A DNA stretch of 64,000 nt, taken from positions 124,001 to 188,000 of the forward strand of contig NZ_JADPJI010000002.1 of NCBI RefSeq assembly GCF_023073355.1, given 5' to 3'. This document shows positions 1-64,000 of the stretch, in pieces. How positions within the stretch are numbered: the first letter of the stretch is position 1; each line of letters starts with the position of its first letter. A model generated the notes under the pieces. It ran no database searches, was not told the DNA's origin, and saw only the letters and a list, made by a program, of their open reading frames with translations. The position numbers and the translations under genes were made by a program. Source of the stretch: Bradyrhizobium sp. 199 (GTDB taxonomy: Bacteria > Pseudomonadota > Alphaproteobacteria > Rhizobiales > Xanthobacteraceae).

Positions 1-4
1 GGCC

Positions 5-2170
5 TCAATACATCTGAAGCGGCAGCACGTCGCCGCCGGGGCCCACCAGAAGGCCCCAGGCCTCGCCGGCGGCAACAGTCAGGGCCTCAGTGCGGGCGGG
101 CTGCCCGGGCATGCGCAGCGCGTACTGGTACTTGCCCGGCGGCAGATCGAGCATCGGTCCCTTCGGCGATTGCGGGCCGCCGGCGCCGGCCGCGATCTTG
201 ACCGTCTGCTTGTTGATCGTCAGCGAGGCCTCGCTCGGTCCCATATTTCCGAGCATGAGCTTCGCCTGTCCCGCCTTTGGCATGATGCCGGTCTTGGCTG
301 CCGCATCGGAATTCTTCTGCGCCAGATGGACAGTGGTCTCGCCTTTGGTGCGGCCGAGTTTGAGCACGGCCGGGCCCTGCGGTGAGGTGAAGTCGATTTG
401 TGCGCGATCTGCGGACATAGCTGCGCCGTCGCTCTTTTCCTGCCAGCCGAGCTTGGCCAACTCCGCTCGATAAAAGGCGAGGACATCCTGGAGCGGTGCC
501 GGGACGCTGGCTCGCAGCTCGCGGCGGAGTGGAGCCTCTCCGCCGGGTATCTTCGTGGTCTCAAACGATTTCGACGAATGCTGCGTCGGAACGGGCAGTT
601 GGGAGTCAGGATCTGGCTTGAGCGGTTCGGAGGACTTGGCCTGTCCTTCCGCCTCCGTGCTGGCCTCAGGCTTGGCCCCAGCCATCACGAGGCCCGATCC
701 GTCGGCGCGAACATTCACCTTCGGACCCATCTGCATCACGGTCATCGAGATCGACTTGCCGCCCTTGGAGAACGCCATCACCGCCATGTTGGGCTGCTTG
801 ATGACGGAGGGCTGCTCCTTCCAGCCCGATCCCTTCAGCGCCGAGCGATAGAAGCTGCTGAGTGCCTTCACGCTCGATGTCGAGGAGAATTCCAGCTGGC
901 CGTCACCACCTTCGAACTTCACGTCTTCGGCGCCTTCGGGCAGCGGCACCGGCGTCTTGCTGTCGGCGAGCGCAGTGAGCGGCGCGTCCGACAGCGCGGC
1001 GGCCTGCGACTTCCGCCTGGCCTCATCGGCAGCGATGAGCTGCTGAGCCGCACCCAGGGCATCGCCCAGGAACCTGTCGTCGGCCTCCTTCTTCGCCTTG
1101 GCGCGGGCCGCAAGCGCTGATTCCTTCACCTGCGCGATCAGGCTGATCATGGTGAAATCATATTTGCGGCCGAGCCGCAGCACGCCGGTTTCCTCGGCGG
1201 AAGAGATCTTGATCGCGACCTCGTCGCCGGGCGCAAGCGGCGCGTTTCCGTCTTCCTGCCAGCCGCGCGCGGCGAGCTCGCGATGATAGAAGGCGAGCAC
1301 GGCCGGCAGCTCGGCCATCGCGGCGGCGCTGATCTCGCGCTTGTTGGAGCTTGCGCTGCCGAGGCCTCGCGCCGATTTGGTCGGCTTGGGCCGTGGCAGC
1401 CCGGCCATGTCATCATCGGCCTCGAGCTCCTGGGGCAGCGCGAACGGCGCCACCTTGATCTCGACATTGGTGCGGCCATCGTCGCGGCGGATCAAAGTCA
1501 GCATCACCGGCTTCTGCTTGTAGAACTGCGTCGTGTCGCCATCGGGATGATCGTAGAACGCGCGCATGCCGTTCAGGACGATCTCGTTGAGATCGGCATT
1601 CGGCCAGCGCGAGGCTGTCTGGGGCGTCAGCTTGCGCCATCCCATCGCAACCATGTCCTTCGCAAAGAACTCCGCGGTCGCATCGAGCGCGCCGGGCGCG
1701 ATGCAGCCGAGATAGGGCCTTGTGCCATCGAACACGAGGTCGCTCGCGGCGTCGGGAAACGGCACGTTCGAATAGATCCGGTCGGTCGTGTAATAGACCA
1801 CGGACTGGTCCGGGCGGCCGAGCGCCTGCGTGAAGTGAACCGAAAGCCCCTGCCGCCCCTTCTTGAATTTCAGCGCGGTGCCCCTCTCCTCCAGCGGCAG
1901 GACGTAGGGCACCCAGCCTTCGGCGCTCAGGAGTTTGCGCACGGCCTGCGACGTCGCGCCTTGGGGCGTCGGCACACGATATTCGAGGCGGTAGGGATCG
2001 GGACGCGTGGTGTCCTCCACCGCGCCCTCGAGCCGTGGCAGCGCGTGGACGTCGACGATGCCTTCGTCTGCGGCGCCCGCCGGACGCGAGGTGCTCGCCA
2101 TCGCGAGAATGCCGCAGGCAAGCAGCAGCCATCTTGCCGGGACTTGCGCCCCGCGCTGGATCATCGGCAT
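5..2170 (-). CDS. Exported multi-repeat protein of unknown function
   Basis: About 721 residues. I chose the ATG at 2170 because an AGGAG ribosome site precedes it and the product then opens with a signal peptide (hydrophobic core WLLLACGILAMAS, likely cut after GAA). The mature protein repeats a module whose signature is a helix of the type FYR.EL...GW followed by a short beta segment. It appears as EFFAKDMVAMGW, AFYHRELAARGW, SFYRSALKGSGW and AFYRAELAKLGW. The C-terminal ~90 residues look like a small beta domain. The neighbour at 2329-3069 shares the last module and the C-terminal domain, so the pair arose by duplication. An envelope location is likely; no enzymatic motif is visible and I do not recognise a named family. 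Confidence 0.8.
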   Translation of the reverse strand: MPMIQRGAQVPARWLLLACGILAMASTSRPAGAADEGIVDVHALPRLEGAVEDTTRPDPYRLEYRVPTPQGATSQAVRKLLSAEGWVPYVLPLEERGTALKFKKGRQGLSVHFTQALGRPDQSVVYYTTDRIYSNVPFPDAASDLVFDGTRPYLGCIAPGALDATAEFFAKDMVAMGWRKLTPQTASRWPNADLNEIVLNGMRAFYDHPDGDTTQFYKQKPVMLTLIRRDDGRTNVEIKVAPFALPQELEADDDMAGLPRPKPTKSARGLGSASSNKREISAAAMAELPAVLAFYHRELAARGWQEDGNAPLAPGDEVAIKISSAEETGVLRLGRKYDFTMISLIAQVKESALAARAKAKKEADDRFLGDALGAAQQLIAADEARRKSQAAALSDAPLTALADSKTPVPLPEGAEDVKFEGGDGQLEFSSTSSVKALSSFYRSALKGSGWKEQPSVIKQPNMAVMAFSKGGKSISMTVMQMGPKVNVRADGSGLVMAGAKPEASTEAEGQAKSSEPLKPDPDSQLPVPTQHSSKSFETTKIPGGEAPLRRELRASVPAPLQDVLAFYRAELAKLGWQEKSDGAAMSADRAQIDFTSPQGPAVLKLGRTKGETTVHLAQKNSDAAAKTGIMPKAGQAKLMLGNMGPSEASLTINKQTVKIAAGAGGPQSPKGPMLDLPPGKYQYALRMPGQPARTEALTVAAGEAWGLLVGPGGDVLPLQMY

Positions 2171-2328
2171 CGTCAAAACTCCTGGATGTCGCGCGGTCGT
2201 CCTGCCCTCGCGCATGGCAGGCTGCGGCGCCGTCGGCGCGCGGCCTCAGACGAGAAGTCGCGTTGGGAACCGGAGAGGTTCAACAGGAGCGTTCTGCTCG
2301 GCGCCAGGGCCTGAAAAGGGGCGGGGGC

Positions 2329-3069
2329 TCAGTACAGCTGCAGCGGCGGCCACGCGTCACCATCGCGCCCGACCGTGAGCTCCCAGGTATCGCCGGCTGT
2401 GACCGTGAGAATGTCCTTGGTGGCTGGATAGCCCGGCACGCCCAGTCTGTAGGGGTATTTGCCGGGCACGAGGTCCAGCGCGACCGCGTTCGCGCCGGCC
2501 CGGCGCGGGATGGTTTGCCCGTGGATCTCGAGCACGGCTTCCTTGTCGCCGGTGTTGCTGAACACCAGCTTCGCCTGGCCGGGCTCGGGCAGGACGTTCG
2601 CTCTGGTCGCCATCTGCGCGTTCTTCTGCACGAGATGGACCGATGTGCCGGACTCCTTGCGGTCGAGTTTCAACGCCGCGGGCCCCAGCGGCGAGATGAA
2701 GGCGAGCTGGACGTGGTCGGCGCCGATCATCGCGTGATCATGCTGTTCCTGCCAGCCGAGCTTTCGCAGCTCGGTGCGATAGAAGGCGAGGACGTCCCCC
2801 AGCGCTGCGGGCACGGTGGCTTCCAGCCTGACGCGGAGCGGCGCTTCGACGCCCCGCATCAGGGTGGTGTGGATTCCTCTGTGATTGTAGCGGGTCGGCG
2901 CTGGCAGCACTGCATCGGAGTCCAGCGTGAGCGTCGTCGGAAACAGATGCGGCAGCGAGGCGCCGGCGCTGGCCGCGAGCAGGCACGTCGCAAGCAGGAC
3001 GAGGCTGTATGCAAACATCCGCCATCGTGCCGGGGCTCGCGCCCCATGCCTCACCACCGTCATGCTCAT
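2329..3069 (-). CDS. Exported protein, short paralogue of its neighbour
   Basis: About 246 residues with a signal peptide (hydrophobic stretch FAYSLVLLATCLLAASAGA). It carries one copy of the helix module (AFYRTELRKLGWQE) and the same C-terminal beta domain as the 721-residue protein downstream, ending in nearly the same residues (PPLQLY against LPLQMY). The two genes lie in tandem on one strand with about 160 bases between them, so co-transcription is possible. The ATG at 3063 is an equally possible start. Function unknown; probably an envelope or periplasmic protein. Confidence 0.78.
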   Translation of the reverse strand: MSMTVVRHGARAPARWRMFAYSLVLLATCLLAASAGASLPHLFPTTLTLDSDAVLPAPTRYNHRGIHTTLMRGVEAPLRVRLEATVPAALGDVLAFYRTELRKLGWQEQHDHAMIGADHVQLAFISPLGPAALKLDRKESGTSVHLVQKNAQMATRANVLPEPGQAKLVFSNTGDKEAVLEIHGQTIPRRAGANAVALDLVPGKYPYRLGVPGYPATKDILTVTAGDTWELTVGRDGDAWPPLQLY

Positions 3070-3171
3070 GCTCCAAGAATATCGCGCGTGCCAAAATTCG
3101 GCGCGATGGCCGCTGCCGGCGGCCTCAAGCAGCTAGTCGCTGACGAAACCGAGCGGGTTCAACCCGTCGGC

Positions 3172-4308
3172 CTACCTTCGGGCCGAGACCTGTCCGCTCT
3201 CGACGTCGAAGACTTCGCCTCCGGGGCCGATCTCGGCGAACGCCGCCGGGTCCGCACCGGTCAGCCAGACCTGCGCGCCGAGCTTCTTCAACTCGTCGAA
3301 CAGCGCGGCGCGGCGGTTCGGATCGAGATGCGCGACGACCTCGTCGAGCAGCAGCAGCGGCACGATGCCGGTCATTTCCGCCACCAGCGTCGCATGCGCC
3401 AGCACCAGGCCGATCAGCAGCGCCTTCTGCTCGCCGGTCGAGGCGTCGCGCGCCGGCATGCTTTTGGGCGCATAGATCACCTGGAGATCGGTGAGATGCG
3501 GGCCGTCGGTGGTGCGGCCGGCGATGGCATCGCGCGGGCGGTTGTCGCGCAGGATCTGCCGGTAGCGGTCCTCGACCGACGTCGCGGTCTCCTGGAGCAG
3601 CGCATTCTCCATCCAGCCGTCGAGCGCGATTTGCGCTGAGGGAAAGGCGGAGGCCTGCGCGCGCGCGTTGAGCATGCCCGTGAGCCTCGCTGCGGTCTGG
3701 CCGCGCGTTGCCGCGACCGCGACCGCGAGCTCCGCGGTTTCGCGCTCGATCGCGTCACACCAATGGTCGTCATAATTGCGGGTTTCGAGCAGGCGGTTGC
3801 GCGAGCGCAGAGAGCGTTCCAGCGCGGAGATGCGGCCGGAATGATCGCTGTCGATGGCGAGCACCAGGCGGTCGAAGAAGCGCCGCCGCTCGGAGCCGGC
3901 GCCCATGAACAGCCCATCCATTGCGGGCGTCAACCACACCATGCGGATGTGGTCGCCAAAGGCGGTGGCCGAATTGACCGGCTCGCGGTCGATGCGGCAG
4001 CGCCGGCTCGCCGTGCTGTCGGGCCGCGGCGCATCGATGCCGGTGCCGAGCGTCGCCAGTCCCAGCGCGCCCTCGACCTGCGCCGACACCGCCCAGGAGC
4101 CGTCGCCCTGGTTGTCGGCGACATCTTCCAGCGTGGCGCGCCGCAGGCCGCGTCCCGGCGACAGAAACGAGATCGCCTCGATGCAATTGGTCTTGCCCGC
4201 CCCGTTAGGCCCCACCAACGCCACCATGTCAGCCGACGTCTCGAGCCCCGCCGCCCGATAATTGCGAAAATGCGTCAGCGTCAGGCGATGAATGCGGGAG
4301 GGTGTCAT
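3172..4308 (-). CDS. recF: DNA replication and repair protein RecF
   Basis: 378 residues, normal RecF length. RecF is an SMC-like ATPase that with RecO and RecR loads RecA at gapped DNA. Walker A is GPNGAGKTN near residue 34. The ABC-type signature lies in the STGEQKALLIGL stretch near residue 290, and Walker B is LLLLDEVVAHLD near residue 318. It sits on the same strand as dnaN and dnaA, the usual order, but is separated from dnaN by a DUF559 gene and repeats, so it may have its own promoter. The neighbour beyond it is not gyrB. The ribosome site before the ATG at 4308 is weak. Confidence 0.97.
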   Translation of the reverse strand: MTPSRIHRLTLTHFRNYRAAGLETSADMVALVGPNGAGKTNCIEAISFLSPGRGLRRATLEDVADNQGDGSWAVSAQVEGALGLATLGTGIDAPRPDSTASRRCRIDREPVNSATAFGDHIRMVWLTPAMDGLFMGAGSERRRFFDRLVLAIDSDHSGRISALERSLRSRNRLLETRNYDDHWCDAIERETAELAVAVAATRGQTAARLTGMLNARAQASAFPSAQIALDGWMENALLQETATSVEDRYRQILRDNRPRDAIAGRTTDGPHLTDLQVIYAPKSMPARDASTGEQKALLIGLVLAHATLVAEMTGIVPLLLLDEVVAHLDPNRRAALFDELKKLGAQVWLTGADPAAFAEIGPGGEVFDVESGQVSARR

Positions 4309-4336
4309 ATCACTCTGTCATTGCCGGGCTTGGCTT

Positions 4337-4395
4337 TCCCTCCCCCCTTGTGGGGGAGGGTGGCGCCTCACGAAGTGAGGCGACGGGTGAGGGGT
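4337..4395. repeat. Palindromic intergenic repeat (C-rich/G-rich family)
   Basis: The hairpin ctccccccttgtgggggag is followed by a second one, gcctcacgaagtgaggc, and then the tail cgggtgagggg. Similar units occur at 4768-4831, 13940-13992, 55394-55432 and 55464-55498. This copy lies between recF and the DUF559 gene. Confidence 0.75.
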
Positions 4396-4398
4396 ATC

Positions 4399-4764
4399 TT
4401 ACCGCCCGGCGAGCTTTGCAAGGACGTCTTCCAACACAGAAGTGGGCTGCTGTAGGACGTCATTGTTCCAATAACGCGCAATGGCAAAGCCTTCAGCGGA
4501 GAAGGCTGCGTCACGAGCGACATCGCGTTGTGACTCTGCGTGTTGGCTGCCGTCGGCCGCGATCACAAGGCGCTTCTCAAAACAGACGAAGTCGAGAATG
4601 AAACTCTTGAACGGGGCCTGCCGGCGAAATTTGACTGCGGACAATCGACGCTCTCTGAGCAGCCGCCACATCGCAGCTTCCGCATCAGTCGGCTCATGCC
4701 GCATGTTCTTTGCAAATTGGCGGAGATGTTTGGGAACTGGCCGATGGGACGGCTCCTGCGGCAC
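4399..4764 (-). CDS. DUF559 (very-short-patch-repair nuclease-like) protein
   Basis: 121 residues from a GTG start. The whole protein is one DUF559 domain, related to Vsr and other restriction-like endonucleases. Visible family features are the NMRHEPTDAEAAMWRLLR helix, the RRQ.P...ILDF.C stretch with the conserved Asp, and the RYWNNDVL segment near the C-terminus. A nuclease role is inferred from fold membership; the cellular target of these single-domain proteins is not established. It sits between dnaN and recF with palindromic repeats on both sides, suggesting it was inserted as a repeat-flanked unit. Confidence 0.88.
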   Translation of the reverse strand: MPQEPSHRPVPKHLRQFAKNMRHEPTDAEAAMWRLLRERRLSAVKFRRQAPFKSFILDFVCFEKRLVIAADGSQHAESQRDVARDAAFSAEGFAIARYWNNDVLQQPTSVLEDVLAKLAGR

Positions 4765-4767
4765 TAA

Positions 4768-4831
4768 CCCCTCACCCTATCGCGCTTGCGTCGACCGGCG
4801 GAGTAGCCCTCTCCCACAAGGGGAGAGGGCG
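4768..4831. repeat. Palindromic intergenic repeat (C-rich/G-rich family)
   Basis: Same family as the copy at 4337-4395, here starting with the cccctcaccct tail and ending in the hairpin ccctctcccacaaggggagaggg. The two copies bracket the DUF559 gene in opposite orientation. Confidence 0.75.
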
Positions 4832-4892
4832 CAGCAATGCGCATCGCGCTTGCTTCCAAAAGCAGGGTGCGCGTGGCGTAGAGCCACTTTTC

Positions 4893-6011
4893 TCACACCC
4901 GCATCGGCATCAGCACGTACAGGGCGCTCTTGTCGTCGCGGTCTTGCACCAGGGTGGGTGAACCGGGGTCGGCGAGCCTGAGGGTTGCGACGTCGCCTTC
5001 GATCTGGGCGGCGATGTCGAGCAGATAGCGGGAGTTGAAGCCGATATCGAGTGCGTCGGAGGCGTATTCGACTTCGAGCTCTTCGGTGGCGCTGCCGGAA
5101 TCCGGATTGGTCACCGACAGCACCAGCTTGCCGGGCGCCAGCGACAGCTTCACCGCGCGGCCACGCTCGCTCGAAATCGTCGACACGCGGTCGACCGCGT
5201 TCTCGAAATCCTTCTTGTCGACCACGAGCTCCTTGTCATTGCCTTGCGGGATGACGCGGCCATAGTCGGGGAAGGTGCCGTCGATCAGTTTCGAGGTCAG
5301 CACGACGTTGCCGATCGTAAAGCGGATCTTGGCCTGCGACAGCTCGATCGTCATCTCGGCTTCGGTGTCCTCGATCAGGCGCTGCACCTCGCCGACGGTC
5401 TTGCGCGGCACGATCACGCCGGGCATGCCCTCGGCGCCCTTGGGCTGCACCAGATCGAGCTGGGCGAGGCGGTGACCGTCGGTGGCGACGCCGCGCAGGG
5501 TTGCGGCCTTAGGCGTGCCGGCGGCGTGCAGATAGATGCCGTTGAGGTAATACCGCGTCTCCTCGGTGGAGATCGCGAACTGGGTGCGGTCGATCAGCCG
5601 CTTGACGTCCTTGGCGGCGAGCGAGAAGGAATGCGACATGTCGCCGGCGGCCAGATCCGGGAAATCATTCTCCGGCAGGGTCTGTAGCGTGAAGCGGGAG
5701 CGGCCGGCGCGGATCGCCAGCACGGCGCGGTCGCCGTCGGCCTCCAGCACGATCTGCGAACCATCCGGCAGCTTGCGCACGATGTCGTAGAACATGTGCG
5801 CCGGCACGGTGGTGGAGCCCGCGGTCGCGGTTTCCGCCGGCAGCGTCTCGGTCACCTCGAGGTCGAGGTCGGTCGCCTTCAGCGACAATTTGGCGTTCTC
5901 GGCGCGGACCAGCACGTTGCCGAGGATCGGAATCGTGTTGCGGCGCTCGACCACGCGGTGGACGTGGCCCAGCGACTTCAGGAGTTGCGCGCGTTCGACC
6001 GTAACCTTCAT
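4893..6011 (-). CDS. dnaN: DNA polymerase III beta subunit (sliding clamp)
   Basis: 372 residues, standard length. The ATG at 6011 gives the canonical N-terminus MKVTVERAQLLKSLGHV, so the longer reading frame upstream is not used. The three repeated clamp domains are present, and the C-terminus ends LMPMRV as in bacterial clamps (the family ends in a PMR/PMRL-like motif). The dimeric ring holds the replicase on DNA. It lies 260 bases downstream of dnaA on the same strand. Confidence 0.98.
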   Translation of the reverse strand: MKVTVERAQLLKSLGHVHRVVERRNTIPILGNVLVRAENAKLSLKATDLDLEVTETLPAETATAGSTTVPAHMFYDIVRKLPDGSQIVLEADGDRAVLAIRAGRSRFTLQTLPENDFPDLAAGDMSHSFSLAAKDVKRLIDRTQFAISTEETRYYLNGIYLHAAGTPKAATLRGVATDGHRLAQLDLVQPKGAEGMPGVIVPRKTVGEVQRLIEDTEAEMTIELSQAKIRFTIGNVVLTSKLIDGTFPDYGRVIPQGNDKELVVDKKDFENAVDRVSTISSERGRAVKLSLAPGKLVLSVTNPDSGSATEELEVEYASDALDIGFNSRYLLDIAAQIEGDVATLRLADPGSPTLVQDRDDKSALYVLMPMRV

Positions 6012-6270
6012 TGCACTACTCGCCCGATCCCCAAGGAAACACAACGTTTAGAAGGCCGGGCGGCGGGACGCGCACCACGGCACCGAAGACCCCGGAAAGC
6101 CGGATCATCCAGCCGATATGACCAAAGCCGTCAGGGTCGCGCAAGGTGGCGCGGATGGCCCCCGGATTCAAGGGATCGGAGGCAGTTCCCCACGATTTAC
6201 CGTCCAAAACGAAGGCCGCCGCCCAGACATGGCCGGGGCGGCGGGAGAATGGCAGGAGCGCCTTAGGCGT

Positions 6271-7680
6271 TTATTCCTGAAGCTGGCGCTTCAGCGACTC
6301 CACTTCGTCCGACAGGGCCGTATCCCTGGAGACCAGGGCCTCGATCTTGCGCACGGCGTGCAGCACCGTGGTGTGGTCGCGCCCGCCGAAGCGGCGGCCG
6401 ATCTCGGGGAGCGAGCGCAGGGTCAGCGTCTTGGCGAGATACATCGCCACCTGGCGCGGGCGGACCACGTTGGCGGTGCGCCGCGAGGAGAGGAGGTCGG
6501 AGCGGCTGACATTGTATTGCCGCGCCACCACCCGCTGGATGTCCTCGATCTTGATCCGCTTCGGCTCCTGCGGCCGGACCAGGTCGCGCACCTCGTGCTC
6601 GGCCATTTCCAGCGTCACCGGCCGGTTGTTGAGTTTCGAGTGCGCGAGCAGGCGGTTGATCGCGCCTTCGAGGTCGCGGCCGTTATGGGTGATGGTGCGC
6701 GCCAGATAATGCAACACCTCCTCGGGCACCTCGAACGTCGCATGGTGGGCGCGGGCCGCCGCGACGCGCGACTTGAGAATGCCGTGGCGCAGCTCCTCGC
6801 CGAGCGAGCCCATCTCGACCACGAGGCCGCCGGCGAGCCGCGAGCGGACGCGGTCATCGAGGCTTTCGAGATCGGACGGCGGCCGGTCGGCCGCGACCAC
6901 GACCTGGCGGCCGGCGTCGATCAGCGCGTTCAGCGTGTGGCAGAACTCGGCCTGGGTCGACTTGCCTTGCAGGAACTGGAGATCGTCGATGACCAGCACG
7001 TCGATGCCGCGCAGCGCTTCCTTGAAGGCCAGAGCCGTTTGCGTCTTCAGCGCGGCGACGAAGCCGTACATGAATTTTTCCGCCGTGAGATACAGCACCT
7101 TGCGCTCGTTACCGGAATTGCCGGCCCAGGTCACCGCCTGGAGCAGGTGCGTCTTGCCGAGCCCGACACCGGCATGGATGTAAAGCGGGTTGAACATCAC
7201 GGGATCGCCGCGGCGCCCTTCGGCAACCTGGCGCGCGGCGGCAAGCGCCAGCGTGTTGGAGCGGCCGACGACGAAGCTCGCAAAGGTCAGGCGCGGATCG
7301 AGCGGCGAGCCGCCGAGCGCGTCGTGATTGGCCGAGACCGGCGCGGTTGCGGTCGAGCGCAGCTCCGCCGTCGGCGTGCGTCGCGTTTCGACCGGCGCCG
7401 GGGCTTCCTTCTGCACGACCGGGCGCACGGCCGAACGCACCGTGAGGTCGATACGATGCACTTCCGGCATCTCGGCCTGCCAGCACGACAGCACGCGCTC
7501 GGCATAATGGGCCTGGATCCAGCTTTTCAGGAAGCGGGTCGGGACTGAGAGCCGCACGCTCTCCTCCTGCACACCTTCCAGATCCATGCGTGCAAACCAG
7601 CTCGTGTAAACGTCCTCGCCAACGCTCGAGCGCAGCCGACCCTTCACGCGTGACCAGCGATCCTGTTCCATTGTCATCAT
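6271..7680 (-). CDS. dnaA: Chromosomal replication initiator protein DnaA
   Basis: About 469 residues. DnaA binds DnaA boxes at the origin and opens it in an ATP-dependent way. Domain I is at residues 1-80, a variable linker runs to about 130, and the AAA+ domain carries Walker A (GVGLGKTHL) and Walker B (LVIDDLQFL). The C-terminal helix-turn-helix with the DnaA signature ([16 protein letters not shown]) is complete. Start choice: an AGAGAAG site lies 7 bases before the ATG at 7680 and 10 before that at 7677, so either fits; the ATG at 7671 is less likely. The long gene-free stretch upstream is expected to hold its promoter. Confidence 0.97.
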
Positions 7681-8856
7681 CAGAAAACTTCTCTTGAGAG
7701 ATATAGTTGCGTTGTGAGCGCCATGCAGGGTTTCCTGCAGGACCCCTTGAGCAGGGCCCTCGGAATGGCGCGACCTCAAAGCGAGTCCATCATCAGGCAT
7801 GGCTCGACCGTCCGGCGGGAACGCCGCGTCAGATCAGCGATGTCGGAGATGGAGGGTTCGCGAGGTCAGCGCGTACTCGGCGCTCCGCCACACGCGGGAG
7901 GCTGGAGAACTGACGGATCCGGGACGGCATCGTTGGAATGCGAAACGTATTTCAATACCGCGTTGAGTCCGAAAGACATGATACCTCCCCATCCTGCCGT
8001 GATCGCTCACGGCAAGGTCCTGCGTGTCTTGACGACAGCCGCACCGTACTCCTGCGCGGATGCCTGCCCGTGTACTTGTCGTCTGCTCGACTTCGCCGCC
8101 TTGCGTGCCGGGGTAGCTTTGCGATGTCTCTCATATGCGCTTGGCACGAGGCGGGAAGATCCCGCTTGGAGACATTCAGACAAAGAGCTACCATTCCCAC
8201 ATTGCTATGGGTTGTGAACCGACATCGCTTGTTGAAGCGTCGCCTACGTGCACACCGCCGCCGATTTGCACGCTCGCCCCGTTTCCTAAACCGCGCTGGT
8301 CTGAAGATCGTGGGCGCCGCTGACGACCTAAGGAATACACTAAGCGGAAAGACTCGCAACGAATTGATTCACACTTGAGCCACCAAAAAAACTTGACGTC
8401 GGTTAACGCCGCACGCGACTTGTGCACAGGCTCCGGAGCAAGTTTTTGGATTCGTGCACAGAATCGAAAACGCCACACCTCATGTGACAATTCTCAGCCA
8501 CCGCCGAAATTTTTTAACAAATTCGTCACGCACCCCGACGCGCGGGTGAATTTTCCAAACGCTTGCGATCGCTATGTCGATAAGTGATTAGCGAGACATC
8601 GTTTTTTGAGTCTCATTTCACAGGGTAACTCCCAAGCGACGTGCATTCCTGTGAATCTACGGTGTGTAGAACTTCGGTCGTCCGCGGTGTTCAATTCGAG
8701 CGCGCAGCGCAGGGGTTTTTGCAACGCGGTGAAAGTTTCCGCTGTTGCAAAAACATCGGCAGGTAGAACTACGGAACGAAGCATGGCGCAGGCGGAGCAA
8801 ACCTTCCAATCGAAGATCGACTGCGGCGCGACTCGCCCGTGAAGATGACAGGCAAC
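7681..8856. other. Gene-free region upstream of dnaA; possible regulatory or origin function
   Basis: Nearly 1.2 kb without a convincing gene. The reading frames here lack ribosome sites and typical composition. Two DnaA-box-like 9-mers lie 32 bases apart in the same orientation: ttgtgcaca at 8420-8428 and tcgtgcaca at 8452-8460. An AT-rich tract with aattttttaac follows near 8510. Both 9-mers deviate from the consensus ttatccaca. In Caulobacter and several rhizobia the origin lies near hemE rather than dnaA, so an origin here is only possible. A dnaA promoter is near certain to lie within it. Confidence 0.4.
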
Positions 8857-8882
8857 AAAAAAGCCCGGCGCGATGCCGGGCT
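8857..8882 (-). terminator. Rho-independent terminator of rpsT
   Basis: A perfect 8-bp stem (agcccggc / gccgggct) with a 5-base loop is followed, on the minus strand, by a run of T. It lies 63 bases downstream of the rpsT stop codon. Confidence 0.88.
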
Positions 8883-8944
8883 GTTTGACGCGTGCGATGC
8901 TCGATCGATCAATCGACCGATCGGTCCGCCATTACCTGGCGAGC

Positions 8945-9211
8945 TTACTTTGCGAGCTTGGCGATCTGCGCGGTGAGCCGCGAGACTTTGCGGCTGGCAT
9001 TGTTCTTGTGAATGATGTTGCGCTGGGCGGCACGCATCAAAGCGGGCTCGGCATTCGCCAGCGCCTTCGCGGCAGCGGCGCGGTCGCCGGTCGCGATGGC
9101 TTCTTCGACGGTGCGCACGGCGCCGCGCATCTGGGTGCGGCGCGACTTGTTGACGGCGGTGCGGCGGGCGATCTTGCGCGTCGCTTTCTTGGCGGAAGTT
9201 GTATTGGCCAT
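8945..9211 (-). CDS. rpsT: 30S ribosomal protein S20
   Basis: 88 residues starting [17 protein letters not shown], the canonical S20 N-terminus, which fixes the start at 9211. S20 is a highly basic primary 16S rRNA-binding protein of the small subunit. Proximity to dnaA is a common alphaproteobacterial arrangement. A strong terminator follows. Confidence 0.98.
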
Positions 9212-9591
9212 GGTCTCAATATCCTTTGCGGGTACCGGTCGCGTCTTGGTCGGGTAGCGCCGGCTTGCTTGACCGCGTAATCGACGCTCGGATTTAGGGT
9301 GTTCGGTTGCTGGGCTGTCCCCGGAACATGAGGCCTCAAAGAGCCTCTCAGCTCGAGGAGCCTGCAACTGCTCAAAGAACAGCGGCGGCAGGATTGCGCC
9401 CGCCGCCAGTTGGCGCCCTTATAGAGAGGGTCTTGCGCACCGTCAACGCTTTCCGGGCTGGAAAAGCGGCCCCCGGGACGCTCGAGGGAGCACGGTAACG
9501 CCCTGAAGAGGTTGAATTTCTGCCGTCTCCCGGCTATTGGCAGGCGGCGTTTTGTCGGGTCCTCCGATCGGACGACCATATAAGGTGGGGC
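9212..9591. other. Intergenic region between rpsT and the 9592 gene
   Basis: About 380 bases holding the two divergent upstream regions. I see no RNA gene or clear operator here. Confidence 0.4.
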
Positions 9592-9909
9592 ATGATCCGC
9601 GGCTTTTTTCGACTGATTGGGCTGTTGCTGCTCGCCGGCGGGTTCATCTTCATGGTCTATGACGGCGCCCGCTGGGTGGCCGACCAGACCCTGCGGTTCA
9701 CCCGCTTCGGCCAGTTCTGGAACGACATCAATCAGGCCAGCCAATCGGCCTTCCGCACCTGGGTCGAGGCCAAGGCGCCCTGGCTCTGGACCTCGGTGAT
9801 CCGCCTGCTGCTGGATCAGCCGGTCTTTGCCGTCCTCGGCATTCTCGGCATTCTGCTGATGATCCTGTTCCGCCCGCGGAAACCGCTGATCGGCTATTCC
9901 CGGGATTGA
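9592..9909 (+). CDS. Small inner-membrane protein, unknown function
   Basis: 105 residues with two predicted membrane helices: LIGLLLLAGGFIFMVYDGA near the N-terminus and VFAVLGILGILLMILF near the C-terminus. An amphipathic middle contains several Trp residues. It is a stand-alone gene between rpsT and msrA. No family name is recognised. Confidence 0.8.
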   Translation: MIRGFFRLIGLLLLAGGFIFMVYDGARWVADQTLRFTRFGQFWNDINQASQSAFRTWVEAKAPWLWTSVIRLLLDQPVFAVLGILGILLMILFRPRKPLIGYSRD

Positions 9910-10084
9910 TCTCCAATCCAGCCGGAATTGAGCTTTCAATTCCCGCCGGGATTGAGCGCTGCCGGGCGCGCGACGTAACAACGCTGCCGACGCTCACGTA
10001 GAACCCTATATTCCCATCTGATCGCGAGCACGCCGCGTGAGCATCTGGCTCAGGCGACGACAGCTCGCTTGCGGAGATCCAATC

Positions 10085-10741
10085 ATGCTGTTCATGCGCA
10101 AGACCACCGCATTGCCGAGCGCAGCTGAGGCGCTGCCCGGCCGTGCGCAGGCCATTCCGACCGCGACCAGCCATTTCGTCAACGGCAGCAAGCTCAAGCC
10201 GCCTTATCCCGCCGGCCTCGAGCAGGCCGTGTTCGGGCTCGGCTGCTTCTGGGGCGCCGAGCGCAAATTCTGGGAGCTCGGCGATGGCATCACGACGACC
10301 GCTGTCGGCTATGCCGGCGGCCACACGCCGAACCCGACCTATGAGGAGACCTGTTCGGGGCGCACCGGCCACACCGAAGTGGTGCTGGTCGTGTTCGATC
10401 CGACCAAGATCTCCTACGCGAGGCTCCTGAAGACGTTCTGGGAAAGCCACAACCCGACGCAAGGCATGCGTCAGGGTAACGATGTCGGCACGCAGTACCG
10501 AAGCGCGATCTACACCTACTCCGATGCGCAGAAGAAAGCGGCTGACGAGTCGAAGGCGCTGTATCAGAAGGCGCTCGCAGCCAGGGGCCTCGGTGCCATC
10601 ACCACCGAGATCGCGCCGGCACGCGAATTCTATTTCGCCGAGGATTACCATCAGCAATATCTGGCGAAGAATCCCGCCGGCTATTGCGGCCTCGGCGGCA
10701 CCGGCGTGTCCTGCCCGATCGGCATCGGTGTGAGCGCGTAA
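10085..10741 (+). CDS. msrA: Peptide methionine sulfoxide reductase A
   Basis: 218 residues from the ATG at 10085; an upstream in-frame ATG at 10037 would add a poor leader. MsrA reduces methionine-S-sulfoxide in proteins and free methionine. The active-site motif GCFWGAE is at about residue 53 and the GYAGG and EVV..FDP segments follow. A C-terminal [13 protein letters not shown] stretch provides candidate resolving cysteines, as in many MsrA proteins. Cytosolic, a single gene, followed by a repeat-rich spacer. Confidence 0.96.
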
Positions 10742-10822
10742 GTGTAAGTCGCCGAAGCGTGCTGCACTTAAGTCTCCCCTGGAGGCAGGGCTATCGCATA
10801 TGGGAGCGCTTTTCTCTGTGGC

Positions 10823-10865
10823 CATCCTTCGAGACGCCCGCGTTGGCGGGCGCTCAGGATGAGGA
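10823..10865. repeat. Palindromic intergenic repeat (CTCATCCTGAGG family)
   Basis: The unit reads atccttcgagacgcc...ggcgctcaggatgagga around a cgcccgcgttggcgggcg hairpin. Related copies lie at 10909-10951, 12663-12705 and 12735-12775. Confidence 0.7.
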
Positions 10866-10908
10866 CCGAGTGTCTGGCAGCAGTTCCAACGGGCTCGGTG
10901 CCGCTTAG

Positions 10909-10951
10909 CCTCATCGTGAGGAGACCGCGAAACGGTCGTCTCGAACGACGA
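10909..10951. repeat. Palindromic intergenic repeat (CTCATCCTGAGG family)
   Basis: A diverged copy with cctcatcgtgaggag and a gaccgcgaaacggtc hairpin followed by gtctcgaacgacgagg. It lies upstream of the Wza-like gene. Confidence 0.6.
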
Positions 10952-11084
10952 GGCGCGCGCTCAGCTCGTGACAAATACCAAATGCGATAGTCCTGCCCTC
11001 CAAGGGAGGGTAAACGCCGCTCAACGCTTTATTAACCATAATCGGTGCATCACTGGAGCCGTCTCGTTTCGAGGGATAGGTCCG

Positions 11085-11831
11085 GTGCCGGTTGCACGCG
11101 CGTTTCGATGGTCGAACTTGGCGTCTTTGGCAGCGTCCGCCGCGCTGACCCTTGGCGGCTGCATGCAGACCGCCGGCCCTGTCGCGGTGATGCAGCCGCG
11201 CGCCGATCTCGACTCCATGGCCTATGGCCAGCCCTACGGCGCGCCGCAGCCGGTCGTCGTCGCCAGTAGCGGTGGCGGCGCCATCGCGGCTCTCAGCAAT
11301 TCCTTTGCCGCTTCGCCTGCACCCATGCCGGTCGGCTACGCCGCGCCGATGGCGGCTCCGATGCGCTATGACGCCTCCTACCATCTCGATGCCGGCGACA
11401 AGCTCCGCGTCGTGGTCTACGGCCAGGAAGGCCTCACCAACAGTTACGCCATCGATGCCGGCGGCTCCATCACCATGCCGCTGATCGGCGCGGTGCCGGC
11501 ACGCGGCCGCACCACGGCCGGTCTTGCCGGCGAGATCGCCGCGCGCCTGCGCAACGGCTATATCCGCGAACCCTCGGTCGCCGTGGAGATCGAGGCCTAT
11601 CGCCCGTTCTTCATTCTCGGCGAAGTCACGGCGCCCGGCCAGTATCCCTACGTGCCGAACATGACCGTCGAAAGCGCGGTCGCGATCGCCGGCGGCTTCT
11701 CGCCGCGGGCCAAGCGCGACGTGGTCACCGTCACGCACACCGAGAATGGCGGCTCCATGCGCGCCATAGTGCCGCTCGGCACCCCCTTGAACCCCGGCGA
11801 CACCGTGTTCGTCGGCGAGCGCTGGTTCTGA
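11085..11831 (+). CDS. Wza-like polysaccharide biosynthesis/export lipoprotein
   Basis: 248 residues from a GTG start at 11085 with a GAGGGATAGG ribosome site. It opens with a lipoprotein signal ending LTLGGC, so Cys is the lipidated residue. A low-complexity Ala/Pro/Met linker runs to about residue 90. A Poly_export domain (YHLDAGDKLRVVVYGQEGL, typical of Wza/ExoF family N-terminal domains) and an SLBB-like part (FFILGEVTAPGQYPY) follow. Family members form or line the outer-membrane channel for exopolysaccharide. No glycosyltransferase or Wzc gene is adjacent, so the exported polymer cannot be named. A ttattaaccat sequence upstream (11031-11040) resembles a CtrA half-site. Confidence 0.88.
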   Translation: MPVARAFRWSNLASLAASAALTLGGCMQTAGPVAVMQPRADLDSMAYGQPYGAPQPVVVASSGGGAIAALSNSFAASPAPMPVGYAAPMAAPMRYDASYHLDAGDKLRVVVYGQEGLTNSYAIDAGGSITMPLIGAVPARGRTTAGLAGEIAARLRNGYIREPSVAVEIEAYRPFFILGEVTAPGQYPYVPNMTVESAVAIAGGFSPRAKRDVVTVTHTENGGSMRAIVPLGTPLNPGDTVFVGERWF

Positions 11832-11850
11832 CGAAGTACGACGTACTTCG

Positions 11851-11934
11851 TCATTCCGGGACGGTGCTGGCACCAGACCTGGAATCTCGGGATTCCGGGT
11901 CTGCACCGCTTCGTGGCGCATCCCGGAATGACGA
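11851..11934. repeat. Intergenic repeat (attccgggacg / ggaatctcg family)
   Basis: A mirror-like unit starting cattccgggacg and ending catcccggaatgacg. It shares its layout with copies at 18561-18639 and 60861-60939. It fills the gap between two convergent genes. Confidence 0.7.
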
Positions 11935-11948
11935 TGGAGACAGACGCG

Positions 11949-12623
11949 CTACTTCGCCAAATGCTTCGCGAAAAACGCCATGCTGCGCGGCCAGGCGATG
12001 TCGGCGCTGGCCTTGTCGTAGCTCGCCCGCTCGTCGCAATGGAAGCCGTGCTGGGCGCCCGGATAGACGAAGACCTCCAAATCCGGCCGTTTCGCCTTGA
12101 TGGTCTCCACGTCGGTCAAGGGGATGCCGGCGTCCTTCTCGCCGAAATGCAGCTGCGTCGGCACTTTGGGCGTCTCGTCGGCAAAGCGCACGACCGCGCC
12201 GCCGTAATAGCCGATCGCGGCTGCCAGGCCGGTCAATCGTGTCGCCGCGAGGAAGGCGATGCTGCCCCCCAAGCAAAAGCCGATGATGCCGACCGGGCCC
12301 ACGCTCTTGACTATATCGATCGCCGCCTGCGTGTCGCGCAGCATCGCCGCCCAATCCGGGTTGGCAACGAATTTGCGCGCCTCCGCGATCTCGTCAGGCG
12401 AATAGCCCGACTGGAAGCCCGGCGCGGTGCGGTCGAAGATCGACGGCGCGATCGCGACATAGCCTTCGCCGGCGAGGCGATCGCAAACCGAGCGGATGTG
12501 GTGATTGACGCCAAAGATCTCCTGGATCACCACCACCGCGCCCTGCGGCGCGCCCGAGGGATCGGCGCGATAGGCGCCAAACTGGAAATTGTCGGACGCC
12601 GTCAATTTGATGTCTTGTCCCAC
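11949..12623 (-). CDS. Dienelactone hydrolase family protein
   Basis: 224 residues. Members of this alpha/beta-hydrolase family open lactone rings such as dienelactone in chloroaromatic breakdown; many bacterial members have unknown substrates. The nucleophile motif is GFCLGG (Cys near residue 118), and the acid and base lie in HFGEKDAGIP and PGAQHGFHCDER. The N-terminal VVVIQEIFGVNHHIRSVCDRLA segment is typical. It stands alone, so the physiological substrate is not indicated. Confidence 0.93.
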   Translation of the reverse strand: MGQDIKLTASDNFQFGAYRADPSGAPQGAVVVIQEIFGVNHHIRSVCDRLAGEGYVAIAPSIFDRTAPGFQSGYSPDEIAEARKFVANPDWAAMLRDTQAAIDIVKSVGPVGIIGFCLGGSIAFLAATRLTGLAAAIGYYGGAVVRFADETPKVPTQLHFGEKDAGIPLTDVETIKAKRPDLEVFVYPGAQHGFHCDERASYDKASADIAWPRSMAFFAKHLAK

Positions 12624-12662
12624 GCGGGTTGCCCTTCTTGGTTGTTACGAATTCTAATCTCC

Positions 12663-12705
12663 CCTCATCCTGAGGAGCGCGCCCTTGCGCGCGTCTCGAA
12701 GGATA
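12663..12705. repeat. Palindromic intergenic repeat (CTCATCCTGAGG family)
   Basis: The unit cctcatcctgaggagcgcg...cgcgcgtctcgaaggat around a gcgcgcccttgcgcgc hairpin. A second copy follows 30 bases later in inverted orientation. Confidence 0.7.
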
Positions 12706-12734
12706 GAGGCCCATGACGCTTCAGCCGGGCCTGC

Positions 12735-12775
12735 ATGGTTCGAGACGCGGCTACGCCGCTCCTCACCATGAGGAG
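12735..12775. repeat. Palindromic intergenic repeat (CTCATCCTGAGG family)
   Basis: The copy reads catggttcgagacgcggc...gctcctcaccatgaggag. It lies just downstream of the stop codon of the small exported-protein gene. Confidence 0.7.
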
Positions 12776-12781
12776 ATAAAC

Positions 12782-13117
12782 CTACTCCCACATCCAGTTC
12801 TCGCCGTAATCCTCTTTCCATCCTGCCAGCCGTCCGTGACGGAATTGCAGGAACAGGCGGTGGCGGTAGGGGATCAAGCGGCTGCCGCCGATGTTGCGCA
12901 GGGCGAGATAGATTTCGTTGCCGGGACCCCCGCGCACATATTGCAGCGGCTGCCCGAGGGCGCGGGCGGTCTGCTCGGCGTCCATGCCGAAGGCGAGCGG
13001 CGTGTTGTTCGACAAGGTTGCGACAAAGGGCTGGCGCGACGGCGTGGTGCCGAATGGTTCGGCCTGCGCAGATATCGACAGCAACATCGTGGCCGTAGCC
13101 AGCATCGCCCGCTTCAT
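12782..13117 (-). CDS. Small exported protein, unknown function
   Basis: 111 residues from the ATG at 13117. The first 19 residues (MKRAMLATATMLLSISAQA) form a clear signal peptide. The mature part resembles small periplasmic proteins that sense or bind through a Trp/Tyr-rich C-terminus (GWKEDYGENWMWE), but I do not recognise the family. It lies 25 bases downstream of the alpha/beta hydrolase gene on the same strand and may be co-transcribed with it. Confidence 0.75.
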   Translation of the reverse strand: MKRAMLATATMLLSISAQAEPFGTTPSRQPFVATLSNNTPLAFGMDAEQTARALGQPLQYVRGGPGNEIYLALRNIGGSRLIPYRHRLFLQFRHGRLAGWKEDYGENWMWE

Positions 13118-13141
13118 TGCCAACGTCCTTGCTTGATCGGC

Positions 13142-13906
13142 CTATACCGGCAAGTTCTTCAGGAAAGGCGCGACTGCGTCAACAAAAGCCTTGGGCTGAT
13201 CGATGTTGACGGCGTGACCGGCCGCGGGGATCACGATCTTTTGTGCGCCGGGGATTTTTGCGGCCATGTAGTCGGACGCGGCGAGGAACGGCGTGTCGTC
13301 GGCGCCGACCACGATCAGACAGGGCACCTCGATGTTGGGGAGCAGCTCGATCACGCGGGCGTCGCGCTGGGTCAGCATGCCGCGTGCGGCGAGGGCCAGT
13401 CCCTTGGCGTTGCGATGACTGGCGGCGGCGCGCTCACGCGTTGCCGATTTCAGGACGTCGAGGCCTTCGCGGTCGAGCCTGTCGGCGGTGGCCAGTGCAC
13501 GCGCATTCCAGGCCTCGCGCGCATCGTCCTTCTTGAAGCCCGGGCCGGTGTCGATGATCAGCAGCGCGCGGATCCGTTTTGGATGCGCGCGAGCGAAGGC
13601 GAGAGACATGTAGCCCCCGAGCGACAGTCCGCCGATGATGACGCGGTCGGCGCCGACGGCATCGAGGATCGCCGCCATGTCGCCGACCGTGAGCGCTTCG
13701 CTGTAGGCGGCGGGATCGTCGGGATAGTCAGACTGGCCGTGGCCGCGCATGTCCCACAGGATCAGCTTGTGGTCCTTTGCCAGCGCATCCACCTGCCCAT
13801 GCCACATCGCCGAGGTCGAGGAATAGCCATGGGTCAGCAGCAGCGGCGGCCCCTCGCCGTGAACCTCGTAGTAGATACTGACGCCGTCCCGATCGATCCT
13901 TGGCAT
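13142..13906 (-). CDS. Alpha/beta-fold hydrolase
   Basis: 254 residues. The catalytic triad is visible: the oxyanion-hole region LLTHGYSS, the nucleophile elbow GGLSLGGY (Ser near residue 96), the acid in VVGADDTPF and the His in AAGHAVNID. This is the layout of haloalkane dehalogenase or esterase-like hydrolases of the 3-oxoadipate-enol-lactonase group. The substrate is unknown. Cytosolic, no signal peptide. Confidence 0.92.
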   Translation of the reverse strand: MPRIDRDGVSIYYEVHGEGPPLLLTHGYSSTSAMWHGQVDALAKDHKLILWDMRGHGQSDYPDDPAAYSEALTVGDMAAILDAVGADRVIIGGLSLGGYMSLAFARAHPKRIRALLIIDTGPGFKKDDAREAWNARALATADRLDREGLDVLKSATRERAAASHRNAKGLALAARGMLTQRDARVIELLPNIEVPCLIVVGADDTPFLAASDYMAAKIPGAQKIVIPAAGHAVNIDQPKAFVDAVAPFLKNLPV

Positions 13907-13939
13907 AGTGTCCGCCCTAACTTTTTTATCTCACCGCGG

Positions 13940-13992
13940 CACCTTCTCCCGCAAGGGAAGAAGGCACACCTGGCCCGCAGCTCCTCACCCTA
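13940..13992. repeat. Palindromic intergenic repeat (C-rich/G-rich family)
   Basis: The hairpin accttctcccgcaagggaagaagg is followed by the tail ctcctcaccct. It is a diverged member of the family flanking the DUF559 gene. The remaining spacer to the IorA-like gene at 14264 holds no gene I can support. Confidence 0.6.
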
Positions 13993-14263
13993 GCCTGCCG
14001 AGTTACCTGGAAGAAACTGCCTCAGCGCGATGGCACACATGTGGGGCGCGCACCTGTTGCGTCCAGTCGCTACGTCGGGGCCGTTGGCGCGGCGCACAAC
14101 GAGCAGGTGCAGAGGTGGTCTGTTTCGACTCGTTCCAAATTGCATTTGCCACGGCACGCGAACCCGATCATGCTTGCGGCCAAGGCTGGCGCCGGCCCGG
14201 TGGGCGTCCGTCATTGAAGTTGCCGCCGTAAGCGGCTTCACGCACCGGCAGGGGAAGACGCCT

Positions 14264-14755
14264 ATGCCAACTCTCACCATCAACGGACGGAGTATGTCCG
14301 TGGATGCGGCGAACGATTCGCCGCTCCTCTGGGCAATCCGCGAGCAATTGCAGATGACCGGCACCAAATTCGGCTGCGGTGCCGGGCTTTGCGGTGCCTG
14401 TACCGTTCACGTCAACGGTGAAGCCGTGCGCTCGTGCCAGACCATGGTCGGCGATGTCGCCGGCAAGAAGATCACGACCATCGAAGGCCTCTCCGCCAAG
14501 GGCGATCATCCCCTGCAGAAGGCGTGGGTCGCCGAGCAGGTGCCGCAATGCGGCTATTGCCAGTCCGGGCAGATCATGCAGGCAGCCTCGCTGCTGTCGA
14601 AAAATCCCAATCCGTCCAAGGAAGAAGTGGTCGCGCATATGGACGGCAATCTCTGCCGCTGCATGACCTATTCGCGGATTCAGAAAGCGATCATGCGCGC
14701 CGCATCCGAGATGCGCACCGCATCGGCCACCTCCAACGAACGGAGGCCCACATGA
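14264..14755 (+). CDS. (2Fe-2S)-binding subunit of a molybdenum hydroxylase (IorA-like)
   Basis: 163 residues from the ATG at 14264, preceded by AGGGGAAG. It carries the two iron-sulfur motifs of the xanthine-oxidase-family small subunit: a plant-ferredoxin-like set ([12 protein letters not shown] and a later Cys in VRSCQ) and a second set (CGYCQSGQ and CRCMTY). The protein passes electrons from the molybdenum site in the partner. Its stop overlaps the start of the large-subunit gene (ATGA), so the two are translationally coupled. The two-subunit layout without an FAD subunit matches isoquinoline 1-oxidoreductase and related aldehyde oxidases. Confidence 0.95.
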
Positions 14756-17034
14756 ACCGGCACGTGAAAAACGTCACGCCTGAGACGACCGATCTCAGCC
14801 GCCGTTCCTTCCTCGTCGGCAGCGCCGCGGCCGGCCTCGTGCTGGGCTACGCCGGCCTCCCCGGCATCGGCGAAGCGCTCGCTGCGCCCTCGAATTTCGA
14901 GCCGAGCGTCTGGTACGCGATCGCGCCCGATGGCCTGGTCACCGTGACCTGCGGCAAGGCCGACATGGGCCAGCACATCGCCTCCACCATGGCGCAGATC
15001 GTTGCCGAGGAACTCGGCGCGAAATGGAGCGACATGCGGGTCAATCTCGCCTCCAACGATCCGAAGTTCAACGATCCCGTTTTGGGCGCGCAGATCACCG
15101 GCGGCAGCTGGTCGACGATGATGAACTTCGAGGCGATGAGCCGCGCGGGCGCTGCCGGCCGCATGGCACTGACGGAAGGCGCGGCCGCCGCGATGGGCGT
15201 GCCGGCCGCGGAGCTCGTGGTGCGCGATTCCATGATCGTGCATCCGAAGTCGAAGAAGCAGATGTCGTTCGCCGACATCGTCAAGAGCGGCAAGGCGACC
15301 AAGACCTTCACGCCGGACGAGCTGAAGGCGATCAAGCTGAAGACGCCGGATCAGTACACCATGATCGGCGTCTCGGTCCCGCAGCTCGACATCCCCTCCA
15401 AGACCAACGGCACGGCGAAGTACGGCATCGACGTGATGCTGCCAGGCATGGCCTATGGCGCGGTGGTTACCCCGCCGGTGCGCTTCGGCGCGACGGTGAA
15501 ATCGGTCGACGACAGCGCGGCGAAGAAGGTGCCGGGCTTCATCAAGGCCGTCACCCTCGACGATAAAACCGGAACGACGTCCGGCTGGGTCGTCGCGGTG
15601 GCCGGCACCTATGCCAACGCCAAGAAGGCGGCGCAGGCGCTCAAGATCGCCTATGACGGCGGTCCGAACGCGAAGGTGTCGAGCGAATCGTTGCTCGAGG
15701 AGGCCAAGCGGCTTCAGAAGCTGGAGGATTCCGGTCAGTTCTTCGTCAAGGACGGCGATCCCGCAGCGGCGTTCGGCTCGGCCGCAAGGGTGGTGGAGGC
15801 CGAGTACACCACCAGCATCAACATCCACGCGCCGCTGGAGCCGATGAATGCTACTGCGGAGTTCAAGGGCGACATCCTGCACATCTATTCCGGCAACCAG
15901 TTTGCGACGCGCTCCGGAGCGATTGCGGCAGGCGCAGCCGGGATCGATCCGAAGTTCGTGGTCATGCACCAGATGTGGCTGGGCGGCGGCTTCGGCCGGC
16001 GTCTCGATGCCGACATGATGATTCCGGCGGTGCAGGCGGCGAAGGCGATCGGCAAGCCGGTGAAGGTGATCTACACGCGCGAGAACGACATGACGATGGA
16101 TTTCTCGCGTCCGCTCACCTACCAGAAAGTGAAGGCCGGCGTAGACGGCGACGGCAAGCTGGTCGCGCTCAGCCACGACGTGGTCTCGGCCTGGCCAACT
16201 CAGCGCTGGGGAATCCCCGACTTCCTGACGCCCTCGGTCGACAAGAAGGGGCCGCTCGATAGCTTCACGGTGAATGGCGCCGACTTCTTCTACACCGTGC
16301 CCAACCACTATGTGCGCGCGATCAAGAACGAGATGGCGCACAACGCCACGCCGTCCGGCCAGCTCCGCTCGGTGGCGCCGGGCTGGACCTTCTGGGCGGT
16401 CGAAAGCATGATCGACGAGATCGCGGCTGCCACGGGCAAGGATCCCGCGCAGTTCCGCATCTCGCTGCTCGACGGCGCCGGCAAGAACGACGGCGGCGCG
16501 CAGCGGCTGCGCAACACGCTGCTGGCCGCGATGGGACTGTCGGGCTACGGCTCCAGGCAATTGCCGAAAGGCGAGGGCATGGGCGTTGCCTGCGTGTCGT
16601 CGCAGGAGCGTGCGACCGCGAGCTGGACGGCGTGCGTCGCCCATGTCGCGGTGGCGCCATCGGGCGAGGTGACCGTGAAGAAGCTCACGGTGGCAACCGA
16701 CGTCGGCACCCAGGTGCATCCTGACAACATCCGTGCCCAGGTCGAGGGCGCGGCGCTGTGGGGCCTGTCGCTGGCGATGTACGAGAAGGCAACGTTGAAG
16801 GACGGTGGCATCGAGCAGACCAATTTCGATAGCTACACGCCCTTGCGGATGAGCCAGATGCCCGAGGTCGCGATTGCCGTGATCGCAAATGGCGAGAAGG
16901 CCACCGGCGTCGGCGAGCCCGCGGTGACGGTGGTCGCCCCCGCCATCGGCAACGCCATCTTCAAGGCGAGCGGCGCCCGCGTGCGGGCACTGCCGATCAC
17001 GGCGGAGGCCGTGAAGGCGAGCATGAAGGCGTAA
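14752..17034 (+). CDS. Molybdopterin-binding large subunit of a xanthine oxidase-family enzyme (IorB-like)
   Basis: About 760 residues starting MNRHVKNVT; the longer upstream frame overlaps the small subunit and is not used. A twin-arginine signal ([20 protein letters not shown]) implies export of the folded, cofactor-loaded enzyme to the periplasm, with the small subunit carried along. Aldehyde-oxidase/xanthine-dehydrogenase molybdopterin-binding segments are visible: [16 protein letters not shown], the [17 protein letters not shown] active-site region with the conserved Glu, and [13 protein letters not shown]. The substrate (N-heterocycle or aldehyde) cannot be deduced. No FAD subunit or dedicated chaperone lies next to it; a cytochrome would be the electron acceptor. 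A terminator follows. Confidence 0.94.
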
Positions 17035-17061
17035 GGCTGGTTACGATTGTGACCTGACATG

Positions 17062-17094
17062 ATCCGCCGGGGGGGCAGCCTCCGGCGGATTTGT
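17062..17094 (+). terminator. Rho-independent terminator after the IorAB-like operon
   Basis: A 9-bp perfect stem (atccgccgg / ccggcggat) with an 11-base loop is followed by ttgtttt. It lies 27 bases after the stop codon. Confidence 0.75.
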
Positions 17095-17455
17095 TTTGTC
17101 CATGGTACACCGCCTCCACGATCTCGCTGTCATGCCTCGCGAAAGCGGGGGCATACAGCACGCCGCGGCTCCTCGGTCCCAGCCGCGCCGTTTCGGCGTA
17201 TTGGGCCGCCCGGTCGAGCCGGGCGACGACAGCGGAGCGTGGGGCGAGAGCGCCCGAAATTTCCCTTATCCATCAATGGCCCGTCTACTGTGCATGGGGT
17301 TGTTTTTGCGGTTTTGGTCCGGAGCCCCCCGGAACCCAAAATCCCTAAAATTGCAACTGATCCCCCAAGGTTCCATTGAGCACGCCTCTTAAGGGCCAGA
17401 GAACCTGATCCGGCTTAGTCTGCCGCCAAATCCAGTCCCATGTTTTGGGGAAGTC
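17095..17455. other. Intergenic region with repeat-like sequence
   Basis: This stretch contains a composite GC-rich repeat-like segment near 17130-17230 with hairpins such as ctcgcgaaagcgggg and gcccggtcgagccgggc. No gene with a ribosome site is evident. The final part before 17456 should contain the HD-GYP gene promoter. Confidence 0.4.
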
Positions 17456-18550
17456 ATGAACGCGCTAGCTAAAACCGCCGCCAAACGCCGGCTTCTGCTC
17501 GCCTCCGACCGGAGCGACGAGAGCACCGAGCTTGCCAGCATTTTGAAAACAGTCGGCGAGGTCTCGACGGTGTCGACCGAGGCAATTCCCGCTCAGCCGG
17601 CGCGCGATCTCTCCGGCCTCGTGGTCGACATCAACCTGCGCTCGCCCGAAAGCGTGCAGCGGGTGCGCAACAAGCTGCGCGGCGATGCGTATCGGTCGAT
17701 GCCGCGGCTGTTCGTGCTCGCCGACGCCCTGCATCACGGCACCATGCAGGCGTGGGCGCTCGGCGCCACTGACACGATCTCGCGGCCGCTTCAGGCCGAT
17801 GCCATTCTTCAGCGCATCCGCGCCGCTTTCCCGGACACCGCCGCCTACGACGCGACCGATCGCGGCAAGACGCTCAACCGCGGGGTCGATGCGGCGCATG
17901 CGGTGCTGAAGAAGATGTTCGAGAAGCTTCCGCTCGGCGTGGCCCTGACCTTCGACGACGTCATCGCCGCGGAAACCAAGATCCTGAAGGCGATCAAGCA
18001 CTCCTCGCTGCGCGAATGGCTCACCACGGTGGGCTGCCACCATGTCGGCAGCTATCGTCACTGCCTGTTCGTCACCGGCTTCGCCGTCGCCTTCGCGCAG
18101 CATCTCGGCATGCGCGAGGACGACCAGCGCCGCCTGACCCGCGCCGCGCTGCTGCACGACGTCGGCAAGGCCTTCGTTCCCTCCGCCCTGCTCGACAAGC
18201 CCGGCAAGCTCACCGACGAGGAGATGGCCGAGGTCCGCCAGCATCCGCGCCGCGGCTATGACGCGCTCGCGGCCCAAGGCGGCTTTCCGCCGGAGATGCT
18301 CGACGTCGTCTTGCATCACCATGAATTCCTCGACGGTTCCGGTTACCCCAACGGCCTGTCGTCGAACCAGATCAGCGACATCGTGCGGGTGACGACGATC
18401 GTCGACATCTACGCCGCGCTGGTCGAGAAACGCGCCTATCGCATGCCCTTCACGCATTCGCGCGCGTTCGCGATGATGGAAGGCATGGGCGGCAAACTCG
18501 ACCAGCAGCTGCTGCAGGCCTTCCGCCCCGTGGCGTTGGGCTCGTTTTGA
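17456..18550 (+). CDS. HD-GYP domain protein with receiver-like N-terminus
   Basis: 364 residues. HD-GYP domains hydrolyse cyclic di-GMP. Metal-binding and signature motifs are intact: HDVGK near residue 236, the HHHEFLDGSGYP motif near residue 287, and DIYAALVEKRAYR. The first 120 residues have the pattern of a response-regulator receiver. The expected acidic pair is reduced, the strand VVDINL supplies a possible phospho-acceptor Asp, and the usual conserved Lys appears to be Arg (SRPLQ), so it may be a degenerate receiver. No histidine kinase is adjacent. Start supported by a GGGGAAG ribosome site. Confidence 0.92.
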   Translation: MNALAKTAAKRRLLLASDRSDESTELASILKTVGEVSTVSTEAIPAQPARDLSGLVVDINLRSPESVQRVRNKLRGDAYRSMPRLFVLADALHHGTMQAWALGATDTISRPLQADAILQRIRAAFPDTAAYDATDRGKTLNRGVDAAHAVLKKMFEKLPLGVALTFDDVIAAETKILKAIKHSSLREWLTTVGCHHVGSYRHCLFVTGFAVAFAQHLGMREDDQRRLTRAALLHDVGKAFVPSALLDKPGKLTDEEMAEVRQHPRRGYDALAAQGGFPPEMLDVVLHHHEFLDGSGYPNGLSSNQISDIVRVTTIVDIYAALVEKRAYRMPFTHSRAFAMMEGMGGKLDQQLLQAFRPVALGSF

Positions 18551-18560
18551 TTTTTGAGGA

Positions 18561-18639
18561 GTCATTCCGGGACGTGCGAAGCGCGAACGCGGAATCTCGA
18601 GCTTGCGGGCTGGGTGCTTCGCATCGTCCCGGAACGACA
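18561..18639. repeat. Intergenic repeat (attccgggacg / ggaatctcg family)
   Basis: The copy runs cattccgggacgtgcgaag through ggaatctcgagc to catcgtcccggaacgac. It sits between two convergent genes, as do the copies at 11851 and 60861. Confidence 0.75.
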
Positions 18640-18645
18640 GACAAT

Positions 18646-20226
18646 TTACCCCACCATCTTCCTCAACTCCGCTTTCGCGACCTTCTCCAGCGTCGAACGC
18701 GGCATGTCGTCGACGAACCTGATCTCGCGCGGCACCTTGAAGTCCGCGAGGCCGGTACGGCAGGCGGCCATCACGCGATCATGCAGGTCGGGCGCAGCGC
18801 CCGCGACCCCGCCCTGCGGAATGATGAAGACGACAGGCACTTCGTCCAGCATCGGATGCGACTTCGCCACCACGGCGGCCTCGCGCACGCCTGATACGAG
18901 CGCGATGACCTGCTCGATCTCGGAAGCCGCGACGTTCTCGCCGCCGACCTTCAGCATATCCTTGGCACGGTCGCCGAACTTGATGTAGCCGTTCGCGAGA
19001 CGCTCGACGCGGTCGCCGGTAAGAAAGAAGCCGCGCTCGTCAAAGCTCTCGCGCGTCGCTTTCTCGTTGTGCAGATATTCGGCGAACAGCGACAGGCCGG
19101 GGATGCCCTTGATCGCGAGATTGCCGGTGCCGCCGACTTCCGTCGGCCGGCCGTCGTCGTCGGTGATGCGGATCTGATATTCGCTCGCGGCGCGGCCGAT
19201 CGACATCGGGATGTTGGGCTGGTCGACCTCGCCGATGATGCCGTGGGTGATGGTCTCGGTCATGCCCCACCAGCCGATCACCTTGACGCCGAAGGCGGCA
19301 AAGGCGGGCGGCTCGTTGATCGCCGAGCCCCACAGGCGAAACTTATGATCTTTCGGAACCTCCTGCTCGAGCAGTGCCTTCATGCAGAACGGAATCGTCG
19401 AGGTCCAGGTCGCGCCGTGCTCGCGCGCGACGCCCCAGAACCGGCTCGCGGAAAACCGCGGCTGGATCACGCAGGTGGCGCCGACCCACAGCGTCGCCAG
19501 CATGGAATAGGCGAGCGCGTTAGTGTGGAACAGCGGCAGATAGGCCTGGTGAACGTCGGCGGCGTGCAGGTCCTCGTGCGCGGCGTTGATCTTGGCGCCC
19601 CACAATGCGTTTGCATGGGTCCATAGCACCGCCTTGGGACGCGACGTCGTGCCGGAGGTGTATTGCACGCTGCACGGCGCGAGCGGATCGGTCCCGCGTT
19701 TCGGACGATCGGCGCTGTCGGCGAATAGCGATTCAAAGCTGTCGCCGCGCGAAACGCCCAGCGTAGGTGCGGTGCCCGCATCATGCGAGGTCACCGCCAT
19801 CCAGCGGATGTTGCGGCAGTTCTGCGCGACGATCTCCGCATAGGCCGGCTGCGTGATCGCGGCGACTGCGCCGCAATGATCCGCGAAATACGCGATCTCG
19901 GCCGGCGCCGAGCGCGTGTTGGTGGTGACCGCGATGGCGCCGAGTTCGACGCAGGCAAACCAGGCCAGCATCGCCTCGATGCAATTGTCCAGATGAATGA
20001 GCACATATTCGCCGGGCTTGATGCCGCGTTGCGCCAGCCCCGCCGCGAGCGCGCCGACCCGCTCGTGAAATTCGCCATAGCTCCAGCGCCGCGCCGGCGC
20101 ATCGAACGGCGCCCAGATCAAGAATGGATGCGAGCTGCGCACCTCGGCCCGCATCCTCAAGAGCCAGGGCACGTCAAGTCCGTCGAATGGGCCGACGATT
20201 CCGGCTGCGGTCTGTTGAACAGGCAT
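18646..20226 (-). CDS. AMP-binding acyl-CoA synthetase
   Basis: 526 residues. Adenylate-forming enzymes of this family activate a carboxylic acid with ATP and join it to CoA. Visible motifs are the phosphate loop YTSGTTSRPKAVLW, GWWGMTETIT, TGDRVERLANGYIKFGDRAKDMLK (the hinge region) and a C-terminal Lys in STLEKVAKAEL. The substrate class is not clear; similarity in length and motif spacing fits crotonobetaine/carnitine-CoA ligase (CaiC)-like and related ligases. The adjacent VOC protein on the same strand may belong to the same catabolic unit, but repeats separate them. Confidence 0.93.
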   Translation of the reverse strand: MPVQQTAAGIVGPFDGLDVPWLLRMRAEVRSSHPFLIWAPFDAPARRWSYGEFHERVGALAAGLAQRGIKPGEYVLIHLDNCIEAMLAWFACVELGAIAVTTNTRSAPAEIAYFADHCGAVAAITQPAYAEIVAQNCRNIRWMAVTSHDAGTAPTLGVSRGDSFESLFADSADRPKRGTDPLAPCSVQYTSGTTSRPKAVLWTHANALWGAKINAAHEDLHAADVHQAYLPLFHTNALAYSMLATLWVGATCVIQPRFSASRFWGVAREHGATWTSTIPFCMKALLEQEVPKDHKFRLWGSAINEPPAFAAFGVKVIGWWGMTETITHGIIGEVDQPNIPMSIGRAASEYQIRITDDDGRPTEVGGTGNLAIKGIPGLSLFAEYLHNEKATRESFDERGFFLTGDRVERLANGYIKFGDRAKDMLKVGGENVAASEIEQVIALVSGVREAAVVAKSHPMLDEVPVVFIIPQGGVAGAAPDLHDRVMAACRTGLADFKVPREIRFVDDMPRSTLEKVAKAELRKMVG

Positions 20227-20300
20227 GTGTCCCTCCCCGTGCAGCCCGCATCTTGCTGGCGGCTGCGTTTTTTTTATTGCGTCTTCCTGCTCTCTCCGCC

Positions 20301-20385
20301 GTCATTGCGAGCGCAGCGAAGCAATCCAGAATCCCTCCCCGGGGACAATCTGGATTGCTTCGTCGCAAGGGCGCCTCGCAAGGAC
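20301..20385. repeat. Intergenic inverted repeat
   Basis: The segment cattgcgagcgcagcgaagcaatccagaatcc is mirrored by tctggattgcttcgtcgcaaggg, forming a long imperfect stem around cctccccgggga. This is a recurrent rhizobial intergenic repeat type by appearance; only one copy is seen in this window. Confidence 0.7.
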
Positions 20386-20410
20386 GGCGCGTGGGGCAGG
20401 CCGCTTGGCC

Positions 20411-20830
20411 TTACCGGCCGCCGTCCTCATACGACGAAATCTCGATCAAACTGCCATCCGGATCCCGGCAGTAGACCGAGCGCAGCGTGCCGCGTGCGCC
20501 CTGCCTGGGAACCGGGCCTTCCTCGATCTTGACGCCGTGTGCCTGCAGATGCGCCACCACCTCGTCGGGCGCAGCAGAGGTGAGGAAGCAGAGATCCTCG
20601 CTGCCGGCGGTCTGGTGGTCCGCGGTGAACCACTCCACCTTGTCGGCATCGCGCGGCCGGACGTTGATCTTCTGGTTACCAAAGACGAGTGACGTCCGCG
20701 GCGCTTTGCCGCCGCCGGGATCGAACACCTTGACTTCCATGCCGAGAATCCTGCGGTACCAGTCCGCGGTTGCCGCGACGTCGGCGACATTGATCACGAG
20801 ATGATCGAGGGCCTCGACCTTGACCGGCAT
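20411..20830 (-). CDS. VOC family (glyoxalase/dioxygenase fold) protein
   Basis: 139 residues forming one VOC domain with two beta-alpha-beta-beta-beta units. The first opens LDHLVINVADVAATADWYRRILGM, with a His that is a usual metal ligand. The second ends SVYCRDPDGSLIEISSY, with the conserved Glu. Such proteins bind a divalent metal and may act as dioxygenases, lyases or resistance proteins. The reaction here cannot be assigned. Confidence 0.9.
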   Translation of the reverse strand: MPVKVEALDHLVINVADVAATADWYRRILGMEVKVFDPGGGKAPRTSLVFGNQKINVRPRDADKVEWFTADHQTAGSEDLCFLTSAAPDEVVAHLQAHGVKIEEGPVPRQGARGTLRSVYCRDPDGSLIEISSYEDGGR

Positions 20831-20955
20831 GCCTTATCCTTTCGTCGTGATGCGCCCCGCGCACTTTCCGCCTGCGGCAAGCTTTGTTACAACCGTGTCG
20901 ACGCCACTTTCAAGCTATCCGGCTTCAAGAACAACACGTTGGGAGAACCCTTGAG

Positions 20956-21930
20956 ATGATCACTCGCCGTACCGCGCTGGGCCTGCTCGCCGCCACTCCG
21001 CTTGCAGCCACCCCGCTGTCGAAGGCTCTTGCTGCCGATTATCCGGCCCGGCCGGTAAAATGGGTGGTCGGTTATCCGCCCGGCGGGGCCACGGACATCC
21101 TGGCGCGGCTGATCGGCCAGCGGTTGTCGGAACGGCTCGGCCAGCAATTCGTGATCGAGAACAAGCCGGGTGCCGGCAATAATATCGCCACCGAATCGGT
21201 CATCAATGCCGAGCCCGACGGCTACACGCTGCAGCTGGTCAATCCGGCCAACTACATCAACGCCTCGCTGTACACCAATCTGAAGTTCAACTTCGTGCGG
21301 GACATCGCTCCCGTCGCCTCGTTCCAGCGCGTGCCGAACGTGATGACCGTCAACAAGGACGTGCCGGCCAAGAACGTCGCCGAGTTCATCGAATATGTGA
21401 AGGCCAATCCCGGCAAGGTGAACATGGCCTCGTCTGGCAACGGCACCTCGGTGCATCTGTCCGGTGAGATGTTCATGGCCATGACCGGCTGCAAGATGCA
21501 GCACGTGCCCTATCGCGGCGCGGCGCCCGCGATCACCGACATGCTGGCCGGCCAGGTGCAGGTGATCTTCGACAACATGCCTTCGATCATCCAGCACATC
21601 CGCTCCGGCTCGCTTCGCGCCATCGGCGTCACCACCACGGAACGCTCGCCGCAGCTGCCTGATATCCAGCCGATCGCCGACACCGTCAAGGGCTACGAGG
21701 CCAGCGCGCTGTTCGGCATGGGCGCGCCGAAGAATACGCCGAAGGAGATCATCGCCAAGCTCAACGCCGAGGTTAACGCGGTGATCAAAGAGCCCGATAT
21801 GGCCAAGCGTCTGGTGGAGCTCGGCGGCGAGCCACGCGCGCAGACACCCGAGGCGTTCGGCGAGGAGATCAAGGCCGAGACCGAGAAGTGGAAGAAGGTC
21901 GTCGAATTCGCCGGCCTGAAGGTCGAGTAG
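20956..21930 (+). CDS. Bug/TctC-type periplasmic substrate-binding protein
   Basis: 324 residues from the ATG at 20956, giving the signal MITRRTALGLLAATPLAATPLSKALA with a twin-arginine-like start. The mature protein begins ADYPARPVKWVVGYPPGGATD, the hallmark of the Bug (tripartite tricarboxylate transporter receptor) family, which bind small carboxylates. GAGNNIATE and VPYRGAAPAITDMLAGQVQ are typical family segments. No TctA/TctB membrane genes are adjacent, which is usual for the many orphan Bug proteins of this group. A strong terminator follows. Confidence 0.94.
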   Translation: MITRRTALGLLAATPLAATPLSKALAADYPARPVKWVVGYPPGGATDILARLIGQRLSERLGQQFVIENKPGAGNNIATESVINAEPDGYTLQLVNPANYINASLYTNLKFNFVRDIAPVASFQRVPNVMTVNKDVPAKNVAEFIEYVKANPGKVNMASSGNGTSVHLSGEMFMAMTGCKMQHVPYRGAAPAITDMLAGQVQVIFDNMPSIIQHIRSGSLRAIGVTTTERSPQLPDIQPIADTVKGYEASALFGMGAPKNTPKEIIAKLNAEVNAVIKEPDMAKRLVELGGEPRAQTPEAFGEEIKAETEKWKKVVEFAGLKVE

Positions 21931-21955
21931 CGATGTTGTGATTGTGAGGATAGGA

Positions 21956-21981
21956 GCCCTGCCGTCCGGCAGGGCTTTTTT
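21956..21981 (+). terminator. Rho-independent terminator
   Basis: A perfect 8-bp stem (gccctgcc / ggcagggc) with a gtcc loop is followed by six T. It lies 25 bases after the Bug-type gene. Confidence 0.92.
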
Positions 21982-22079
21982 CTTGCGTTCTTTGTTTCGT
22001 TGACCTGGAATAAAACGACGCCGCGAAACCTGATGAGAGATGGCGCTGAATCTCGTGCCAACCAGAGAGGAATTGGATC

Positions 22080-22355
22080 ATGCGCAAGACGCAATTTGTG
22101 CTGCTGACGCTCGGCGCGACGGTTCTGGGCGGCATCGCCACCGTCACGCCGGCAGCCGCGCGCGACTATCCATGGTGCGCCCAGGGCGGCGACTATGATT
22201 ATCCCGGCGAATGCACCTACAGCACCTATGAACAGTGCCAGGCCAGCGTGTCCGGCCGGCTGCTGTACTGCGATCGCAACCCTCGCTTCTCCTACGGCGA
22301 GGTGCAGCCGCAACCACGCCCGCAGCGGCGCGCGCGGCCGGTCGCGCCGTATTAG
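22080..22355 (+). CDS. DUF3551 small exported protein
   Basis: 91 residues with a signal peptide (MRKTQFVLLTLGATVLGGIATVTPAAA). The mature part, RDYPWCAQGGDYDYPGECTYSTYEQCQASVSGRLLYC, has the Cys pattern and YPWC/QC motifs of DUF3551, a family abundant in Bradyrhizobium. The tail is rich in Pro, Gln and Arg. Periplasmic; function unknown. A GAGAGGAATTGG ribosome site precedes the start. Confidence 0.93.
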   Translation: MRKTQFVLLTLGATVLGGIATVTPAAARDYPWCAQGGDYDYPGECTYSTYEQCQASVSGRLLYCDRNPRFSYGEVQPQPRPQRRARPVAPY

Positions 22356-22364
22356 AGGAGCGAT

Positions 22365-23612
22365 TTACCGCTTCGCGTCCGCCTGCTCCGTGCCGGTGCA
22401 TGAGATCAGCATCGTGTAGGCGCGGGCGCTAGCGGCGATGTCGGTGGTCTTCAGGTCACCCTTGGGCTCTGCGGTCTGATAGCGCACCACGGAATTGTCG
22501 AGGAAGTCGCGCAGCGCGCCGGTCTTGATCGCGAAATTGATGTTCTCGGTCAGCTGCCCGGTCTCCTTGATCATCCTGAGCGCGTTGAGCTTGGCAACGA
22601 CGACGCCTGCGACTTGGCCGGACATGTCGAACAAGGGGCCTCCACTGTTGCCCGCTTGAACTGCCGCGCTGATCTGCAAACGTCCCGTATGATTGCGAAA
22701 GCCGCTGAGTGAGCTGACGATCCCCGTCGTCACGGTCAGGTCAGAGCTGAGATAGCCGTGCAGCGGGAAGCCGATGGCCACCACGGAATCGCCGGAATGC
22801 ATCGAGCGGTCGCGGATCTTCGCAAAATCCTTGAATGCTGTTGTCGCCGGCGCTTGCAGCAGCGCGAGATCATTTATCGCGTCGCTGGAGACGACCCGCA
22901 GCACCATCGCGGCCTCGCCGGCGAGATTGCCCTTGATATCTCCGGTGCAGCCCTCGATGACGTGGCTGTTGGTGACGATATGTCCGGTGGGGCTGACCAC
23001 AAAGCCGGTGCCGGTGAAGGTCCCGGTTCGTCCCGGCTTGGCGGGAGGCGCAGCCTGCTTGTCGCCGGCGACTGGGGGCTTCGCTGCAACCTTGGTGAAG
23101 TCGCCAGCCTTGTCGAGGCCGTCGGCTTTCACCTTGCTCACGCAATTGGCCAATGCCGCGATGACCGGCCCGGTCGATGTCAGATCGAAATTCAGAACGG
23201 CGCGGCCGGCTGTCGCCACCATAAGGCTCGCCTTCTGAAACGTGCGCACGACATTGAGTGGCATGACGGCCGTGAGCATGTTGGACTGATATGCCGTAGC
23301 GTACAGCCTGGCTTGCTCCTGCCCGTCGAAGGTGACGTCGATCGCGGCGTTCTCGCCCGTGTTGAAGCGGTAGCTGGGACTCGCAAAGGCGAGCGACCAG
23401 GTGCCGGCGGCATTTTGGCTCACGACGAGGATGACGCCGTTCGAATAGGGCGTCGTCGCCGCGCAATGGGAGAAGGCGCCCGTCTCGTCGTTGCTGAAGG
23501 CGCCGCCGATCCAATTGCCGACATTGACGCTGCCGAATGGTCCTTTCGCATGCGCGATGCCGGCCATGCCCACTTGCAATAAAGACGCGACGATTAATGA
23601 CTTAAGCCACAT
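22365..23612 (-). CDS. Exported trypsin-like serine protease
   Basis: 415 residues from the ATG at 23612; the much longer open frame upstream is a shadow of the opposite-strand gene. A signal peptide (MWLKSLIVASLLQVGMAGIAHA) directs export. Residues ~25-200 form an N-terminal domain of unknown role. The protease domain has His in TNSHVIEG, Asp in DAINDLALL and Ser in QAGNSGGPLF, a full catalytic triad in the layout of DegP-like or trypsin-like peptidases without a PDZ domain. A periplasmic location is likely. It is convergent with the DUF3551 gene. Confidence 0.92.
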   Translation of the reverse strand: MWLKSLIVASLLQVGMAGIAHAKGPFGSVNVGNWIGGAFSNDETGAFSHCAATTPYSNGVILVVSQNAAGTWSLAFASPSYRFNTGENAAIDVTFDGQEQARLYATAYQSNMLTAVMPLNVVRTFQKASLMVATAGRAVLNFDLTSTGPVIAALANCVSKVKADGLDKAGDFTKVAAKPPVAGDKQAAPPAKPGRTGTFTGTGFVVSPTGHIVTNSHVIEGCTGDIKGNLAGEAAMVLRVVSSDAINDLALLQAPATTAFKDFAKIRDRSMHSGDSVVAIGFPLHGYLSSDLTVTTGIVSSLSGFRNHTGRLQISAAVQAGNSGGPLFDMSGQVAGVVVAKLNALRMIKETGQLTENINFAIKTGALRDFLDNSVVRYQTAEPKGDLKTTDIAASARAYTMLISCTGTEQADAKR

Positions 23613-23795
23613 ACCAGCCCCCGGAACGCTTTTGCATATCTTATCTGCGGGAGCTGGGGCTGCGCAACCGGCAGTTGTTCGCCCCGATGGCAATCCTCGC
23701 GATGGGCTTTCGGGCTTGCACTTACTTTGCAATCCTATATACTTTGCGGTACAAAGTAACGGGGCAGACAGCCCCGGCAAGCTTGGGAGCGGGGC

Positions 23796-24425
23796 TTGGC
23801 CTTGCCAATACGCGATCTCGACAAGGCACTGGCCGACATCGTGACGATCCGCAGCCAGATTGCGGCCGGCACGGCCTTTCGCGGTTACGGCCCGGCGACG
23901 ATGGCCGCGACCGGCGCGGTTGCGCTGCTCACCGCGATCCTGCAATTCTGGCTGCTGGGCGATCCCACCAGTGAGCCGCTCGGCTTCTTCTTCGGCTGGT
24001 TCGTCGCCGCCGCGCTCTCCGGCCTGATGATCGGGATCGAAATGCGCGCGCGATCGCGCCGTCATCATTCGGGCCTGGCCGACGCCATGATCCACCAGGC
24101 GGTCGAGCAGTTCCTGCCCGCAGGCGTTGCCGGTGTGCTGCTCGCGGTGGTGATGTGGAAGTTCGCAAGCGAGACGCTGTGGCTGCTCCCGGGCCTGTGG
24201 CAGATCCTGGTGTCGCTCGGCATTTTTGCCTCCGTCCACTCGTTGCCGCGCACCGTCGCGTTCGCCGGCGCCTGGTATTTCGTGTCCGGCTTCGCCGTGG
24301 TGGTGCTTGCGAGCCAGACCCACACGCTGTCGCCATGGAGCATGGGCCTGCCCTTCGTGATCGGGCAGTCGATGATGGCGGGCATTCTGCATGTCGCATC
24401 AGGAGATCATGATGTCGAAGACTGA
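23796..24425 (+). CDS. Multi-pass inner-membrane protein
   Basis: About 209 residues from a TTG start (a second TTG follows two codons later) with a GGGAGCGGGG ribosome-site region. Four to five membrane segments are visible, for example MAATGAVALLTAILQFWLLG, LGFFFGWFVAAALSGLMIG and VAFAGAWYFVSGFAVVVLA. The next gene's start lies inside its last codons, so the two are translationally coupled. Function unknown; it may be the sensed or regulated partner of the downstream regulator. Confidence 0.82.
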   Translation: MALPIRDLDKALADIVTIRSQIAAGTAFRGYGPATMAATGAVALLTAILQFWLLGDPTSEPLGFFFGWFVAAALSGLMIGIEMRARSRRHHSGLADAMIHQAVEQFLPAGVAGVLLAVVMWKFASETLWLLPGLWQILVSLGIFASVHSLPRTVAFAGAWYFVSGFAVVVLASQTHTLSPWSMGLPFVIGQSMMAGILHVASGDHDVED

Positions 24426-24786
24426 CAGCGCACCCTTCTCTTACGAAGGACTGGACCGTGTGATCCACGAGAAGGCGAGGCTCGGGCTTCTGACCTCGCT
24501 GATAGCGCATCCAAAGGGGCTGGCATTCGCCGACCTCAAGCAACTGTGCGGGCTCACCGACGGCAATCTCAGCCGGCACCTTGCCGTGCTCCAGGAGGCC
24601 GGCCTCGTCGAGATGACCAAGGGCTACGAGGGCAACCGCCCCCACACCACTTGCCGCCTCACCAAGGCCGGTCGCCGCCGTTTCCTCGACTATCTCGCCG
24701 TGCTCGAGCGCCTGGTGCGCGACGCTGCGAAGGCCGCCGGCCGCGAGGCGCCGCCGCTCGGTCGTCTCGGTATCGCCTCGACCTGA
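24412..24786 (+). CDS. Winged-helix transcriptional regulator
   Basis: 124 residues from the ATG at 24412, six bases after an AGGAG site. The single domain (RLGLLTSLIAHPKGLAFADLKQLCGLTDGNLSRHLAVLQEAGLVEMTKGY) is a winged helix of the MarR/PadR-like or HTH_27 type, with the recognition helix at DGNLSRHLAVLQ. It overlaps the membrane-protein gene and is 31 bases ahead of uppS, so it probably regulates this three-gene unit. No ligand-binding domain is present. Confidence 0.9.
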   Translation: MSKTDSAPFSYEGLDRVIHEKARLGLLTSLIAHPKGLAFADLKQLCGLTDGNLSRHLAVLQEAGLVEMTKGYEGNRPHTTCRLTKAGRRRFLDYLAVLERLVRDAAKAAGREAPPLGRLGIAST

Positions 24787-24817
24787 TCCTCCCCCTTTTT
24801 TGACCGGAGACTTTGCT

Positions 24818-25558
24818 ATGCAAAGTGATCTTACGTCCCGCGGCGAGAAGCTTCATGTTGGCATCATCATGGACGGCAACGGACGATGGGCGACGCGGCG
24901 CGGCCTGTCGCGCGTGCGCGGCCATGAGGCGGGCGTCGAGACGATCCGCCGTATCGTCGAGGCCGCGCCCAAGCAGGGCATCGGCACGCTGACGCTCTAC
25001 GCCTTCTCCACCGACAATTGGCGGCGGCCCAAGGCCGAGGTCGCCGCGTTGATGACCCTGCTGCGTTTCTATCTCGCCAATGAGGTGCAGAGCCTGGTCA
25101 AGAACGGTGTGCGCCTCACTGTGATCGGCCGCCGCGATCGCCTGCCGGAAGGCATTGCCACCGCGATTGCGCGCGCTGAGAAAGCCACCGCGCGAGGCAG
25201 CACGCTGCATCTGCGCATCGCGGTCGACTATTCCGCGCGCGACGCCATCCTCAATGCCGCGGCAAAGGCCGCCGCGCTCACCAGCATAACCCGCGAAGCC
25301 TTCTCACAGCTCGTCACCGGCGAAGCGGGCCTGCGCGACGTCGACCTCATCATTCGCACCTCCGGTGAAAAGCGGCTGTCGGACTTCCTGCTCTGGGAAG
25401 GCGCCTATGCCGAGTTGCACTTCACCGAGCGGATGTGGCCCGAGTTCGATGCGAGCGATTTGGCTGCCGCCCTGGCCTCCTTCCATGGTCGCGAGCGGCG
25501 CTTCGGCGGACTTCAGGCGATCATGCCAGAGGAGGTGCCGTCGCTCTCTCGTGTGTGA
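24818..25558 (+). CDS. uppS: Isoprenyl transferase (undecaprenyl diphosphate synthase family)
   Basis: 246 residues from the ATG at 24818, preceded by CCGGAGA; a TTG 18 bases upstream is less likely. Cis-prenyltransferases condense isopentenyl diphosphates onto farnesyl diphosphate to make the undecaprenyl carrier. The signature MDGNGRWA, with catalytic Asp near residue 19, is followed by GHEAG, TLYAFSTDNWRRP and the C-terminal DLIIRTSGEKRLSDFLLW, all intact. In most genomes uppS lies between frr and cdsA. Its pairing here with a regulator and membrane protein suggests a second, specialised copy, but the rest of the genome is not visible. Confidence 0.93.
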   Translation: MQSDLTSRGEKLHVGIIMDGNGRWATRRGLSRVRGHEAGVETIRRIVEAAPKQGIGTLTLYAFSTDNWRRPKAEVAALMTLLRFYLANEVQSLVKNGVRLTVIGRRDRLPEGIATAIARAEKATARGSTLHLRIAVDYSARDAILNAAAKAAALTSITREAFSQLVTGEAGLRDVDLIIRTSGEKRLSDFLLWEGAYAELHFTERMWPEFDASDLAAALASFHGRERRFGGLQAIMPEEVPSLSRV

Positions 25559-25946
25559 CGCGCGGCACATGAAAGCGAGCTGTTCGTTTTCAGTCACATG
25601 ATTGGCGGCAATGTCCAAGCGCCCGGTGCGCGGCTTCGGCTAGGTGTGCAAGTCCCAGCACCTGCCGAAAACATCACGCATGTCTGTCACGCGTCTGCGC
25701 GCTGTCGGTGGGCGAAAACCGCAGCGAGTAGCGGGCCGCCGATGAGCCCAGCCCGCGGACAGTTCGTGTGCATCTTGTGGCGATCTCGTGCCGCGAGCGC
25801 GGCGGATGTGGTGCGCGATCACGAAATACGTTTCGCAGGAACATTTGTGCGCAGCGCCTGTTCGGAGTTGAGCCAGGCGGACAAAGGCGCAGGGAACGCG
25901 CGCTCCCGTCGGGCCAATGAAACCGGTGACAGAAACGGAGCAGCTC
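25559..25946. other. Intergenic region, nothing supported
   Basis: About 390 bases without a convincing gene. The frames through it are short or lack ribosome sites, and I see no terminator hairpin or recognised repeat. Confidence 0.4.
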
Positions 25947-26240
25947 ATGAAGCTCACAACCGAACAGGTGAAGCAGACCGTCAGCCAACTCGGCGCTCAG
26001 GTGCTGCCCGACGAACATCCGGCCATGCCGCAGCTCAACAGCATGTTCGGCGAGCATACCTTCTTCGTCGACGAAATCGGTCTCAAGGTCCTCGAGCCGA
26101 CGCCAACGCTCGGCGCCGATCGCGAGAGCGGCGAAGTCGTCAGTCTTGCCGATTGGGGCGATTCCGACCTGACGCGCCTGATGGCGCACGATCCCGAGCC
26201 GACCGGCGTGATCGTGGTGTTCGAGCACGTCAGGCATTGA
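25947..26240 (+). CDS. Small protein of unknown function
   Basis: 97 residues from the ATG at 25947, with an ACGGAG site ahead. It is acidic and soluble, without signal peptide or membrane segment. Stretches such as LTTEQVKQTVSQLGAQVLP and HTFFVDEIGLKVLEP look like a compact alpha/beta fold. I do not recognise the family. It is convergent with the histidine kinase gene. Confidence 0.78.
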   Translation: MKLTTEQVKQTVSQLGAQVLPDEHPAMPQLNSMFGEHTFFVDEIGLKVLEPTPTLGADRESGEVVSLADWGDSDLTRLMAHDPEPTGVIVVFEHVRH

Positions 26241-26334
26241 ACGGCCCGCGCGGCTCGACTTGGGTAGTGGCGGGTCTGACAAATCCCGCCGCCGCTGGTC
26301 GCGCACCTGCGATCGCTCTCTGCCGAGGCGGGAC

Positions 26335-27762
26335 TTAGGCTTCGAGCGGAAGCTCGATTGCAACCTGAGTGCCTGGGCTCCTCTTGCTCTCTAGTCGCAA
26401 GCGCCCGTTGAGCGACGAGGTGACCAGATTGAACGCGATGTGCAGCCCTAGACCTGCATTGCCCTTCTCGCGACTTGTCGTCACGAACGGGTCGAAGATG
26501 TGCGCCTGCAAGTGGCCGGGAATTCCGACGCCGTCGTCGGCGCAGACGAGGCGAACCGATTTCGAGTCCGGTTGGCTGACGGTGATGACAAAGCGGCCGC
26601 CTGACTTGCCGGGGTAGGCGTGGCCGGCCGTATTGAGAGCGAGATTGCTGATCACCTGTGCCAGTGCTCCGGGATAGCTGTTGAGCGTGATCCCTGCAGG
26701 ACATTCGACCTCGACCGTCAGGCCATGATGCGACAGCAACGGCCCCAGCTTGGACATCAACTCCGACAGCCAAACCTTCAGCTCGAAACGGCGCCGGTCC
26801 TCGTCGGCTTGATGCACCGCAACCTGTCTGAAGCTATGTACCATCTCGGATGCGCGGTGCAGATTGTCGAAGGTCAGGGTTAGCCCCTGCTTGAGCCTGT
26901 CGATGCCCTTGGTCAGATCGGATCGCCGGACCGCAGCGGCGCTCAAGGCGTCCGCCATCGTTTGCAGGTCGGCTTGCATGGTTGTCGAAGTCGTCAAAGC
27001 GAGCCCGAGGGGAGTGCTGACCTCGTGAGCGACGCCAGCCACCAACTGTCCGAGCGAGGCGAGCTTCTCTGCCTGAACGAGCTGCTCCTGGGTTGCGCGC
27101 AGGTCGCGCAGCGATTTCTCCGACCGCTCCTTTTCGCGTTGCAGTGCCTCGGATGTCCGGAACTGTCGCCGCGCCCGGTATTCGCGGGCGGCCACGGCAT
27201 AGAGTGACAAGGCGTAAGCGTTGCCGACGAGAGAGTGATTGATGAAGCTCAAGCCCGCCGGCACCCCCTCCGCGAACGTTTCCGCGACCAGCAATGCCAC
27301 CGACGAGAGCAGGCAGAAAATCACCAGCGAGCCGATCCGCAACGGCAGCATCGTCGAGACGAACAGGATGATCATCATCATGCCGGGCGCGGCAAAGGTG
27401 AACCCGGACGGTAAGACCAGATAGATGCTCGGCAGAATGCAGCCGGGAATGACGCAATAAACCAGGAATATCGTCTCGGCCCATGGCTTCATCCTTCGCC
27501 GCGACAGCAGCGCGGTCAGCGGCAGCAGGATAAACAGGGCGGTGCCACCGCGGATCGCGAGCGTGGTGGGAACCACTTCAGGATAGAGCACCCAATCCCA
27601 GAGCGTGTAGCCGGCATAGGTGGCCGCGCCGAGCAGCATCGCGATCTGCGTCCAGCCGAGGCTGCCTCGGACATATTGGTCGACAAACCTGCGCTCCTCG
27701 ATGCGGTCTTCGAAGCGCAGTCCGAGGCGGATCAATAAGCTAAGCATTCCAGCGTCAATCAC
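26335..27762 (-). CDS. Membrane-bound sensor histidine kinase
   Basis: About 475 residues from a GTG at 27762; an ATG at 27747 is an alternative. The first ~200 residues hold six membrane segments in three hairpins. A coiled coil (REYRARRQFRTSEALQREKERSEKSLRDL) leads to the phospho-acceptor box GVAHEVSTPLG near residue 246. The ATP-binding domain has an N box (SNLALNTAGHA), G1 (DDGVGIP), an F box and G2 (GNAGLGLHIAF). The sensed signal is unknown, and no response-regulator gene is adjacent, so its partner is unknown. In the N box a Thr follows the usual Asn-containing motif. Confidence 0.92.
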   Translation of the reverse strand: MIDAGMLSLLIRLGLRFEDRIEERRFVDQYVRGSLGWTQIAMLLGAATYAGYTLWDWVLYPEVVPTTLAIRGGTALFILLPLTALLSRRRMKPWAETIFLVYCVIPGCILPSIYLVLPSGFTFAAPGMMMIILFVSTMLPLRIGSLVIFCLLSSVALLVAETFAEGVPAGLSFINHSLVGNAYALSLYAVAAREYRARRQFRTSEALQREKERSEKSLRDLRATQEQLVQAEKLASLGQLVAGVAHEVSTPLGLALTTSTTMQADLQTMADALSAAAVRRSDLTKGIDRLKQGLTLTFDNLHRASEMVHSFRQVAVHQADEDRRRFELKVWLSELMSKLGPLLSHHGLTVEVECPAGITLNSYPGALAQVISNLALNTAGHAYPGKSGGRFVITVSQPDSKSVRLVCADDGVGIPGHLQAHIFDPFVTTSREKGNAGLGLHIAFNLVTSSLNGRLRLESKRSPGTQVAIELPLEA

Positions 27763-27851
27763 GAAAAATCATGCTTTGTGTCTCTACGACAGGTTTTGAG
27801 CCGCGTCGCGGATAAGATTGTCGCGTTCGGCCGGGGAGCCCGCCTGCCTCG

Positions 27852-28952
27852 TCAGATGCCCAGCGTCAGCTGTGGCTCCGGCTCGCCGCCAGCCTGGAGC
27901 GCGGACAGCGAGACGCCCAGCAGCCTGACGCGCTTGGGCAGCGGCATCTCGATCTCGAGCAGGCCGAGGGCCAGCCGCTCCAGATCGTCTCGCCTCGCAA
28001 CCGGCGCCAGGACCGACCTGCTGCGCGTGATGATCTCGAAGTCGGCAAACTTGATCTTCACCGTGACGGTGCGGCCGCGATTGTCGGTCGCCTCGCAATG
28101 GCGCCAGATCTTGTCGACGAGGGGCCTGAGCTCGGCGGCCAGCGCGTCGAATGCGTCGAGGTCGGTCGAGAACGTGTTCTCCGCGCCGATCGACTTGCGA
28201 ATTCGGTCGGCCCGGACCGGCCGCTCGTCGACGCCGCGTGAGATCCAGTAATAATAGGCGCCCGACTTGCCGAAATTCGCATTCATGAACTCCAGCGACT
28301 GATTGCGGATGTCGAGACCGGTGAACATGCCGAGCGCGTTCATCTTCGCGCTCGTCGCGGGGCCTATCCCGTGGAACTTGCCGACGGGCAGCATCTCGAC
28401 GAAGGCGGGTCCCATTTCCGGCGAAATCACGAACTGACCGTTGGGCTTGCGATGATCGGAGGCGAGCTTGGCCAGAAACTTGTTGTAGGAGATGCCAGCC
28501 GACGCGTTGAGGCTCGTCTCGGCCTTGATCGTCTCGCGGATCCGCAGCGCGATGTCCCGCGCCAGCGGGATGCCTTGCAGGTTGTTGGTGACGTCCAGAT
28601 ACGCTTCGTCGAGCGACAACGGCTCGATGACGGGCGTGTGCTCGGCAAAGATCTCGCGGATCTGCCTGGAGATCGCCTTGTAGACCTCGAAGCGCGGCCT
28701 GACGAAGATCAGATCGGGGCATTGCCGCTTCGCCGTCACTGACGGCATGGCGGAGCGAACGCCGAATTTGCGGGCCTCATAGCTGGCGGCCGCGACGACG
28801 CCGCGCTCCGCGGAGCCCCCCACTGCAACCGGCTTCCCACGCAGCTCCGGATTGTCGCGCTGCTCCACCGACGCATAGAACGCATCCATGTCGATATGGA
28901 TGATCTTGCGCACCGGCGAGGCCTCGCCGGCCACCATCTCGGAATCACTCAT
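27852..28952 (-). CDS. dinB: DNA polymerase IV (Y-family)
   Basis: 366 residues starting MSDSEMVAGEASPVRKIIHIDMDAF; the frame continues upstream through tspO but this start fits the family. Pol IV copies past DNA lesions without proofreading. The catalytic acidic residues are in HIDMDAFYASVEQ and in LSLDEAYLDVT. The helix-hairpin-helix thumb region (FHGIGPATSAKMNALGMFTG) and the little-finger domain follow. The very C-terminus lacks an obvious clamp-binding peptide beyond PQLTLGI, whose QLTL portion could serve as one. It is divergent from tspO. Confidence 0.95.
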   Translation of the reverse strand: MSDSEMVAGEASPVRKIIHIDMDAFYASVEQRDNPELRGKPVAVGGSAERGVVAAASYEARKFGVRSAMPSVTAKRQCPDLIFVRPRFEVYKAISRQIREIFAEHTPVIEPLSLDEAYLDVTNNLQGIPLARDIALRIRETIKAETSLNASAGISYNKFLAKLASDHRKPNGQFVISPEMGPAFVEMLPVGKFHGIGPATSAKMNALGMFTGLDIRNQSLEFMNANFGKSGAYYYWISRGVDERPVRADRIRKSIGAENTFSTDLDAFDALAAELRPLVDKIWRHCEATDNRGRTVTVKIKFADFEIITRSRSVLAPVARRDDLERLALGLLEIEMPLPKRVRLLGVSLSALQAGGEPEPQLTLGI

Positions 28953-28995
28953 GGAAAGATGATATAGTTGAGCGAAGAGAAGCGCGAGGTGAGGG

Positions 28996-29439
28996 ATGCT
29001 GCAGCTGTTGGTCTTCGTTGTGGGCGTGGTCGGCATCGGCTGGCTGATCGGCGCGGCCAATCTGCCGGGAGAATGGTATGCCGCACTTGCCAAGCCGGGC
29101 TTCGTTCCGCCGAACTGGGCGTTCCCGGTGGCCTGGACCATCCTTTACATCATGATCGCAATTGCAGGTTGGCTGACCTTTCGCCGTGAACCCAGGGGCA
29201 AGTCGATGCTGGCCTGGGCCGCGCAACTCGCTCTGAACTTTGCTTGGTCGGCGGTCATGTTCACGATGCACCAGATTGGGGCCGCACTCGCCATCCTCCT
29301 TGGCCTATTCGTCGCGATCGTGACCTACATCGGTCTTGAGATGTCACGAGACAGATTAGCCGCCGCATTGTTCGTGCCCTACGCAGCCTGGGTCGCCTTT
29401 GCCGGCGTACTCAATGCGGCGATCTGGCGTTTGAATTGA
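28996..29439 (+). CDS. tspO: TspO/MBR family membrane protein
   Basis: 147 residues with five membrane helices, the exact size of bacterial TspO. Diagnostic Trp/Pro motifs are present: WYAALAKPGFVPPNWAFPVAWTILY, followed by ALNFAWSAVMF. TspO proteins bind porphyrins and help control tetrapyrrole or stress responses in alphaproteobacteria. The start is supported by GCGAGGTGAGG. It is divergently arranged with dinB. Confidence 0.95.
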   Translation: MLQLLVFVVGVVGIGWLIGAANLPGEWYAALAKPGFVPPNWAFPVAWTILYIMIAIAGWLTFRREPRGKSMLAWAAQLALNFAWSAVMFTMHQIGAALAILLGLFVAIVTYIGLEMSRDRLAAALFVPYAAWVAFAGVLNAAIWRLN

Positions 29440-29533
29440 GACGTTTAGTCCAGAGCTGATCAAAGAGCAGTCTCAGGCTTGTGAGTGGAAAGCATGGTGA
29501 GGCGATCTAATATCAGCCTGCGAAGGACAGCCA

Positions 29534-29743
29534 ATGCAATATAGCTCCGAGCTCATTCAGACGATGCGTCAGGCACTGGAGACCGTGATGGCGAGCGTAC
29601 CGGCCGATCAGTCGGTATTCGGTCTGAAAGCGGCGGTCGCCGAATGCATCCTGAAGGCGGCCGCACACGGCCAGACGTCGTATGAGGGGCTGGTGACATC
29701 GGCGTCCAGTCAGATCCAGGCGATTGTCACGATGCTGACATAG
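29534..29743 (+). CDS. Small Bradyrhizobium-type protein, unknown function
   Basis: 69 residues with a good AAGGACAG ribosome site. It is helical and amphipathic (LIQTMRQALETVMASVPADQ, AAVAECILKAAAHGQTSYEGL). Proteins of this look are common in Bradyrhizobium, often beside accessory islands; no function is known. It is the last chromosomal gene before the island, ending 22 bases before the left repeat. Confidence 0.8.
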   Translation: MQYSSELIQTMRQALETVMASVPADQSVFGLKAAVAECILKAAAHGQTSYEGLVTSASSQIQAIVTMLT

Positions 29744-29764
29744 GCGCCGATGTGAAAACGGCGA

Positions 29765-29833
29765 CAAGGCTGGCGCACCCGACACGATTCGAACGTGTGA
29801 CCTTTGCCTTCGGAGGGCAACGCTCTATCCAGC
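29765..29833. repeat. attL: left copy of the 69-bp direct repeat (tRNA-Arg 3' fragment)
   Basis: Identical over 69 bases to 47321-47389. It contains the tRNA 3' portion from the D stem to the encoded CCA but lacks the 5' acceptor strand, so it is not a functional tRNA gene. It marks the left end of the island. Confidence 0.93.
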
Positions 29834-29908
29834 AACACGAAAAATCGCTGCAAAATCAATGGTACCGCAAAGGAGGCCGGGCCGCAACCCGCTGCTTCGC
29901 AGCCGGTG

Positions 29909-29927
29909 TTGTGACAGGAGTGTGACG
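29909..29927. promoter_or_regulatory. Candidate integrase arm-type site, left end
   Basis: Two TGTGAC copies in direct orientation, separated by 5 bases (29910-29915 and 29921-29926), 77 bases inside attL. The right end of the island has the same arrangement with the same spacing. A role as binding sites for the integrase or an accessory factor is inferred. Confidence 0.5.
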
Positions 29928-30011
29928 CAGAAGGCGAGCTAGCGTGGATAAAAGCGAAACAATGCCATGCGACAGATTCGATGGTCTCACACCTCACCTC
30001 GCCGGTCCTGA

Positions 30012-30578
30012 TTAGCCAGTGAAGATATCTCCACTTTTCTTATGCACATTCAGTCGCCCGCTTGTTCCTCCTTTTCGGCTTCGCTTGCTAGTAGCGACCC
30101 TGGGCTGTTGATATGCAATGCGCTTTACGTTGTCCTCCCCTAGACCTCCTTCCTCCGACAATATCTTGAAAGCTTTTGTTCTAGACAACGGACGGTCTGC
30201 GTTGCTGTTCAGAAGCTCACTCCGATTGCGCAACACAATAGCTATCCGTTCGACTCTTCTAGGCTCTGCAATTCGCACCATCTGCCAATTATTACGTGCA
30301 ACTAACTCCTTGGCCACTTCGCGGAAAGGCCGACTCGTCAAGAAATCCAATCTGCGGACCACTTCGGAATTGCGCTCATTAAGATAATCGCTTGAGAGGC
30401 CGAACGTCACGGTTATGTGGTCGGCCTTCCAATGCCCTAGCCGTTTTACAAGAACGTGCCGCAATAGGCGGTAGGCGCGTCGAACGTCTTGTCTGTGATG
30501 GTTCCGCCAGCCGTCCATAGCTTCGAACAACATTGTTTGGGCGGTGCAATGCAACACAGCCGGGACTTCTATCCTCAT
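30012..30578 (-). CDS. Island protein of unknown function
   Basis: 188 residues from the ATG at 30578, chosen because a GGGAGGAAAA site precedes it. The protein is basic, with a C-terminal tail rich in Lys, Arg and Ser (RVATSKRSRKGGTSGRLNVHKK), so nucleic-acid binding is possible. No domain is recognised. It is divergent from the primase-helicase gene and could be a regulator or replication accessory of the element. Confidence 0.65.
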   Translation of the reverse strand: MRIEVPAVLHCTAQTMLFEAMDGWRNHHRQDVRRAYRLLRHVLVKRLGHWKADHITVTFGLSSDYLNERNSEVVRRLDFLTSRPFREVAKELVARNNWQMVRIAEPRRVERIAIVLRNRSELLNSNADRPLSRTKAFKILSEEGGLGEDNVKRIAYQQPRVATSKRSRKGGTSGRLNVHKKSGDIFTG

Positions 30579-30691
30579 TTTTCCTCCCGCTTGCAGCGAG
30601 CATCTTCGTTCATTCTCAAACAGAAAGCTGGGTAGTTCAGAATTCGCCAGCAAGCTGTCGTTGCGGCACCTATACAGCGTTTCTCTAGGCG

Positions 30692-33082
30692 ATGCTCAGA
30701 ATCAACCGAGTTCGCAATAAGGCAAGCGAAATGGTACCGGTTATGCAACATGACAAGAGATTGCTGTCCGCCAACCAAACTGCGGCTCGGAACGAAGCTG
30801 TCATTGCATTCGTCTCTTCTATCCACAAGCTCGCGCACGGGCTAAACGGAAAACTCGTCGTATGCGCATTCCATGAAGGGCAATCTGGCGTCGTGACTCA
30901 CCACGAAGTCGGGGACGTTAGTAGCACCGTCGATGCGGTAAGCGCCCACATCGACACGCAAGGCGCAAATGTCTACATGCCCCTTTGCGTGATGCGTCGT
31001 GATCTGCCACGCGGGAAGAAGGGCGGCGAAGCCGATGTTACCGCAGTGCTTGGTCTCGTTGCTGATATGGACGTAGACACAGGCAAGGTCGGTGAAATGC
31101 CGATTGTGCCCAGCTATGTAATCGAGACCTCACCAGGCAATTCTCAGCAAGCGATCCTGTTTGATAAACCTCTGTCACCTGAAGAGGCCAAGCCACTCGC
31201 CATCGCGCTGAAGAAGGCCAGCAACTCCGATCATGGCACGGCTGATATCTCGCATCTGTGGCGCGTTCCTGGTACGTTGAATTGGCCAACAAAGACGAAG
31301 CTTGCGCGTGGGCGGAGTGCTGAAGCGTGCCCGGTATTGATGCGGGAGCCATTCAGGGGGGCAGTCTACGGCGCCGCCACGCTTACTGCGGCGCTCCGCG
31401 AATACGTCGAGGAGTCCGAAATCAAAGTCGGTGAGGCTGGCGTCGGTGGCAAGATCGAGCCGACGGAAGTATGGCACCGATTGACGGATATTGCACGCGC
31501 GCACCTTTTGAGCGATGGGCAACCCAATCGATCGGACCATCTTGCGCGGATTGTCGAGCAGCTTCACTTCGAAAAGCTATCTTTGGATGAGACAAAAGCC
31601 GTTTGCTGCGAGCGGCTAGGCGCGTGGGCAGAGAAGTACGAGTCTGACAAGCGTATGATCAAAGATATCGAGCGAATCTGGCGCAAGTATCCGGCTGAAA
31701 AAGAGAAACAACAAGAGAGGGATGCGGAGGCGGGGAAAGCGTTTGTTGCTGCGCAGGTGACGGTTCCGCACGCTCGTCCCCCATTTCTGACGCCACCCAC
31801 CTTTGATCCGAAGCCTTTCCAGTTGTTGAAGCCGGGCGGCCTTATCACGGACGTTGCAAATTTTGTCCATGATACATCGCCGTCACCGATCCCCGAGTTC
31901 GCAATCACATCTGCCCTTGCGTTGCACGCGGCGATGTTTGGGCGTCGATTCCTGACTCCCGATGGGCTTGGTCTGAATCTTTACATCGCAAACGTTGCAG
32001 GCTCCGGCTTTGGCAAGGACCGACCTCTGAAAGCACTTGCACAAATTGCGGACGCAATCGACATGGGACACATAGTAGGTCCAAACGATGTGGCTTCGGA
32101 CTCGGCGATTGAAGTCATACTCCGGCAGAACGCCTGCCAGGTGTTGCCCCTCGATGAAATGGGAATCTTTTTGGGGGCTTCGGGCCGAAATTCCGACTCA
32201 TATCTGAGGGCTAGGCGCAAAGCCTTACTGGAGTTGTATTCGTCCGCTACATCGCCTTGGGTGGCTAAGGTGCGAGCATCGGACGCTGCAAATGGTAAAG
32301 AGCCGAAGCCGAAGATCATATGGCCTACCCTGTCTGTCCTTGGCGCAACTACACCGCCTACGTTCTATGAAGGATTGGAGGATGATGCGTTCGCTAGTGG
32401 CTTTATGGCTAGGTTGAACGTTGTTGCGGTCGATCAGCCACCTCAACGTCAGCGAATCAACGGGTACCCTGAAGTACCACGGCAACTCGTTGATCATCTA
32501 TTAGATGCCGTCAATGTGGAAGGAGGCACTTTCGCGGGGAAGGTCATAGCCGATCCCTATAAGAAGCCCAACTACTTGGTTGTACGTTGGTTCAATGACG
32601 AGGCGGCGCTACGCTTAGATCAAATCAGAGACTGGGCACTTCAGGTGGCGCTCGCTGACGAAAGGCGTGGCCAGATCGTCAACCGAGCTGGAGACCACAC
32701 TAGCAAGCTGGCGACGATCCGAGCAATTTCTCGCGATTCTAAGCGCCCGATGGTTACTGTTGATGATTTGGAATGGGCGTTCGGGATTGTTTTGCGCTCA
32801 ATCAAGACGGTCGAAGATGGTGCAGAGCGCTTCATGTCGGGTAGCCCGTTCGAAGCCCTTTGCAACGCCATCATAGAAGCCATCAGACAGTGCAGGGACG
32901 AAGACGGATTGAAGAACGCCGAGCTACTGCGGAAGCCGGGAGTAAAGCAAGCTGACACGCGGACTGTGGATCAGGCTCTAACACGACTAATTAGTGGGAC
33001 CGGGCAGGTCGTTAATGTTGGGAAGGAGCGTCTAGGACCTGGAGGAATGGGTGGACGCTATAAGCTGTCCACGGTGCACTGA
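30692..33082 (+). CDS. Primase-helicase of the mobile element (RepB-like primase plus DUF3987-like helicase)
   Basis: 796 residues. The N-terminal third resembles archaeo-eukaryotic-type RepB primases of mobile elements, with an acidic pair in LVADMDVDTG near residue 115 and the diagnostic SHLWRVPGTLNWP segment near residue 188. The C-terminal half resembles DUF3987 or phage-satellite helicases. Its Walker-A-like loop is AGSGFGKDRPL, where the usual K-T/S is K-D, and Walker B is VLPLDEMGIFL. The protein would prime and unwind DNA during excision-linked replication of the island. An 18-bp perfect inverted repeat begins at its stop codon. An ATG at 30731 is an alternative start. Confidence 0.82.
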   Translation: MLRINRVRNKASEMVPVMQHDKRLLSANQTAARNEAVIAFVSSIHKLAHGLNGKLVVCAFHEGQSGVVTHHEVGDVSSTVDAVSAHIDTQGANVYMPLCVMRRDLPRGKKGGEADVTAVLGLVADMDVDTGKVGEMPIVPSYVIETSPGNSQQAILFDKPLSPEEAKPLAIALKKASNSDHGTADISHLWRVPGTLNWPTKTKLARGRSAEACPVLMREPFRGAVYGAATLTAALREYVEESEIKVGEAGVGGKIEPTEVWHRLTDIARAHLLSDGQPNRSDHLARIVEQLHFEKLSLDETKAVCCERLGAWAEKYESDKRMIKDIERIWRKYPAEKEKQQERDAEAGKAFVAAQVTVPHARPPFLTPPTFDPKPFQLLKPGGLITDVANFVHDTSPSPIPEFAITSALALHAAMFGRRFLTPDGLGLNLYIANVAGSGFGKDRPLKALAQIADAIDMGHIVGPNDVASDSAIEVILRQNACQVLPLDEMGIFLGASGRNSDSYLRARRKALLELYSSATSPWVAKVRASDAANGKEPKPKIIWPTLSVLGATTPPTFYEGLEDDAFASGFMARLNVVAVDQPPQRQRINGYPEVPRQLVDHLLDAVNVEGGTFAGKVIADPYKKPNYLVVRWFNDEAALRLDQIRDWALQVALADERRGQIVNRAGDHTSKLATIRAISRDSKRPMVTVDDLEWAFGIVLRSIKTVEDGAERFMSGSPFEALCNAIIEAIRQCRDEDGLKNAELLRKPGVKQADTRTVDQALTRLISGTGQVVNVGKERLGPGGMGGRYKLSTVH

Positions 33083-33156
33083 TCCATCACCGGGTGACCG
33101 CATAAGCCGAGGCGAATGCCGCCGTCATCCATTCCGGTGGTCACCCGGTGATGGAT
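33082..33156. repeat. 18-bp perfect inverted repeat after the primase gene
   Basis: The arms atccatcaccgggtgacc (33082-33099) and its exact complement (33139-33156) enclose 39 bases. No T-run follows directly, so it is not a standard terminator. It could be a replication-origin element, a protein-binding site or an RNA structure. Confidence 0.7.
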
Positions 33157-33366
33157 GGCACCACCCAAAAGAACGCAAAAACGCCGGAGACTAATGTGGT
33201 TTTGCTGGTTGGTGTAAGGGTGTAAGGGCGGTTTTTTCTTACTCATTACAGCTTAGCAAAACAGCCCCAACACCAGCGCACCGAGCCACCAAGGGCGGGG
33301 CGCATTTGAACGGAACTATGAGACCAAAAACAGCGTGCTCGCTTCGGCAGGCGCGGCAGAACAGCC

Positions 33367-33948
33367 ATGGGAACGAGAATGACCAAAGTACCGAACGTTG
33401 AGGATTACAGCCTCGAAGTCCGAGAGGAAGTTTCGAAGGAAGACGATTTAGCTCTGCGGACCAAGGAAGCAGAGCAGCGGGCGTTGATGTTGCGGGACCG
33501 CCTTCAAGAAGGTCCGAGTAAGGAAGAGCGCGCGGCAGATGCTGAGCGTGCGGTTAAAGGCGAGCCGCTTGCCGATCTAGACAGCGAATTCAAGACGGCC
33601 CTTCGGGAGTTTCGCGCGCTTGAAGATGCGTTGAAGGCGCAAAAAGCCAAAGTGGTGGCCGTTCGGCGAGAAGCTGGTGGAAAGATGTGTGACGAACTGG
33701 TGGTGCCACTCTACGCTAAGGCAGAAAAGCGCTTAGCGTCGCTGCTCTTCGACCTCTACACTCAGCATTGCGAGATATTTCGGTTGAAGCGAGGCTTGTT
33801 AAACCAGGGTCTCGGCACCTATGGAGTATTCAGACTTGAACCAGAGTTCCTGGGCGTGCCCAACGGCACAAGCGATTTCGAAATCTTTCTGCGGGAATGC
33901 GTCAAAGCGGGTCTTCTCCGGTCGTTACCGATGGAATTTCCCCAATGA
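33367..33948 (+). CDS. Charged helical island protein, unknown function
   Basis: 193 residues (a start at the ATG at 33379 is also possible). The first 110 residues are highly charged and helical (for example EVSKEDDLALRTKEAEQRALML and FKTALREFRALEDALKAQKAK), consistent with a coiled coil. The last 80 are more compact. Its stop overlaps the prohead-protease start as ATGA, so the two are translationally coupled. Coupling to a capsid protease suggests an assembly-related or scaffold-like role, but no family is recognised. Confidence 0.7.
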   Translation: MGTRMTKVPNVEDYSLEVREEVSKEDDLALRTKEAEQRALMLRDRLQEGPSKEERAADAERAVKGEPLADLDSEFKTALREFRALEDALKAQKAKVVAVRREAGGKMCDELVVPLYAKAEKRLASLLFDLYTQHCEIFRLKRGLLNQGLGTYGVFRLEPEFLGVPNGTSDFEIFLRECVKAGLLRSLPMEFPQ

Positions 33949-34610
33949 CCAAGCGCGAGTATGAAATTGCGGCCGGACGGCCGCTCGACCTGGAATACGG
34001 CGGCGGTGGCTTCGTTTCGGCGGTAGATGGGAAGTCAATCAGCGTTGCTCAGCCGAATGAAGAGGTGCGGCAGCATTTACAGGGCTACGGACTTCGCTGG
34101 CGCACAATTGTCGAATACAAAGGTCAATTGATCTATTTCGAGCCGCACGCAATCAAAAATCCAATGTGGGGCGAGCCAAAGCGCCTGCTATTCGATCATG
34201 ACGAGAGCGAAATTTACGCAACGACTCAGAGCGGGCTGCAACTGCATTGCGACGACTACGGCCTGGCAATGCGGCTTGTTATCGGAAAAGATCCGAAGCG
34301 CCGGAAAGCATACGAAACAGTCAAGCGAGGCGAGCGCACCGCCCTTTCGGCTGGCCTGATCATGCACGGCGGAGAGTTCTTCGATATTGAAGGCGCTCGC
34401 ATCAAGGTGATTAAGTCAGCAACGCTTGAAGAACTGAGTCTTGTGCCAGTCGGGGCATGCAAACCCGCGTTCTGCGGATTGATCGACGCAGATGGCGCGC
34501 GCTCACTTGAAGACGACGCGGAGTCGCTTCGCATTCTTAAAGATAGTTCGGCTAACCGCGTCACGAAGGCGCTCGCCGCACTGCAAGAGGCACTTCGAAA
34601 CCGTCACTAG
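33945..34610 (+). CDS. HK97-type prohead protease
   Basis: 221 residues from the ATG at 33945. Prohead proteases mature HK97-fold capsids by trimming scaffold and capsid subunits. The family pattern is visible: His in LLFDHDES (about residue 85), Ser in ERTALSAGLIMHGG (about residue 135) and the ATLEELSLVPVGACKPAF segment, where the family normally has a conserved acidic residue. No major capsid, portal or terminase gene is present in the island. The protease therefore either acts on a helper phage's capsid or is a leftover. Confidence 0.82.
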   Translation: MTKREYEIAAGRPLDLEYGGGGFVSAVDGKSISVAQPNEEVRQHLQGYGLRWRTIVEYKGQLIYFEPHAIKNPMWGEPKRLLFDHDESEIYATTQSGLQLHCDDYGLAMRLVIGKDPKRRKAYETVKRGERTALSAGLIMHGGEFFDIEGARIKVIKSATLEELSLVPVGACKPAFCGLIDADGARSLEDDAESLRILKDSSANRVTKALAALQEALRNRH

Positions 34611-34769
34611 ATACGGGTGTGACGGTCAGCGCTCACGGCGTCCCGACGTTGAGCGCGGCGATATGGTGGCGGGGTGTCCGTTCCCGCCACCAGATCGTTG
34701 AGGGTGATTGAGCAGAGGGTCTAGAGCATTCTACAGAGACAGATGCGGCTAACACTGATCGGGGTGCAG

Positions 34770-36644
34770 TTAGCTCTTCTTCTTCTTGGCCTTTGATTGC
34801 TCGCGCTGATTCCCCCGTTCAGGCTTCGTCGAAACGCCAAGATCTTCGAACGTAACTTCGGTGGGCCGCAACACCATGTTTGGCAGTAGTTGGATGCCGT
34901 ACTTACTTAAGAGGCGACCGGGCGTGAACTTGCCCGCTGTATAATCGTTGTCCGGCTCGTCGTCGGCCGTTATCGTCACAACGAGAGCGCGGGACTTCTG
35001 CGTACGAAATATCTTTACCGAAAATCCCTCTGCCGAAAACATCTCGTCGCCGTAACCGCATGTTTTGGTATCTAAAAGTGTGGTCTCTATCGTCTTCTCA
35101 AGCCATCGCTGATTCTTCTGGTCCATCTGCTTGAGCTTCTTCACTCTGGAAAGCAGAACTTTCAACTGAGCATAAACAAGGTCGATGTCTTTATCCGGCT
35201 CACGAAAAATCATCCTAATAAAGCCGACGTTATCTTCTCCTACAACATCGACAGAACCGCCCTCGAAGATGCCCACCGAACAATTCGAGCATGATGCCCC
35301 CTTTTTGATCGAATTAGCATTAAAGACAGAGTGGACGTCGCCCGACGTAATTCCAAGGCCGTTCTGCACAAACCTTCCCGGAAAGAGGTCAGCTTCGTCC
35401 GTCGCTAGCCTCTGGACCATCTCGCTGTACGTTTTTGAGAGGCCAGACAGATCAGCCTTCATCGCCTCACCGAGCGAAGCGTAAAACCTCTCACTGCGAA
35501 TTAGGTCGTGCGAGTGAGTTGCGTTCGCGAAAGAGCTAGTCAGCTTTTGCTTCATTGCTTGGCGCTCATCGGCCGTCATTATCGGCAGAAAGCCCCACTT
35601 CCCATAAATGATGTTCTTCATTTTTTCAAAGGACGGATCGCCATCAGTCGTAAGACATGCCTTGTGGTATAGTTCGAAAAACAGATCATCGTATGATAGA
35701 GATCTGAATCCGTCGAAAAGATCCATTAAGGCCGCGTCCCTGAAGTACTTAATTGACGCTATGATTGGTTGTTGAACATACACCGTTTGAAAGCTTCGGA
35801 GGGGCTGAGCATCCGACAGCTTCTGCCTTCCCATGAATTCCGCCAGCGCCTTAGCGGAGAATTCGTCGGCCTGATCTTCGATTTTGATAAGCTTGGCTCG
35901 TTCCCGTTGAATAAAGTAGTTCTGTATTATCTGGTAGAACTCCCCAGCGTTGCCCGCGGTCAAATGACCCAACTCATGAAAAACTACCGGCGCTAACGAT
36001 GCCTTTATCACATAGTTCAGGCTCTGGAATTGCGCGTCATTGGCTTCCTTGAACACAGATGCGGCAATCGTGGACAGCTTACCGTAGTTGGATATCTCCG
36101 ATCTTGTAAGTTCAGTCTTGCCCTCTCTGTAAGTGATCTTAATACGATCGATGTCGCCAATTGCTCCTAACATCCGACTCGATCGATACGCCTCAAATAT
36201 AATCGTGTCCCTGGGAATGGCGGCTCTTAGGTTCAGAAGAGATATTCCGGCCAAGCTTGCTTGCACTCTATACCAAGTGTCTATATTCGCGTTGATTGCA
36301 AGATAGTCGATTAATTCGGAATCAATGAAAACGATATTCGGCAGTACCGCGGTCGCATTGTTCTTCAGTCTCTTCAAAATGCTGGCGGTTTCCATATCTT
36401 TGATGTCGTTCGATATCTTAGAAGACGGCACAAGGTAGATATGCAAGCCATCGGACGTGTAGGGTTCGTTTATGTGCACAGAGGTAAATTTGCTTCTGAC
36501 GTTTTCGGACTCGCTAAGCAATTCCCGGATCGGGGCGGAGTGAGTGTTGTCCAGCCGATCATTGACCAGAAGCTCGTCGAACCGCGCGTCAGCTCGACTG
36601 GCGATCAACCCGACGACGATACAAATGATAAGCGCCCGCCACAT
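34770..36644 (-). CDS. Exported zinc metallopeptidase-like protein (HELGH)
   Basis: 624 residues with a signal peptide (MWRALIICIVVGLIASRADA). The zinc motif HELGH lies at residues 223-227 in LAPVVFHELGHLTAG. About 35 residues later IEDQADEFSAKALAEF supplies an E..AD pattern like the third ligand of M48-type gluzincins. The C-terminal 300 residues have no recognised domain but include a CSNCSVGIFEGG segment with a Cys pair. Probably periplasmic. Five bases separate it from the small membrane-protein gene upstream on the same strand, so the two form an operon. The gene is AT-rich compared with its neighbours outside the island. Substrate unknown. Confidence 0.8.
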   Translation of the reverse strand: MWRALIICIVVGLIASRADARFDELLVNDRLDNTHSAPIRELLSESENVRSKFTSVHINEPYTSDGLHIYLVPSSKISNDIKDMETASILKRLKNNATAVLPNIVFIDSELIDYLAINANIDTWYRVQASLAGISLLNLRAAIPRDTIIFEAYRSSRMLGAIGDIDRIKITYREGKTELTRSEISNYGKLSTIAASVFKEANDAQFQSLNYVIKASLAPVVFHELGHLTAGNAGEFYQIIQNYFIQRERAKLIKIEDQADEFSAKALAEFMGRQKLSDAQPLRSFQTVYVQQPIIASIKYFRDAALMDLFDGFRSLSYDDLFFELYHKACLTTDGDPSFEKMKNIIYGKWGFLPIMTADERQAMKQKLTSSFANATHSHDLIRSERFYASLGEAMKADLSGLSKTYSEMVQRLATDEADLFPGRFVQNGLGITSGDVHSVFNANSIKKGASCSNCSVGIFEGGSVDVVGEDNVGFIRMIFREPDKDIDLVYAQLKVLLSRVKKLKQMDQKNQRWLEKTIETTLLDTKTCGYGDEMFSAEGFSVKIFRTQKSRALVVTITADDEPDNDYTAGKFTPGRLLSKYGIQLLPNMVLRPTEVTFEDLGVSTKPERGNQREQSKAKKKKS

Positions 36645-36649
36645 AATAT

Positions 36650-37126
36650 CTACTCCACCTGTTTATTGGTCGATGTCAGTTCGCGGCCGACTATGCTTTG
36701 AAAAAAGAAGCCGCTTTGGTAAGCGAACAGAAAATTCAGGAGGTCGCTGTTTGAAGCATCGAGCTTGCCGTATAAGCTCATCAGGACAATAGGAGTTATC
36801 ATTAGAGGGAAGAAAAGCCCTCTCAGTATGGACCGAAATAGGCTTAGCCGGCTCGCAAGTAGCTTTAGGATAATTTCGTCAGTCGCCGACAGTAGATCGA
36901 AGACAATCTTCGAGAATATTCCCACGACCGCTCCGCTTGCTAGCAACAGCGGATTTTTTGGATCTGCCTTGAGGAGTTCGGCGGTCGGCCCATCATTCAG
37001 ATTGAATTCCGTAAGGCTCTTGGAATGGATGAAGAGCTGCACGGCGAAAAACACTAGAGACAGAAAAAAAGCAGCTACCGCCAGTATCAATAATGAAGGA
37101 ATCCAGATTTTCGCGCGGTTCCACAT
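36650..37126 (-). CDS. Small membrane protein, partner of the metallopeptidase
   Basis: 158 residues from the ATG at 37126 (a TTG at 37141 is an alternative). Three to four membrane segments are visible: IPSLLILAVAAFFLSLVFFAVQL, LLLASGAVVGIFSKIVFDLLS and GLFFPLMITPIVLMSLYG. No family is recognised. Tight coupling with the downstream metallopeptidase suggests a membrane anchor, sensor or effector for it. Confidence 0.7.
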   Translation of the reverse strand: MWNRAKIWIPSLLILAVAAFFLSLVFFAVQLFIHSKSLTEFNLNDGPTAELLKADPKNPLLLASGAVVGIFSKIVFDLLSATDEIILKLLASRLSLFRSILRGLFFPLMITPIVLMSLYGKLDASNSDLLNFLFAYQSGFFFQSIVGRELTSTNKQVE

Positions 37127-37649
37127 CGGAGAATACCCCAAGGAAAAAGACCTGCTAGAAACGAACGCTGCCGAACCGCCCGCTAGCGGTCATAGCCACC
37201 CTAAGTAGATTACTTGGATCTTTAGCGAAATGGGAAGCCAAAGGTTCAGCCGGTCGGTCGTTAGAGATACAACCTCTTCTATCAGATGCAGCTCTCCCGC
37301 TAAGGGTCGCGCAATGTGTCAAGCGAAGCTGGTCTAAGGGCTGCGGCCGGGGGGGCGTTCGATCCCTAGCACCTAAGGGGCTTCGACCGGTCCATAGGAA
37401 AATTCACATATCCGCAAAATGGGGAATCTCGACCTACGGGACGCAGCTCTGAGGAGCTACCTACCCACCTAGAGACATGCTTATCCGTAAATTCACGGGG
37501 GTCGGCGCGCGGACTGAGCATCTAATCCGTCCTCTCACAGGAAATAAGGTGGATACTCCATAGATCTTTCCAAAGTTGCATTGATAGCCGGACTAGCGCA
37601 GTCCTAGAGTTGCGAACTTTGAAGTGATTGCGCCTGAAAGGTTTTCACC
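37127..37649. other. Intergenic region between the divergent cargo genes
   Basis: About 520 bases separating the membrane-protein/metallopeptidase operon from the divergent SIR2-NTPase gene. A short hairpin (agctctgaggagct, near 37446) is the only structure noticed. Both promoters should lie here. No RNA gene is supported. Confidence 0.4.
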
Positions 37650-40106
37650 GTGCCCGTTTCCGTTGATGACGTAATCAAAAGCTTGAGACCCGAGCGAACG
37701 ATATTGTTATTCGGTTCCGGCTCTTCAATGCCCTCCAACGCTCCTAGTGTTCAGGACTTACAAAGACACTTCGAGAGCAAATTCGGCATCTCCGCGTCTC
37801 AGTACAACTTGGCTGAACAGACGAGCATCATCGAAGTCAGCACAAGAGACAGGAAAACACTGATCGCGGAGCTTAGAACAAAATTTAAGGGCTTGGAGCC
37901 GACGGGCGCCCTGCTCAACCTCCCACTTCTGCCATGGAAATGCATATTCACTACGAATTATGACACGCTTATTGAAGATAGCTATAAGCGCCGTTCAGCG
38001 TCTTGCGCAGTGTATTCTTGCAATTTTGACTTTGGCGTAGATCGTGATCCCGATGCGATTCAGATTTTCAAAATTCACGGAACGATTGATAAAGATGTTG
38101 CTGACGGAAACAAGTCTCGAATAATCCTCACCGAAGGCGACTATGATCAAACTGCCGATTTCCGTGAGCAGTTGTGGGACCGCTTGCGCGCCGACATTGC
38201 TGGCAACCATCTAATCGTCATTGGGCACTCGCTTGCAGATCCAGACATTAAGAGTGTGGTTGATCGTGCTCTCGGCCTAATACAAAAGTCAGGAGGTGGT
38301 GGCCGGGTAACTCTCTTCTCTTTCACTCGCGACGACGGGCGCGCACTCTTATTTGAGTCGAGGGGTATCTCCGTTTGCTTCGGCGGCATTGATGACTTCT
38401 TCGCGGGGCTCACGACGCTGATTGTGCGCCCGCCGGTAGCAGCACCAGCCACCGGCGACCCTCTCGATGAGCAAGCAGGCTTAAGGCCAACAACTATCGA
38501 TATCGCTCACCAGGTAGCAACTGCCGCACCAAAAGTTAGTGCGATGTTCAATGGCTGGCCAGCATCTTACGCGGATATCGAAGCTGGCTACACATTCAAA
38601 AGGAATGTTGTTATCGCTATTGAGGGGCAGTTCTTTAAGTCTGACAAGCACATTGCTGTTGTGCTGGGACCTGCCGGCACCGGCAAGACCACCGCAGCTC
38701 GTCAACTGGCGACCAATTTGCTGCGAGCAAAGGTTTTTTGTTGGGAACACAAGCGCGAACAGCCTTTGCTTTCCGAAGCATGGAGGAAGGTAGCGCAATT
38801 TCTGAAGAGTAACGGATTAGTCGGCTGCTTGATAATCGATGAAGCTCATCTCGACTTGTCAGATGTTAACAAGCTCTCCGATTACCTAGCCTCTGACGCC
38901 AACGTGTCTTTGAAGCTCGTACTTATATCCTCTGTGAATCACTGGCATCCGCGAGTTAAGGTGCCGAGTCTGCACAAGGCCGCGCAAGAATATAATCTCA
39001 ATCGTGTTCAATCGAATGAAATTGATCGACTTCTGGACCTCGCGGAGCAGATAAAAGATATTCGCGATTTGGTCGAGCGAGGCTTTGCAGGGTTTTCGCG
39101 GCCGGAACGCAGGCGAAGGCTCACGGAGCGATGCGAAGCGGACATGTTTGTCTGCCTTAAGAATATTTTCTCATCTGACAATTTTGACGACATCATACTA
39201 CGCGAGTACGCGACTCTGAATCCGACACTTCAAGATGTATACAAGAGCGTTGCGGCTATGGAATGGGCGGGCGTTCACGTTCATCGTCAATTGATCATAC
39301 GTTTACTCGGCATAGGAGCTTCGTATGTCTCAAACGTAGTGACAGATCTCGCAGACATAATTCATGAAGAGACGGTAGATGAGCGTCAGGGGATATTTGC
39401 TTGGAGAGGGCGACACCTAGTGATCATGGGTATCATCGCTCAGCAAAAATACTACCTTGAAAACAGCCGGTTCGAACTTTTTAAGCGCGTTGTCGCAGCG
39501 ATTTCTCCAACGTATGAAATCGAGATTCGAACTATCCGAGAACTATGCAATGTCGAGACTGGCCTGGCGACGCTCACCGACAAGAGGGAGCAAAACATTA
39601 TCCTTAGGATGATGATTTCAACCGCTCCACGGGAACGGGTGCCACGGCATCGTCTAATGCGGAACCTAATCGCATTGGGCGAGTACGATCAGGCGGATAC
39701 AGAAATGCGTCTCTTCCAAAAGGACTTTCGCAGCGCCGATGGGCCAACCACACGATATAAGATCGACTTGGCAGTGGCCCGTGCGATACGCTCTCCGGGC
39801 TTAATGGACGAAGACCGCATAGTGCTTTTGGAAAAAGCGCGTGAAGCGGCGGCGGCGGCGGCGGAACGATTCGCAGTTAACAAAGCAGTTCTCACTGCAT
39901 ATTGCGAAGTAGGACTGGCGACGATGAAACTGACTCGCCGGCCTGACGTATTCTACGCGGCAATAGCGCAACTGAAAGACGCAGAGGACCAAACTGAGGA
40001 TACAGACATCAGCCGGCGGGTTGCTCGTCTTGAGGCACGAATGAGGAGCCTTGGTTCCGGCGTGGATGTGGACGTTGGACCAACCGAACTTGAATTTGAA
40101 GACTGA
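37650..40106 (+). CDS. SIR2-NTPase (STAND/Avs-like) defence protein
   Basis: 818 residues in three parts. Residues 1-260 are a SIR2-like NAD-consuming domain: FGSGSS near residue 21, TTNYDTLIEDSY with Asn103, KIHGTID with His143, and VIGHSLADPD near residue 190, so catalytic positions look intact. Residues ~310-520 are a P-loop NTPase with Walker A GPAGTGKTTAAR (about residue 340) and Walker B CLIIDEAHLD. The remainder is helical and repeat-like (a TPR-type look, for example KAREAAAAAAERFAVNKAVL). This effector-NTPase-repeat order matches STAND antiphage sensors such as the Avs group, which deplete NAD+ on sensing phage protein. Defence is inferred from architecture and island location. Confidence 0.88.
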   Translation: MPVSVDDVIKSLRPERTILLFGSGSSMPSNAPSVQDLQRHFESKFGISASQYNLAEQTSIIEVSTRDRKTLIAELRTKFKGLEPTGALLNLPLLPWKCIFTTNYDTLIEDSYKRRSASCAVYSCNFDFGVDRDPDAIQIFKIHGTIDKDVADGNKSRIILTEGDYDQTADFREQLWDRLRADIAGNHLIVIGHSLADPDIKSVVDRALGLIQKSGGGGRVTLFSFTRDDGRALLFESRGISVCFGGIDDFFAGLTTLIVRPPVAAPATGDPLDEQAGLRPTTIDIAHQVATAAPKVSAMFNGWPASYADIEAGYTFKRNVVIAIEGQFFKSDKHIAVVLGPAGTGKTTAARQLATNLLRAKVFCWEHKREQPLLSEAWRKVAQFLKSNGLVGCLIIDEAHLDLSDVNKLSDYLASDANVSLKLVLISSVNHWHPRVKVPSLHKAAQEYNLNRVQSNEIDRLLDLAEQIKDIRDLVERGFAGFSRPERRRRLTERCEADMFVCLKNIFSSDNFDDIILREYATLNPTLQDVYKSVAAMEWAGVHVHRQLIIRLLGIGASYVSNVVTDLADIIHEETVDERQGIFAWRGRHLVIMGIIAQQKYYLENSRFELFKRVVAAISPTYEIEIRTIRELCNVETGLATLTDKREQNIILRMMISTAPRERVPRHRLMRNLIALGEYDQADTEMRLFQKDFRSADGPTTRYKIDLAVARAIRSPGLMDEDRIVLLEKAREAAAAAAERFAVNKAVLTAYCEVGLATMKLTRRPDVFYAAIAQLKDAEDQTEDTDISRRVARLEARMRSLGSGVDVDVGPTELEFED

Positions 40107-40181
40107 CTGGCCAAGTACGCCCGAGCCGTGCAGCGGTCAGAAATGGCGCAACGCCAACTAGACTCTGCCATTTCAAATGCT

Positions 40182-40397
40182 TCAATCGTACCAATCTTTC
40201 CGATCACGCGGCAGCACTCGCCCGCGCGCGTAGCCAGGCGATGCAAGCTCTTGAAGACGGTGCTCAAGGTACTCGTTCGCCACGATCAGCGCTTTGACCG
40301 CTTCGCGCGCATCGCCACCGCAAGCGGCTATGGCTTGATCCGCCGCCACTTCGAGCGGATCGGGATCGGGCGGATGGCTTGGGGCGGAAACAGGCAT
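40182..40397 (-). CDS. Small Bradyrhizobium-type protein
   Basis: 71 residues. The core ADQAIAACGGDAREAVKALI followed by ANEYLEHRLQEL is a pattern common in small rhizobial accessory proteins of unknown function. Soluble, helical. A ribosome site is not obvious. It lies 75 bases from the SIR2 gene's end in convergent orientation. Confidence 0.7.
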   Translation of the reverse strand: MPVSAPSHPPDPDPLEVAADQAIAACGGDAREAVKALIVANEYLEHRLQELASPGYARGRVLPRDRKDWYD

Positions 40398-40454
40398 TTG
40401 GCGAGTGTACCAGCTTTGTTCTCGTTCGCAATATGTCCTATTGAGCTTTGCTGA

Positions 40455-40819
40455 TCAGTCCGACTTCCTCTGTTTCATGGAAACGAGCGGTAGCGAACGG
40501 TAAATTGTCATAGCGGCCTGTCCCACCTCTGAAGTGGGTGTGTGTCGCAATAAGAATGCAAGAGGCGTGTGGTGGATTTCAAGTCGCCAAGGTTCCGACT
40601 CTGCTCGCCGCGTGAAAGAGCGGCCAAGTTCAATCCTGAAAGAAAACCAGTTACCCAACCGACAAAGGTATTGTCGGCCCCGGTGGGGTCCGCCTTGTAA
40701 AGGCTGCTATACTGTCCGCAGGTTGCGGTACCTGCGCCAAGAGCCGCAACTTCAATCGAATTAGCGGAAGCGTCGGTGGCAGCCAGTAAGCAGAAGACTC
40801 CAGCAAGCCTATTCCGCAT
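40455..40819 (-). pseudogene. Frameshifted small exported protein
   Basis: It starts at the ATG at 40819 (AAGGAAAA site) with a signal peptide (MRNRLAGVFCLLAATDASA). The mature part includes GAGTATCGQYSSLYKADPT and WVTGFLSGLNLAALSRGEQS. The original frame ends early at 40508 after HSYCDTHPLQ, while the next frame continues with VGQAAMTIYRSLPLVSMKQ, which fits a normal C-terminus. One base appears missing near 40528. The pattern (Cys pair, GF.SGLN) is like small periplasmic proteins of Bradyrhizobium; function unknown. Confidence 0.65.
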
Positions 40820-40860
40820 TTTTTCCTTCGCGAAATTTGTCGTTGTGGCGCGTTTAGCAA

Positions 40861-41055
40861 TCAATACACTGTCCCCTCATTGTCTACGACCCGATAGGTT
40901 GCAGTGCCTATTGGGCGTTGCAGTATCGTCAGGTAGAAGCGGGCTGCCTGGTCGGCTTCTTCCTTGGTAAAGAATTCTTCCGCAATCGTGTGGATGCTGA
41001 TTCCGGCATCGTCGGGACCGTGCAAGTCAACCAACACAATTTGAGCTTTAAACAT
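40861..41055 (-). CDS. Small protein of unknown function
   Basis: 64 residues from the ATG at 41055 (MFKAQIVLVDLHGPDDAGIS). The frame extends further upstream, but this start gives the compact protein expected. EEFFTKEEADQAARFYLTIL looks like a helix after a beta strand. No recognised function; of the same small rhizobial type as its neighbours. Confidence 0.6.
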   Translation of the reverse strand: MFKAQIVLVDLHGPDDAGISIHTIAEEFFTKEEADQAARFYLTILQRPIGTATYRVVDNEGTVY

Positions 41056-41238
41056 TTGCACAATGTGGCACCATGCTTCGGATTTAGCCACCAAAGCAAG
41101 CTTATCCACGGTTGGTAGCCTCTTCGCTTCCAGCGGATAATTGTCCACACCCACCACAACGGGTAGGTCAATCGCATACGCACGACCAATAGATTGATAA
41201 TTTGATCAAGCCCGTCCGGTGCGCTTCTCTGTAGCGCG

Positions 41239-41651
41239 ATGACCACCAAATCCCGCGAATACCTCTACGGCACGCAGATAAGAATGTCGGCCGAACGCGC
41301 CAAGGAAGCGCGCAAGGCCGCTGACAAGCTTGCATGCGAAGCATGGAATTACCGAATGCTTGGCTACAAGGGACCCGCGCAGCCATTACCGACAATCGCG
41401 ACGCCATCAACGGCGGTTACCCATACTTGGAAGTTCGCTGCCTGGGCTGCAATACCAACCAAGCCGTAGCCTTGGAAATCGTTAGGCGCGCGAAGACGAC
41501 GCCGATTCATGAATTGGAGCGGTACTTGCGTTGCAAGGACTGCTCGGCAGTGCGACGCTATCCATATAAGCGAAGCGCATTGGTCGCGCTTCGACCAACG
41601 GAGATATCGGCTCGCCATCCGCCTTCAACTTGGTGGCCGGGAGAACGATAG
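41239..41651 (+). pseudogene. Frameshifted zinc-ribbon-like protein
   Basis: The first frame encodes MTTKSREYLYGTQIRMSAER and continues to YRMLGYKGPAQPLPTI. The next frame continues DAINGGYPYLEVRCLGCNTN, then VRRAKTTPIHELERYLRC and ends STWWPGER. Joining them needs one extra base near 41398 (PTI-G-DAINGG). The two CxxC pairs (RCLGCN and RCKDCS) form a zinc ribbon. The intact family is typical of Bradyrhizobium genomes. Function unknown; inactive here unless the lesion is a sequencing error. Confidence 0.7.
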
Positions 41652-41663
41652 GGAGAAGCATTG

Positions 41664-41996
41664 ATGTCCTTGACGTTGAATTTCCAATGGGAAGAGGCAC
41701 CGGGAGCAAAGACCCTAAGTAATCCGACTAAACCTCGCCCGGCCAATGAATTTGGCGACGCCCCGGCCGGACAGACTGCGCGCCAGTCGGCCTTCTATAG
41801 GAATTTGGTTCGACTCGCCGAACAGACTCAATCAAAGACACTTCCAATCGCATTCATGACGGCAGATGGCGTAGCAAAGCGAATGGATCACGGGTGCATG
41901 ACGATCGCGGCGCATGCGCGTTTCATAGAACCGCTTCAGAATTCGGTCAGTGGTGGAGTCGAGACCGTTACCTTGACTTGGAATCCATCGATCTGA
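41664..41996 (+). CDS. Small protein of unknown function
   Basis: 110 residues from the ATG at 41664 with a GGGAGAAG site. Soluble, no membrane segment; segments such as FYRNLVRLAEQTQSKTLPIA are helical. It lies 6 bases ahead of the SRAP gene and is probably co-transcribed with it. Family not recognised. Confidence 0.6.
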   Translation: MSLTLNFQWEEAPGAKTLSNPTKPRPANEFGDAPAGQTARQSAFYRNLVRLAEQTQSKTLPIAFMTADGVAKRMDHGCMTIAAHARFIEPLQNSVSGGVETVTLTWNPSI

Positions 41997-42002
41997 CGGC
42001 CC

Positions 42003-42662
42003 ATGTGCAATCTTTACAGCATCACCACGAACCAAGCTGCCATTGCCGCGCTCTTTCGCATCGTCAATCGATACGTCGGCAACCTCGCGCCAATGCCCGG
42101 CGTGTTTCCCGACTACCCCGCGCCTGTAGTGCGAAACACCGACAGCGGGACAGAATTGGCGCTTATGCGTTGGGGCATGCCGCCGCCGCCTCGCACAGGT
42201 GGTCCACCGGTCACAAACATTCGCAACACGTCATCGCCGCATTGGCGAGGATGGTTAAAGCCAGAGAACCGCTGTCTTGTCCCATTCAACAGTTTCGCCG
42301 AATACGCGTCCGAACCAAACCCTGAGACCAAGAAAAAAGACGTAGTATGGTTCGCCTTGAACGAAAACAGGCCGCTTACCGCATTCGCTGGCATCTGGAC
42401 CGTCTACAAGGGTGACCGTGGCACGAAGTCAAAACCGGTATCTGGCCCGCACAATGTTTATGGGTTTCTAACCACCACGCCTAACGGCACCGTCGAGCCG
42501 ATTCACCCCAGGGCAATGCCGGTGATCCTCACGACGGATGAGGAACGGAACGTGTGGATGCGGGCGCCTTGGGACGAAGCTAAGGCGTTGCAGAGGCCGT
42601 TAGCGGATGGTCGATTGATGATCGTGGGCCGGGGAGCGGAAAAGGAAGATCATGGCGTCTAA
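42003..42662 (+). CDS. SRAP-domain protein (YedK/HMCES family abasic-site shield)
   Basis: 219 residues. SRAP proteins link covalently to abasic sites in single-stranded DNA through Cys2 after removal of Met1, protecting them during replication. Conserved residues are present: Cys2 in MCNLYS, Asn72 in TNIRNTSS, Glu100 in NSFAEY and His168 in [11 protein letters not shown]. The gene is intact although several neighbours are decayed. Its last 11 bases overlap the start of the YaaC-like gene. SRAP genes are found on many mobile elements, possibly to protect transferred or replicating single strands. Confidence 0.92.
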
Positions 42663-43770
42663 CTCAGAAGGCATTCGGTTCTTAGAGAGCACTACAAATC
42701 TCAAAAAAGTTATCAAGCGCGTCTCGGGACGAACGCCTAGCACCGAAGTGGCGCGTGATATTTCCGCTTGCTTACAACAAGGGCGTCTTTTTTTTGATGC
42801 GGCAACGGCCTCGCCGCTACAAATACGGCCATTGCAATTGTATTACGGAATGGAGGGCTTCGCTAAAGCTATGGTCCTCGCCCGAACTCTCCGCTCCATT
42901 TCAACGCTTGTGCAATCGCACGGACTGTCCGACGTGTCAGACGATGCGACAACGATAGCGGGGATGAAAGTAAAATTTCTAGAAGCAGGTATTTTTCAAG
43001 ATTTTAATGACACGGTGGCGCAGTTGGGTGTCCTAAAGTACTATGACGGCTCAATGCCTAAGCAGGAAGCCAAGCCATTTGAGTCGGCTATCCGCGTGGC
43101 GGGCACCGAGACAACTTTAGAAGAGTTGCTGAGGAGGATTCCAAGCTTGCAACGATCATTCCGCCGCACGTTCGGTAATGATCCCCTGTGTTGGTCCGTT
43201 GACATCAATTACAATCACGGATTGGTCGATCTTAGGATCGATGACCCTATCCTGTTTGCGGGAAAAGACGGGTTACGCGATATAGTCGCAAAATGGCGAG
43301 CAAAATTTCCTTGGTTAAATAACTGGTGTTTTTCTCATGCAACTCTCGCCTGGAATAACTCTGTTCTGATTTTTACAAATAGAGAAAAGCCGCGATCTGG
43401 CGAGTTGGCCGATGAAAACCTAATTCAAGCTAACGACGGATTCTCTGCTAAAACCAATAACGAGAGTGGAGTGTACTGGCTTGACATTCTTCCTCCGCTA
43501 ACCGGAGGAGTAGAAGGTGATCGTTTGGCGATGATAGACAAGTTGAACGGAGTCGAACTCCCGGATTCCAGCATTCAATTTGCTGCGGCCTTTTTGCTGA
43601 GTTCGTTAGCTCGTTATCGTCCGCAGGTGTGGCAGCATGCGCTCTCGCATTCCGATACTCAGAATAAAGTCGCCGACGATGGAGCGCTTTCGCTCATCGA
43701 GGATTTCATGGAATCGGCTCTGAACAACTTTCCGACGCTGGTGCGGCAGGTAATTGATCCGAGCGTGTAA
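42652..43770 (+). CDS. YaaC-like protein
   Basis: 372 residues from the ATG at 42652, inside the end of the SRAP gene, with an AAAGGAAG site. The N-terminal third ([33 protein letters not shown], then KAMVLARTL and QSHGLSD) matches the YaaC-like family pattern of a helical protein with a HGL motif. Function of the family is unknown. The gene is richer in A and T than the SRAP gene, so it may have joined it recently. The overlap implies translational coupling. Confidence 0.65.
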
Positions 43771-43832
43771 ACGGTTCAATTGCGGATCGTTTTTTTGGAA
43801 CGAACGCTACCCTTCCGTCTTGAATCGGCCGT

Positions 43833-44713
43833 ATGCGTGGGAGTCCACCAGTCGGCGTAAAAGCCCGCTTCCCGGGCTTTATCGAACCCGCTTTAGCCAC
43901 CCTAATGGGTCGGGTACCGAGCGGGGATAGGTGGATTCACGAGATCAAATTTGACGGCTACCGCGTTCAAGTGCACATTGCGAACTCAGACGTGAAGGTC
44001 TTCACACGCCGTGGTCACGATTGGACACACCGCTTCCGCAAGATCGCGCATGACGCCTTCCAGGTAAAAGCTGAGACCGCGATTATAGATGGCGAAGTCG
44101 TCGTTCCCGCCGCCGACGGTACGACTGACTTCTCAGTTCTTCAGAATGAATTGAAAGGCCGGTCTACTAAAATCGTAATGGTGGCTTTCGATCTTCTGTA
44201 CCTGGACGGCCGCGATCTGCGCGCAGTGCCGCTCTTTGAGCGTAAGGCGTTACTGCGCAAGATCATCAGCGGGACAGATATTCAGTTTAGCGAAAGCTTT
44301 GAAATCGACGGCCATGACATGTTCAAGCACGCGTGCAAAACCGGCTTGGAAGGAGTCGTTTCGAAAGTCCGTGACGGTCGATATGAAAGCGGGAGAGGCA
44401 ATGTCTGGATCAAAGCGACGTGTGCCCAACGTGAAACGCTCGCCATCGCCGGATACGCTTTAGACGTACCAAGTGGGATGGCATGTACATCGGCCGTCGC
44501 AACGGCAGTGACTTCGTGTACGCCGGGAAAGTCGATCACGGCTTCTCGCCTGACGACGCCAAAGAACTACAGCGAAAACTCAAGCCTCTGGTACGAAGAA
44601 CCCAACCCTACACAAAATGCATTGCGCATCGCGGCGTTTGGGTCGAACCGAAGCTTTTGGCCGAAGTCGAATATCGTGCAAAGAGCGCCGAAGGGAAGTT
44701 GCGGCATGGGTAG
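43833..44713 (+). pseudogene. Frameshifted ATP-dependent DNA ligase (LigC/LigD ligase-domain type)
   Basis: The first frame (43833-44465) encodes the adenylation domain, with the catalytic Lys in EIKFDGYRVQ, motif III FDLLYLDGRDL and motif IV GLEGVVSK. One base appears missing near 44466. The next frame continues WDGMYIGRRNGSDFVYAGKV into the OB-fold domain (motif with YTKCIAHRGVWVEPKLLAEVEY). Stop at 44713 after EGKLRHG is also earlier than the usual C-terminus. Such ligases serve end joining or repair. No Ku gene is in the island. The gene is likely inactive. Confidence 0.8.
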
Positions 44714-44994
44714 AATGGGCGGAAAAGCCACCGAGTGACCGGCGTACGATCCCGGCTGAACTTTTCCACGCCGTCACGGGTCTGCCTGAGGTCGATCAGC
44801 TTGACCGGGAGAAAGTCAACGAAGCCGCGCGACAACAGCCTCCCGTTGTTTGGATTTACGAAGAAAGCGGCAAGAATATCGACGATGTCTATTGGGTGAA
44901 GGTCTTCGCCACTGAAGAAGCCCCCGACGCATGGCTCGCCGAAAACGATCCTGAAGGTGTCGTTTGGGCTTACCCTGTTCGAGGTGAGACTTAA
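44706..44994 (+). pseudogene. Fragment of a small Bradyrhizobium-type protein
   Basis: An open frame whose end (VVWIYEESGKNIDDVYWVKV, then DAWLAENDPEGVVWAYPV) is paralogous to the start of the next gene. No start codon suits the domain, and its beginning is fused to the ligase tail region, so it looks like a truncated or chimeric remnant. Boundaries are uncertain. Confidence 0.45.
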
Positions 44995-44996
44995 CC

Positions 44997-45362
44997 ATGG
45001 CGAGCATTTGGCTATACGTCAACGTCGAGAACGATTGCGTGAAGGTCTTCGCTTCGAGCGATTCGGCCGTCGAATGGCTTCGCGAAAACGATCCTGAAGG
45101 CGCGGCAGTTGAATATCCGATTGAGGAAGAACACGCGCCGTCGATCATACCGAAACGCTCAGATATTCAGACTCTGTTATCGGCGTTTCTGGAAGCTCGT
45201 TCTGTGTTGAGTCACTATCTCATCCCCGCCGTCCCACGGAGTGCAGAATTCACAGTAGAGAAGCTGATGGACGCACTCACGAATGACGATGTGTTAGCCG
45301 CAATCAGTCGGATCGAAGGGCGCCAGCGGTTTGGTCTAGTTGAAGTTGATTGCGCCACCTGA
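44997..45362 (+). CDS. Small protein with KVFAS..AAVEWL..NDPEG motif
   Basis: 121 residues from the ATG at 44997 with a GAGGTGAG site. Residues 1-46 (WLYVNVENDCVKVFASSDSA, then WLRENDPEGAAVEYP) repeat the domain of the preceding fragment, a type common in small Bradyrhizobium proteins. The remaining 75 residues are helical and unrelated. Function unknown. Confidence 0.6.
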   Translation: MASIWLYVNVENDCVKVFASSDSAVEWLRENDPEGAAVEYPIEEEHAPSIIPKRSDIQTLLSAFLEARSVLSHYLIPAVPRSAEFTVEKLMDALTNDDVLAAISRIEGRQRFGLVEVDCAT

Positions 45363-45442
45363 AATTCAACCTAGGTTTGGTTCACCGGATGGGAGCATGG
45401 TTTAGGATCGCAGGCGCCGATCAATTAATCGCCCGACAATCC

Positions 45443-45619
45443 ATGAACGTTCCTCGTTGCACACCATGCGAGACCATTCGCGAATTGGTCCGATTTGAGC
45501 CAGTGGCGGAAAAATACGAACTCCGCTCTTACGAATGTCCGTCATGTCGAAGCGTGTTGAACATGGTGGAGCGCAAAGAGCCGACGATGTTCCCGCGACA
45601 GGTCAGGAACTTATCCTGA
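45443..45619 (+). CDS. Small zinc-ribbon protein
   Basis: 58 residues from the ATG at 45443. CTPC near the N-terminus and CPSC thirty residues later make one zinc-binding site (MNVPRCTPCETIRELVRFEP, then SYECPSCRSVLNMVE). This family is frequent in Bradyrhizobium and of unknown function. A longer frame upstream (from 45350) overlaps the preceding gene and is unlikely. Confidence 0.65.
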   Translation: MNVPRCTPCETIRELVRFEPVAEKYELRSYECPSCRSVLNMVERKEPTMFPRQVRNLS

Positions 45620-45658
45620 GCGGGACTCTTTAGATCGATCCATTCGCAAGGATTGGTC

Positions 45659-46136
45659 ATGGCCATCGACGCATTCGCAGGCACCTCGCTGTTGTTTCTT
45701 CCTGAAAAGTTCTTCGTCGGCCGCTTGGAAGGTTGGGCGGTAGTCGAAAGCCTTGTTGGCGGGCTGCTTAAGCGCGCAAGCATCGCCGCCCATGGCGAAC
45801 TGGACGCGGATACTGACACAGTTGTTTTTACGGAAACCTATACCTTTGATGACGGACAGAGCGACACACTACGCTGGACGATCCACAAAAGCGGCGAAGG
45901 CCAATACACAGGGCTTCAAAATCGCCTAGAAGGCGAAGCCGTTGGCAAGCAAGCCGGTTGCGCCTTCCATTGAAAGTATAAGCGTGACACACCGCAAGGC
46001 GACGGGAAATCGATCAAGCTGAACTTCGATGACTGGTTTTATGCGATAGACGAAAAAGGCTTGCATCGTTCGGGGTAGCGCGGGGCGCGCGGGCATTCCG
46101 TTTGCGACAGCGCACGTTACGTATCGGAAGGTTTAG
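45659..46136 (+). pseudogene. Decayed DUF3833-like protein
   Basis: The intact family reads through from FLPEKFFVGRLEGWAVVESL to a C-terminus like FATAHVTYRKV. Here a stop (TGA at 45973 side, where the family has Trp after CAFH) interrupts it. The same frame then continues KYKRDTPQGDGKSIKLNFDD, and after a frame change near 46060 the next frame gives CIVRGSAGRAGIPFATAHVT and YRKV before a stop at 46136. Two independent lesions make this a clear pseudogene. Homologues are small soluble or lipoprotein-like proteins of unknown role. Confidence 0.78.
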
Positions 46137-46218
46137 GCAATCTGCCTCGTCGCTTACTTTAGCAATTGTTTGTTCCGGCGTTTGGGTCACGAACCCTGGA
46201 TGCTCCCGCAACGGAGTA

Positions 46219-47232
46219 TCATGCCGCCCGTCGTTCATTAGGGGGCGCCTTTGCGTTCAATTTGGAAAAGATCGTCTTCGACGCGGCGTGGGCATATTTT
46301 AGGAGCATTGTTGCATCCCGGTGGCCGCTTATCGCGGCGACTTCTGGGATAGTTAGCCCTAGTTCAAAAAAGCGACTGATTGCTTCATGGCGAAGGTCAT
46401 GAAATCGCAAGTCATCGATGCCAGCACGCTCAGTAATGCGATCCCAAGCTAAGTGTATCGCGTTCCCTGTCATGGAAAACAGGCGCCCGTCGATTGAAGA
46501 CCGACGTGGTAACGTCTTCACGGCGTGATGCGAAAGCGGAATTGTCCTCGCGTGACCGTTCTTGGTGACGGGAATTGTTAGAAGTCTCCTCTTAAGGTCG
46601 AGGTCCTTCCATTGCATATTTGCGATTTCGCCTCGCCTCATCCCCGTCGCGAGCGCAAATTGGATTATCTGCGAGATCGTGGGGCTTCGGCAAGAGCGAG
46701 TGGCCTTCAATAATCTGTTCAATTCTCCGGGGCGCAATCGGCGAGTCCGCATGCGCATCGCCGCCGAGAAGCCAAGCGCTTTGATAGGATTGTCTCTGAC
46801 CGGAATCGCCCAATCGCGCTTCGCAACTTCAAACATGTGTTGGATGGGGTTCAACTGTCGCTTGAGCGTTGTGGGCGCGACGAACGCCAAACGACGATCA
46901 CGATAACGCGCGAAATCGGCCGTACCCAATTGTGAAAGCGGCAATTTGCAGATGGGGTCGCGGAGCATCTGTGCGAGCACAGACTGTTCAATCTTTGCAC
47001 CACGCTTTTTGGGTGTCACTTCGGTGCGGTAGCGGCTGATCAGATCGGCCAAGGTTATTGTCTTGAGCGTACCAGTGTCGGCAGGCAGGTCGGAGCGGTC
47101 CGCCCGAATTTCCATTTGCCTCGCCCAAGTCTGCGCGTCCTTCCTCCTGAGGAAGGATTTGGACACGGCCCCAGCGCCTGCCCGCCTGACCTGAACCTGC
47201 CATTTTTCGCCTCGTTGCCGAATGGTCGCCAT
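46219..47232 (-). CDS. int: Tyrosine recombinase (island integrase)
   Basis: 337 residues. It would integrate and excise the island at tRNA-Arg. The N-terminal SAM-like DNA-binding domain is followed by the catalytic domain with Arg in [14 protein letters not shown], Lys in [23 protein letters not shown], the [14 protein letters not shown] box and its nucleophile Tyr. The gene starts 89 bases from the right repeat, the usual position for tRNA-site integrases. The C-terminus appears complete. No excisionase gene is recognised beside it. Confidence 0.95.
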
Positions 47233-47244
47233 GAATCGCCTCGC

Positions 47245-47261
47245 TGTGACACGGTTGTGAC
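47245..47261. promoter_or_regulatory. Candidate integrase arm-type site, right end
   Basis: TGTGAC at 47245-47250 and 47256-47261 with a 5-base gap, in the same orientation and spacing as the pair at the left end, between the integrase start and attR. It may also affect integrase expression. Role inferred. Confidence 0.5.
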
Positions 47262-47320
47262 AGCGAGCTTTTCGGTGGCTGGGGGGCCGATCTGGCTAAA
47301 AGCCTTTAAAACAAGGCTTC

Positions 47321-47389
47321 CAAGGCTGGCGCACCCGACACGATTCGAACGTGTGACCTTTGCCTTCGGAGGGCAACGCTCTATCCAGC
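47321..47389. repeat. attR: right copy of the 69-bp direct repeat
   Basis: Perfect copy of 29765-29833. Here it forms part of the intact tRNA-Arg gene. It marks the right boundary of the island. Confidence 0.93.
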
Positions 47390-47403
47390 TGAGCTACGGG
47401 TGC
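47327..47403 (-). tRNA. tRNA-Arg (anticodon CCG)
   Basis: 77 bases reading, on the minus strand, from GCACCCGTAGCTCAGC to an encoded CCA. The acceptor strands GCACCCG/CGGGTGC pair. The anticodon loop CTCCGAA holds CCG and decodes the CGG arginine codon. The TTCGAAT T loop is present. Integration of the island left this copy intact because the element carries the 3' part. Confidence 0.95.
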
Positions 47404-47454
47404 TAGTCGAAGTTCATTTAGCCGATTGGCGGGGGGCGGGCAACCGCTTCTCGC

Positions 47455-48516
47455 CTATCTCGCGCGGGCTGATTTGCGCCGGTCAGGCGCCGGAACCGCT
47501 GCAGCCTCCCGGCCGAGGCCGGCGAGCTCGGCCAGCACCCTTTCGGCGCAGATGACCCGGTTGCGGCCGAGACGTTTGGCCACATAGAGCGCTTCGTCGG
47601 CCGCGCCGAGCAGCCGGTCGGGACCGCCATCGGACCCACCTGGAATGTGGCTGGCGACGCCGACGCTGAGGGTGACGTGGTCGCCGGCGCCCGCGGCGCC
47701 GTGGGCGATCCGCAAGGCCATGACGGCGCAGCGGATCTCGTCGGCGATGACGCAGGCGGTATCGCAATCCATGTCCGGCAGGATCAGCGCGAACTCCTCG
47801 CCGCCGTAGCGGCTGGCGAGATCGAGCGGACGCACGGCATGCCGGCTGACGACGGTGGCGACCGCGCGCAGGCATTCGTCGCCAGCCTGGTGGCCGTGCT
47901 GGTCGTTGAACAGCTTGAAATGATCGACGTCGACGAACAGCAGCGCCAGCGGCTTCTGCGTGCGGTGGGCGCGATCCCATTCGCTCATCAGCATCTGGTC
48001 GAACGAGCGGCGGTTCGACAGGCCTGTCAGGCCGTCCTTGGTGGCGAGCTCCTTCAGCGCCATCTCGGCGCGCTTCTGGTCGGTGAGATCGCGCAGCGTC
48101 TCCACCACCGCGATCAAATTACCGGCTTCGTCGTGGATCGGGCCGGCGTCGATGGCAAGATAGAGCTGGTTGCCGAGCTTCGGCATCGTGCACCAGTTCT
48201 CCGCGGAAAAGCCGAGCCCGTTATGGCCGCGCGCCGCATATTCCGAATAGAATTCCGGCAATTGCTCCGGCCGATCGAGTGCGACGAGATCGGCAAGGCA
48301 GGGACGCCTGGTCTCGTAGAAGGCCTGCCAGTGCTTGCTGGTGCCGATCACGTCCGAGGCGGGGACGCCGGTCAGCCGCTCGCAGGCCCTATTCCAGATC
48401 ACGACGCGGCGCTTCGGGTCGATCACGAAGGTCGGCACCACCAGGTGCTGCATCAGCCGGACGGCATAGGAATCCGCGACGTCGACGGATTTCGCCGAGT
48501 TTTTGCGCTTCGTCAT
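47455..48516 (-). CDS. PAS-GGDEF diguanylate cyclase
   Basis: 353 residues. An N-terminal PAS domain (residues ~20-155, for example TFVIDPKRRVVIWNRACERLTG) is joined to a GGDEF domain with the active-site variant GGEEF (ASRYGGEEFALILPD near residue 250) and the preceding DHFKLFND Asp. This should synthesise c-di-GMP. A primary inhibitory site RxxD is not seen upstream of the active site (LDLASRYGG). The start codon overlaps the stop of the large sensor enzyme upstream, so the two are coupled. Confidence 0.93.
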   Translation of the reverse strand: MTKRKNSAKSVDVADSYAVRLMQHLVVPTFVIDPKRRVVIWNRACERLTGVPASDVIGTSKHWQAFYETRRPCLADLVALDRPEQLPEFYSEYAARGHNGLGFSAENWCTMPKLGNQLYLAIDAGPIHDEAGNLIAVVETLRDLTDQKRAEMALKELATKDGLTGLSNRRSFDQMLMSEWDRAHRTQKPLALLFVDVDHFKLFNDQHGHQAGDECLRAVATVVSRHAVRPLDLASRYGGEEFALILPDMDCDTACVIADEIRCAVMALRIAHGAAGAGDHVTLSVGVASHIPGGSDGGPDRLLGAADEALYVAKRLGRNRVICAERVLAELAGLGREAAAVPAPDRRKSARAR

Positions 48517-51500
48517 CAGGCCACCGCCGCCATCGGCCCAGCACTGCCGGAGCCGAACAATTTCCGCACCTCGCTGGCCGGCTTCGGCGGGCTGAACAGA
48601 TAGCCCTGCATCTGCGTGCAGCCGAGCGCGCGCAGCAAATCGCGCTGCGCCTCGGTCTCGACCCCTTCGGCGACCGTGGTCATGTTGCTGGCGGCCGCAA
48701 TGTTCACGACCGCCTGTACGATCACCGGCGCGCCGCTCGCCTCCGCGATGTCGGCGACGAAGCAGCGGTCGATCTTGATCTTGTCAAACGGGAAGCGCTT
48801 GAGATAGCTAAGCGAGGAGTAGCCGGTGCCGAAATCGTCGAGCGCGATACGCACGCCGATCGAGCGGAGCTGATGCAGGATCGAGAGCGCAGCCTCGTCG
48901 TCGCGGATCAGCACGGCCTCGGTGATCTCGAGCTCGAGCCGGCGCGGGTCCAGCCCGGAGGCGGCGAGTGCGCCCGCGATCTGCAGCGCCAGCGTGTCGC
49001 ATTTGAGCTGCACCGGCGACACGTTGACTGCGACGCGGATATGCGCCGGCCAGGTCGCGGCTTCGTTGCAGGCCATGCGCAGCACCCAATCGCCGAGCTC
49101 GTTGATCAGGCCGGTATCCTCGGCGACCGGAATGAACTCCGCCGGCGACACCATGCCGCGCTCGGGATGCCGCCAGCGCAGCAGCGCCTCGCAGCCCGAG
49201 ACCTCGTTGGTGCGCAGGTCGACCAGCGGCTGATAGTGGATCTCGAAGCTGCCGTTCACCAGAGCCTGCCGCAAATCCTGCTCCATGCTCAGGCGCGCCT
49301 TGGCGCTCGCATCCATCTCCGGTTCGAAGAAGCGATGGCTGCGGCGCCCCTGGGACTTGGCGCCGTACATCGCGAGATCGGCGTTCTTGACGAGCTGGTC
49401 GAGATCGGTGCCGTCCTGCGGCGCCAAGGCAATCCCGATGCTTGCGTCGGTCGAGAGCTGATGGCCGAGACAATGATAGGGCTGCCGGATGGCCTGATAG
49501 ATGCTGGTCACGAACGACAGCACATCGGCAGGGGACTGGATTGCGGTCTGGATCACCGCGAACTCGTCGCCCCCCAGCCGCGCGATCAGGTCGCCCTGCT
49601 TGAGGCAGCCGCGGAGACGGCCGGCAATCGCCTTCAACAGCTCGTCGCCGACATGGTGGCCAAGCGAATCGTTGATGCCCTTGAATTCGTCGATGTCGAT
49701 GTAGAGCAGCGCAAACCGTCCGCCGCCGGCGACATTCGCCAGCTCGCGTTCGATCTGCTCGCGGAACAGCGTGCGATTCGGAAGGTCGGTCAGCGCATCG
49801 TAATGTGCCATATGCGCGATCTTTTCGTCGGCGCGTCGTCGTTCGGTGACATCCTCGACGACGTTGATGAGATAGCGCGGCTCGCCCGACTTGTCGCGGA
49901 TTCCGATCCTGGTCGAGGTGATGTAGCGCAGCCCGTTGGTCTGGCTCTGCCAGGCATGCTCGTCGTTGAACAATCCCTTGGTCATCTGCAGCGCCTTGCT
50001 GTCGTCGTCGGTGACGACCCTGGCGATAGCCTCCGGGTACATGTCAAAGGGAGTCTTGCCAACGATGTCTTCACTCGACTGTCCGAATTGCTCCTCTGCG
50101 ATCCGGTTGACCAACAGATATTGACGCGTTTGAGCGTCCTTCACCGTAATCTGCGATGGGATGTGGTCGATGATCTCGCGCAGGAACATGTAATTGCGGT
50201 CGCGTTCCTGCTCCAGATTGCGACGCTCGGTGATGTCTTCGATGGTGGCCACCCACCCGCCCTGCGCGAGCGGAGTGTTGATGACCTGGAAAGCGCGGCC
50301 GTTGGGCAGCTCGTGGACCCTGGTGGAGACCGTGCCTTCGCCGACGATCCTCATGACTTCGGCGCAGAATTCCTCGACATTGCCATCGAACGCGCCACGC
50401 TGCTTGCGATGGTACATCGCCTCGCGGATGTGGCAGCCGGGCTTGATGACGCCGTGGGAGAGACCGAACATCTCGGCATAGCGGCGGTTGCAGGTGACGA
50501 TGTAGCCGCTCGCGTCGTATAGGATCAGCCCCTGGGTCATGTTGTTGAGGGCGGTGTCGAGCCGCAGCCGCTCCGCTTCCAGCCGTTCCCGGGCGTCGCG
50601 GTTCTGCCGGTTGATCTGGCGAATGATCAGATAAAGAATTAGCGCGATGACGCCGGCCGAGAAGCTCGCCGTCGCAACCATGAAGCTCGTCTGCTGCCGC
50701 CAGTCGGCCAGCGCTGCCGCCGTGGTGCTGGTCGCGATGATGACCAGCGGGAAATGCGACAGCGATGCCGCCGATCCGAGGCGATCCTCGCCGTCGATCG
50801 GTCCCTTGACGCGTAGGGTGTGCAGGCCACCTTCGGCCAGCATTTTGCGCATCAGCGGGGCGTCCTTGAAATTCCTGCCGATCAGCTCTTCGACATGCGG
50901 AAAGCGCGCCAGCATCTTGCCTTCGCGGTCGAACAGCGAGATCGCCGTGCCCTCGGCAAGCGCGACAGATGCAAAATACTGCTGGTAACTGTCCGGATCG
51001 ATGCGCCGGACCATCGCGCCGAGGAAAGTGCCGTCGGCACCGTTTAATCGCCGTGCGACGATCGTGGTCCATTTGCCGATGATGAAGCTGCGGACCGATT
51101 CCAGGATGACCGATTCCGCCATCGGATCGGATTTGAATGTCTGGAAATAGGCGCGCGAGGAGACGTTGATCTTGGGCAACGGCTGGGCCCGCGACCAGTT
51201 CACCAGTTCGCCATCGGCATCGTAGATTGCGATGTCGCCGAGATAGGACACGGAGCTGATCTTGCTGCGCAGCATCTGGTTGGTCGCAAGTCCGGACATG
51301 CGCTCGTGGAACATCGCGGGCGAGGTGATCTCCGGCAGGTTCATCTGCCCGATCACATCGGCGGCGACCACGTCGGAATCTTCAAACTGCTGATCAAAGT
51401 GCCGCGCGATCAGCTGCACCGTGTTTTCCAGCTCGCGCTCGCGGTTCGCCAGGGTACGTTCGCGGAATTCGCCGACGGCCATGGCGGTCACGGCGAAGAT

Positions 51501-51626
51501 CCCCGCGACCAGCAGCACGCCGCACAGGGTCAGCCAAAGCACCGGTCCGCGCCGAATCACTGCTTCCCAGCCGTTCCTGGCGGCTAGAGGCATTCCGGCT
51601 GCGACTCCTGACAAGACCTGGCGCAT
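48516..51626 (-). CDS. Membrane sensor c-di-GMP enzyme (Cache-like, PAS, GGDEF, EAL)
   Basis: 1036 residues from the ATG at 51626, preceded by AGGGAGGGGGA. A first membrane helix (VLWLTLCGVLLVAGIFAVTA) and a second near residue 310 (FSAGVIALILYLIIRQI) enclose a ~270-residue periplasmic Cache/CHASE-type sensor. Two PAS segments follow (LNNMTQGLILYDASGYIVTC and IIDHIPSQITVKDAQTRQYL). The GGDEF site is canonical (ARLGGDEFAVIQ). The EAL motif is in GCEALLRWRHPE, with later DDFGTGYSSLSYLKRFP and VAEGVET. Both synthesis and breakdown of c-di-GMP are possible. It overlaps the downstream cyclase. Confidence 0.94.
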   Translation of the reverse strand: MRQVLSGVAAGMPLAARNGWEAVIRRGPVLWLTLCGVLLVAGIFAVTAMAVGEFRERTLANRERELENTVQLIARHFDQQFEDSDVVAADVIGQMNLPEITSPAMFHERMSGLATNQMLRSKISSVSYLGDIAIYDADGELVNWSRAQPLPKINVSSRAYFQTFKSDPMAESVILESVRSFIIGKWTTIVARRLNGADGTFLGAMVRRIDPDSYQQYFASVALAEGTAISLFDREGKMLARFPHVEELIGRNFKDAPLMRKMLAEGGLHTLRVKGPIDGEDRLGSAASLSHFPLVIIATSTTAAALADWRQQTSFMVATASFSAGVIALILYLIIRQINRQNRDARERLEAERLRLDTALNNMTQGLILYDASGYIVTCNRRYAEMFGLSHGVIKPGCHIREAMYHRKQRGAFDGNVEEFCAEVMRIVGEGTVSTRVHELPNGRAFQVINTPLAQGGWVATIEDITERRNLEQERDRNYMFLREIIDHIPSQITVKDAQTRQYLLVNRIAEEQFGQSSEDIVGKTPFDMYPEAIARVVTDDDSKALQMTKGLFNDEHAWQSQTNGLRYITSTRIGIRDKSGEPRYLINVVEDVTERRRADEKIAHMAHYDALTDLPNRTLFREQIERELANVAGGGRFALLYIDIDEFKGINDSLGHHVGDELLKAIAGRLRGCLKQGDLIARLGGDEFAVIQTAIQSPADVLSFVTSIYQAIRQPYHCLGHQLSTDASIGIALAPQDGTDLDQLVKNADLAMYGAKSQGRRSHRFFEPEMDASAKARLSMEQDLRQALVNGSFEIHYQPLVDLRTNEVSGCEALLRWRHPERGMVSPAEFIPVAEDTGLINELGDWVLRMACNEAATWPAHIRVAVNVSPVQLKCDTLALQIAGALAASGLDPRRLELEITEAVLIRDDEAALSILHQLRSIGVRIALDDFGTGYSSLSYLKRFPFDKIKIDRCFVADIAEASGAPVIVQAVVNIAAASNMTTVAEGVETEAQRDLLRALGCTQMQGYLFSPPKPASEVRKLFGSGSAGPMAAVA

Positions 51627-51762
51627 TCCCCCTCCCTGGAGGGACAGAAATACACCGCACAAATGGCGTAAACCTTAGGAAAGCCAGTTACCTAAGCATT
51701 AATCGCGTTGCGCCATGACAGACGTGTCCAGCATGTTGCCGCGCTGCATCGTTAACCGCGGC

Positions 51763-52848
51763 TTAATGCGAGCTGCCGCCGCTCTTGTCGCCGGCCGGAT
51801 TGCGCAGCCGTCCGACCACGCCGGTCGGAAAGAAATAGACGCTGGCGATGAACAGCAGCCCGAGCCACAGCAGCCAGCGGTCGGGATGCAAGAGGCCGGG
51901 CAGCAGCGGCAGCCCGGCTTCCGATGCCGCCGTGGAGGCGGCTCCCATCAGCGACTGCAAATAGTTCTGGGCGAGGATGAAGATGCTGGCGCCGATGATC
52001 GCGCCGTAGATCGTGCCCATGCCGCCGATCACGACCATCAGCAGGATGTCCAGCATGATCGAGAAGCTGAGCGAGGTATCGGGACCGGCATAGCGCAGCC
52101 ACAGTGCATTGAGAATGCCGGCGCTGGCGGCCACCAGTGCGGCGAGGCAATTGGCGTAGGTCAGGTGGAAGACGGTGCGGAAGCCGAGCGCCTCGGCGCG
52201 AAAACGGTTCTCGCGGATGGCCTGCAGCACGCGCCCGAACGGCGAGTTCACGACCCTCAGCAAAGCGAGGATCATCAGGGCCGAGACGGTGAACACCAGA
52301 TAATAGGTCAGGATGCGGCCGTTGACCTCGAAGCCGAACAGATTCTTCGAGATCAGCACGGTGCCGGGACGCAGCAGCTCCGGCAGCTGGAAGCTGCGCC
52401 CGTCCTCACCGCCGGTCAGCCAGGAGAGCTGCGAGGCCAGCACCTGGAAGGCGGAGGCGACCGCGAGCGTGATCATGGCGAAGAAGATCGCGGCCACGCG
52501 CAGAGAAAAGAGCCCGATGGCGAGCGCGAGCAGGGCTGCGAGCGGCAGCCCGACGGCGATGCCGGTTGCGACCGCGGCCCAGTTCGAGCCCATCCCGTAC
52601 AGCGCAATTGCGATCGCGTAGCTGCCGATGCCATAGAACATGGTGTGGGCGAACGACACCGAGCCGGTATAGCCGAGCAGGAGATCGTAGGAGGCGACCA
52701 GCGCCGCGAAGACGCAGATCTTGGCCGCGACGTTCAGCGCCTTGGCGCCAGGGAACAGGAACGGCGTCGCCGCCAGTGCCAGAATGATGACGACGAGAAC
52801 GAGCGTCAGGACGCGGCTGCGCGGCGGGTCGCCGGAGAGGATCATCAT
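51763..52848 (-). CDS. livM: Branched-chain amino acid-type ABC transporter permease LivM
   Basis: 361 residues from the ATG at 52848, which overlaps the livH stop by ATGA; the longer open frame upstream is a shadow of livH. Eight to ten membrane segments are visible, with the LivM-type LLLGYTGSVSFAHTMFYGIG stretch and the cytoplasmic coupling loop AIRENRFRAEALGFRTVFHL. Part of a high-affinity importer whose substrate, amino acids or related amides, cannot be fixed. Confidence 0.95.
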   Translation of the reverse strand: MMILSGDPPRSRVLTLVLVVIILALAATPFLFPGAKALNVAAKICVFAALVASYDLLLGYTGSVSFAHTMFYGIGSYAIAIALYGMGSNWAAVATGIAVGLPLAALLALAIGLFSLRVAAIFFAMITLAVASAFQVLASQLSWLTGGEDGRSFQLPELLRPGTVLISKNLFGFEVNGRILTYYLVFTVSALMILALLRVVNSPFGRVLQAIRENRFRAEALGFRTVFHLTYANCLAALVAASAGILNALWLRYAGPDTSLSFSIMLDILLMVVIGGMGTIYGAIIGASIFILAQNYLQSLMGAASTAASEAGLPLLPGLLHPDRWLLWLGLLFIASVYFFPTGVVGRLRNPAGDKSGGSSH

Positions 52849-53855
52849 CGGCTGGTCACCGCATAGAGGCCGCGCGGCCGCCACATCAGAATGGCGACCA
52901 TCAGCAGGATGTTGGAGACGAGGGCGAGTTTCGGCAGCAGGAAGCCGCCGTAGTTGGCGACCATGGCCACCAGGATCGCACCGATGAAGCAGCCGCCGAT
53001 CGACCCGAGCCCCCCGATGATGACGACGATGAAAATCAGGACGGTGAGGTCCTCGCTCATGGAGGCGTGGACCTGCTCGCGATAAAGCGCCCACATCACG
53101 CCGCCGAGACCGGCGAGCGCCGATCCCGTCATGAACACGCCGAGGAACAGGCGGCGGATGCGATAGCCGAGCGCCTCGACCATCTCGCGGTTCTCGACTC
53201 CGGCGCGGATCAAGAGGCCAAGCTTGCTGCGATTGAGCACGAGCTGAATCGCAATGAAGATGGCAAGACCGATCAGCATCGCCAGCACGCGGTATTTGGC
53301 AATTGCGACATCGCCGAGGATGAAGGAGCCTCGCAGCGAACTCGGCAGCGGCATCGGGATGATCTGCGGTCCCCACAACGCATAGAGCATCTGCTCGGCG
53401 ACGATCAGGCCGCCGGTGGTCATCAGGATCTGCTTCAGATGCTGGCCGTAGACCGGCAGGATCAGCACGCGCTCGACGAGGAGGCCGAGCGCGCCTGACA
53501 CCGCCATCGAGAGCAGCGCCGCCGGGGCGAGCACCGCCAGGTTCACCCACAGCGAATCCGCCTGAATGGAGGCCGCGAACGGCGCAAGCACGAGGGTGGC
53601 GACATAGGCGCCGACGGCGATGAAGGCGCCGTGGCCGAAATTGAGCACGTCCATCAGGCCGAACACCAGCGTCAGGCCCGAGGCCATGATGAAGATCATC
53701 ATGCCCATGGCGAGACTGGCGGCGGTCAGCGTCAGCCAGGAGCTGGTCGACCCAATCAGCGGGATCATGAGCAGCGCGAGCGCGATCGGCAGCAGGATCG
53801 GCGCGACGTCGCGCTTCGGCTTCGGCAGCGGATCATTTGCGGCAAGTTCAGTCAC
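52845..53855 (-). CDS. livH: Branched-chain amino acid-type ABC transporter permease LivH
   Basis: 336 residues from a GTG at 53855 with a GGAGG site; it overlaps the livF stop by GTGA. The LivH hallmark GLMDVLNFGHGAFIAVGAYV is present, as is the coupling loop GVENREMVEALGYRIRRLFL. Forms the membrane pore with LivM. Confidence 0.95.
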   Translation of the reverse strand: MTELAANDPLPKPKRDVAPILLPIALALLMIPLIGSTSSWLTLTAASLAMGMMIFIMASGLTLVFGLMDVLNFGHGAFIAVGAYVATLVLAPFAASIQADSLWVNLAVLAPAALLSMAVSGALGLLVERVLILPVYGQHLKQILMTTGGLIVAEQMLYALWGPQIIPMPLPSSLRGSFILGDVAIAKYRVLAMLIGLAIFIAIQLVLNRSKLGLLIRAGVENREMVEALGYRIRRLFLGVFMTGSALAGLGGVMWALYREQVHASMSEDLTVLIFIVVIIGGLGSIGGCFIGAILVAMVANYGGFLLPKLALVSNILLMVAILMWRPRGLYAVTSR

Positions 53856-54574
53856 TGATGTGCCTCCAGGCTCAGGCCGAGCAGCCGCTCCTGCAGCGGC
53901 ACGTCGGAGGCGAGCGCCGCCATCCCGCCGCGATGAACGATGGTGCCGTTGTCCATGATCAGCACGTTGTCGCCGAGCTCGCGGGCGGCAAAAAAGTTCT
54001 GTTCGACCATGAGGATGGTGGCGCCCTTGCGCTTGATCTCCTTCAGGCACTCGATCAGCGCCATTACGATCGCCGGCGCCAGGCCCTTGGTCGGCTCGTC
54101 GATCAGCAAGAGCTTGCGCGGCTCGATGATGGCGCGCGCGATCGACAGCATCTGCTTTTGCCCGCCGGAGAGGCTGCCGGCACGCGACAGCCAGAAGCGG
54201 CGCAGGGCCGGAAAGAAGCCAAAAATCCAGTCAAGCTGGGTGTCGTCGAGCGGGCCGTCGCGCGCAGCCAGCACCAGGTTCTCTTTCACGGTGAGATCAG
54301 AGAACACCGCCATGCTCTCCGGCACGTAGCCGACGCCGAGCCTTGCGATGTCGGGGGTGGCACGGTTTTCGATGCGATCGCCGGCGAGGCTGATCTCGCC
54401 ACTGGAGGCCTGCCACAGCCCCATGATAGTGCGCAGCGTCGTGGTCTTGCCGGCGCCGTTGCGGCCGAGCAGCATCGTGACCTGCCCCTGCGGGACCGCA
54501 AGGTCGATGCCTTGGAGGATGTGATAGCGGCCGATATGGGTATGCACGCCGGAGAGCTTGAGCAGGTCGGTCAT
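53852..54574 (-). CDS. livF: ABC transporter ATPase LivF
   Basis: 240 residues. Walker A is GRNGAGKTT (residue ~36), the signature is LSGGQKQM, and Walker B is KLLLIDEPTKGLAP. Together with LivG it drives transport. Start and stop overlap both neighbours by four bases, so the whole operon is translationally coupled. Confidence 0.96.
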   Translation of the reverse strand: MTDLLKLSGVHTHIGRYHILQGIDLAVPQGQVTMLLGRNGAGKTTTLRTIMGLWQASSGEISLAGDRIENRATPDIARLGVGYVPESMAVFSDLTVKENLVLAARDGPLDDTQLDWIFGFFPALRRFWLSRAGSLSGGQKQMLSIARAIIEPRKLLLIDEPTKGLAPAIVMALIECLKEIKRKGATILMVEQNFFAARELGDNVLIMDNGTIVHRGGMAALASDVPLQERLLGLSLEAHQ

Positions 54575-55344
54575 GCGACGCTCTCTGCGTTCTTGGGAGC
54601 GACGCCGAGATAGGCTTCCTGCACGATCGGCGAGGCGATCACTTCGGCCGGCGGCCCGTCCGCAACAAGCTCCCCGTTATGCAGCACGATGATACGGTCG
54701 GCGAGCGAGCGCACCACGTCCATCTTGTGCTCGACCAGCAGGATGATCTTGCTCCTGTCCTGCTTGAGCTGCGCGATCAGGTTGAGGACCACAGGCACCT
54801 CATCGATGCTCATGCCCGCAGTCGGCTCGTCGAACATGAAAACCTTCGGCTCGAGCGCCATCATCAGCGCGACCTCGAGCTTGCGCTGGTCGCCATGCGA
54901 CAGCGCGGTCGCGGCGACGCCGCGGCGGCTGCCGAGCGCGACCTGGTCGAGGATGGCGTCGGCGCGTGCGAACATGTCGCGCCGTACCATCCAGGGCCGC
55001 AGCATGTCGTAGTGGGTGCCGCTGGCGGCCTGCACCGCGAGGCGAACGTTCTCTTCCACGGGGAGGTTCGGAAAGAGATTGGTCAGCTGGAAGGCGCGCC
55101 CGAGGCCCGCCCGGGTGCGCAGCGGCGCGGAGTGCTGGGTGATATCGGTGCCGCCGAACAGGATGCTGCCTTTCGAGGCGCGCAGCTGGCCCGAGATCAG
55201 ATTGAAATAAGTGGTCTTGCCGGCGCCGTTCGGCCCGACGATCGCGGTGAGCTCGCCCGGGCGGAACGTGCAGGTGACGTTGTTGACGGCGACATGGCCG
55301 CCGAAGCGGATGGTGAGGTCGCGGGTTTCCAAAGTGAGCGTCAT
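54571..55344 (-). CDS. livG: ABC transporter ATPase LivG
   Basis: 257 residues. Walker A is GPNGAGKTT, Walker B is KVFMFDEPTAGM. The signature region reads ATALSHGDQRKLEVA, with SHGDQ in place of the more usual SYGEQ or SGGQ, a normal LivG variation. First gene of the permease-ATPase part of the operon. A repeat-filled gap separates it from the binding-protein gene. Confidence 0.95.
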   Translation of the reverse strand: MTLTLETRDLTIRFGGHVAVNNVTCTFRPGELTAIVGPNGAGKTTYFNLISGQLRASKGSILFGGTDITQHSAPLRTRAGLGRAFQLTNLFPNLPVEENVRLAVQAASGTHYDMLRPWMVRRDMFARADAILDQVALGSRRGVAATALSHGDQRKLEVALMMALEPKVFMFDEPTAGMSIDEVPVVLNLIAQLKQDRSKIILLVEHKMDVVRSLADRIIVLHNGELVADGPPAEVIASPIVQEAYLGVAPKNAESVA

Positions 55345-55393
55345 GGGAGATTTCGATCGGGCTTGGTTGGACGTGTATCCGCGATCACGGTGG

Positions 55394-55432
55394 GCTCCCT
55401 CTCCCGCTTGCGGGAGAGGGTGGGGTGAGGGT
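55394..55432. repeat. Palindromic intergenic repeat (C-rich/G-rich family)
   Basis: The hairpin ctctcccgcttgcgggagag with the tail gtggggtgagggt. An inverted second copy follows at 55464-55498. The pair sits inside the liv operon between the binding-protein gene and livG, where it could form RNA stems that lower downstream gene expression relative to the binding protein. Confidence 0.75.
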
Positions 55433-55463
55433 ATCTCCGCGGGCGAGAACCCCAGAGGACAGC

Positions 55464-55498
55464 GCCCTCTCCCGGCCTCTCCCGCAAGCGGGAGAGGT
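55464..55498. repeat. Palindromic intergenic repeat (C-rich/G-rich family)
   Basis: The inverted partner of 55394-55432, containing cctctcccgcaagcgggagagg. The two hairpins can also pair with each other. Confidence 0.7.
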
Positions 55499-55508
55499 GA
55501 AGAAGCAC

Positions 55509-56693
55509 CTACCGCTTGTTGCGGACCGGAACGTCCATGTCCTCGATCTTCAGCTCGCGCACCGGCTCGAGCACGGCCCAGGCGACGTTCGGATCGACCT
55601 TGACCTTGAAGTGATACATGCTCTGCAGCGCCTGATGGTCTTCCTTGCGGAACATCATCTTGCCCTTCGGCGTGTCGAACTCCAGGCCTTCCATCGCATT
55701 GATCAGCTTCTCGGTGTCGGTCGACTTCGCCTTGGTGACGGCGGCGACGACGGACATCGCGGCGGCAAAGCCGCCCGCGGTGAAGAAGTCCGGCGGCGCG
55801 TTGAAGCGCTTCTGGTGCTCGGTGACCAGCCAGTCGTTCACCGGGTTCTTTGGGATCTCGTAGAAATAATAGGTCGCGCCTTCCATGCCGGGCAGGCCCT
55901 TATAAGCGGCGAGCGCCGGCAGGATGTTGCCGCCGGTGGAGAGCTCGATGCCGTAGCGTTTCGGGTCCATGTCCTGGAGCTTGGCCAGCGGATTGCCGGC
56001 ACCCGCCCAGATCACCCAGATCACCTTGCGGCCGGGCTTGTCCTTCAGCGCGTCGAACAGGCGCTGGCCGACCGCCGTGAAGTCGGTGGTCGAGGTCGGG
56101 GCATACTCTTCCGCAGCGAGCGTCGCGCCGGTCTTGGCGAGCGCCTCCTTGAAGGCGGCGACGCCGTCGCGGCCGAACGCGTAGTCCTGCGCCAGCGTTG
56201 CGACGGTGACGCCCTGCTTGCCGATCGCGACCGCATTCGAGATCGCATCCTGCGAGGAATTGCGTCCGGTGCGGAAGATGTAACGATTCCACTTCTCGCC
56301 GGTAATCTGATCCGCGACCGCGGGCTCGACGATCAGGATCTTCTTGTTCTCCTCGGCGACCGGGAGAATGGCGAGCGCGGCGGCCGACGAGGTCGTGCCG
56401 ATCGCAATGTCGGCCTTGTCGTCCTGATAGGCTTCGGCGAGCGCGGCCTTCGAAAGGTCCGGCTTGCCCTGGTCGTCCTTGGTGATGATGACGATCTTGC
56501 GACCATCGAGCGTCATCGTGCCCTTGGTGGCGTATTCGAAGCCCATTTTCAGGCCGGTCTCGGTCTGCTTGGCATAAGCCTCGAGCGGACCGGTCTTGCC
56601 GTAGATCAGCGCGACCTTGAGATCGTCGGCCCGTGCGGAGGTGCCCGCGGCGAGCGCGAGGATGGTTGTTGTTATGATGAATGATCGACGCAC
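55509..56693 (-). CDS. Periplasmic binding protein of the liv-type ABC transporter
   Basis: 394 residues from a GTG at 56693 with an AGGAGGGA site. A signal peptide (MVRRSFIITTTILALAAGTSARA) precedes a type I periplasmic-binding domain (LKVALIYGKTGPLEAYAKQT, and GTTSSAAALAILPVAEENKK). It heads the liv operon and delivers the substrate to LivHM. Family members bind branched-chain amino acids, amides or aromatic compounds; the substrate is unresolved. Confidence 0.94.
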   Translation of the reverse strand: MRRSFIITTTILALAAGTSARADDLKVALIYGKTGPLEAYAKQTETGLKMGFEYATKGTMTLDGRKIVIITKDDQGKPDLSKAALAEAYQDDKADIAIGTTSSAAALAILPVAEENKKILIVEPAVADQITGEKWNRYIFRTGRNSSQDAISNAVAIGKQGVTVATLAQDYAFGRDGVAAFKEALAKTGATLAAEEYAPTSTTDFTAVGQRLFDALKDKPGRKVIWVIWAGAGNPLAKLQDMDPKRYGIELSTGGNILPALAAYKGLPGMEGATYYFYEIPKNPVNDWLVTEHQKRFNAPPDFFTAGGFAAAMSVVAAVTKAKSTDTEKLINAMEGLEFDTPKGKMMFRKEDHQALQSMYHFKVKVDPNVAWAVLEPVRELKIEDMDVPVRNKR

Positions 56694-56907
56694 GATGGTC
56701 CCTCCTGATGAAATCCTTTGGCATAGCGATTTGCACAACCGTGCAGACATTGCAATTCCACCTTCCGGCGGACCACGCGACGGGCATGTGTGACATTGGC
56801 TCTGCCCGGCCGCACCGGATCGCGGCTGCCGAGGAAATCGGCAGATGCACGTGTTGACCTCACCCGCTGAACGGGTTGCTCAAGCTTTGCAAGGATCAAG
56901 GCCGGCG

Positions 56908-58641
56908 CTACCGCCGATACCCGCTCGCCCGCGAATAGCCCTGGCGGTTCTGCTGGTGTGGGCGGCTCGAGACGCTCCCCCGCGCTTCGCTGGAGAGCGG
57001 TGTTGCGAGCTTCAGCTCCTCCAGGAAGATCGGCCGGGAGAAGTAATAGCCCTGCGCGTAGCGGATATTGGTTGCGGCCTGGAGATAGGCGAGCTCCTCG
57101 TAGGATTCGACACCCTCGGCAATCACGGTCATGCCCAGCGCTTCGCTCAAGGATTCGATCGCCCGCAGGATGCCCTGGCTGCGCGGGCGCTTATGAATGT
57201 CGGTGATGAAGGAGCGGTCGATCTTGATCTCGTCGGCAGTGATGTCGGCCAGCGCCGAGAGCGATGAATAGCCGGTGCCGAAATCGTCAATCGAGATGCC
57301 GACGCCGAGATTGCGGAACATCGGCAGGATCTCGGCCTGGAAGTGATTCTTGGCGACGAAAGCGTCTTCCGTCACCTCGATCATGAAACGCTGGGGAAAG
57401 CCGGTGTCGTCCAGCGCCTGCGCGAAGCTGCGCATGAATTCGGGATTGCCGGCCTGCTTGGCGGCGACGTTGATGCTGATGGTCGCTTCCGCGCCGAACG
57501 TCTCGTTGATCGGGTCGATCGACTTGACGATCTCGGCGAGCACGAGGTGAGTCAGCTCGTCGATCAGGCCGAGCTCGCCGGCGAGATTGATGAACGAGCC
57601 GGGAGCCTGAATCACGCCTTCGTCGTCGCGCAGGCGCACCAGTGCCTCGATGCCCTTCGCGGCCTGGGTGCGGATGTCGACCTTGGACTGGAAGGCGCAG
57701 CAGAAGCGCTTCTCGAGGATGGCAAGCCGCAGCGACTGCTCGATCTTCATCCGCGCCTGCGCCTCGCGCTCCATGCTGGAATCGAAGAAGGCGGCGAGTC
57801 CCTTGCCGCCGTTCTTGATGCGGTACATGGCAATGTCGGCGTTCTGGCGCAGCGTCTCGAAGCTGCTTCCGTGATCGGGATAGAGGCTGATGCCGACCGA
57901 GGTGGAGGCGAAGACTTCCGAATTGTCGATGAAGAACGGCGCCGTCAGCCGCTCCAGCGTCGACTGCACGAATTCGGCGACTTCCTCCTGGCTCTGGATC
58001 GGCGAGAGCAGCAGCAGGAATTCGTCCCCGGAGATGCGCGACAGCATGTCGGAGTCACGCAAGTCGCGGCCGAGCCGCTTCGACAGCTCGACCAGCAGCG
58101 CATCGCCGACGGCGTGGCCGTAATAGTCGTTGATGTGCTTGAAATTGTCGACGTCTAGGAAGGCCAGCGCGAAGCGCTCGCCGCCGCGGTTCTCCGCAAG
58201 CAGATTGTTGGCGCGATGTTCGATCACGCGCCGCGAGGGCAGTCCGGTCAACTCGTCGAAATAGGCCGAGCGGAACAGCTGGTCCTCGAAATTCTTCTGC
58301 TCGGTGATGTCGGAAGACGCCGAGATCAGGAGCTCGCGTCCGGCGAGGCGAACGGGACGATGGGTCGTGAGCAGGACCTGGCGCGCGGCGCCGCCGTGAA
58401 GCGCCTCTTCGGTGACGACAGGCTGGCCGGCGCTCAGAGCCTTGCGGCAGGCTTCGCGGCGCGGCGCCAGATCGGGTGAGGGTCGGCTGCCGTCCATGCC
58501 GAGCTGCGCGGCCGCGGCGTCGTTAACCAGCAGAAGCTCGCCATGCGCGTCCTGCACGGTCAGGCCTGCAGGCAGCATTCTAACGATTTCCTTGAGAAAT
58601 CCGAGCTCGGCTTCACTCGCGCCGGAATATTTGTTGTCGTT
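56908..58641 (-). CDS. PAS-GGDEF-EAL protein (variant SGDEF)
   Basis: About 577 residues from the ATG at 58641; an ATG at 58653 would add four. A PAS domain (residues ~20-125) and a GGDEF domain, whose active site reads ISGDEF instead of GGDEF, are followed by an EAL domain. The EAL motif is in GIEALVRLRDD, and IDDFGTGYSSLSAL, DEIKIDRSFI and IAEGVES look intact. A working phosphodiesterase is likely; the cyclase half may be weak or regulatory. No membrane segment. It ends with a basic tail rich in Gly, Arg and Ser. Confidence 0.92.
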   Translation of the reverse strand, partial: NDNKYSGASEAELGFLKEIVRMLPAGLTVQDAHGELLLVNDAAAAQLGMDGSRPSPDLAPRREACRKALSAGQPVVTEEALHGGAARQVLLTTHRPVRLAGRELLISASSDITEQKNFEDQLFRSAYFDELTGLPSRRVIEHRANNLLAENRGGERFALAFLDVDNFKHINDYYGHAVGDALLVELSKRLGRDLRDSDMLSRISGDEFLLLLSPIQSQEEVAEFVQSTLERLTAPFFIDNSEVFASTSVGISLYPDHGSSFETLRQNADIAMYRIKNGGKGLAAFFDSSMEREAQARMKIEQSLRLAILEKRFCCAFQSKVDIRTQAAKGIEALVRLRDDEGVIQAPGSFINLAGELGLIDELTHLVLAEIVKSIDPINETFGAEATISINVAAKQAGNPEFMRSFAQALDDTGFPQRFMIEVTEDAFVAKNHFQAEILPMFRNLGVGISIDDFGTGYSSLSALADITADEIKIDRSFITDIHKRPRSQGILRAIESLSEALGMTVIAEGVESYEELAYLQAATNIRYAQGYYFSRPIFLEELKLATPLSSEARGSVSSRPHQQNRQGYSRASGYRR

Positions 58642-58844
58642 CATAGAATTCATGAATCTTGTTGTTTCAGCGCGCGTTGCAATGGCGCGATCTTGCGTGG
58701 TTCCCTCTTAAGTTTGGTTAAGGGGTCAGGAGAAATACGGGGGTGTTTTGCGGCGATGCGACGCGCGCAGCCCATCGTCATTAACAGAAGGTCAATGCGC
58801 CCGGCGAAACCGCAAGCGTGCGATCGGATTTTGTTGCCTGGTGT

Positions 58845-59810
58845 CTAACCGCTTTTGGGAATGCGGCATTGCATGGTGCAATGAAGTCCGGTCCTGAGAT
58901 AGGACACCTCCGTCTTGCCGTCGAAGGCCGAAAGCGCCGACTTCAACAGCTTGGTGCCGAAACCCGGCTCGGAGACCTTGTCGACGCTTGGGCCCTCCGT
59001 TTCATCCCAGGTAACGGTCAGACGATCGTCGCTGACGGTCCATGACACTTGCAACAGTCCGCGTGGCGCGGAGAACGCGCCATATTTGCCCGCGTTGGTG
59101 GCGAGTTCGTGGAACATCAGGGACAGCGTGACCGCAAGCTTTGGCGGCAGGAACAGCCGGTCGCCGTTGAGCGTGAAGCGGACGTGGCCGTAAGGGCCGA
59201 GTTCGGAGATCAGGAGATCGCGGATGTCGCAGCCGGCCTTGTCAATCCGCGAAATCAAATCGTCAGTCGCGGCCAGCGACCGCAGCCGCGGATCGATGCC
59301 GGCCCAGATCTGCGGCTGATCGTGCAGCACCTGATGCAGCACGGCGTGCACGGTCGACAGCTTGTTCTTCAACCGGTGCTGGAGCTCGTCGACCAGCACT
59401 TTGCGATAGTCTTCTTCTTCGATCAGGCGTTTGGAAATCCGGCGCTGCTCGACCAGGAGCGAGCGATAGTGCTCGACGCCCCAAATGGTGAGCGCGCAGA
59501 CCACCCAATACAGCGCGAGCAGGGCGAACCGCGCGTGATCTGCCAAGGCATCGCTGAAATTCACGGCGACGCCGAGCACGCCGCCGACCAGCGCCGTGAT
59601 GATGCCGATGCGGAAGCCGCCGAATGCCGCGGCAAAGAACACGGCCGGGAAATACGGGGTGAAATAGACGTCGGGCCGCACATGGGCGAGAGCCCAGCGC
59701 GCCAGCGTCGCAACCAGCAGGCAGCCGACTGCGAAGATCAGGCTCAGGCCCAGCGATGGCGGTGCCACGCCCTGCCAGCCCTTGCGGAATTCGTCGATCA
59801 GCTTCCCCAT
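58845..59810 (-). CDS. Membrane-bound HWE/HisKA_2-type histidine kinase
   Basis: 321 residues. Residues ~15-115 hold four membrane segments with the DUF4118-like look (VYFTPYFPAVFFAAAFGGFRIGI). The phospho-acceptor helix is LQHRLKNKLSTVHAV (His near residue 145). The ATPase domain has HELATNAGKYGAFS and a WDETEGP segment, both typical of the HWE/HisKA_2 group that serves the general stress response and light signalling in alphaproteobacteria. No PhyR or EcfG gene is adjacent. Probably an orphan kinase. Confidence 0.92.
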   Translation of the reverse strand: MGKLIDEFRKGWQGVAPPSLGLSLIFAVGCLLVATLARWALAHVRPDVYFTPYFPAVFFAAAFGGFRIGIITALVGGVLGVAVNFSDALADHARFALLALYWVVCALTIWGVEHYRSLLVEQRRISKRLIEEEDYRKVLVDELQHRLKNKLSTVHAVLHQVLHDQPQIWAGIDPRLRSLAATDDLISRIDKAGCDIRDLLISELGPYGHVRFTLNGDRLFLPPKLAVTLSLMFHELATNAGKYGAFSAPRGLLQVSWTVSDDRLTVTWDETEGPSVDKVSEPGFGTKLLKSALSAFDGKTEVSYLRTGLHCTMQCRIPKSG

Positions 59811-60003
59811 GTGCAGCCCGGTTGCGATACGCGTCCGAAGATCGGGCGATTGCCGGGAATGTTACGCATGTCCCCCGCGCAAGCAAAGCTTGCCTTGACG
59901 GAAGCCGGCGGGAATAGTGACGCTTGCGGCGCCGACTGTTGCGGCGCCGTCATCGGTCGGTGTCCGCCATCGGACGTCAAGTGGTTCAAAACAGGGACAT
60001 TCC

Positions 60004-60843
60004 ATGGGCAGGCTGGACGGCAAGGTTGCGGTGATTACGGGCGCGACGAGCGGGATCGGATTGCGCACTGCGGAAGTCTTCGTTGCCGAAGGTGCCAAAA
60101 TTGTGATCGCGGGGCGGCGCATACCGGAAGGAGAGGCGCTGGCCAGCCAGCTCGGGGCCAGTTGCGTCTTCCGGCAGACCGACGTGACGGTCGAAGCCCA
60201 GATGCAGGCCCTGATCGCGCTGGCCGTGGACAAGTTCGGCCGGATCGACTGCCTGTTCAATAATGCCGGCGGCCCGGCGCAGACCGGCGGCATCGAAGGC
60301 CTCGAGGTCGAGCGCTTCGATGCAGCGATGGCAACGCTGGTGCGCAGCGTCATGCTCGGCATGAAGCACGCCGCGCCCCACATGAAGAAGCAGGGCAGCG
60401 GCAGCATCATCAACAATGGCAGCATCGCCGGACGTCTCGCCGGGTTCTCGTCCTCGATGGTCTATGGCGCGGCCAAGGCGGCGGTGATTCATCTTACCAA
60501 ATGCGTGGCGATGGAGCTCGGCGAGTCCAATGTGCGCGTCAATTCGATCTCGCCCGGCGCTATCGCGACCGGCATTTTCGGCAAGGCGCTCGGGCTCTCG
60601 ACCGACGCCGCGGAAAAGACACCGGCGGTGATGCGCGAGGTCTACAAGTCCGCGCAACCGATCCCGCGTGCCGGCCTTCCCGACGACATCGCCCATGCCG
60701 CGGTGTTCCTGGCCAGCGACGAATCCAGCTTCATCAACGGCCACGACCTCGTCATCGACGGCGCCATGACCGGCGGCCGCAACTGGAGCCAGCAGCAGCA
60801 GGGCTATGTAGCCTTGCGCAAGGCGTTCGATCAGGGAGCGTAG
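60004..60843 (+). CDS. Short-chain dehydrogenase/reductase
   Basis: 279 residues from the ATG at 60004; the frame continues upstream but this start gives the canonical GRLDGKVAVITGATSGIG nucleotide-binding loop. Further SDR motifs are NNAGG, the catalytic Ser in IINNGSIAG, and the YGAAK catalytic Tyr-Lys pair. It oxidises or reduces an alcohol or ketone with NAD(P). The substrate is unknown. It lies next to P450 and flavin monooxygenase genes that could belong to the same catabolic cluster, but it is on the opposite strand. Confidence 0.93.
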   Translation: MGRLDGKVAVITGATSGIGLRTAEVFVAEGAKIVIAGRRIPEGEALASQLGASCVFRQTDVTVEAQMQALIALAVDKFGRIDCLFNNAGGPAQTGGIEGLEVERFDAAMATLVRSVMLGMKHAAPHMKKQGSGSIINNGSIAGRLAGFSSSMVYGAAKAAVIHLTKCVAMELGESNVRVNSISPGAIATGIFGKALGLSTDAAEKTPAVMREVYKSAQPIPRAGLPDDIAHAAVFLASDESSFINGHDLVIDGAMTGGRNWSQQQQGYVALRKAFDQGA

Positions 60844-60860
60844 GGCGCAAATATTTGCTG

Positions 60861-60939
60861 TCATTCCGGGGCGCACGAAGTGCGAACCCGGAATCTCGAG
60901 ATTCCGGGTTCGATGCTTTGCATCGCCCCGGAACGACGG
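60861..60939. repeat. Intergenic repeat (attccggg / ggaatctcg family)
   Basis: The copy reads cattccggggcgcacgaagt through ggaatctcgagattcc to catcgccccggaacgac. It sits between two convergent genes. It is the clearest of three copies in the window. Confidence 0.75.
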
Positions 60940-60947
60940 AATCTTCG

Positions 60948-62324
60948 CTAAACCGCCTTCATCCGCACCCTTAACCCGTCCCGCGGCTTCGGGATGGGCC
61001 ACATCTGCCAGTCCGGCTTGTATCCCTTTTCCAGCGACACCTCGATGTTCTGCAAAAAGTGCCGCGCGAAGCATTTCGCCTGCATGTAGGCGAAGTGCAG
61101 GCCCAGGCACATATGCGCGCCGCCGCCGAACGGGACCCAGGCGAAGCGGTGGCGGCTCCGTTGCGCCTCCTCGGTGAAGCGCAGCGGATCGAAGCGATCC
61201 GGTTCCGGCCAGATGTCCTTCATGTGATGCGTATAGAGCGGATTGACGCCGACCGCCGTGCCTGCGGGAATCCTGAAGTCCTTGAATGTGAAATCGCGCA
61301 TGGCTCGGCGCGGCATCGAGGGCACCGGCGGCTTGATCCGCAGCGCTTCCTTGAACGCCATCTCGCAAAGCGGCATCTTTTCGAGATCGTCGAAGCTGCT
61401 CGGTGCATCCGCCGCTAGGCCGAGCGCGAGAACTTCCGCGCGCAGCCTGCCCTGCCAATCCGGATTGGCGGCGAGTTCGCCGATGAAGGAGGTCAGCGAC
61501 GAAGTCAGCGTGTCGTGCGCCGCCATCATCAGGAAGCTCATGTGGTCGATGATGTCCTGCTCCGACAGCAGCGCGCCGTTCTCATGGGTGGCGCGGCAGA
61601 GCTGCGAGAATAGATCATCGCCGCCGTGATTGCCGCGTCGCAGCGGGATCTGTTCGCGGAAATAGGCGACGATGCGTTTGCGCCCCCTTACGCCGGCGGC
61701 CATCTGGGTGCCGGGCAGGGGGCGGCGGATCGGGGCGACGGCAGCCGCGACCATATCGACGAAGGCGCGGTTGATCTCGTCGACCTCCGGTCCGATGTCG
61801 GCGCCGAGGAACGAGGCCGCAGCGAGATCGAGCGTGAGCTGCTTCATCGCCGGGTAGAGCTGCATCTCGCCAGGCTTGGCCTTCCACTGCGCGACCCGCG
61901 CGGAGATGCCGCGGTCGAGATCGGCCAGATAGGACTTCATCGGCCCGGACTTGAACGCGACCGACAGCGCCTTGCGGTGCAGCCGGTGCTCGTCGAAATC
62001 GAGCAGCATCAACCCGCGCGGAAACAACAGGCCGAGCACCTTGTTCCAGCCGTGGGTCGACGAGAACAGCTTTTGCTGGTCGAACATCACGAGCTCGTTG
62101 GCCTCGGGCCCGAGCAGCACCACATTGGTCTCGCCGAAAACATGGGTGCGGTAGACCGGGCCGTATTTGGCGCCGTTCGCCTCGATATGGCCCTTGGGAT
62201 CGGCCAGCACCTGGAACGTCTTGCCGATGATCGGCCAGCCCTCGTCGCCGGGAATGTGCGTCAGGGCGTTGCGTTTTGGCGCGGTGAAGTCGGGCGCCGT
62301 TGCGGCCACATTCTGCATCGACAT
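60948..62324 (-). CDS. Cytochrome P450
   Basis: 458 residues from the ATG at 62324 (MSMQNVAATAPDFTAP). Heme-binding signature FGGGAHMCLG (proximal Cys) near residue 402, ExxR as KEALRI in the K helix, and the I-helix MMAAHDTLTSS. Class I P450s add oxygen to small organic molecules with electrons from ferredoxin partners; none is adjacent. Its neighbours are an SDR (convergent) and a flavin monooxygenase on the same strand. The hydrophobic substrate is unknown. Confidence 0.94.
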   Translation of the reverse strand: MSMQNVAATAPDFTAPKRNALTHIPGDEGWPIIGKTFQVLADPKGHIEANGAKYGPVYRTHVFGETNVVLLGPEANELVMFDQQKLFSSTHGWNKVLGLLFPRGLMLLDFDEHRLHRKALSVAFKSGPMKSYLADLDRGISARVAQWKAKPGEMQLYPAMKQLTLDLAAASFLGADIGPEVDEINRAFVDMVAAAVAPIRRPLPGTQMAAGVRGRKRIVAYFREQIPLRRGNHGGDDLFSQLCRATHENGALLSEQDIIDHMSFLMMAAHDTLTSSLTSFIGELAANPDWQGRLRAEVLALGLAADAPSSFDDLEKMPLCEMAFKEALRIKPPVPSMPRRAMRDFTFKDFRIPAGTAVGVNPLYTHHMKDIWPEPDRFDPLRFTEEAQRSRHRFAWVPFGGGAHMCLGLHFAYMQAKCFARHFLQNIEVSLEKGYKPDWQMWPIPKPRDGLRVRMKAV

Positions 62325-62457
62325 GACGATTGCTCCGGTTGGCTTGCTCTGCCAGCGTAGCACAATCCGGCCACGGTGATGCGTGATTGCTGGCGCAAAT
62401 TCCCACAGACGGCGACGTCGTGCCCTCGTTGGCAGGGACCCACGGGTGTAGCGTGTC

Positions 62458-63693
62458 CTACCGCTTCGCCGCTTCCTTCTGCAGATCCGGCGCGTTGACG
62501 GCGGGAATGGCGACGCGGCCGGGGCCCGTCACCTTCAGCGCCTCGGCGGCCTTCTCGTTCTCCATGATCTTGGCCATCACCGCCTGGCCTGCGCGCTCGA
62601 AGATGGCGCGGTTCTCGATCACGAACTTCTGCGACCTGCGCAAGCTATCGACATAGCCGTTGATCTCGGGCACGACGTAGCGCGCCACCATGTCCCAGCT
62701 CCGGCGCGTATTTTCCGGATTGGCCCAGTCGTGCACGAAACCGATGATGGCGCCGACGCCGCCGGAGACCTGCATCACGTTCTTGATGGTTTTGACGAGG
62801 TCGTCGGGCGTGCCGATGGTGGATGCCGCGCCTTCGACGAAGGCGGTCTTGTCCACCGCCTCGTCGGGCGAGGAGAATGCGGTCAGCCCTGGCCGCTGCA
62901 GGGTGCCGACATTATATTCGTTGTGCCAGCGCATCAGCCCGGCGCCGGCCTCGCGGCGGGCCTGCTCGCGGGTCTCGGCGATGTGGAAAGTGAGGAGCAC
63001 GCGCCAGTCCGCGCGGTTGACCGTGGTGCCGTGCTTCCTGGCGGCGTCCTCCGCGAACTGCCATTGCTGCTGCAGCGACATCAGCCCCTGCGTCGTCATC
63101 GAGCCCAGGGAGATGATGCCGATGCCGTATTTGCCGGCGAGCGTCATGCCGGAGGGCGAGATCTGCGAAGCCACGACGAACGGCATCTCCTCCTGCAGCG
63201 GCAGGATCTGCAGCGCGGCGTCGTTCATGGTGAACCAGTCGCTCTTGGCGGTGACGCGCTCGCCATTGAAGAGCCGGCGGATGACGCCGATCGCCTCGTC
63301 CTGACGGTCGCGCTGCGTCATCGGGTCGATGCCGAGCGTGTGTGCGTCGGAGGCGAGCGCGCCGGGGCCGGAGCCGAAAATGGCGCGTCCGCCGGTCATG
63401 TGGTCGAGCTGCACCATGCGCTGGGCGACGTTGTAGGGATGATGATAGGGCAGTGACACCACGCCAGTGCCGAGCTTGATCCGCTTGGTGCGCTCGCCGG
63501 CGGCCGCCAGGAACATCTCGGGCGAGGCGATCATCTCCCAGCCCGAGGAATGATGTTCCCCGCACCAGAACTCGTCATAACCGAGCGCGTCGAGTTGCTC
63601 GACCAGATCCAGATCGCGCCGGAACTGCAGCATCGGATGCTCCCCGATCGGGTGATGCGGGGCAAGAAAAGCTCCGAACTTCAGGCGCGCCAT
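62458..63693 (-). CDS. LLM-class flavin-dependent monooxygenase (LimB-like)
   Basis: 411 residues with a luciferase-like fold: MARLKFGAFLAPHHPIGEHP, YDEFWCGEHHSSGWEM, LPYHHPYNVAQRMVQLDHMTGGRAIFGSGPG. Length and these segments resemble limonene 1,2-monooxygenase and related alkanal-type enzymes, which use FMNH2 supplied by a separate reductase. No reductase is adjacent. It may act with the P450 and SDR in hydrocarbon or terpenoid breakdown, which is inferred. Confidence 0.9.
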   Translation of the reverse strand: MARLKFGAFLAPHHPIGEHPMLQFRRDLDLVEQLDALGYDEFWCGEHHSSGWEMIASPEMFLAAAGERTKRIKLGTGVVSLPYHHPYNVAQRMVQLDHMTGGRAIFGSGPGALASDAHTLGIDPMTQRDRQDEAIGVIRRLFNGERVTAKSDWFTMNDAALQILPLQEEMPFVVASQISPSGMTLAGKYGIGIISLGSMTTQGLMSLQQQWQFAEDAARKHGTTVNRADWRVLLTFHIAETREQARREAGAGLMRWHNEYNVGTLQRPGLTAFSSPDEAVDKTAFVEGAASTIGTPDDLVKTIKNVMQVSGGVGAIIGFVHDWANPENTRRSWDMVARYVVPEINGYVDSLRRSQKFVIENRAIFERAGQAVMAKIMENEKAAEALKVTGPGRVAIPAVNAPDLQKEAAKR

Positions 63694-64000
63694 GGCGTTC
63701 TCTCCGGCTTTGATTTTCTGTTCGTTGAGCCGGTGAGGCTACGTGCCGGATGGCGCGAACGCAATCGCGCGGTGACCCGTGTTACGGAATGCAGGCATGC
63801 GTGTTTCTTCTCCCTCTCCCCGGTTCTTTGGCAGGCGCTTTCACCTCGTCATGGCCGGGCCCGGCTATGAAGATCTTTTCTTGATAATCAAGCTCGGCAG
63901 TTCTTCCGCTGGCTGGCGAGAAAGGCGCGCGAATCCTACCTCTGAGTAAATCGCGGCGCTGCATCCAGTCTGAATCATCGGGTGCTCGGCTTCACCCTGA
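63694..64000. other. Intergenic region, nothing supported
   Basis: About 307 bases at the window end. The frames in it are short and without ribosome sites. The promoter of the LimB-like gene should lie near 63700. Confidence 0.4.

Follow-up and report, generated by a model that had tools for sequence, protein, structure and literature searches.

An integrated island with a prohead protease and a helical partner protein and without head genes in Bradyrhizobium sp. 199: a probable phage satellite of an apparently undescribed family

The window analysed in this study is a stretch of 64,000 nucleotides from Bradyrhizobium sp. 199 (contig NZ_JADPJI010000002.1, positions 124,001 to 188,000), and within it a 17,556-bp unit (29765-47389) was found at a tRNA-Arg(CCG) site, with perfect 69-bp direct repeats at both ends and an integrase of its own. 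The integrase-distal att repeat (29765-29833) is a partial copy of the 3' part of tRNA-Arg(CCG) and is perfect over 69 bp against 47321-47389; a partial Rfam tRNA match at 29780-29837 represents the tRNA fragment at this left att. The second repeat (47321-47389) is the 3' part of the intact tRNA-Arg(CCG) gene (47327-47403), the two together spanning 47321-47403 on the minus strand, and the tyrosine integrase gene (46219-47232, minus strand; PF00589, 4.8e-28) adjoins this tRNA. The GC content of the island is lower (about 0.53 vs 0.64). An empty insertion site exists in the relative G1199, since a query made of both chromosomal flanks joined together matched that genome in one piece with 88% identity. 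The sequence-only reading had limited the unit to 30692-34610; its three genes are present there as described, whereas the extent was too narrow in comparison to the att-bounded island. The integrase, the tRNA att site and the defence cargo were absent from that description. No relaxase or conjugation family was found in the scans of the island proteins, and a conjugative or mobilizable element was thus rejected.

The primase-helicase, the charged helical protein and the prohead protease were all found to be real and adjacent open reading frames at the coordinates first given. The primase-helicase gene (30692-33082, plus strand, with a start at 30692 or 30731) matches the DNA primase family phrog_3022 (5e-61); its N-terminal half is RepB-primase-like (PF16793, 2.8e-4, just under the Pfam cut-off), and its C-terminal half matches DUF3987 (3.4e-7). 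Divergent from it lies the gene of a 213-aa protein (30012-30653, minus strand, likely start near 30578), which has no Pfam family and is putatively a regulator by its position; a 65% identical counterpart lies at the same place in the genome G335, and in G1253 its place is taken by an XRE-type repressor, likewise divergent from the primase. A hairpin with perfect 18-bp arms follows the primase gene (33082-33156; DNA fold z -6.5) and may serve as an origin-like site or as a terminator. Hairpins of other sequence are present at the equivalent position in three relatives.

The charged, all-helical protein, hereafter cc (33379-33948, plus strand, alternative start 33367; 189-193 aa), was modelled by AlphaFold2 as a long all-helical rod with a pLDDT of 95.7. 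No credible Pfam or PHROG family was found for cc, Foldseek with the model gave no match under E 0.001, and the sequence search of solved structures returned only designed and generic coiled coils. As the model has no fold match, cc is proposed from its genomic context and predicted shape to be a scaffold-like partner of the protease. The stop of cc overlaps the start of the protease gene at 33945-33948, which bears out the ATGA coupling noted earlier from the sequence. The S78 prohead (capsid assembly) protease (33945-34610, plus strand; PF04586 Peptidase_S78, 1.6e-13) gave no match in the sequence search of solved structures, and the fold of its model corresponds to that of the head-maturation proteases of phages, the assembly proteases of herpesviruses and T4 gp21. 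The catalytic residues H85, S135 and E163 are invariant among 28 homologues, and the active site appears intact. Proteases of the S78 family are usually found in the company of HK97-type heads. In the S78 tree, the cc-locus proteases and the prophage proteases are split by one branch, which is weakly supported (76/31), and the protease of the sp. 199 island falls in a ten-row group with support of 100/97. Moreover, dN/dS values of 0.07-0.22, taken where dS is unsaturated (in over half of the comparisons it is saturated), place both core genes under purifying selection.

Downstream of this core, two minus-strand cargo genes of unknown function (34770-37141) encode a 624-aa protein with a HELGH motif (34770-36644) and a 163-aa membrane-like protein (36650-37141), and neither matched a family above the cut-off. 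A further gene encodes a SIR2-nSTAND protein (37650-40106, plus strand; SIR2_2 4e-22, nSTAND_NTPase5 8e-13) with a partial PADLOC match to ThsA (8.8e-21), and by sequence it is probably an anti-phage defence gene. Further, a plus-strand group (42003-44738) comprises the genes of a SRAP protein (42003-42662), YaaC (42652-43770) and an ATP-dependent DNA-ligase-like protein (43833-44738).

The same tRNA-Arg att was found to be occupied in three other genomes, namely G335 (B. stylosanthis; 17,712 bp), G1253 (17,498 bp) and G1307, in which the contig ends inside the element. An intact copy is carried by B. stylosanthis BR 446 (contig NZ_LVEM01000002.1). The integrases of these three islands are 74-82% identical to that of sp. 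199, and each island carries both cc and S78. Only 13-23% of the DNA is alignable between same-site islands (15-23% among the three complete ones), and the exchange between them extends to the helicase half of the primase (DUF3987 vs AAA_25). The SRAP protein is common to the elements of sp. 199, G335 and G1253. The cargo differs: DRT3a and DRT3b are the defence genes of G335, PDC-M36A is that of G1253, and G1307 has a PDC-M36A candidate alongside type IV restriction and NACHT genes. A fifth integrase relative, in G1207, has decayed: it retains one att and carries neither cc nor S78.

A search for further islands with their integration sites, which the sequence-only reading had proposed, recovered about 35 genomes with the cc-S78 pair and ten tRNA-anchored elements. 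The cc profile matched 33 of the 266 genomes of the genus as well as some other Hyphomicrobiales, and a class-wide sample searched for cc added nothing new. S78 lies directly downstream of cc on the same strand in 35 of the 38 cc loci; this recurrence, together with the perfect 69-bp att repeat, excludes chance as the source of the arrangement. A TerS-like (small-terminase-like) gene lies within 10 kb of cc in 21 of the 38 loci, HNH nuclease genes are present in some, and tape-measure-like and fibre-like genes are also recurrent. In the island subfamily of sp. 199 no TerS, HNH, pac or cos was recognised, and hence its packaging choice would lie with the helper or with a gene that was not recognised. 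Searches of 50,697 phage records, of 72,556 plasmids and of the head modules of prophages in the same host genomes did not turn up cc. The IMG/VR viral contigs gave no match to cc, S78 or the primase in scans which mostly detect close relatives.

The absence of capsid, portal and terminase genes, claimed originally for the three-gene unit, holds for the whole island, as none was found among its proteins scanned with Pfam and PHROGs. The head-gene search was made with three HK97-type families, PF05065 (capsid), PF04860 (portal) and PF03354 (TerL); none of them matched anywhere in the sp. 199 genome, and none was found near the cc loci of the approximately 35 genomes. Where the cc genomes do contain matches to head families, these lie in separate prophages, more than 75 kb from the cc locus or on another contig. 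The Pfam tally of cc neighbours shows the top 25 of 70 families, and the absence of head genes is therefore drawn from the whole-genome family searches. A contig break is possible at cc loci on short contigs (such as those of G1206, G1236 and G714) and is ruled out for the att-bounded elements. Relatives with full capsid modules of these families, by which the island would have been seen as just a deleted prophage, were not found; such capsid, portal and large terminase genes are also missing from the complete copies with att repeats at both ends.

The three complete tRNA-Arg islands measure 17,498, 17,556 and 17,712 bp, a spread of 214 bp, and their individual segments vary by hundreds of bp. 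When the segments of these same-site islands were reshuffled, 7% of the combinations gave an equally narrow range, which is only suggestive of a length fixed by packaging. A packaging limit would explain the near-constant length, and shared gene content could do so too. Repeats on both sides of cc were searched for over spans between 6 and 45 kb, and of the ten tRNA-anchored elements nine were found to be 15.8-18.3 kb long (mean 17.3, sd 0.7) and the tenth 10.5 kb; the anchoring genes are tRNA-Arg, -Asp, -Pro, -Thr or -Val. As typical satellites have a size of 6 to 18 kb (PMC11389934), an island of about 17.5 kb is consistent with this class.

Taken together, the island at 29765-47389 is probably a phage satellite of the integrative kind, from a family that appears not to have been described before. 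It is bounded by att repeats, carries an integrase and a replication gene, and is devoid of capsid, portal and large terminase, which are the general features of satellites. The satellite reading made earlier from three genes is strengthened by the recurrence of the pair without head modules, by the TerS- and HNH-like genes of the relatives, by purifying selection and by the tight sizes; packaging and capsid alteration are what we infer from these. On infection by, or induction of, a tailed phage whose head is of the HK97 type, the island would excise and would replicate through its own primase, with the hairpin at 33082-33156 as a possible origin. cc and S78 may then enter the helper procapsid, where cc would serve as a scaffold-like protein or determine the head size and S78 would cleave scaffold and coat protein, and the coat, portal and large terminase of the helper would complete heads fitting the satellite of about 17.5 kb. 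In many relatives a small terminase of the satellite, sometimes with an HNH nuclease, would steer the packaging. We put forward tentatively, as a proposal with somewhat less than an even chance, that the own protease and a dedicated coiled-coil scaffold replace the scaffold-protease step of the helper and yield fixed heads of about 17.5 kb, with the helper giving coat, portal and large terminase.

A satellite could also be packaged as concatemers in helper heads of normal size, with cc-S78 serving maturation or interference with the helper and not head size. PICMI satellites are known to package concatemers without capsid remodelling (PMC10803314), and no size-determining homologue of cc was recognised. 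On the other hand, redirection would not call for a maturation protease and a coil partner dedicated to it, and the tight length is less well explained, though a head of about 52 kb would hold three 17.5-kb units; we regard this route as unlikely. The many defence genes may instead suggest a non-packaged integrative defence island, which moves by excision with chance transduction or DNA uptake and in which cc-S78 would be an anti-phage module poisoning the capsid maturation of invaders. The sp. 199 subfamily without recognised TerS or pac, the lack of cc, S78 and primase matches in the IMG/VR viral contigs and a host genome without HK97-type head genes agree with such an island. The TerS-like and HNH genes adjoining cc-S78 in many relatives, the island's own primase and the narrow size range do not, and cc-S78 belongs to the conserved core by the replication module, outside the exchanged cargo; a defence island of this type thus appears quite improbable.

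A prophage remnant, which has lost head, tail and lysis genes and has kept integrase, primase and protease, would account for the phage type of all three of these genes, for the tape-measure-like and fibre-like genes of some relatives and for the decayed copy in G1207. Against this stand the intact att repeats and near-constant length of independent copies, the open frames under purifying selection, and the fact that a head module was found in no relative and that neither known phages nor the local prophage head modules contain cc. We consider a remnant very improbable for the island; a deleted prophage was rejected on att integrity, recurrence, size and the lack of head genes nearby.

Most of what is known of phage satellites comes from Enterobacterales, Vibrio and staphylococci, to which marine and Streptomyces families have recently been added. 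In the open-access literature we found no description of Bradyrhizobium phage satellites and no satellite with a prohead protease but without a capsid. If the proposed mechanism is true, protease plus coil without capsid would be a new design of capsid takeover, and the cc-S78 pair would serve as a two-gene marker in searches for further satellites of this type. The family would also be a vehicle moving SIR2-STAND, DRT3 and restriction modules among these bacteria. Bradyrhizobium are nitrogen-fixing partners of plants, in which satellites are apparently undescribed.

Several known satellite classes resemble the island in part. cfPICIs encode major capsid, portal, connectors and TerL, plus protease, HNH and TerS (PMC10690885). 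Like them the island is integrated, with its own replication gene and a prohead protease, and HNH and TerS are shared between cfPICIs and the relatives of this element; in contrast, the sp. 199 island has no major capsid, portal, connectors or TerL, so that of the cfPICI hallmarks it holds the protease and lacks the capsid, portal and TerL set. It may possibly descend from a reduced cfPICI ancestor. With PICIs, including SaPIs, it has in common the att-bounded form, the integrase, the primase, the divergent position of the regulator and a similar size, as well as TerS in relatives; the combination of an integrase with a primase or replication gene in about 10-18 kb, which is characteristic of PICIs, is present. 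Redirection of heads is a further likeness, for the sp. 199 island a proposed one only. PICIs, however, redirect heads by CpmA/CpmB, Ccm or Rcm, or packaging by TerS or Rpp, and the satellite proteins CpmA/CpmB set the head size (PMC5644958), whereas S78 with a coil partner is not reported for PICIs in the literature found and cc is unmatched in phage records. The PICI markers (an AlpA- or Stl-type regulator, Rpp or TerS, Cpm or Ppi) were not recognised in the window by general Pfam/PHROG models; relatives of the island have TerS-like genes and, in one case, an XRE repressor.

P4-like elements share with the island replication by a primase-helicase, integration at tRNA genes and defence cargo, and the Sid protein of P4 is likewise a satellite-specific scaffold without sequence homologues. 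P4 is 11-12 kb long, in comparison to 17.5 kb for the sp. 199 island. Sid sets the head size of P4, for which the helper gpO is still needed for portal incorporation and maturation cleavage (PMC6893505). The protease-scaffold is thus provided to P4 by the helper, whereas the sp. 199 island carries the protease itself. PLEs of Vibrio cholerae are similar in length (about 18 kb) and are helper-dependent, as is proposed for the island. Their scaffold TcaP makes small heads (PMC10945586); an S78 partner of TcaP is not reported. Moreover, PLE 1 uses a large serine recombinase (PMC6002521), whereas the sp. 199 island carries a tyrosine integrase.

The gap between the primase-helicase gene and cc, the gene of the rod-shaped all-helical protein, holds a strong hairpin in four islands of the same tRNA-Arg site (window 33082-33156; ~8751-8810 of L006, the B. 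stylosanthis island; ~9530-9590 and 10216-10527 of L070 and L057, stretches from relatives), and its sequence differs among them (DNA fold z -6.5 to -8.4). A primase start site or a terminator is the possible role of these hairpins.

Among the cargo genes, a defence-type SIR2 and nSTAND NTPase gene is found at window 37650-40106, and its protein was matched by ThsA and several SIR2 models, each only partially. The B. stylosanthis island carries the reverse-transcriptase defence pair DRT3a and DRT3b as cargo (L006 13444-17615); a gene for a trypsin-like protease adjoins this pair. At window 34770-37141, a 624-aa cargo protein is encoded with an adjoining small membrane-like protein; the larger protein contains a metalloprotease-like HELGH motif and gave no family match. 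Two adjacent small genes at window 44880-45100 have in common a 78-bp stretch of 73% identity, an apparent local duplication.

Decay was seen in G1207 (C1:6555001-6590000; L161/L162), where an island at the same tRNA-Arg site has a frameshifted integrase and a single att repeat, and cc and the prohead protease gene (S78) are absent. One locus of cc, S78 and the small-terminase-like gene TerS occurs in near-identical copies in several species (L017, L071 and L072 of G024, G1206 and G1199) with cc and S78 frameshifted, and it can be regarded as a broken member which has spread recently.

Islands at the tRNA-Arg site of B. stylosanthis G335 seem to be stacked in tandem, since a second integrase gene lies directly beyond the island (L007 4297-5770). 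In another relative (G330:C1:5392401-5452400; L129, L055, L130), a segment of almost 5 kb recurs around one cc locus with a period of 18,321 bp, perhaps representing two satellites in tandem.
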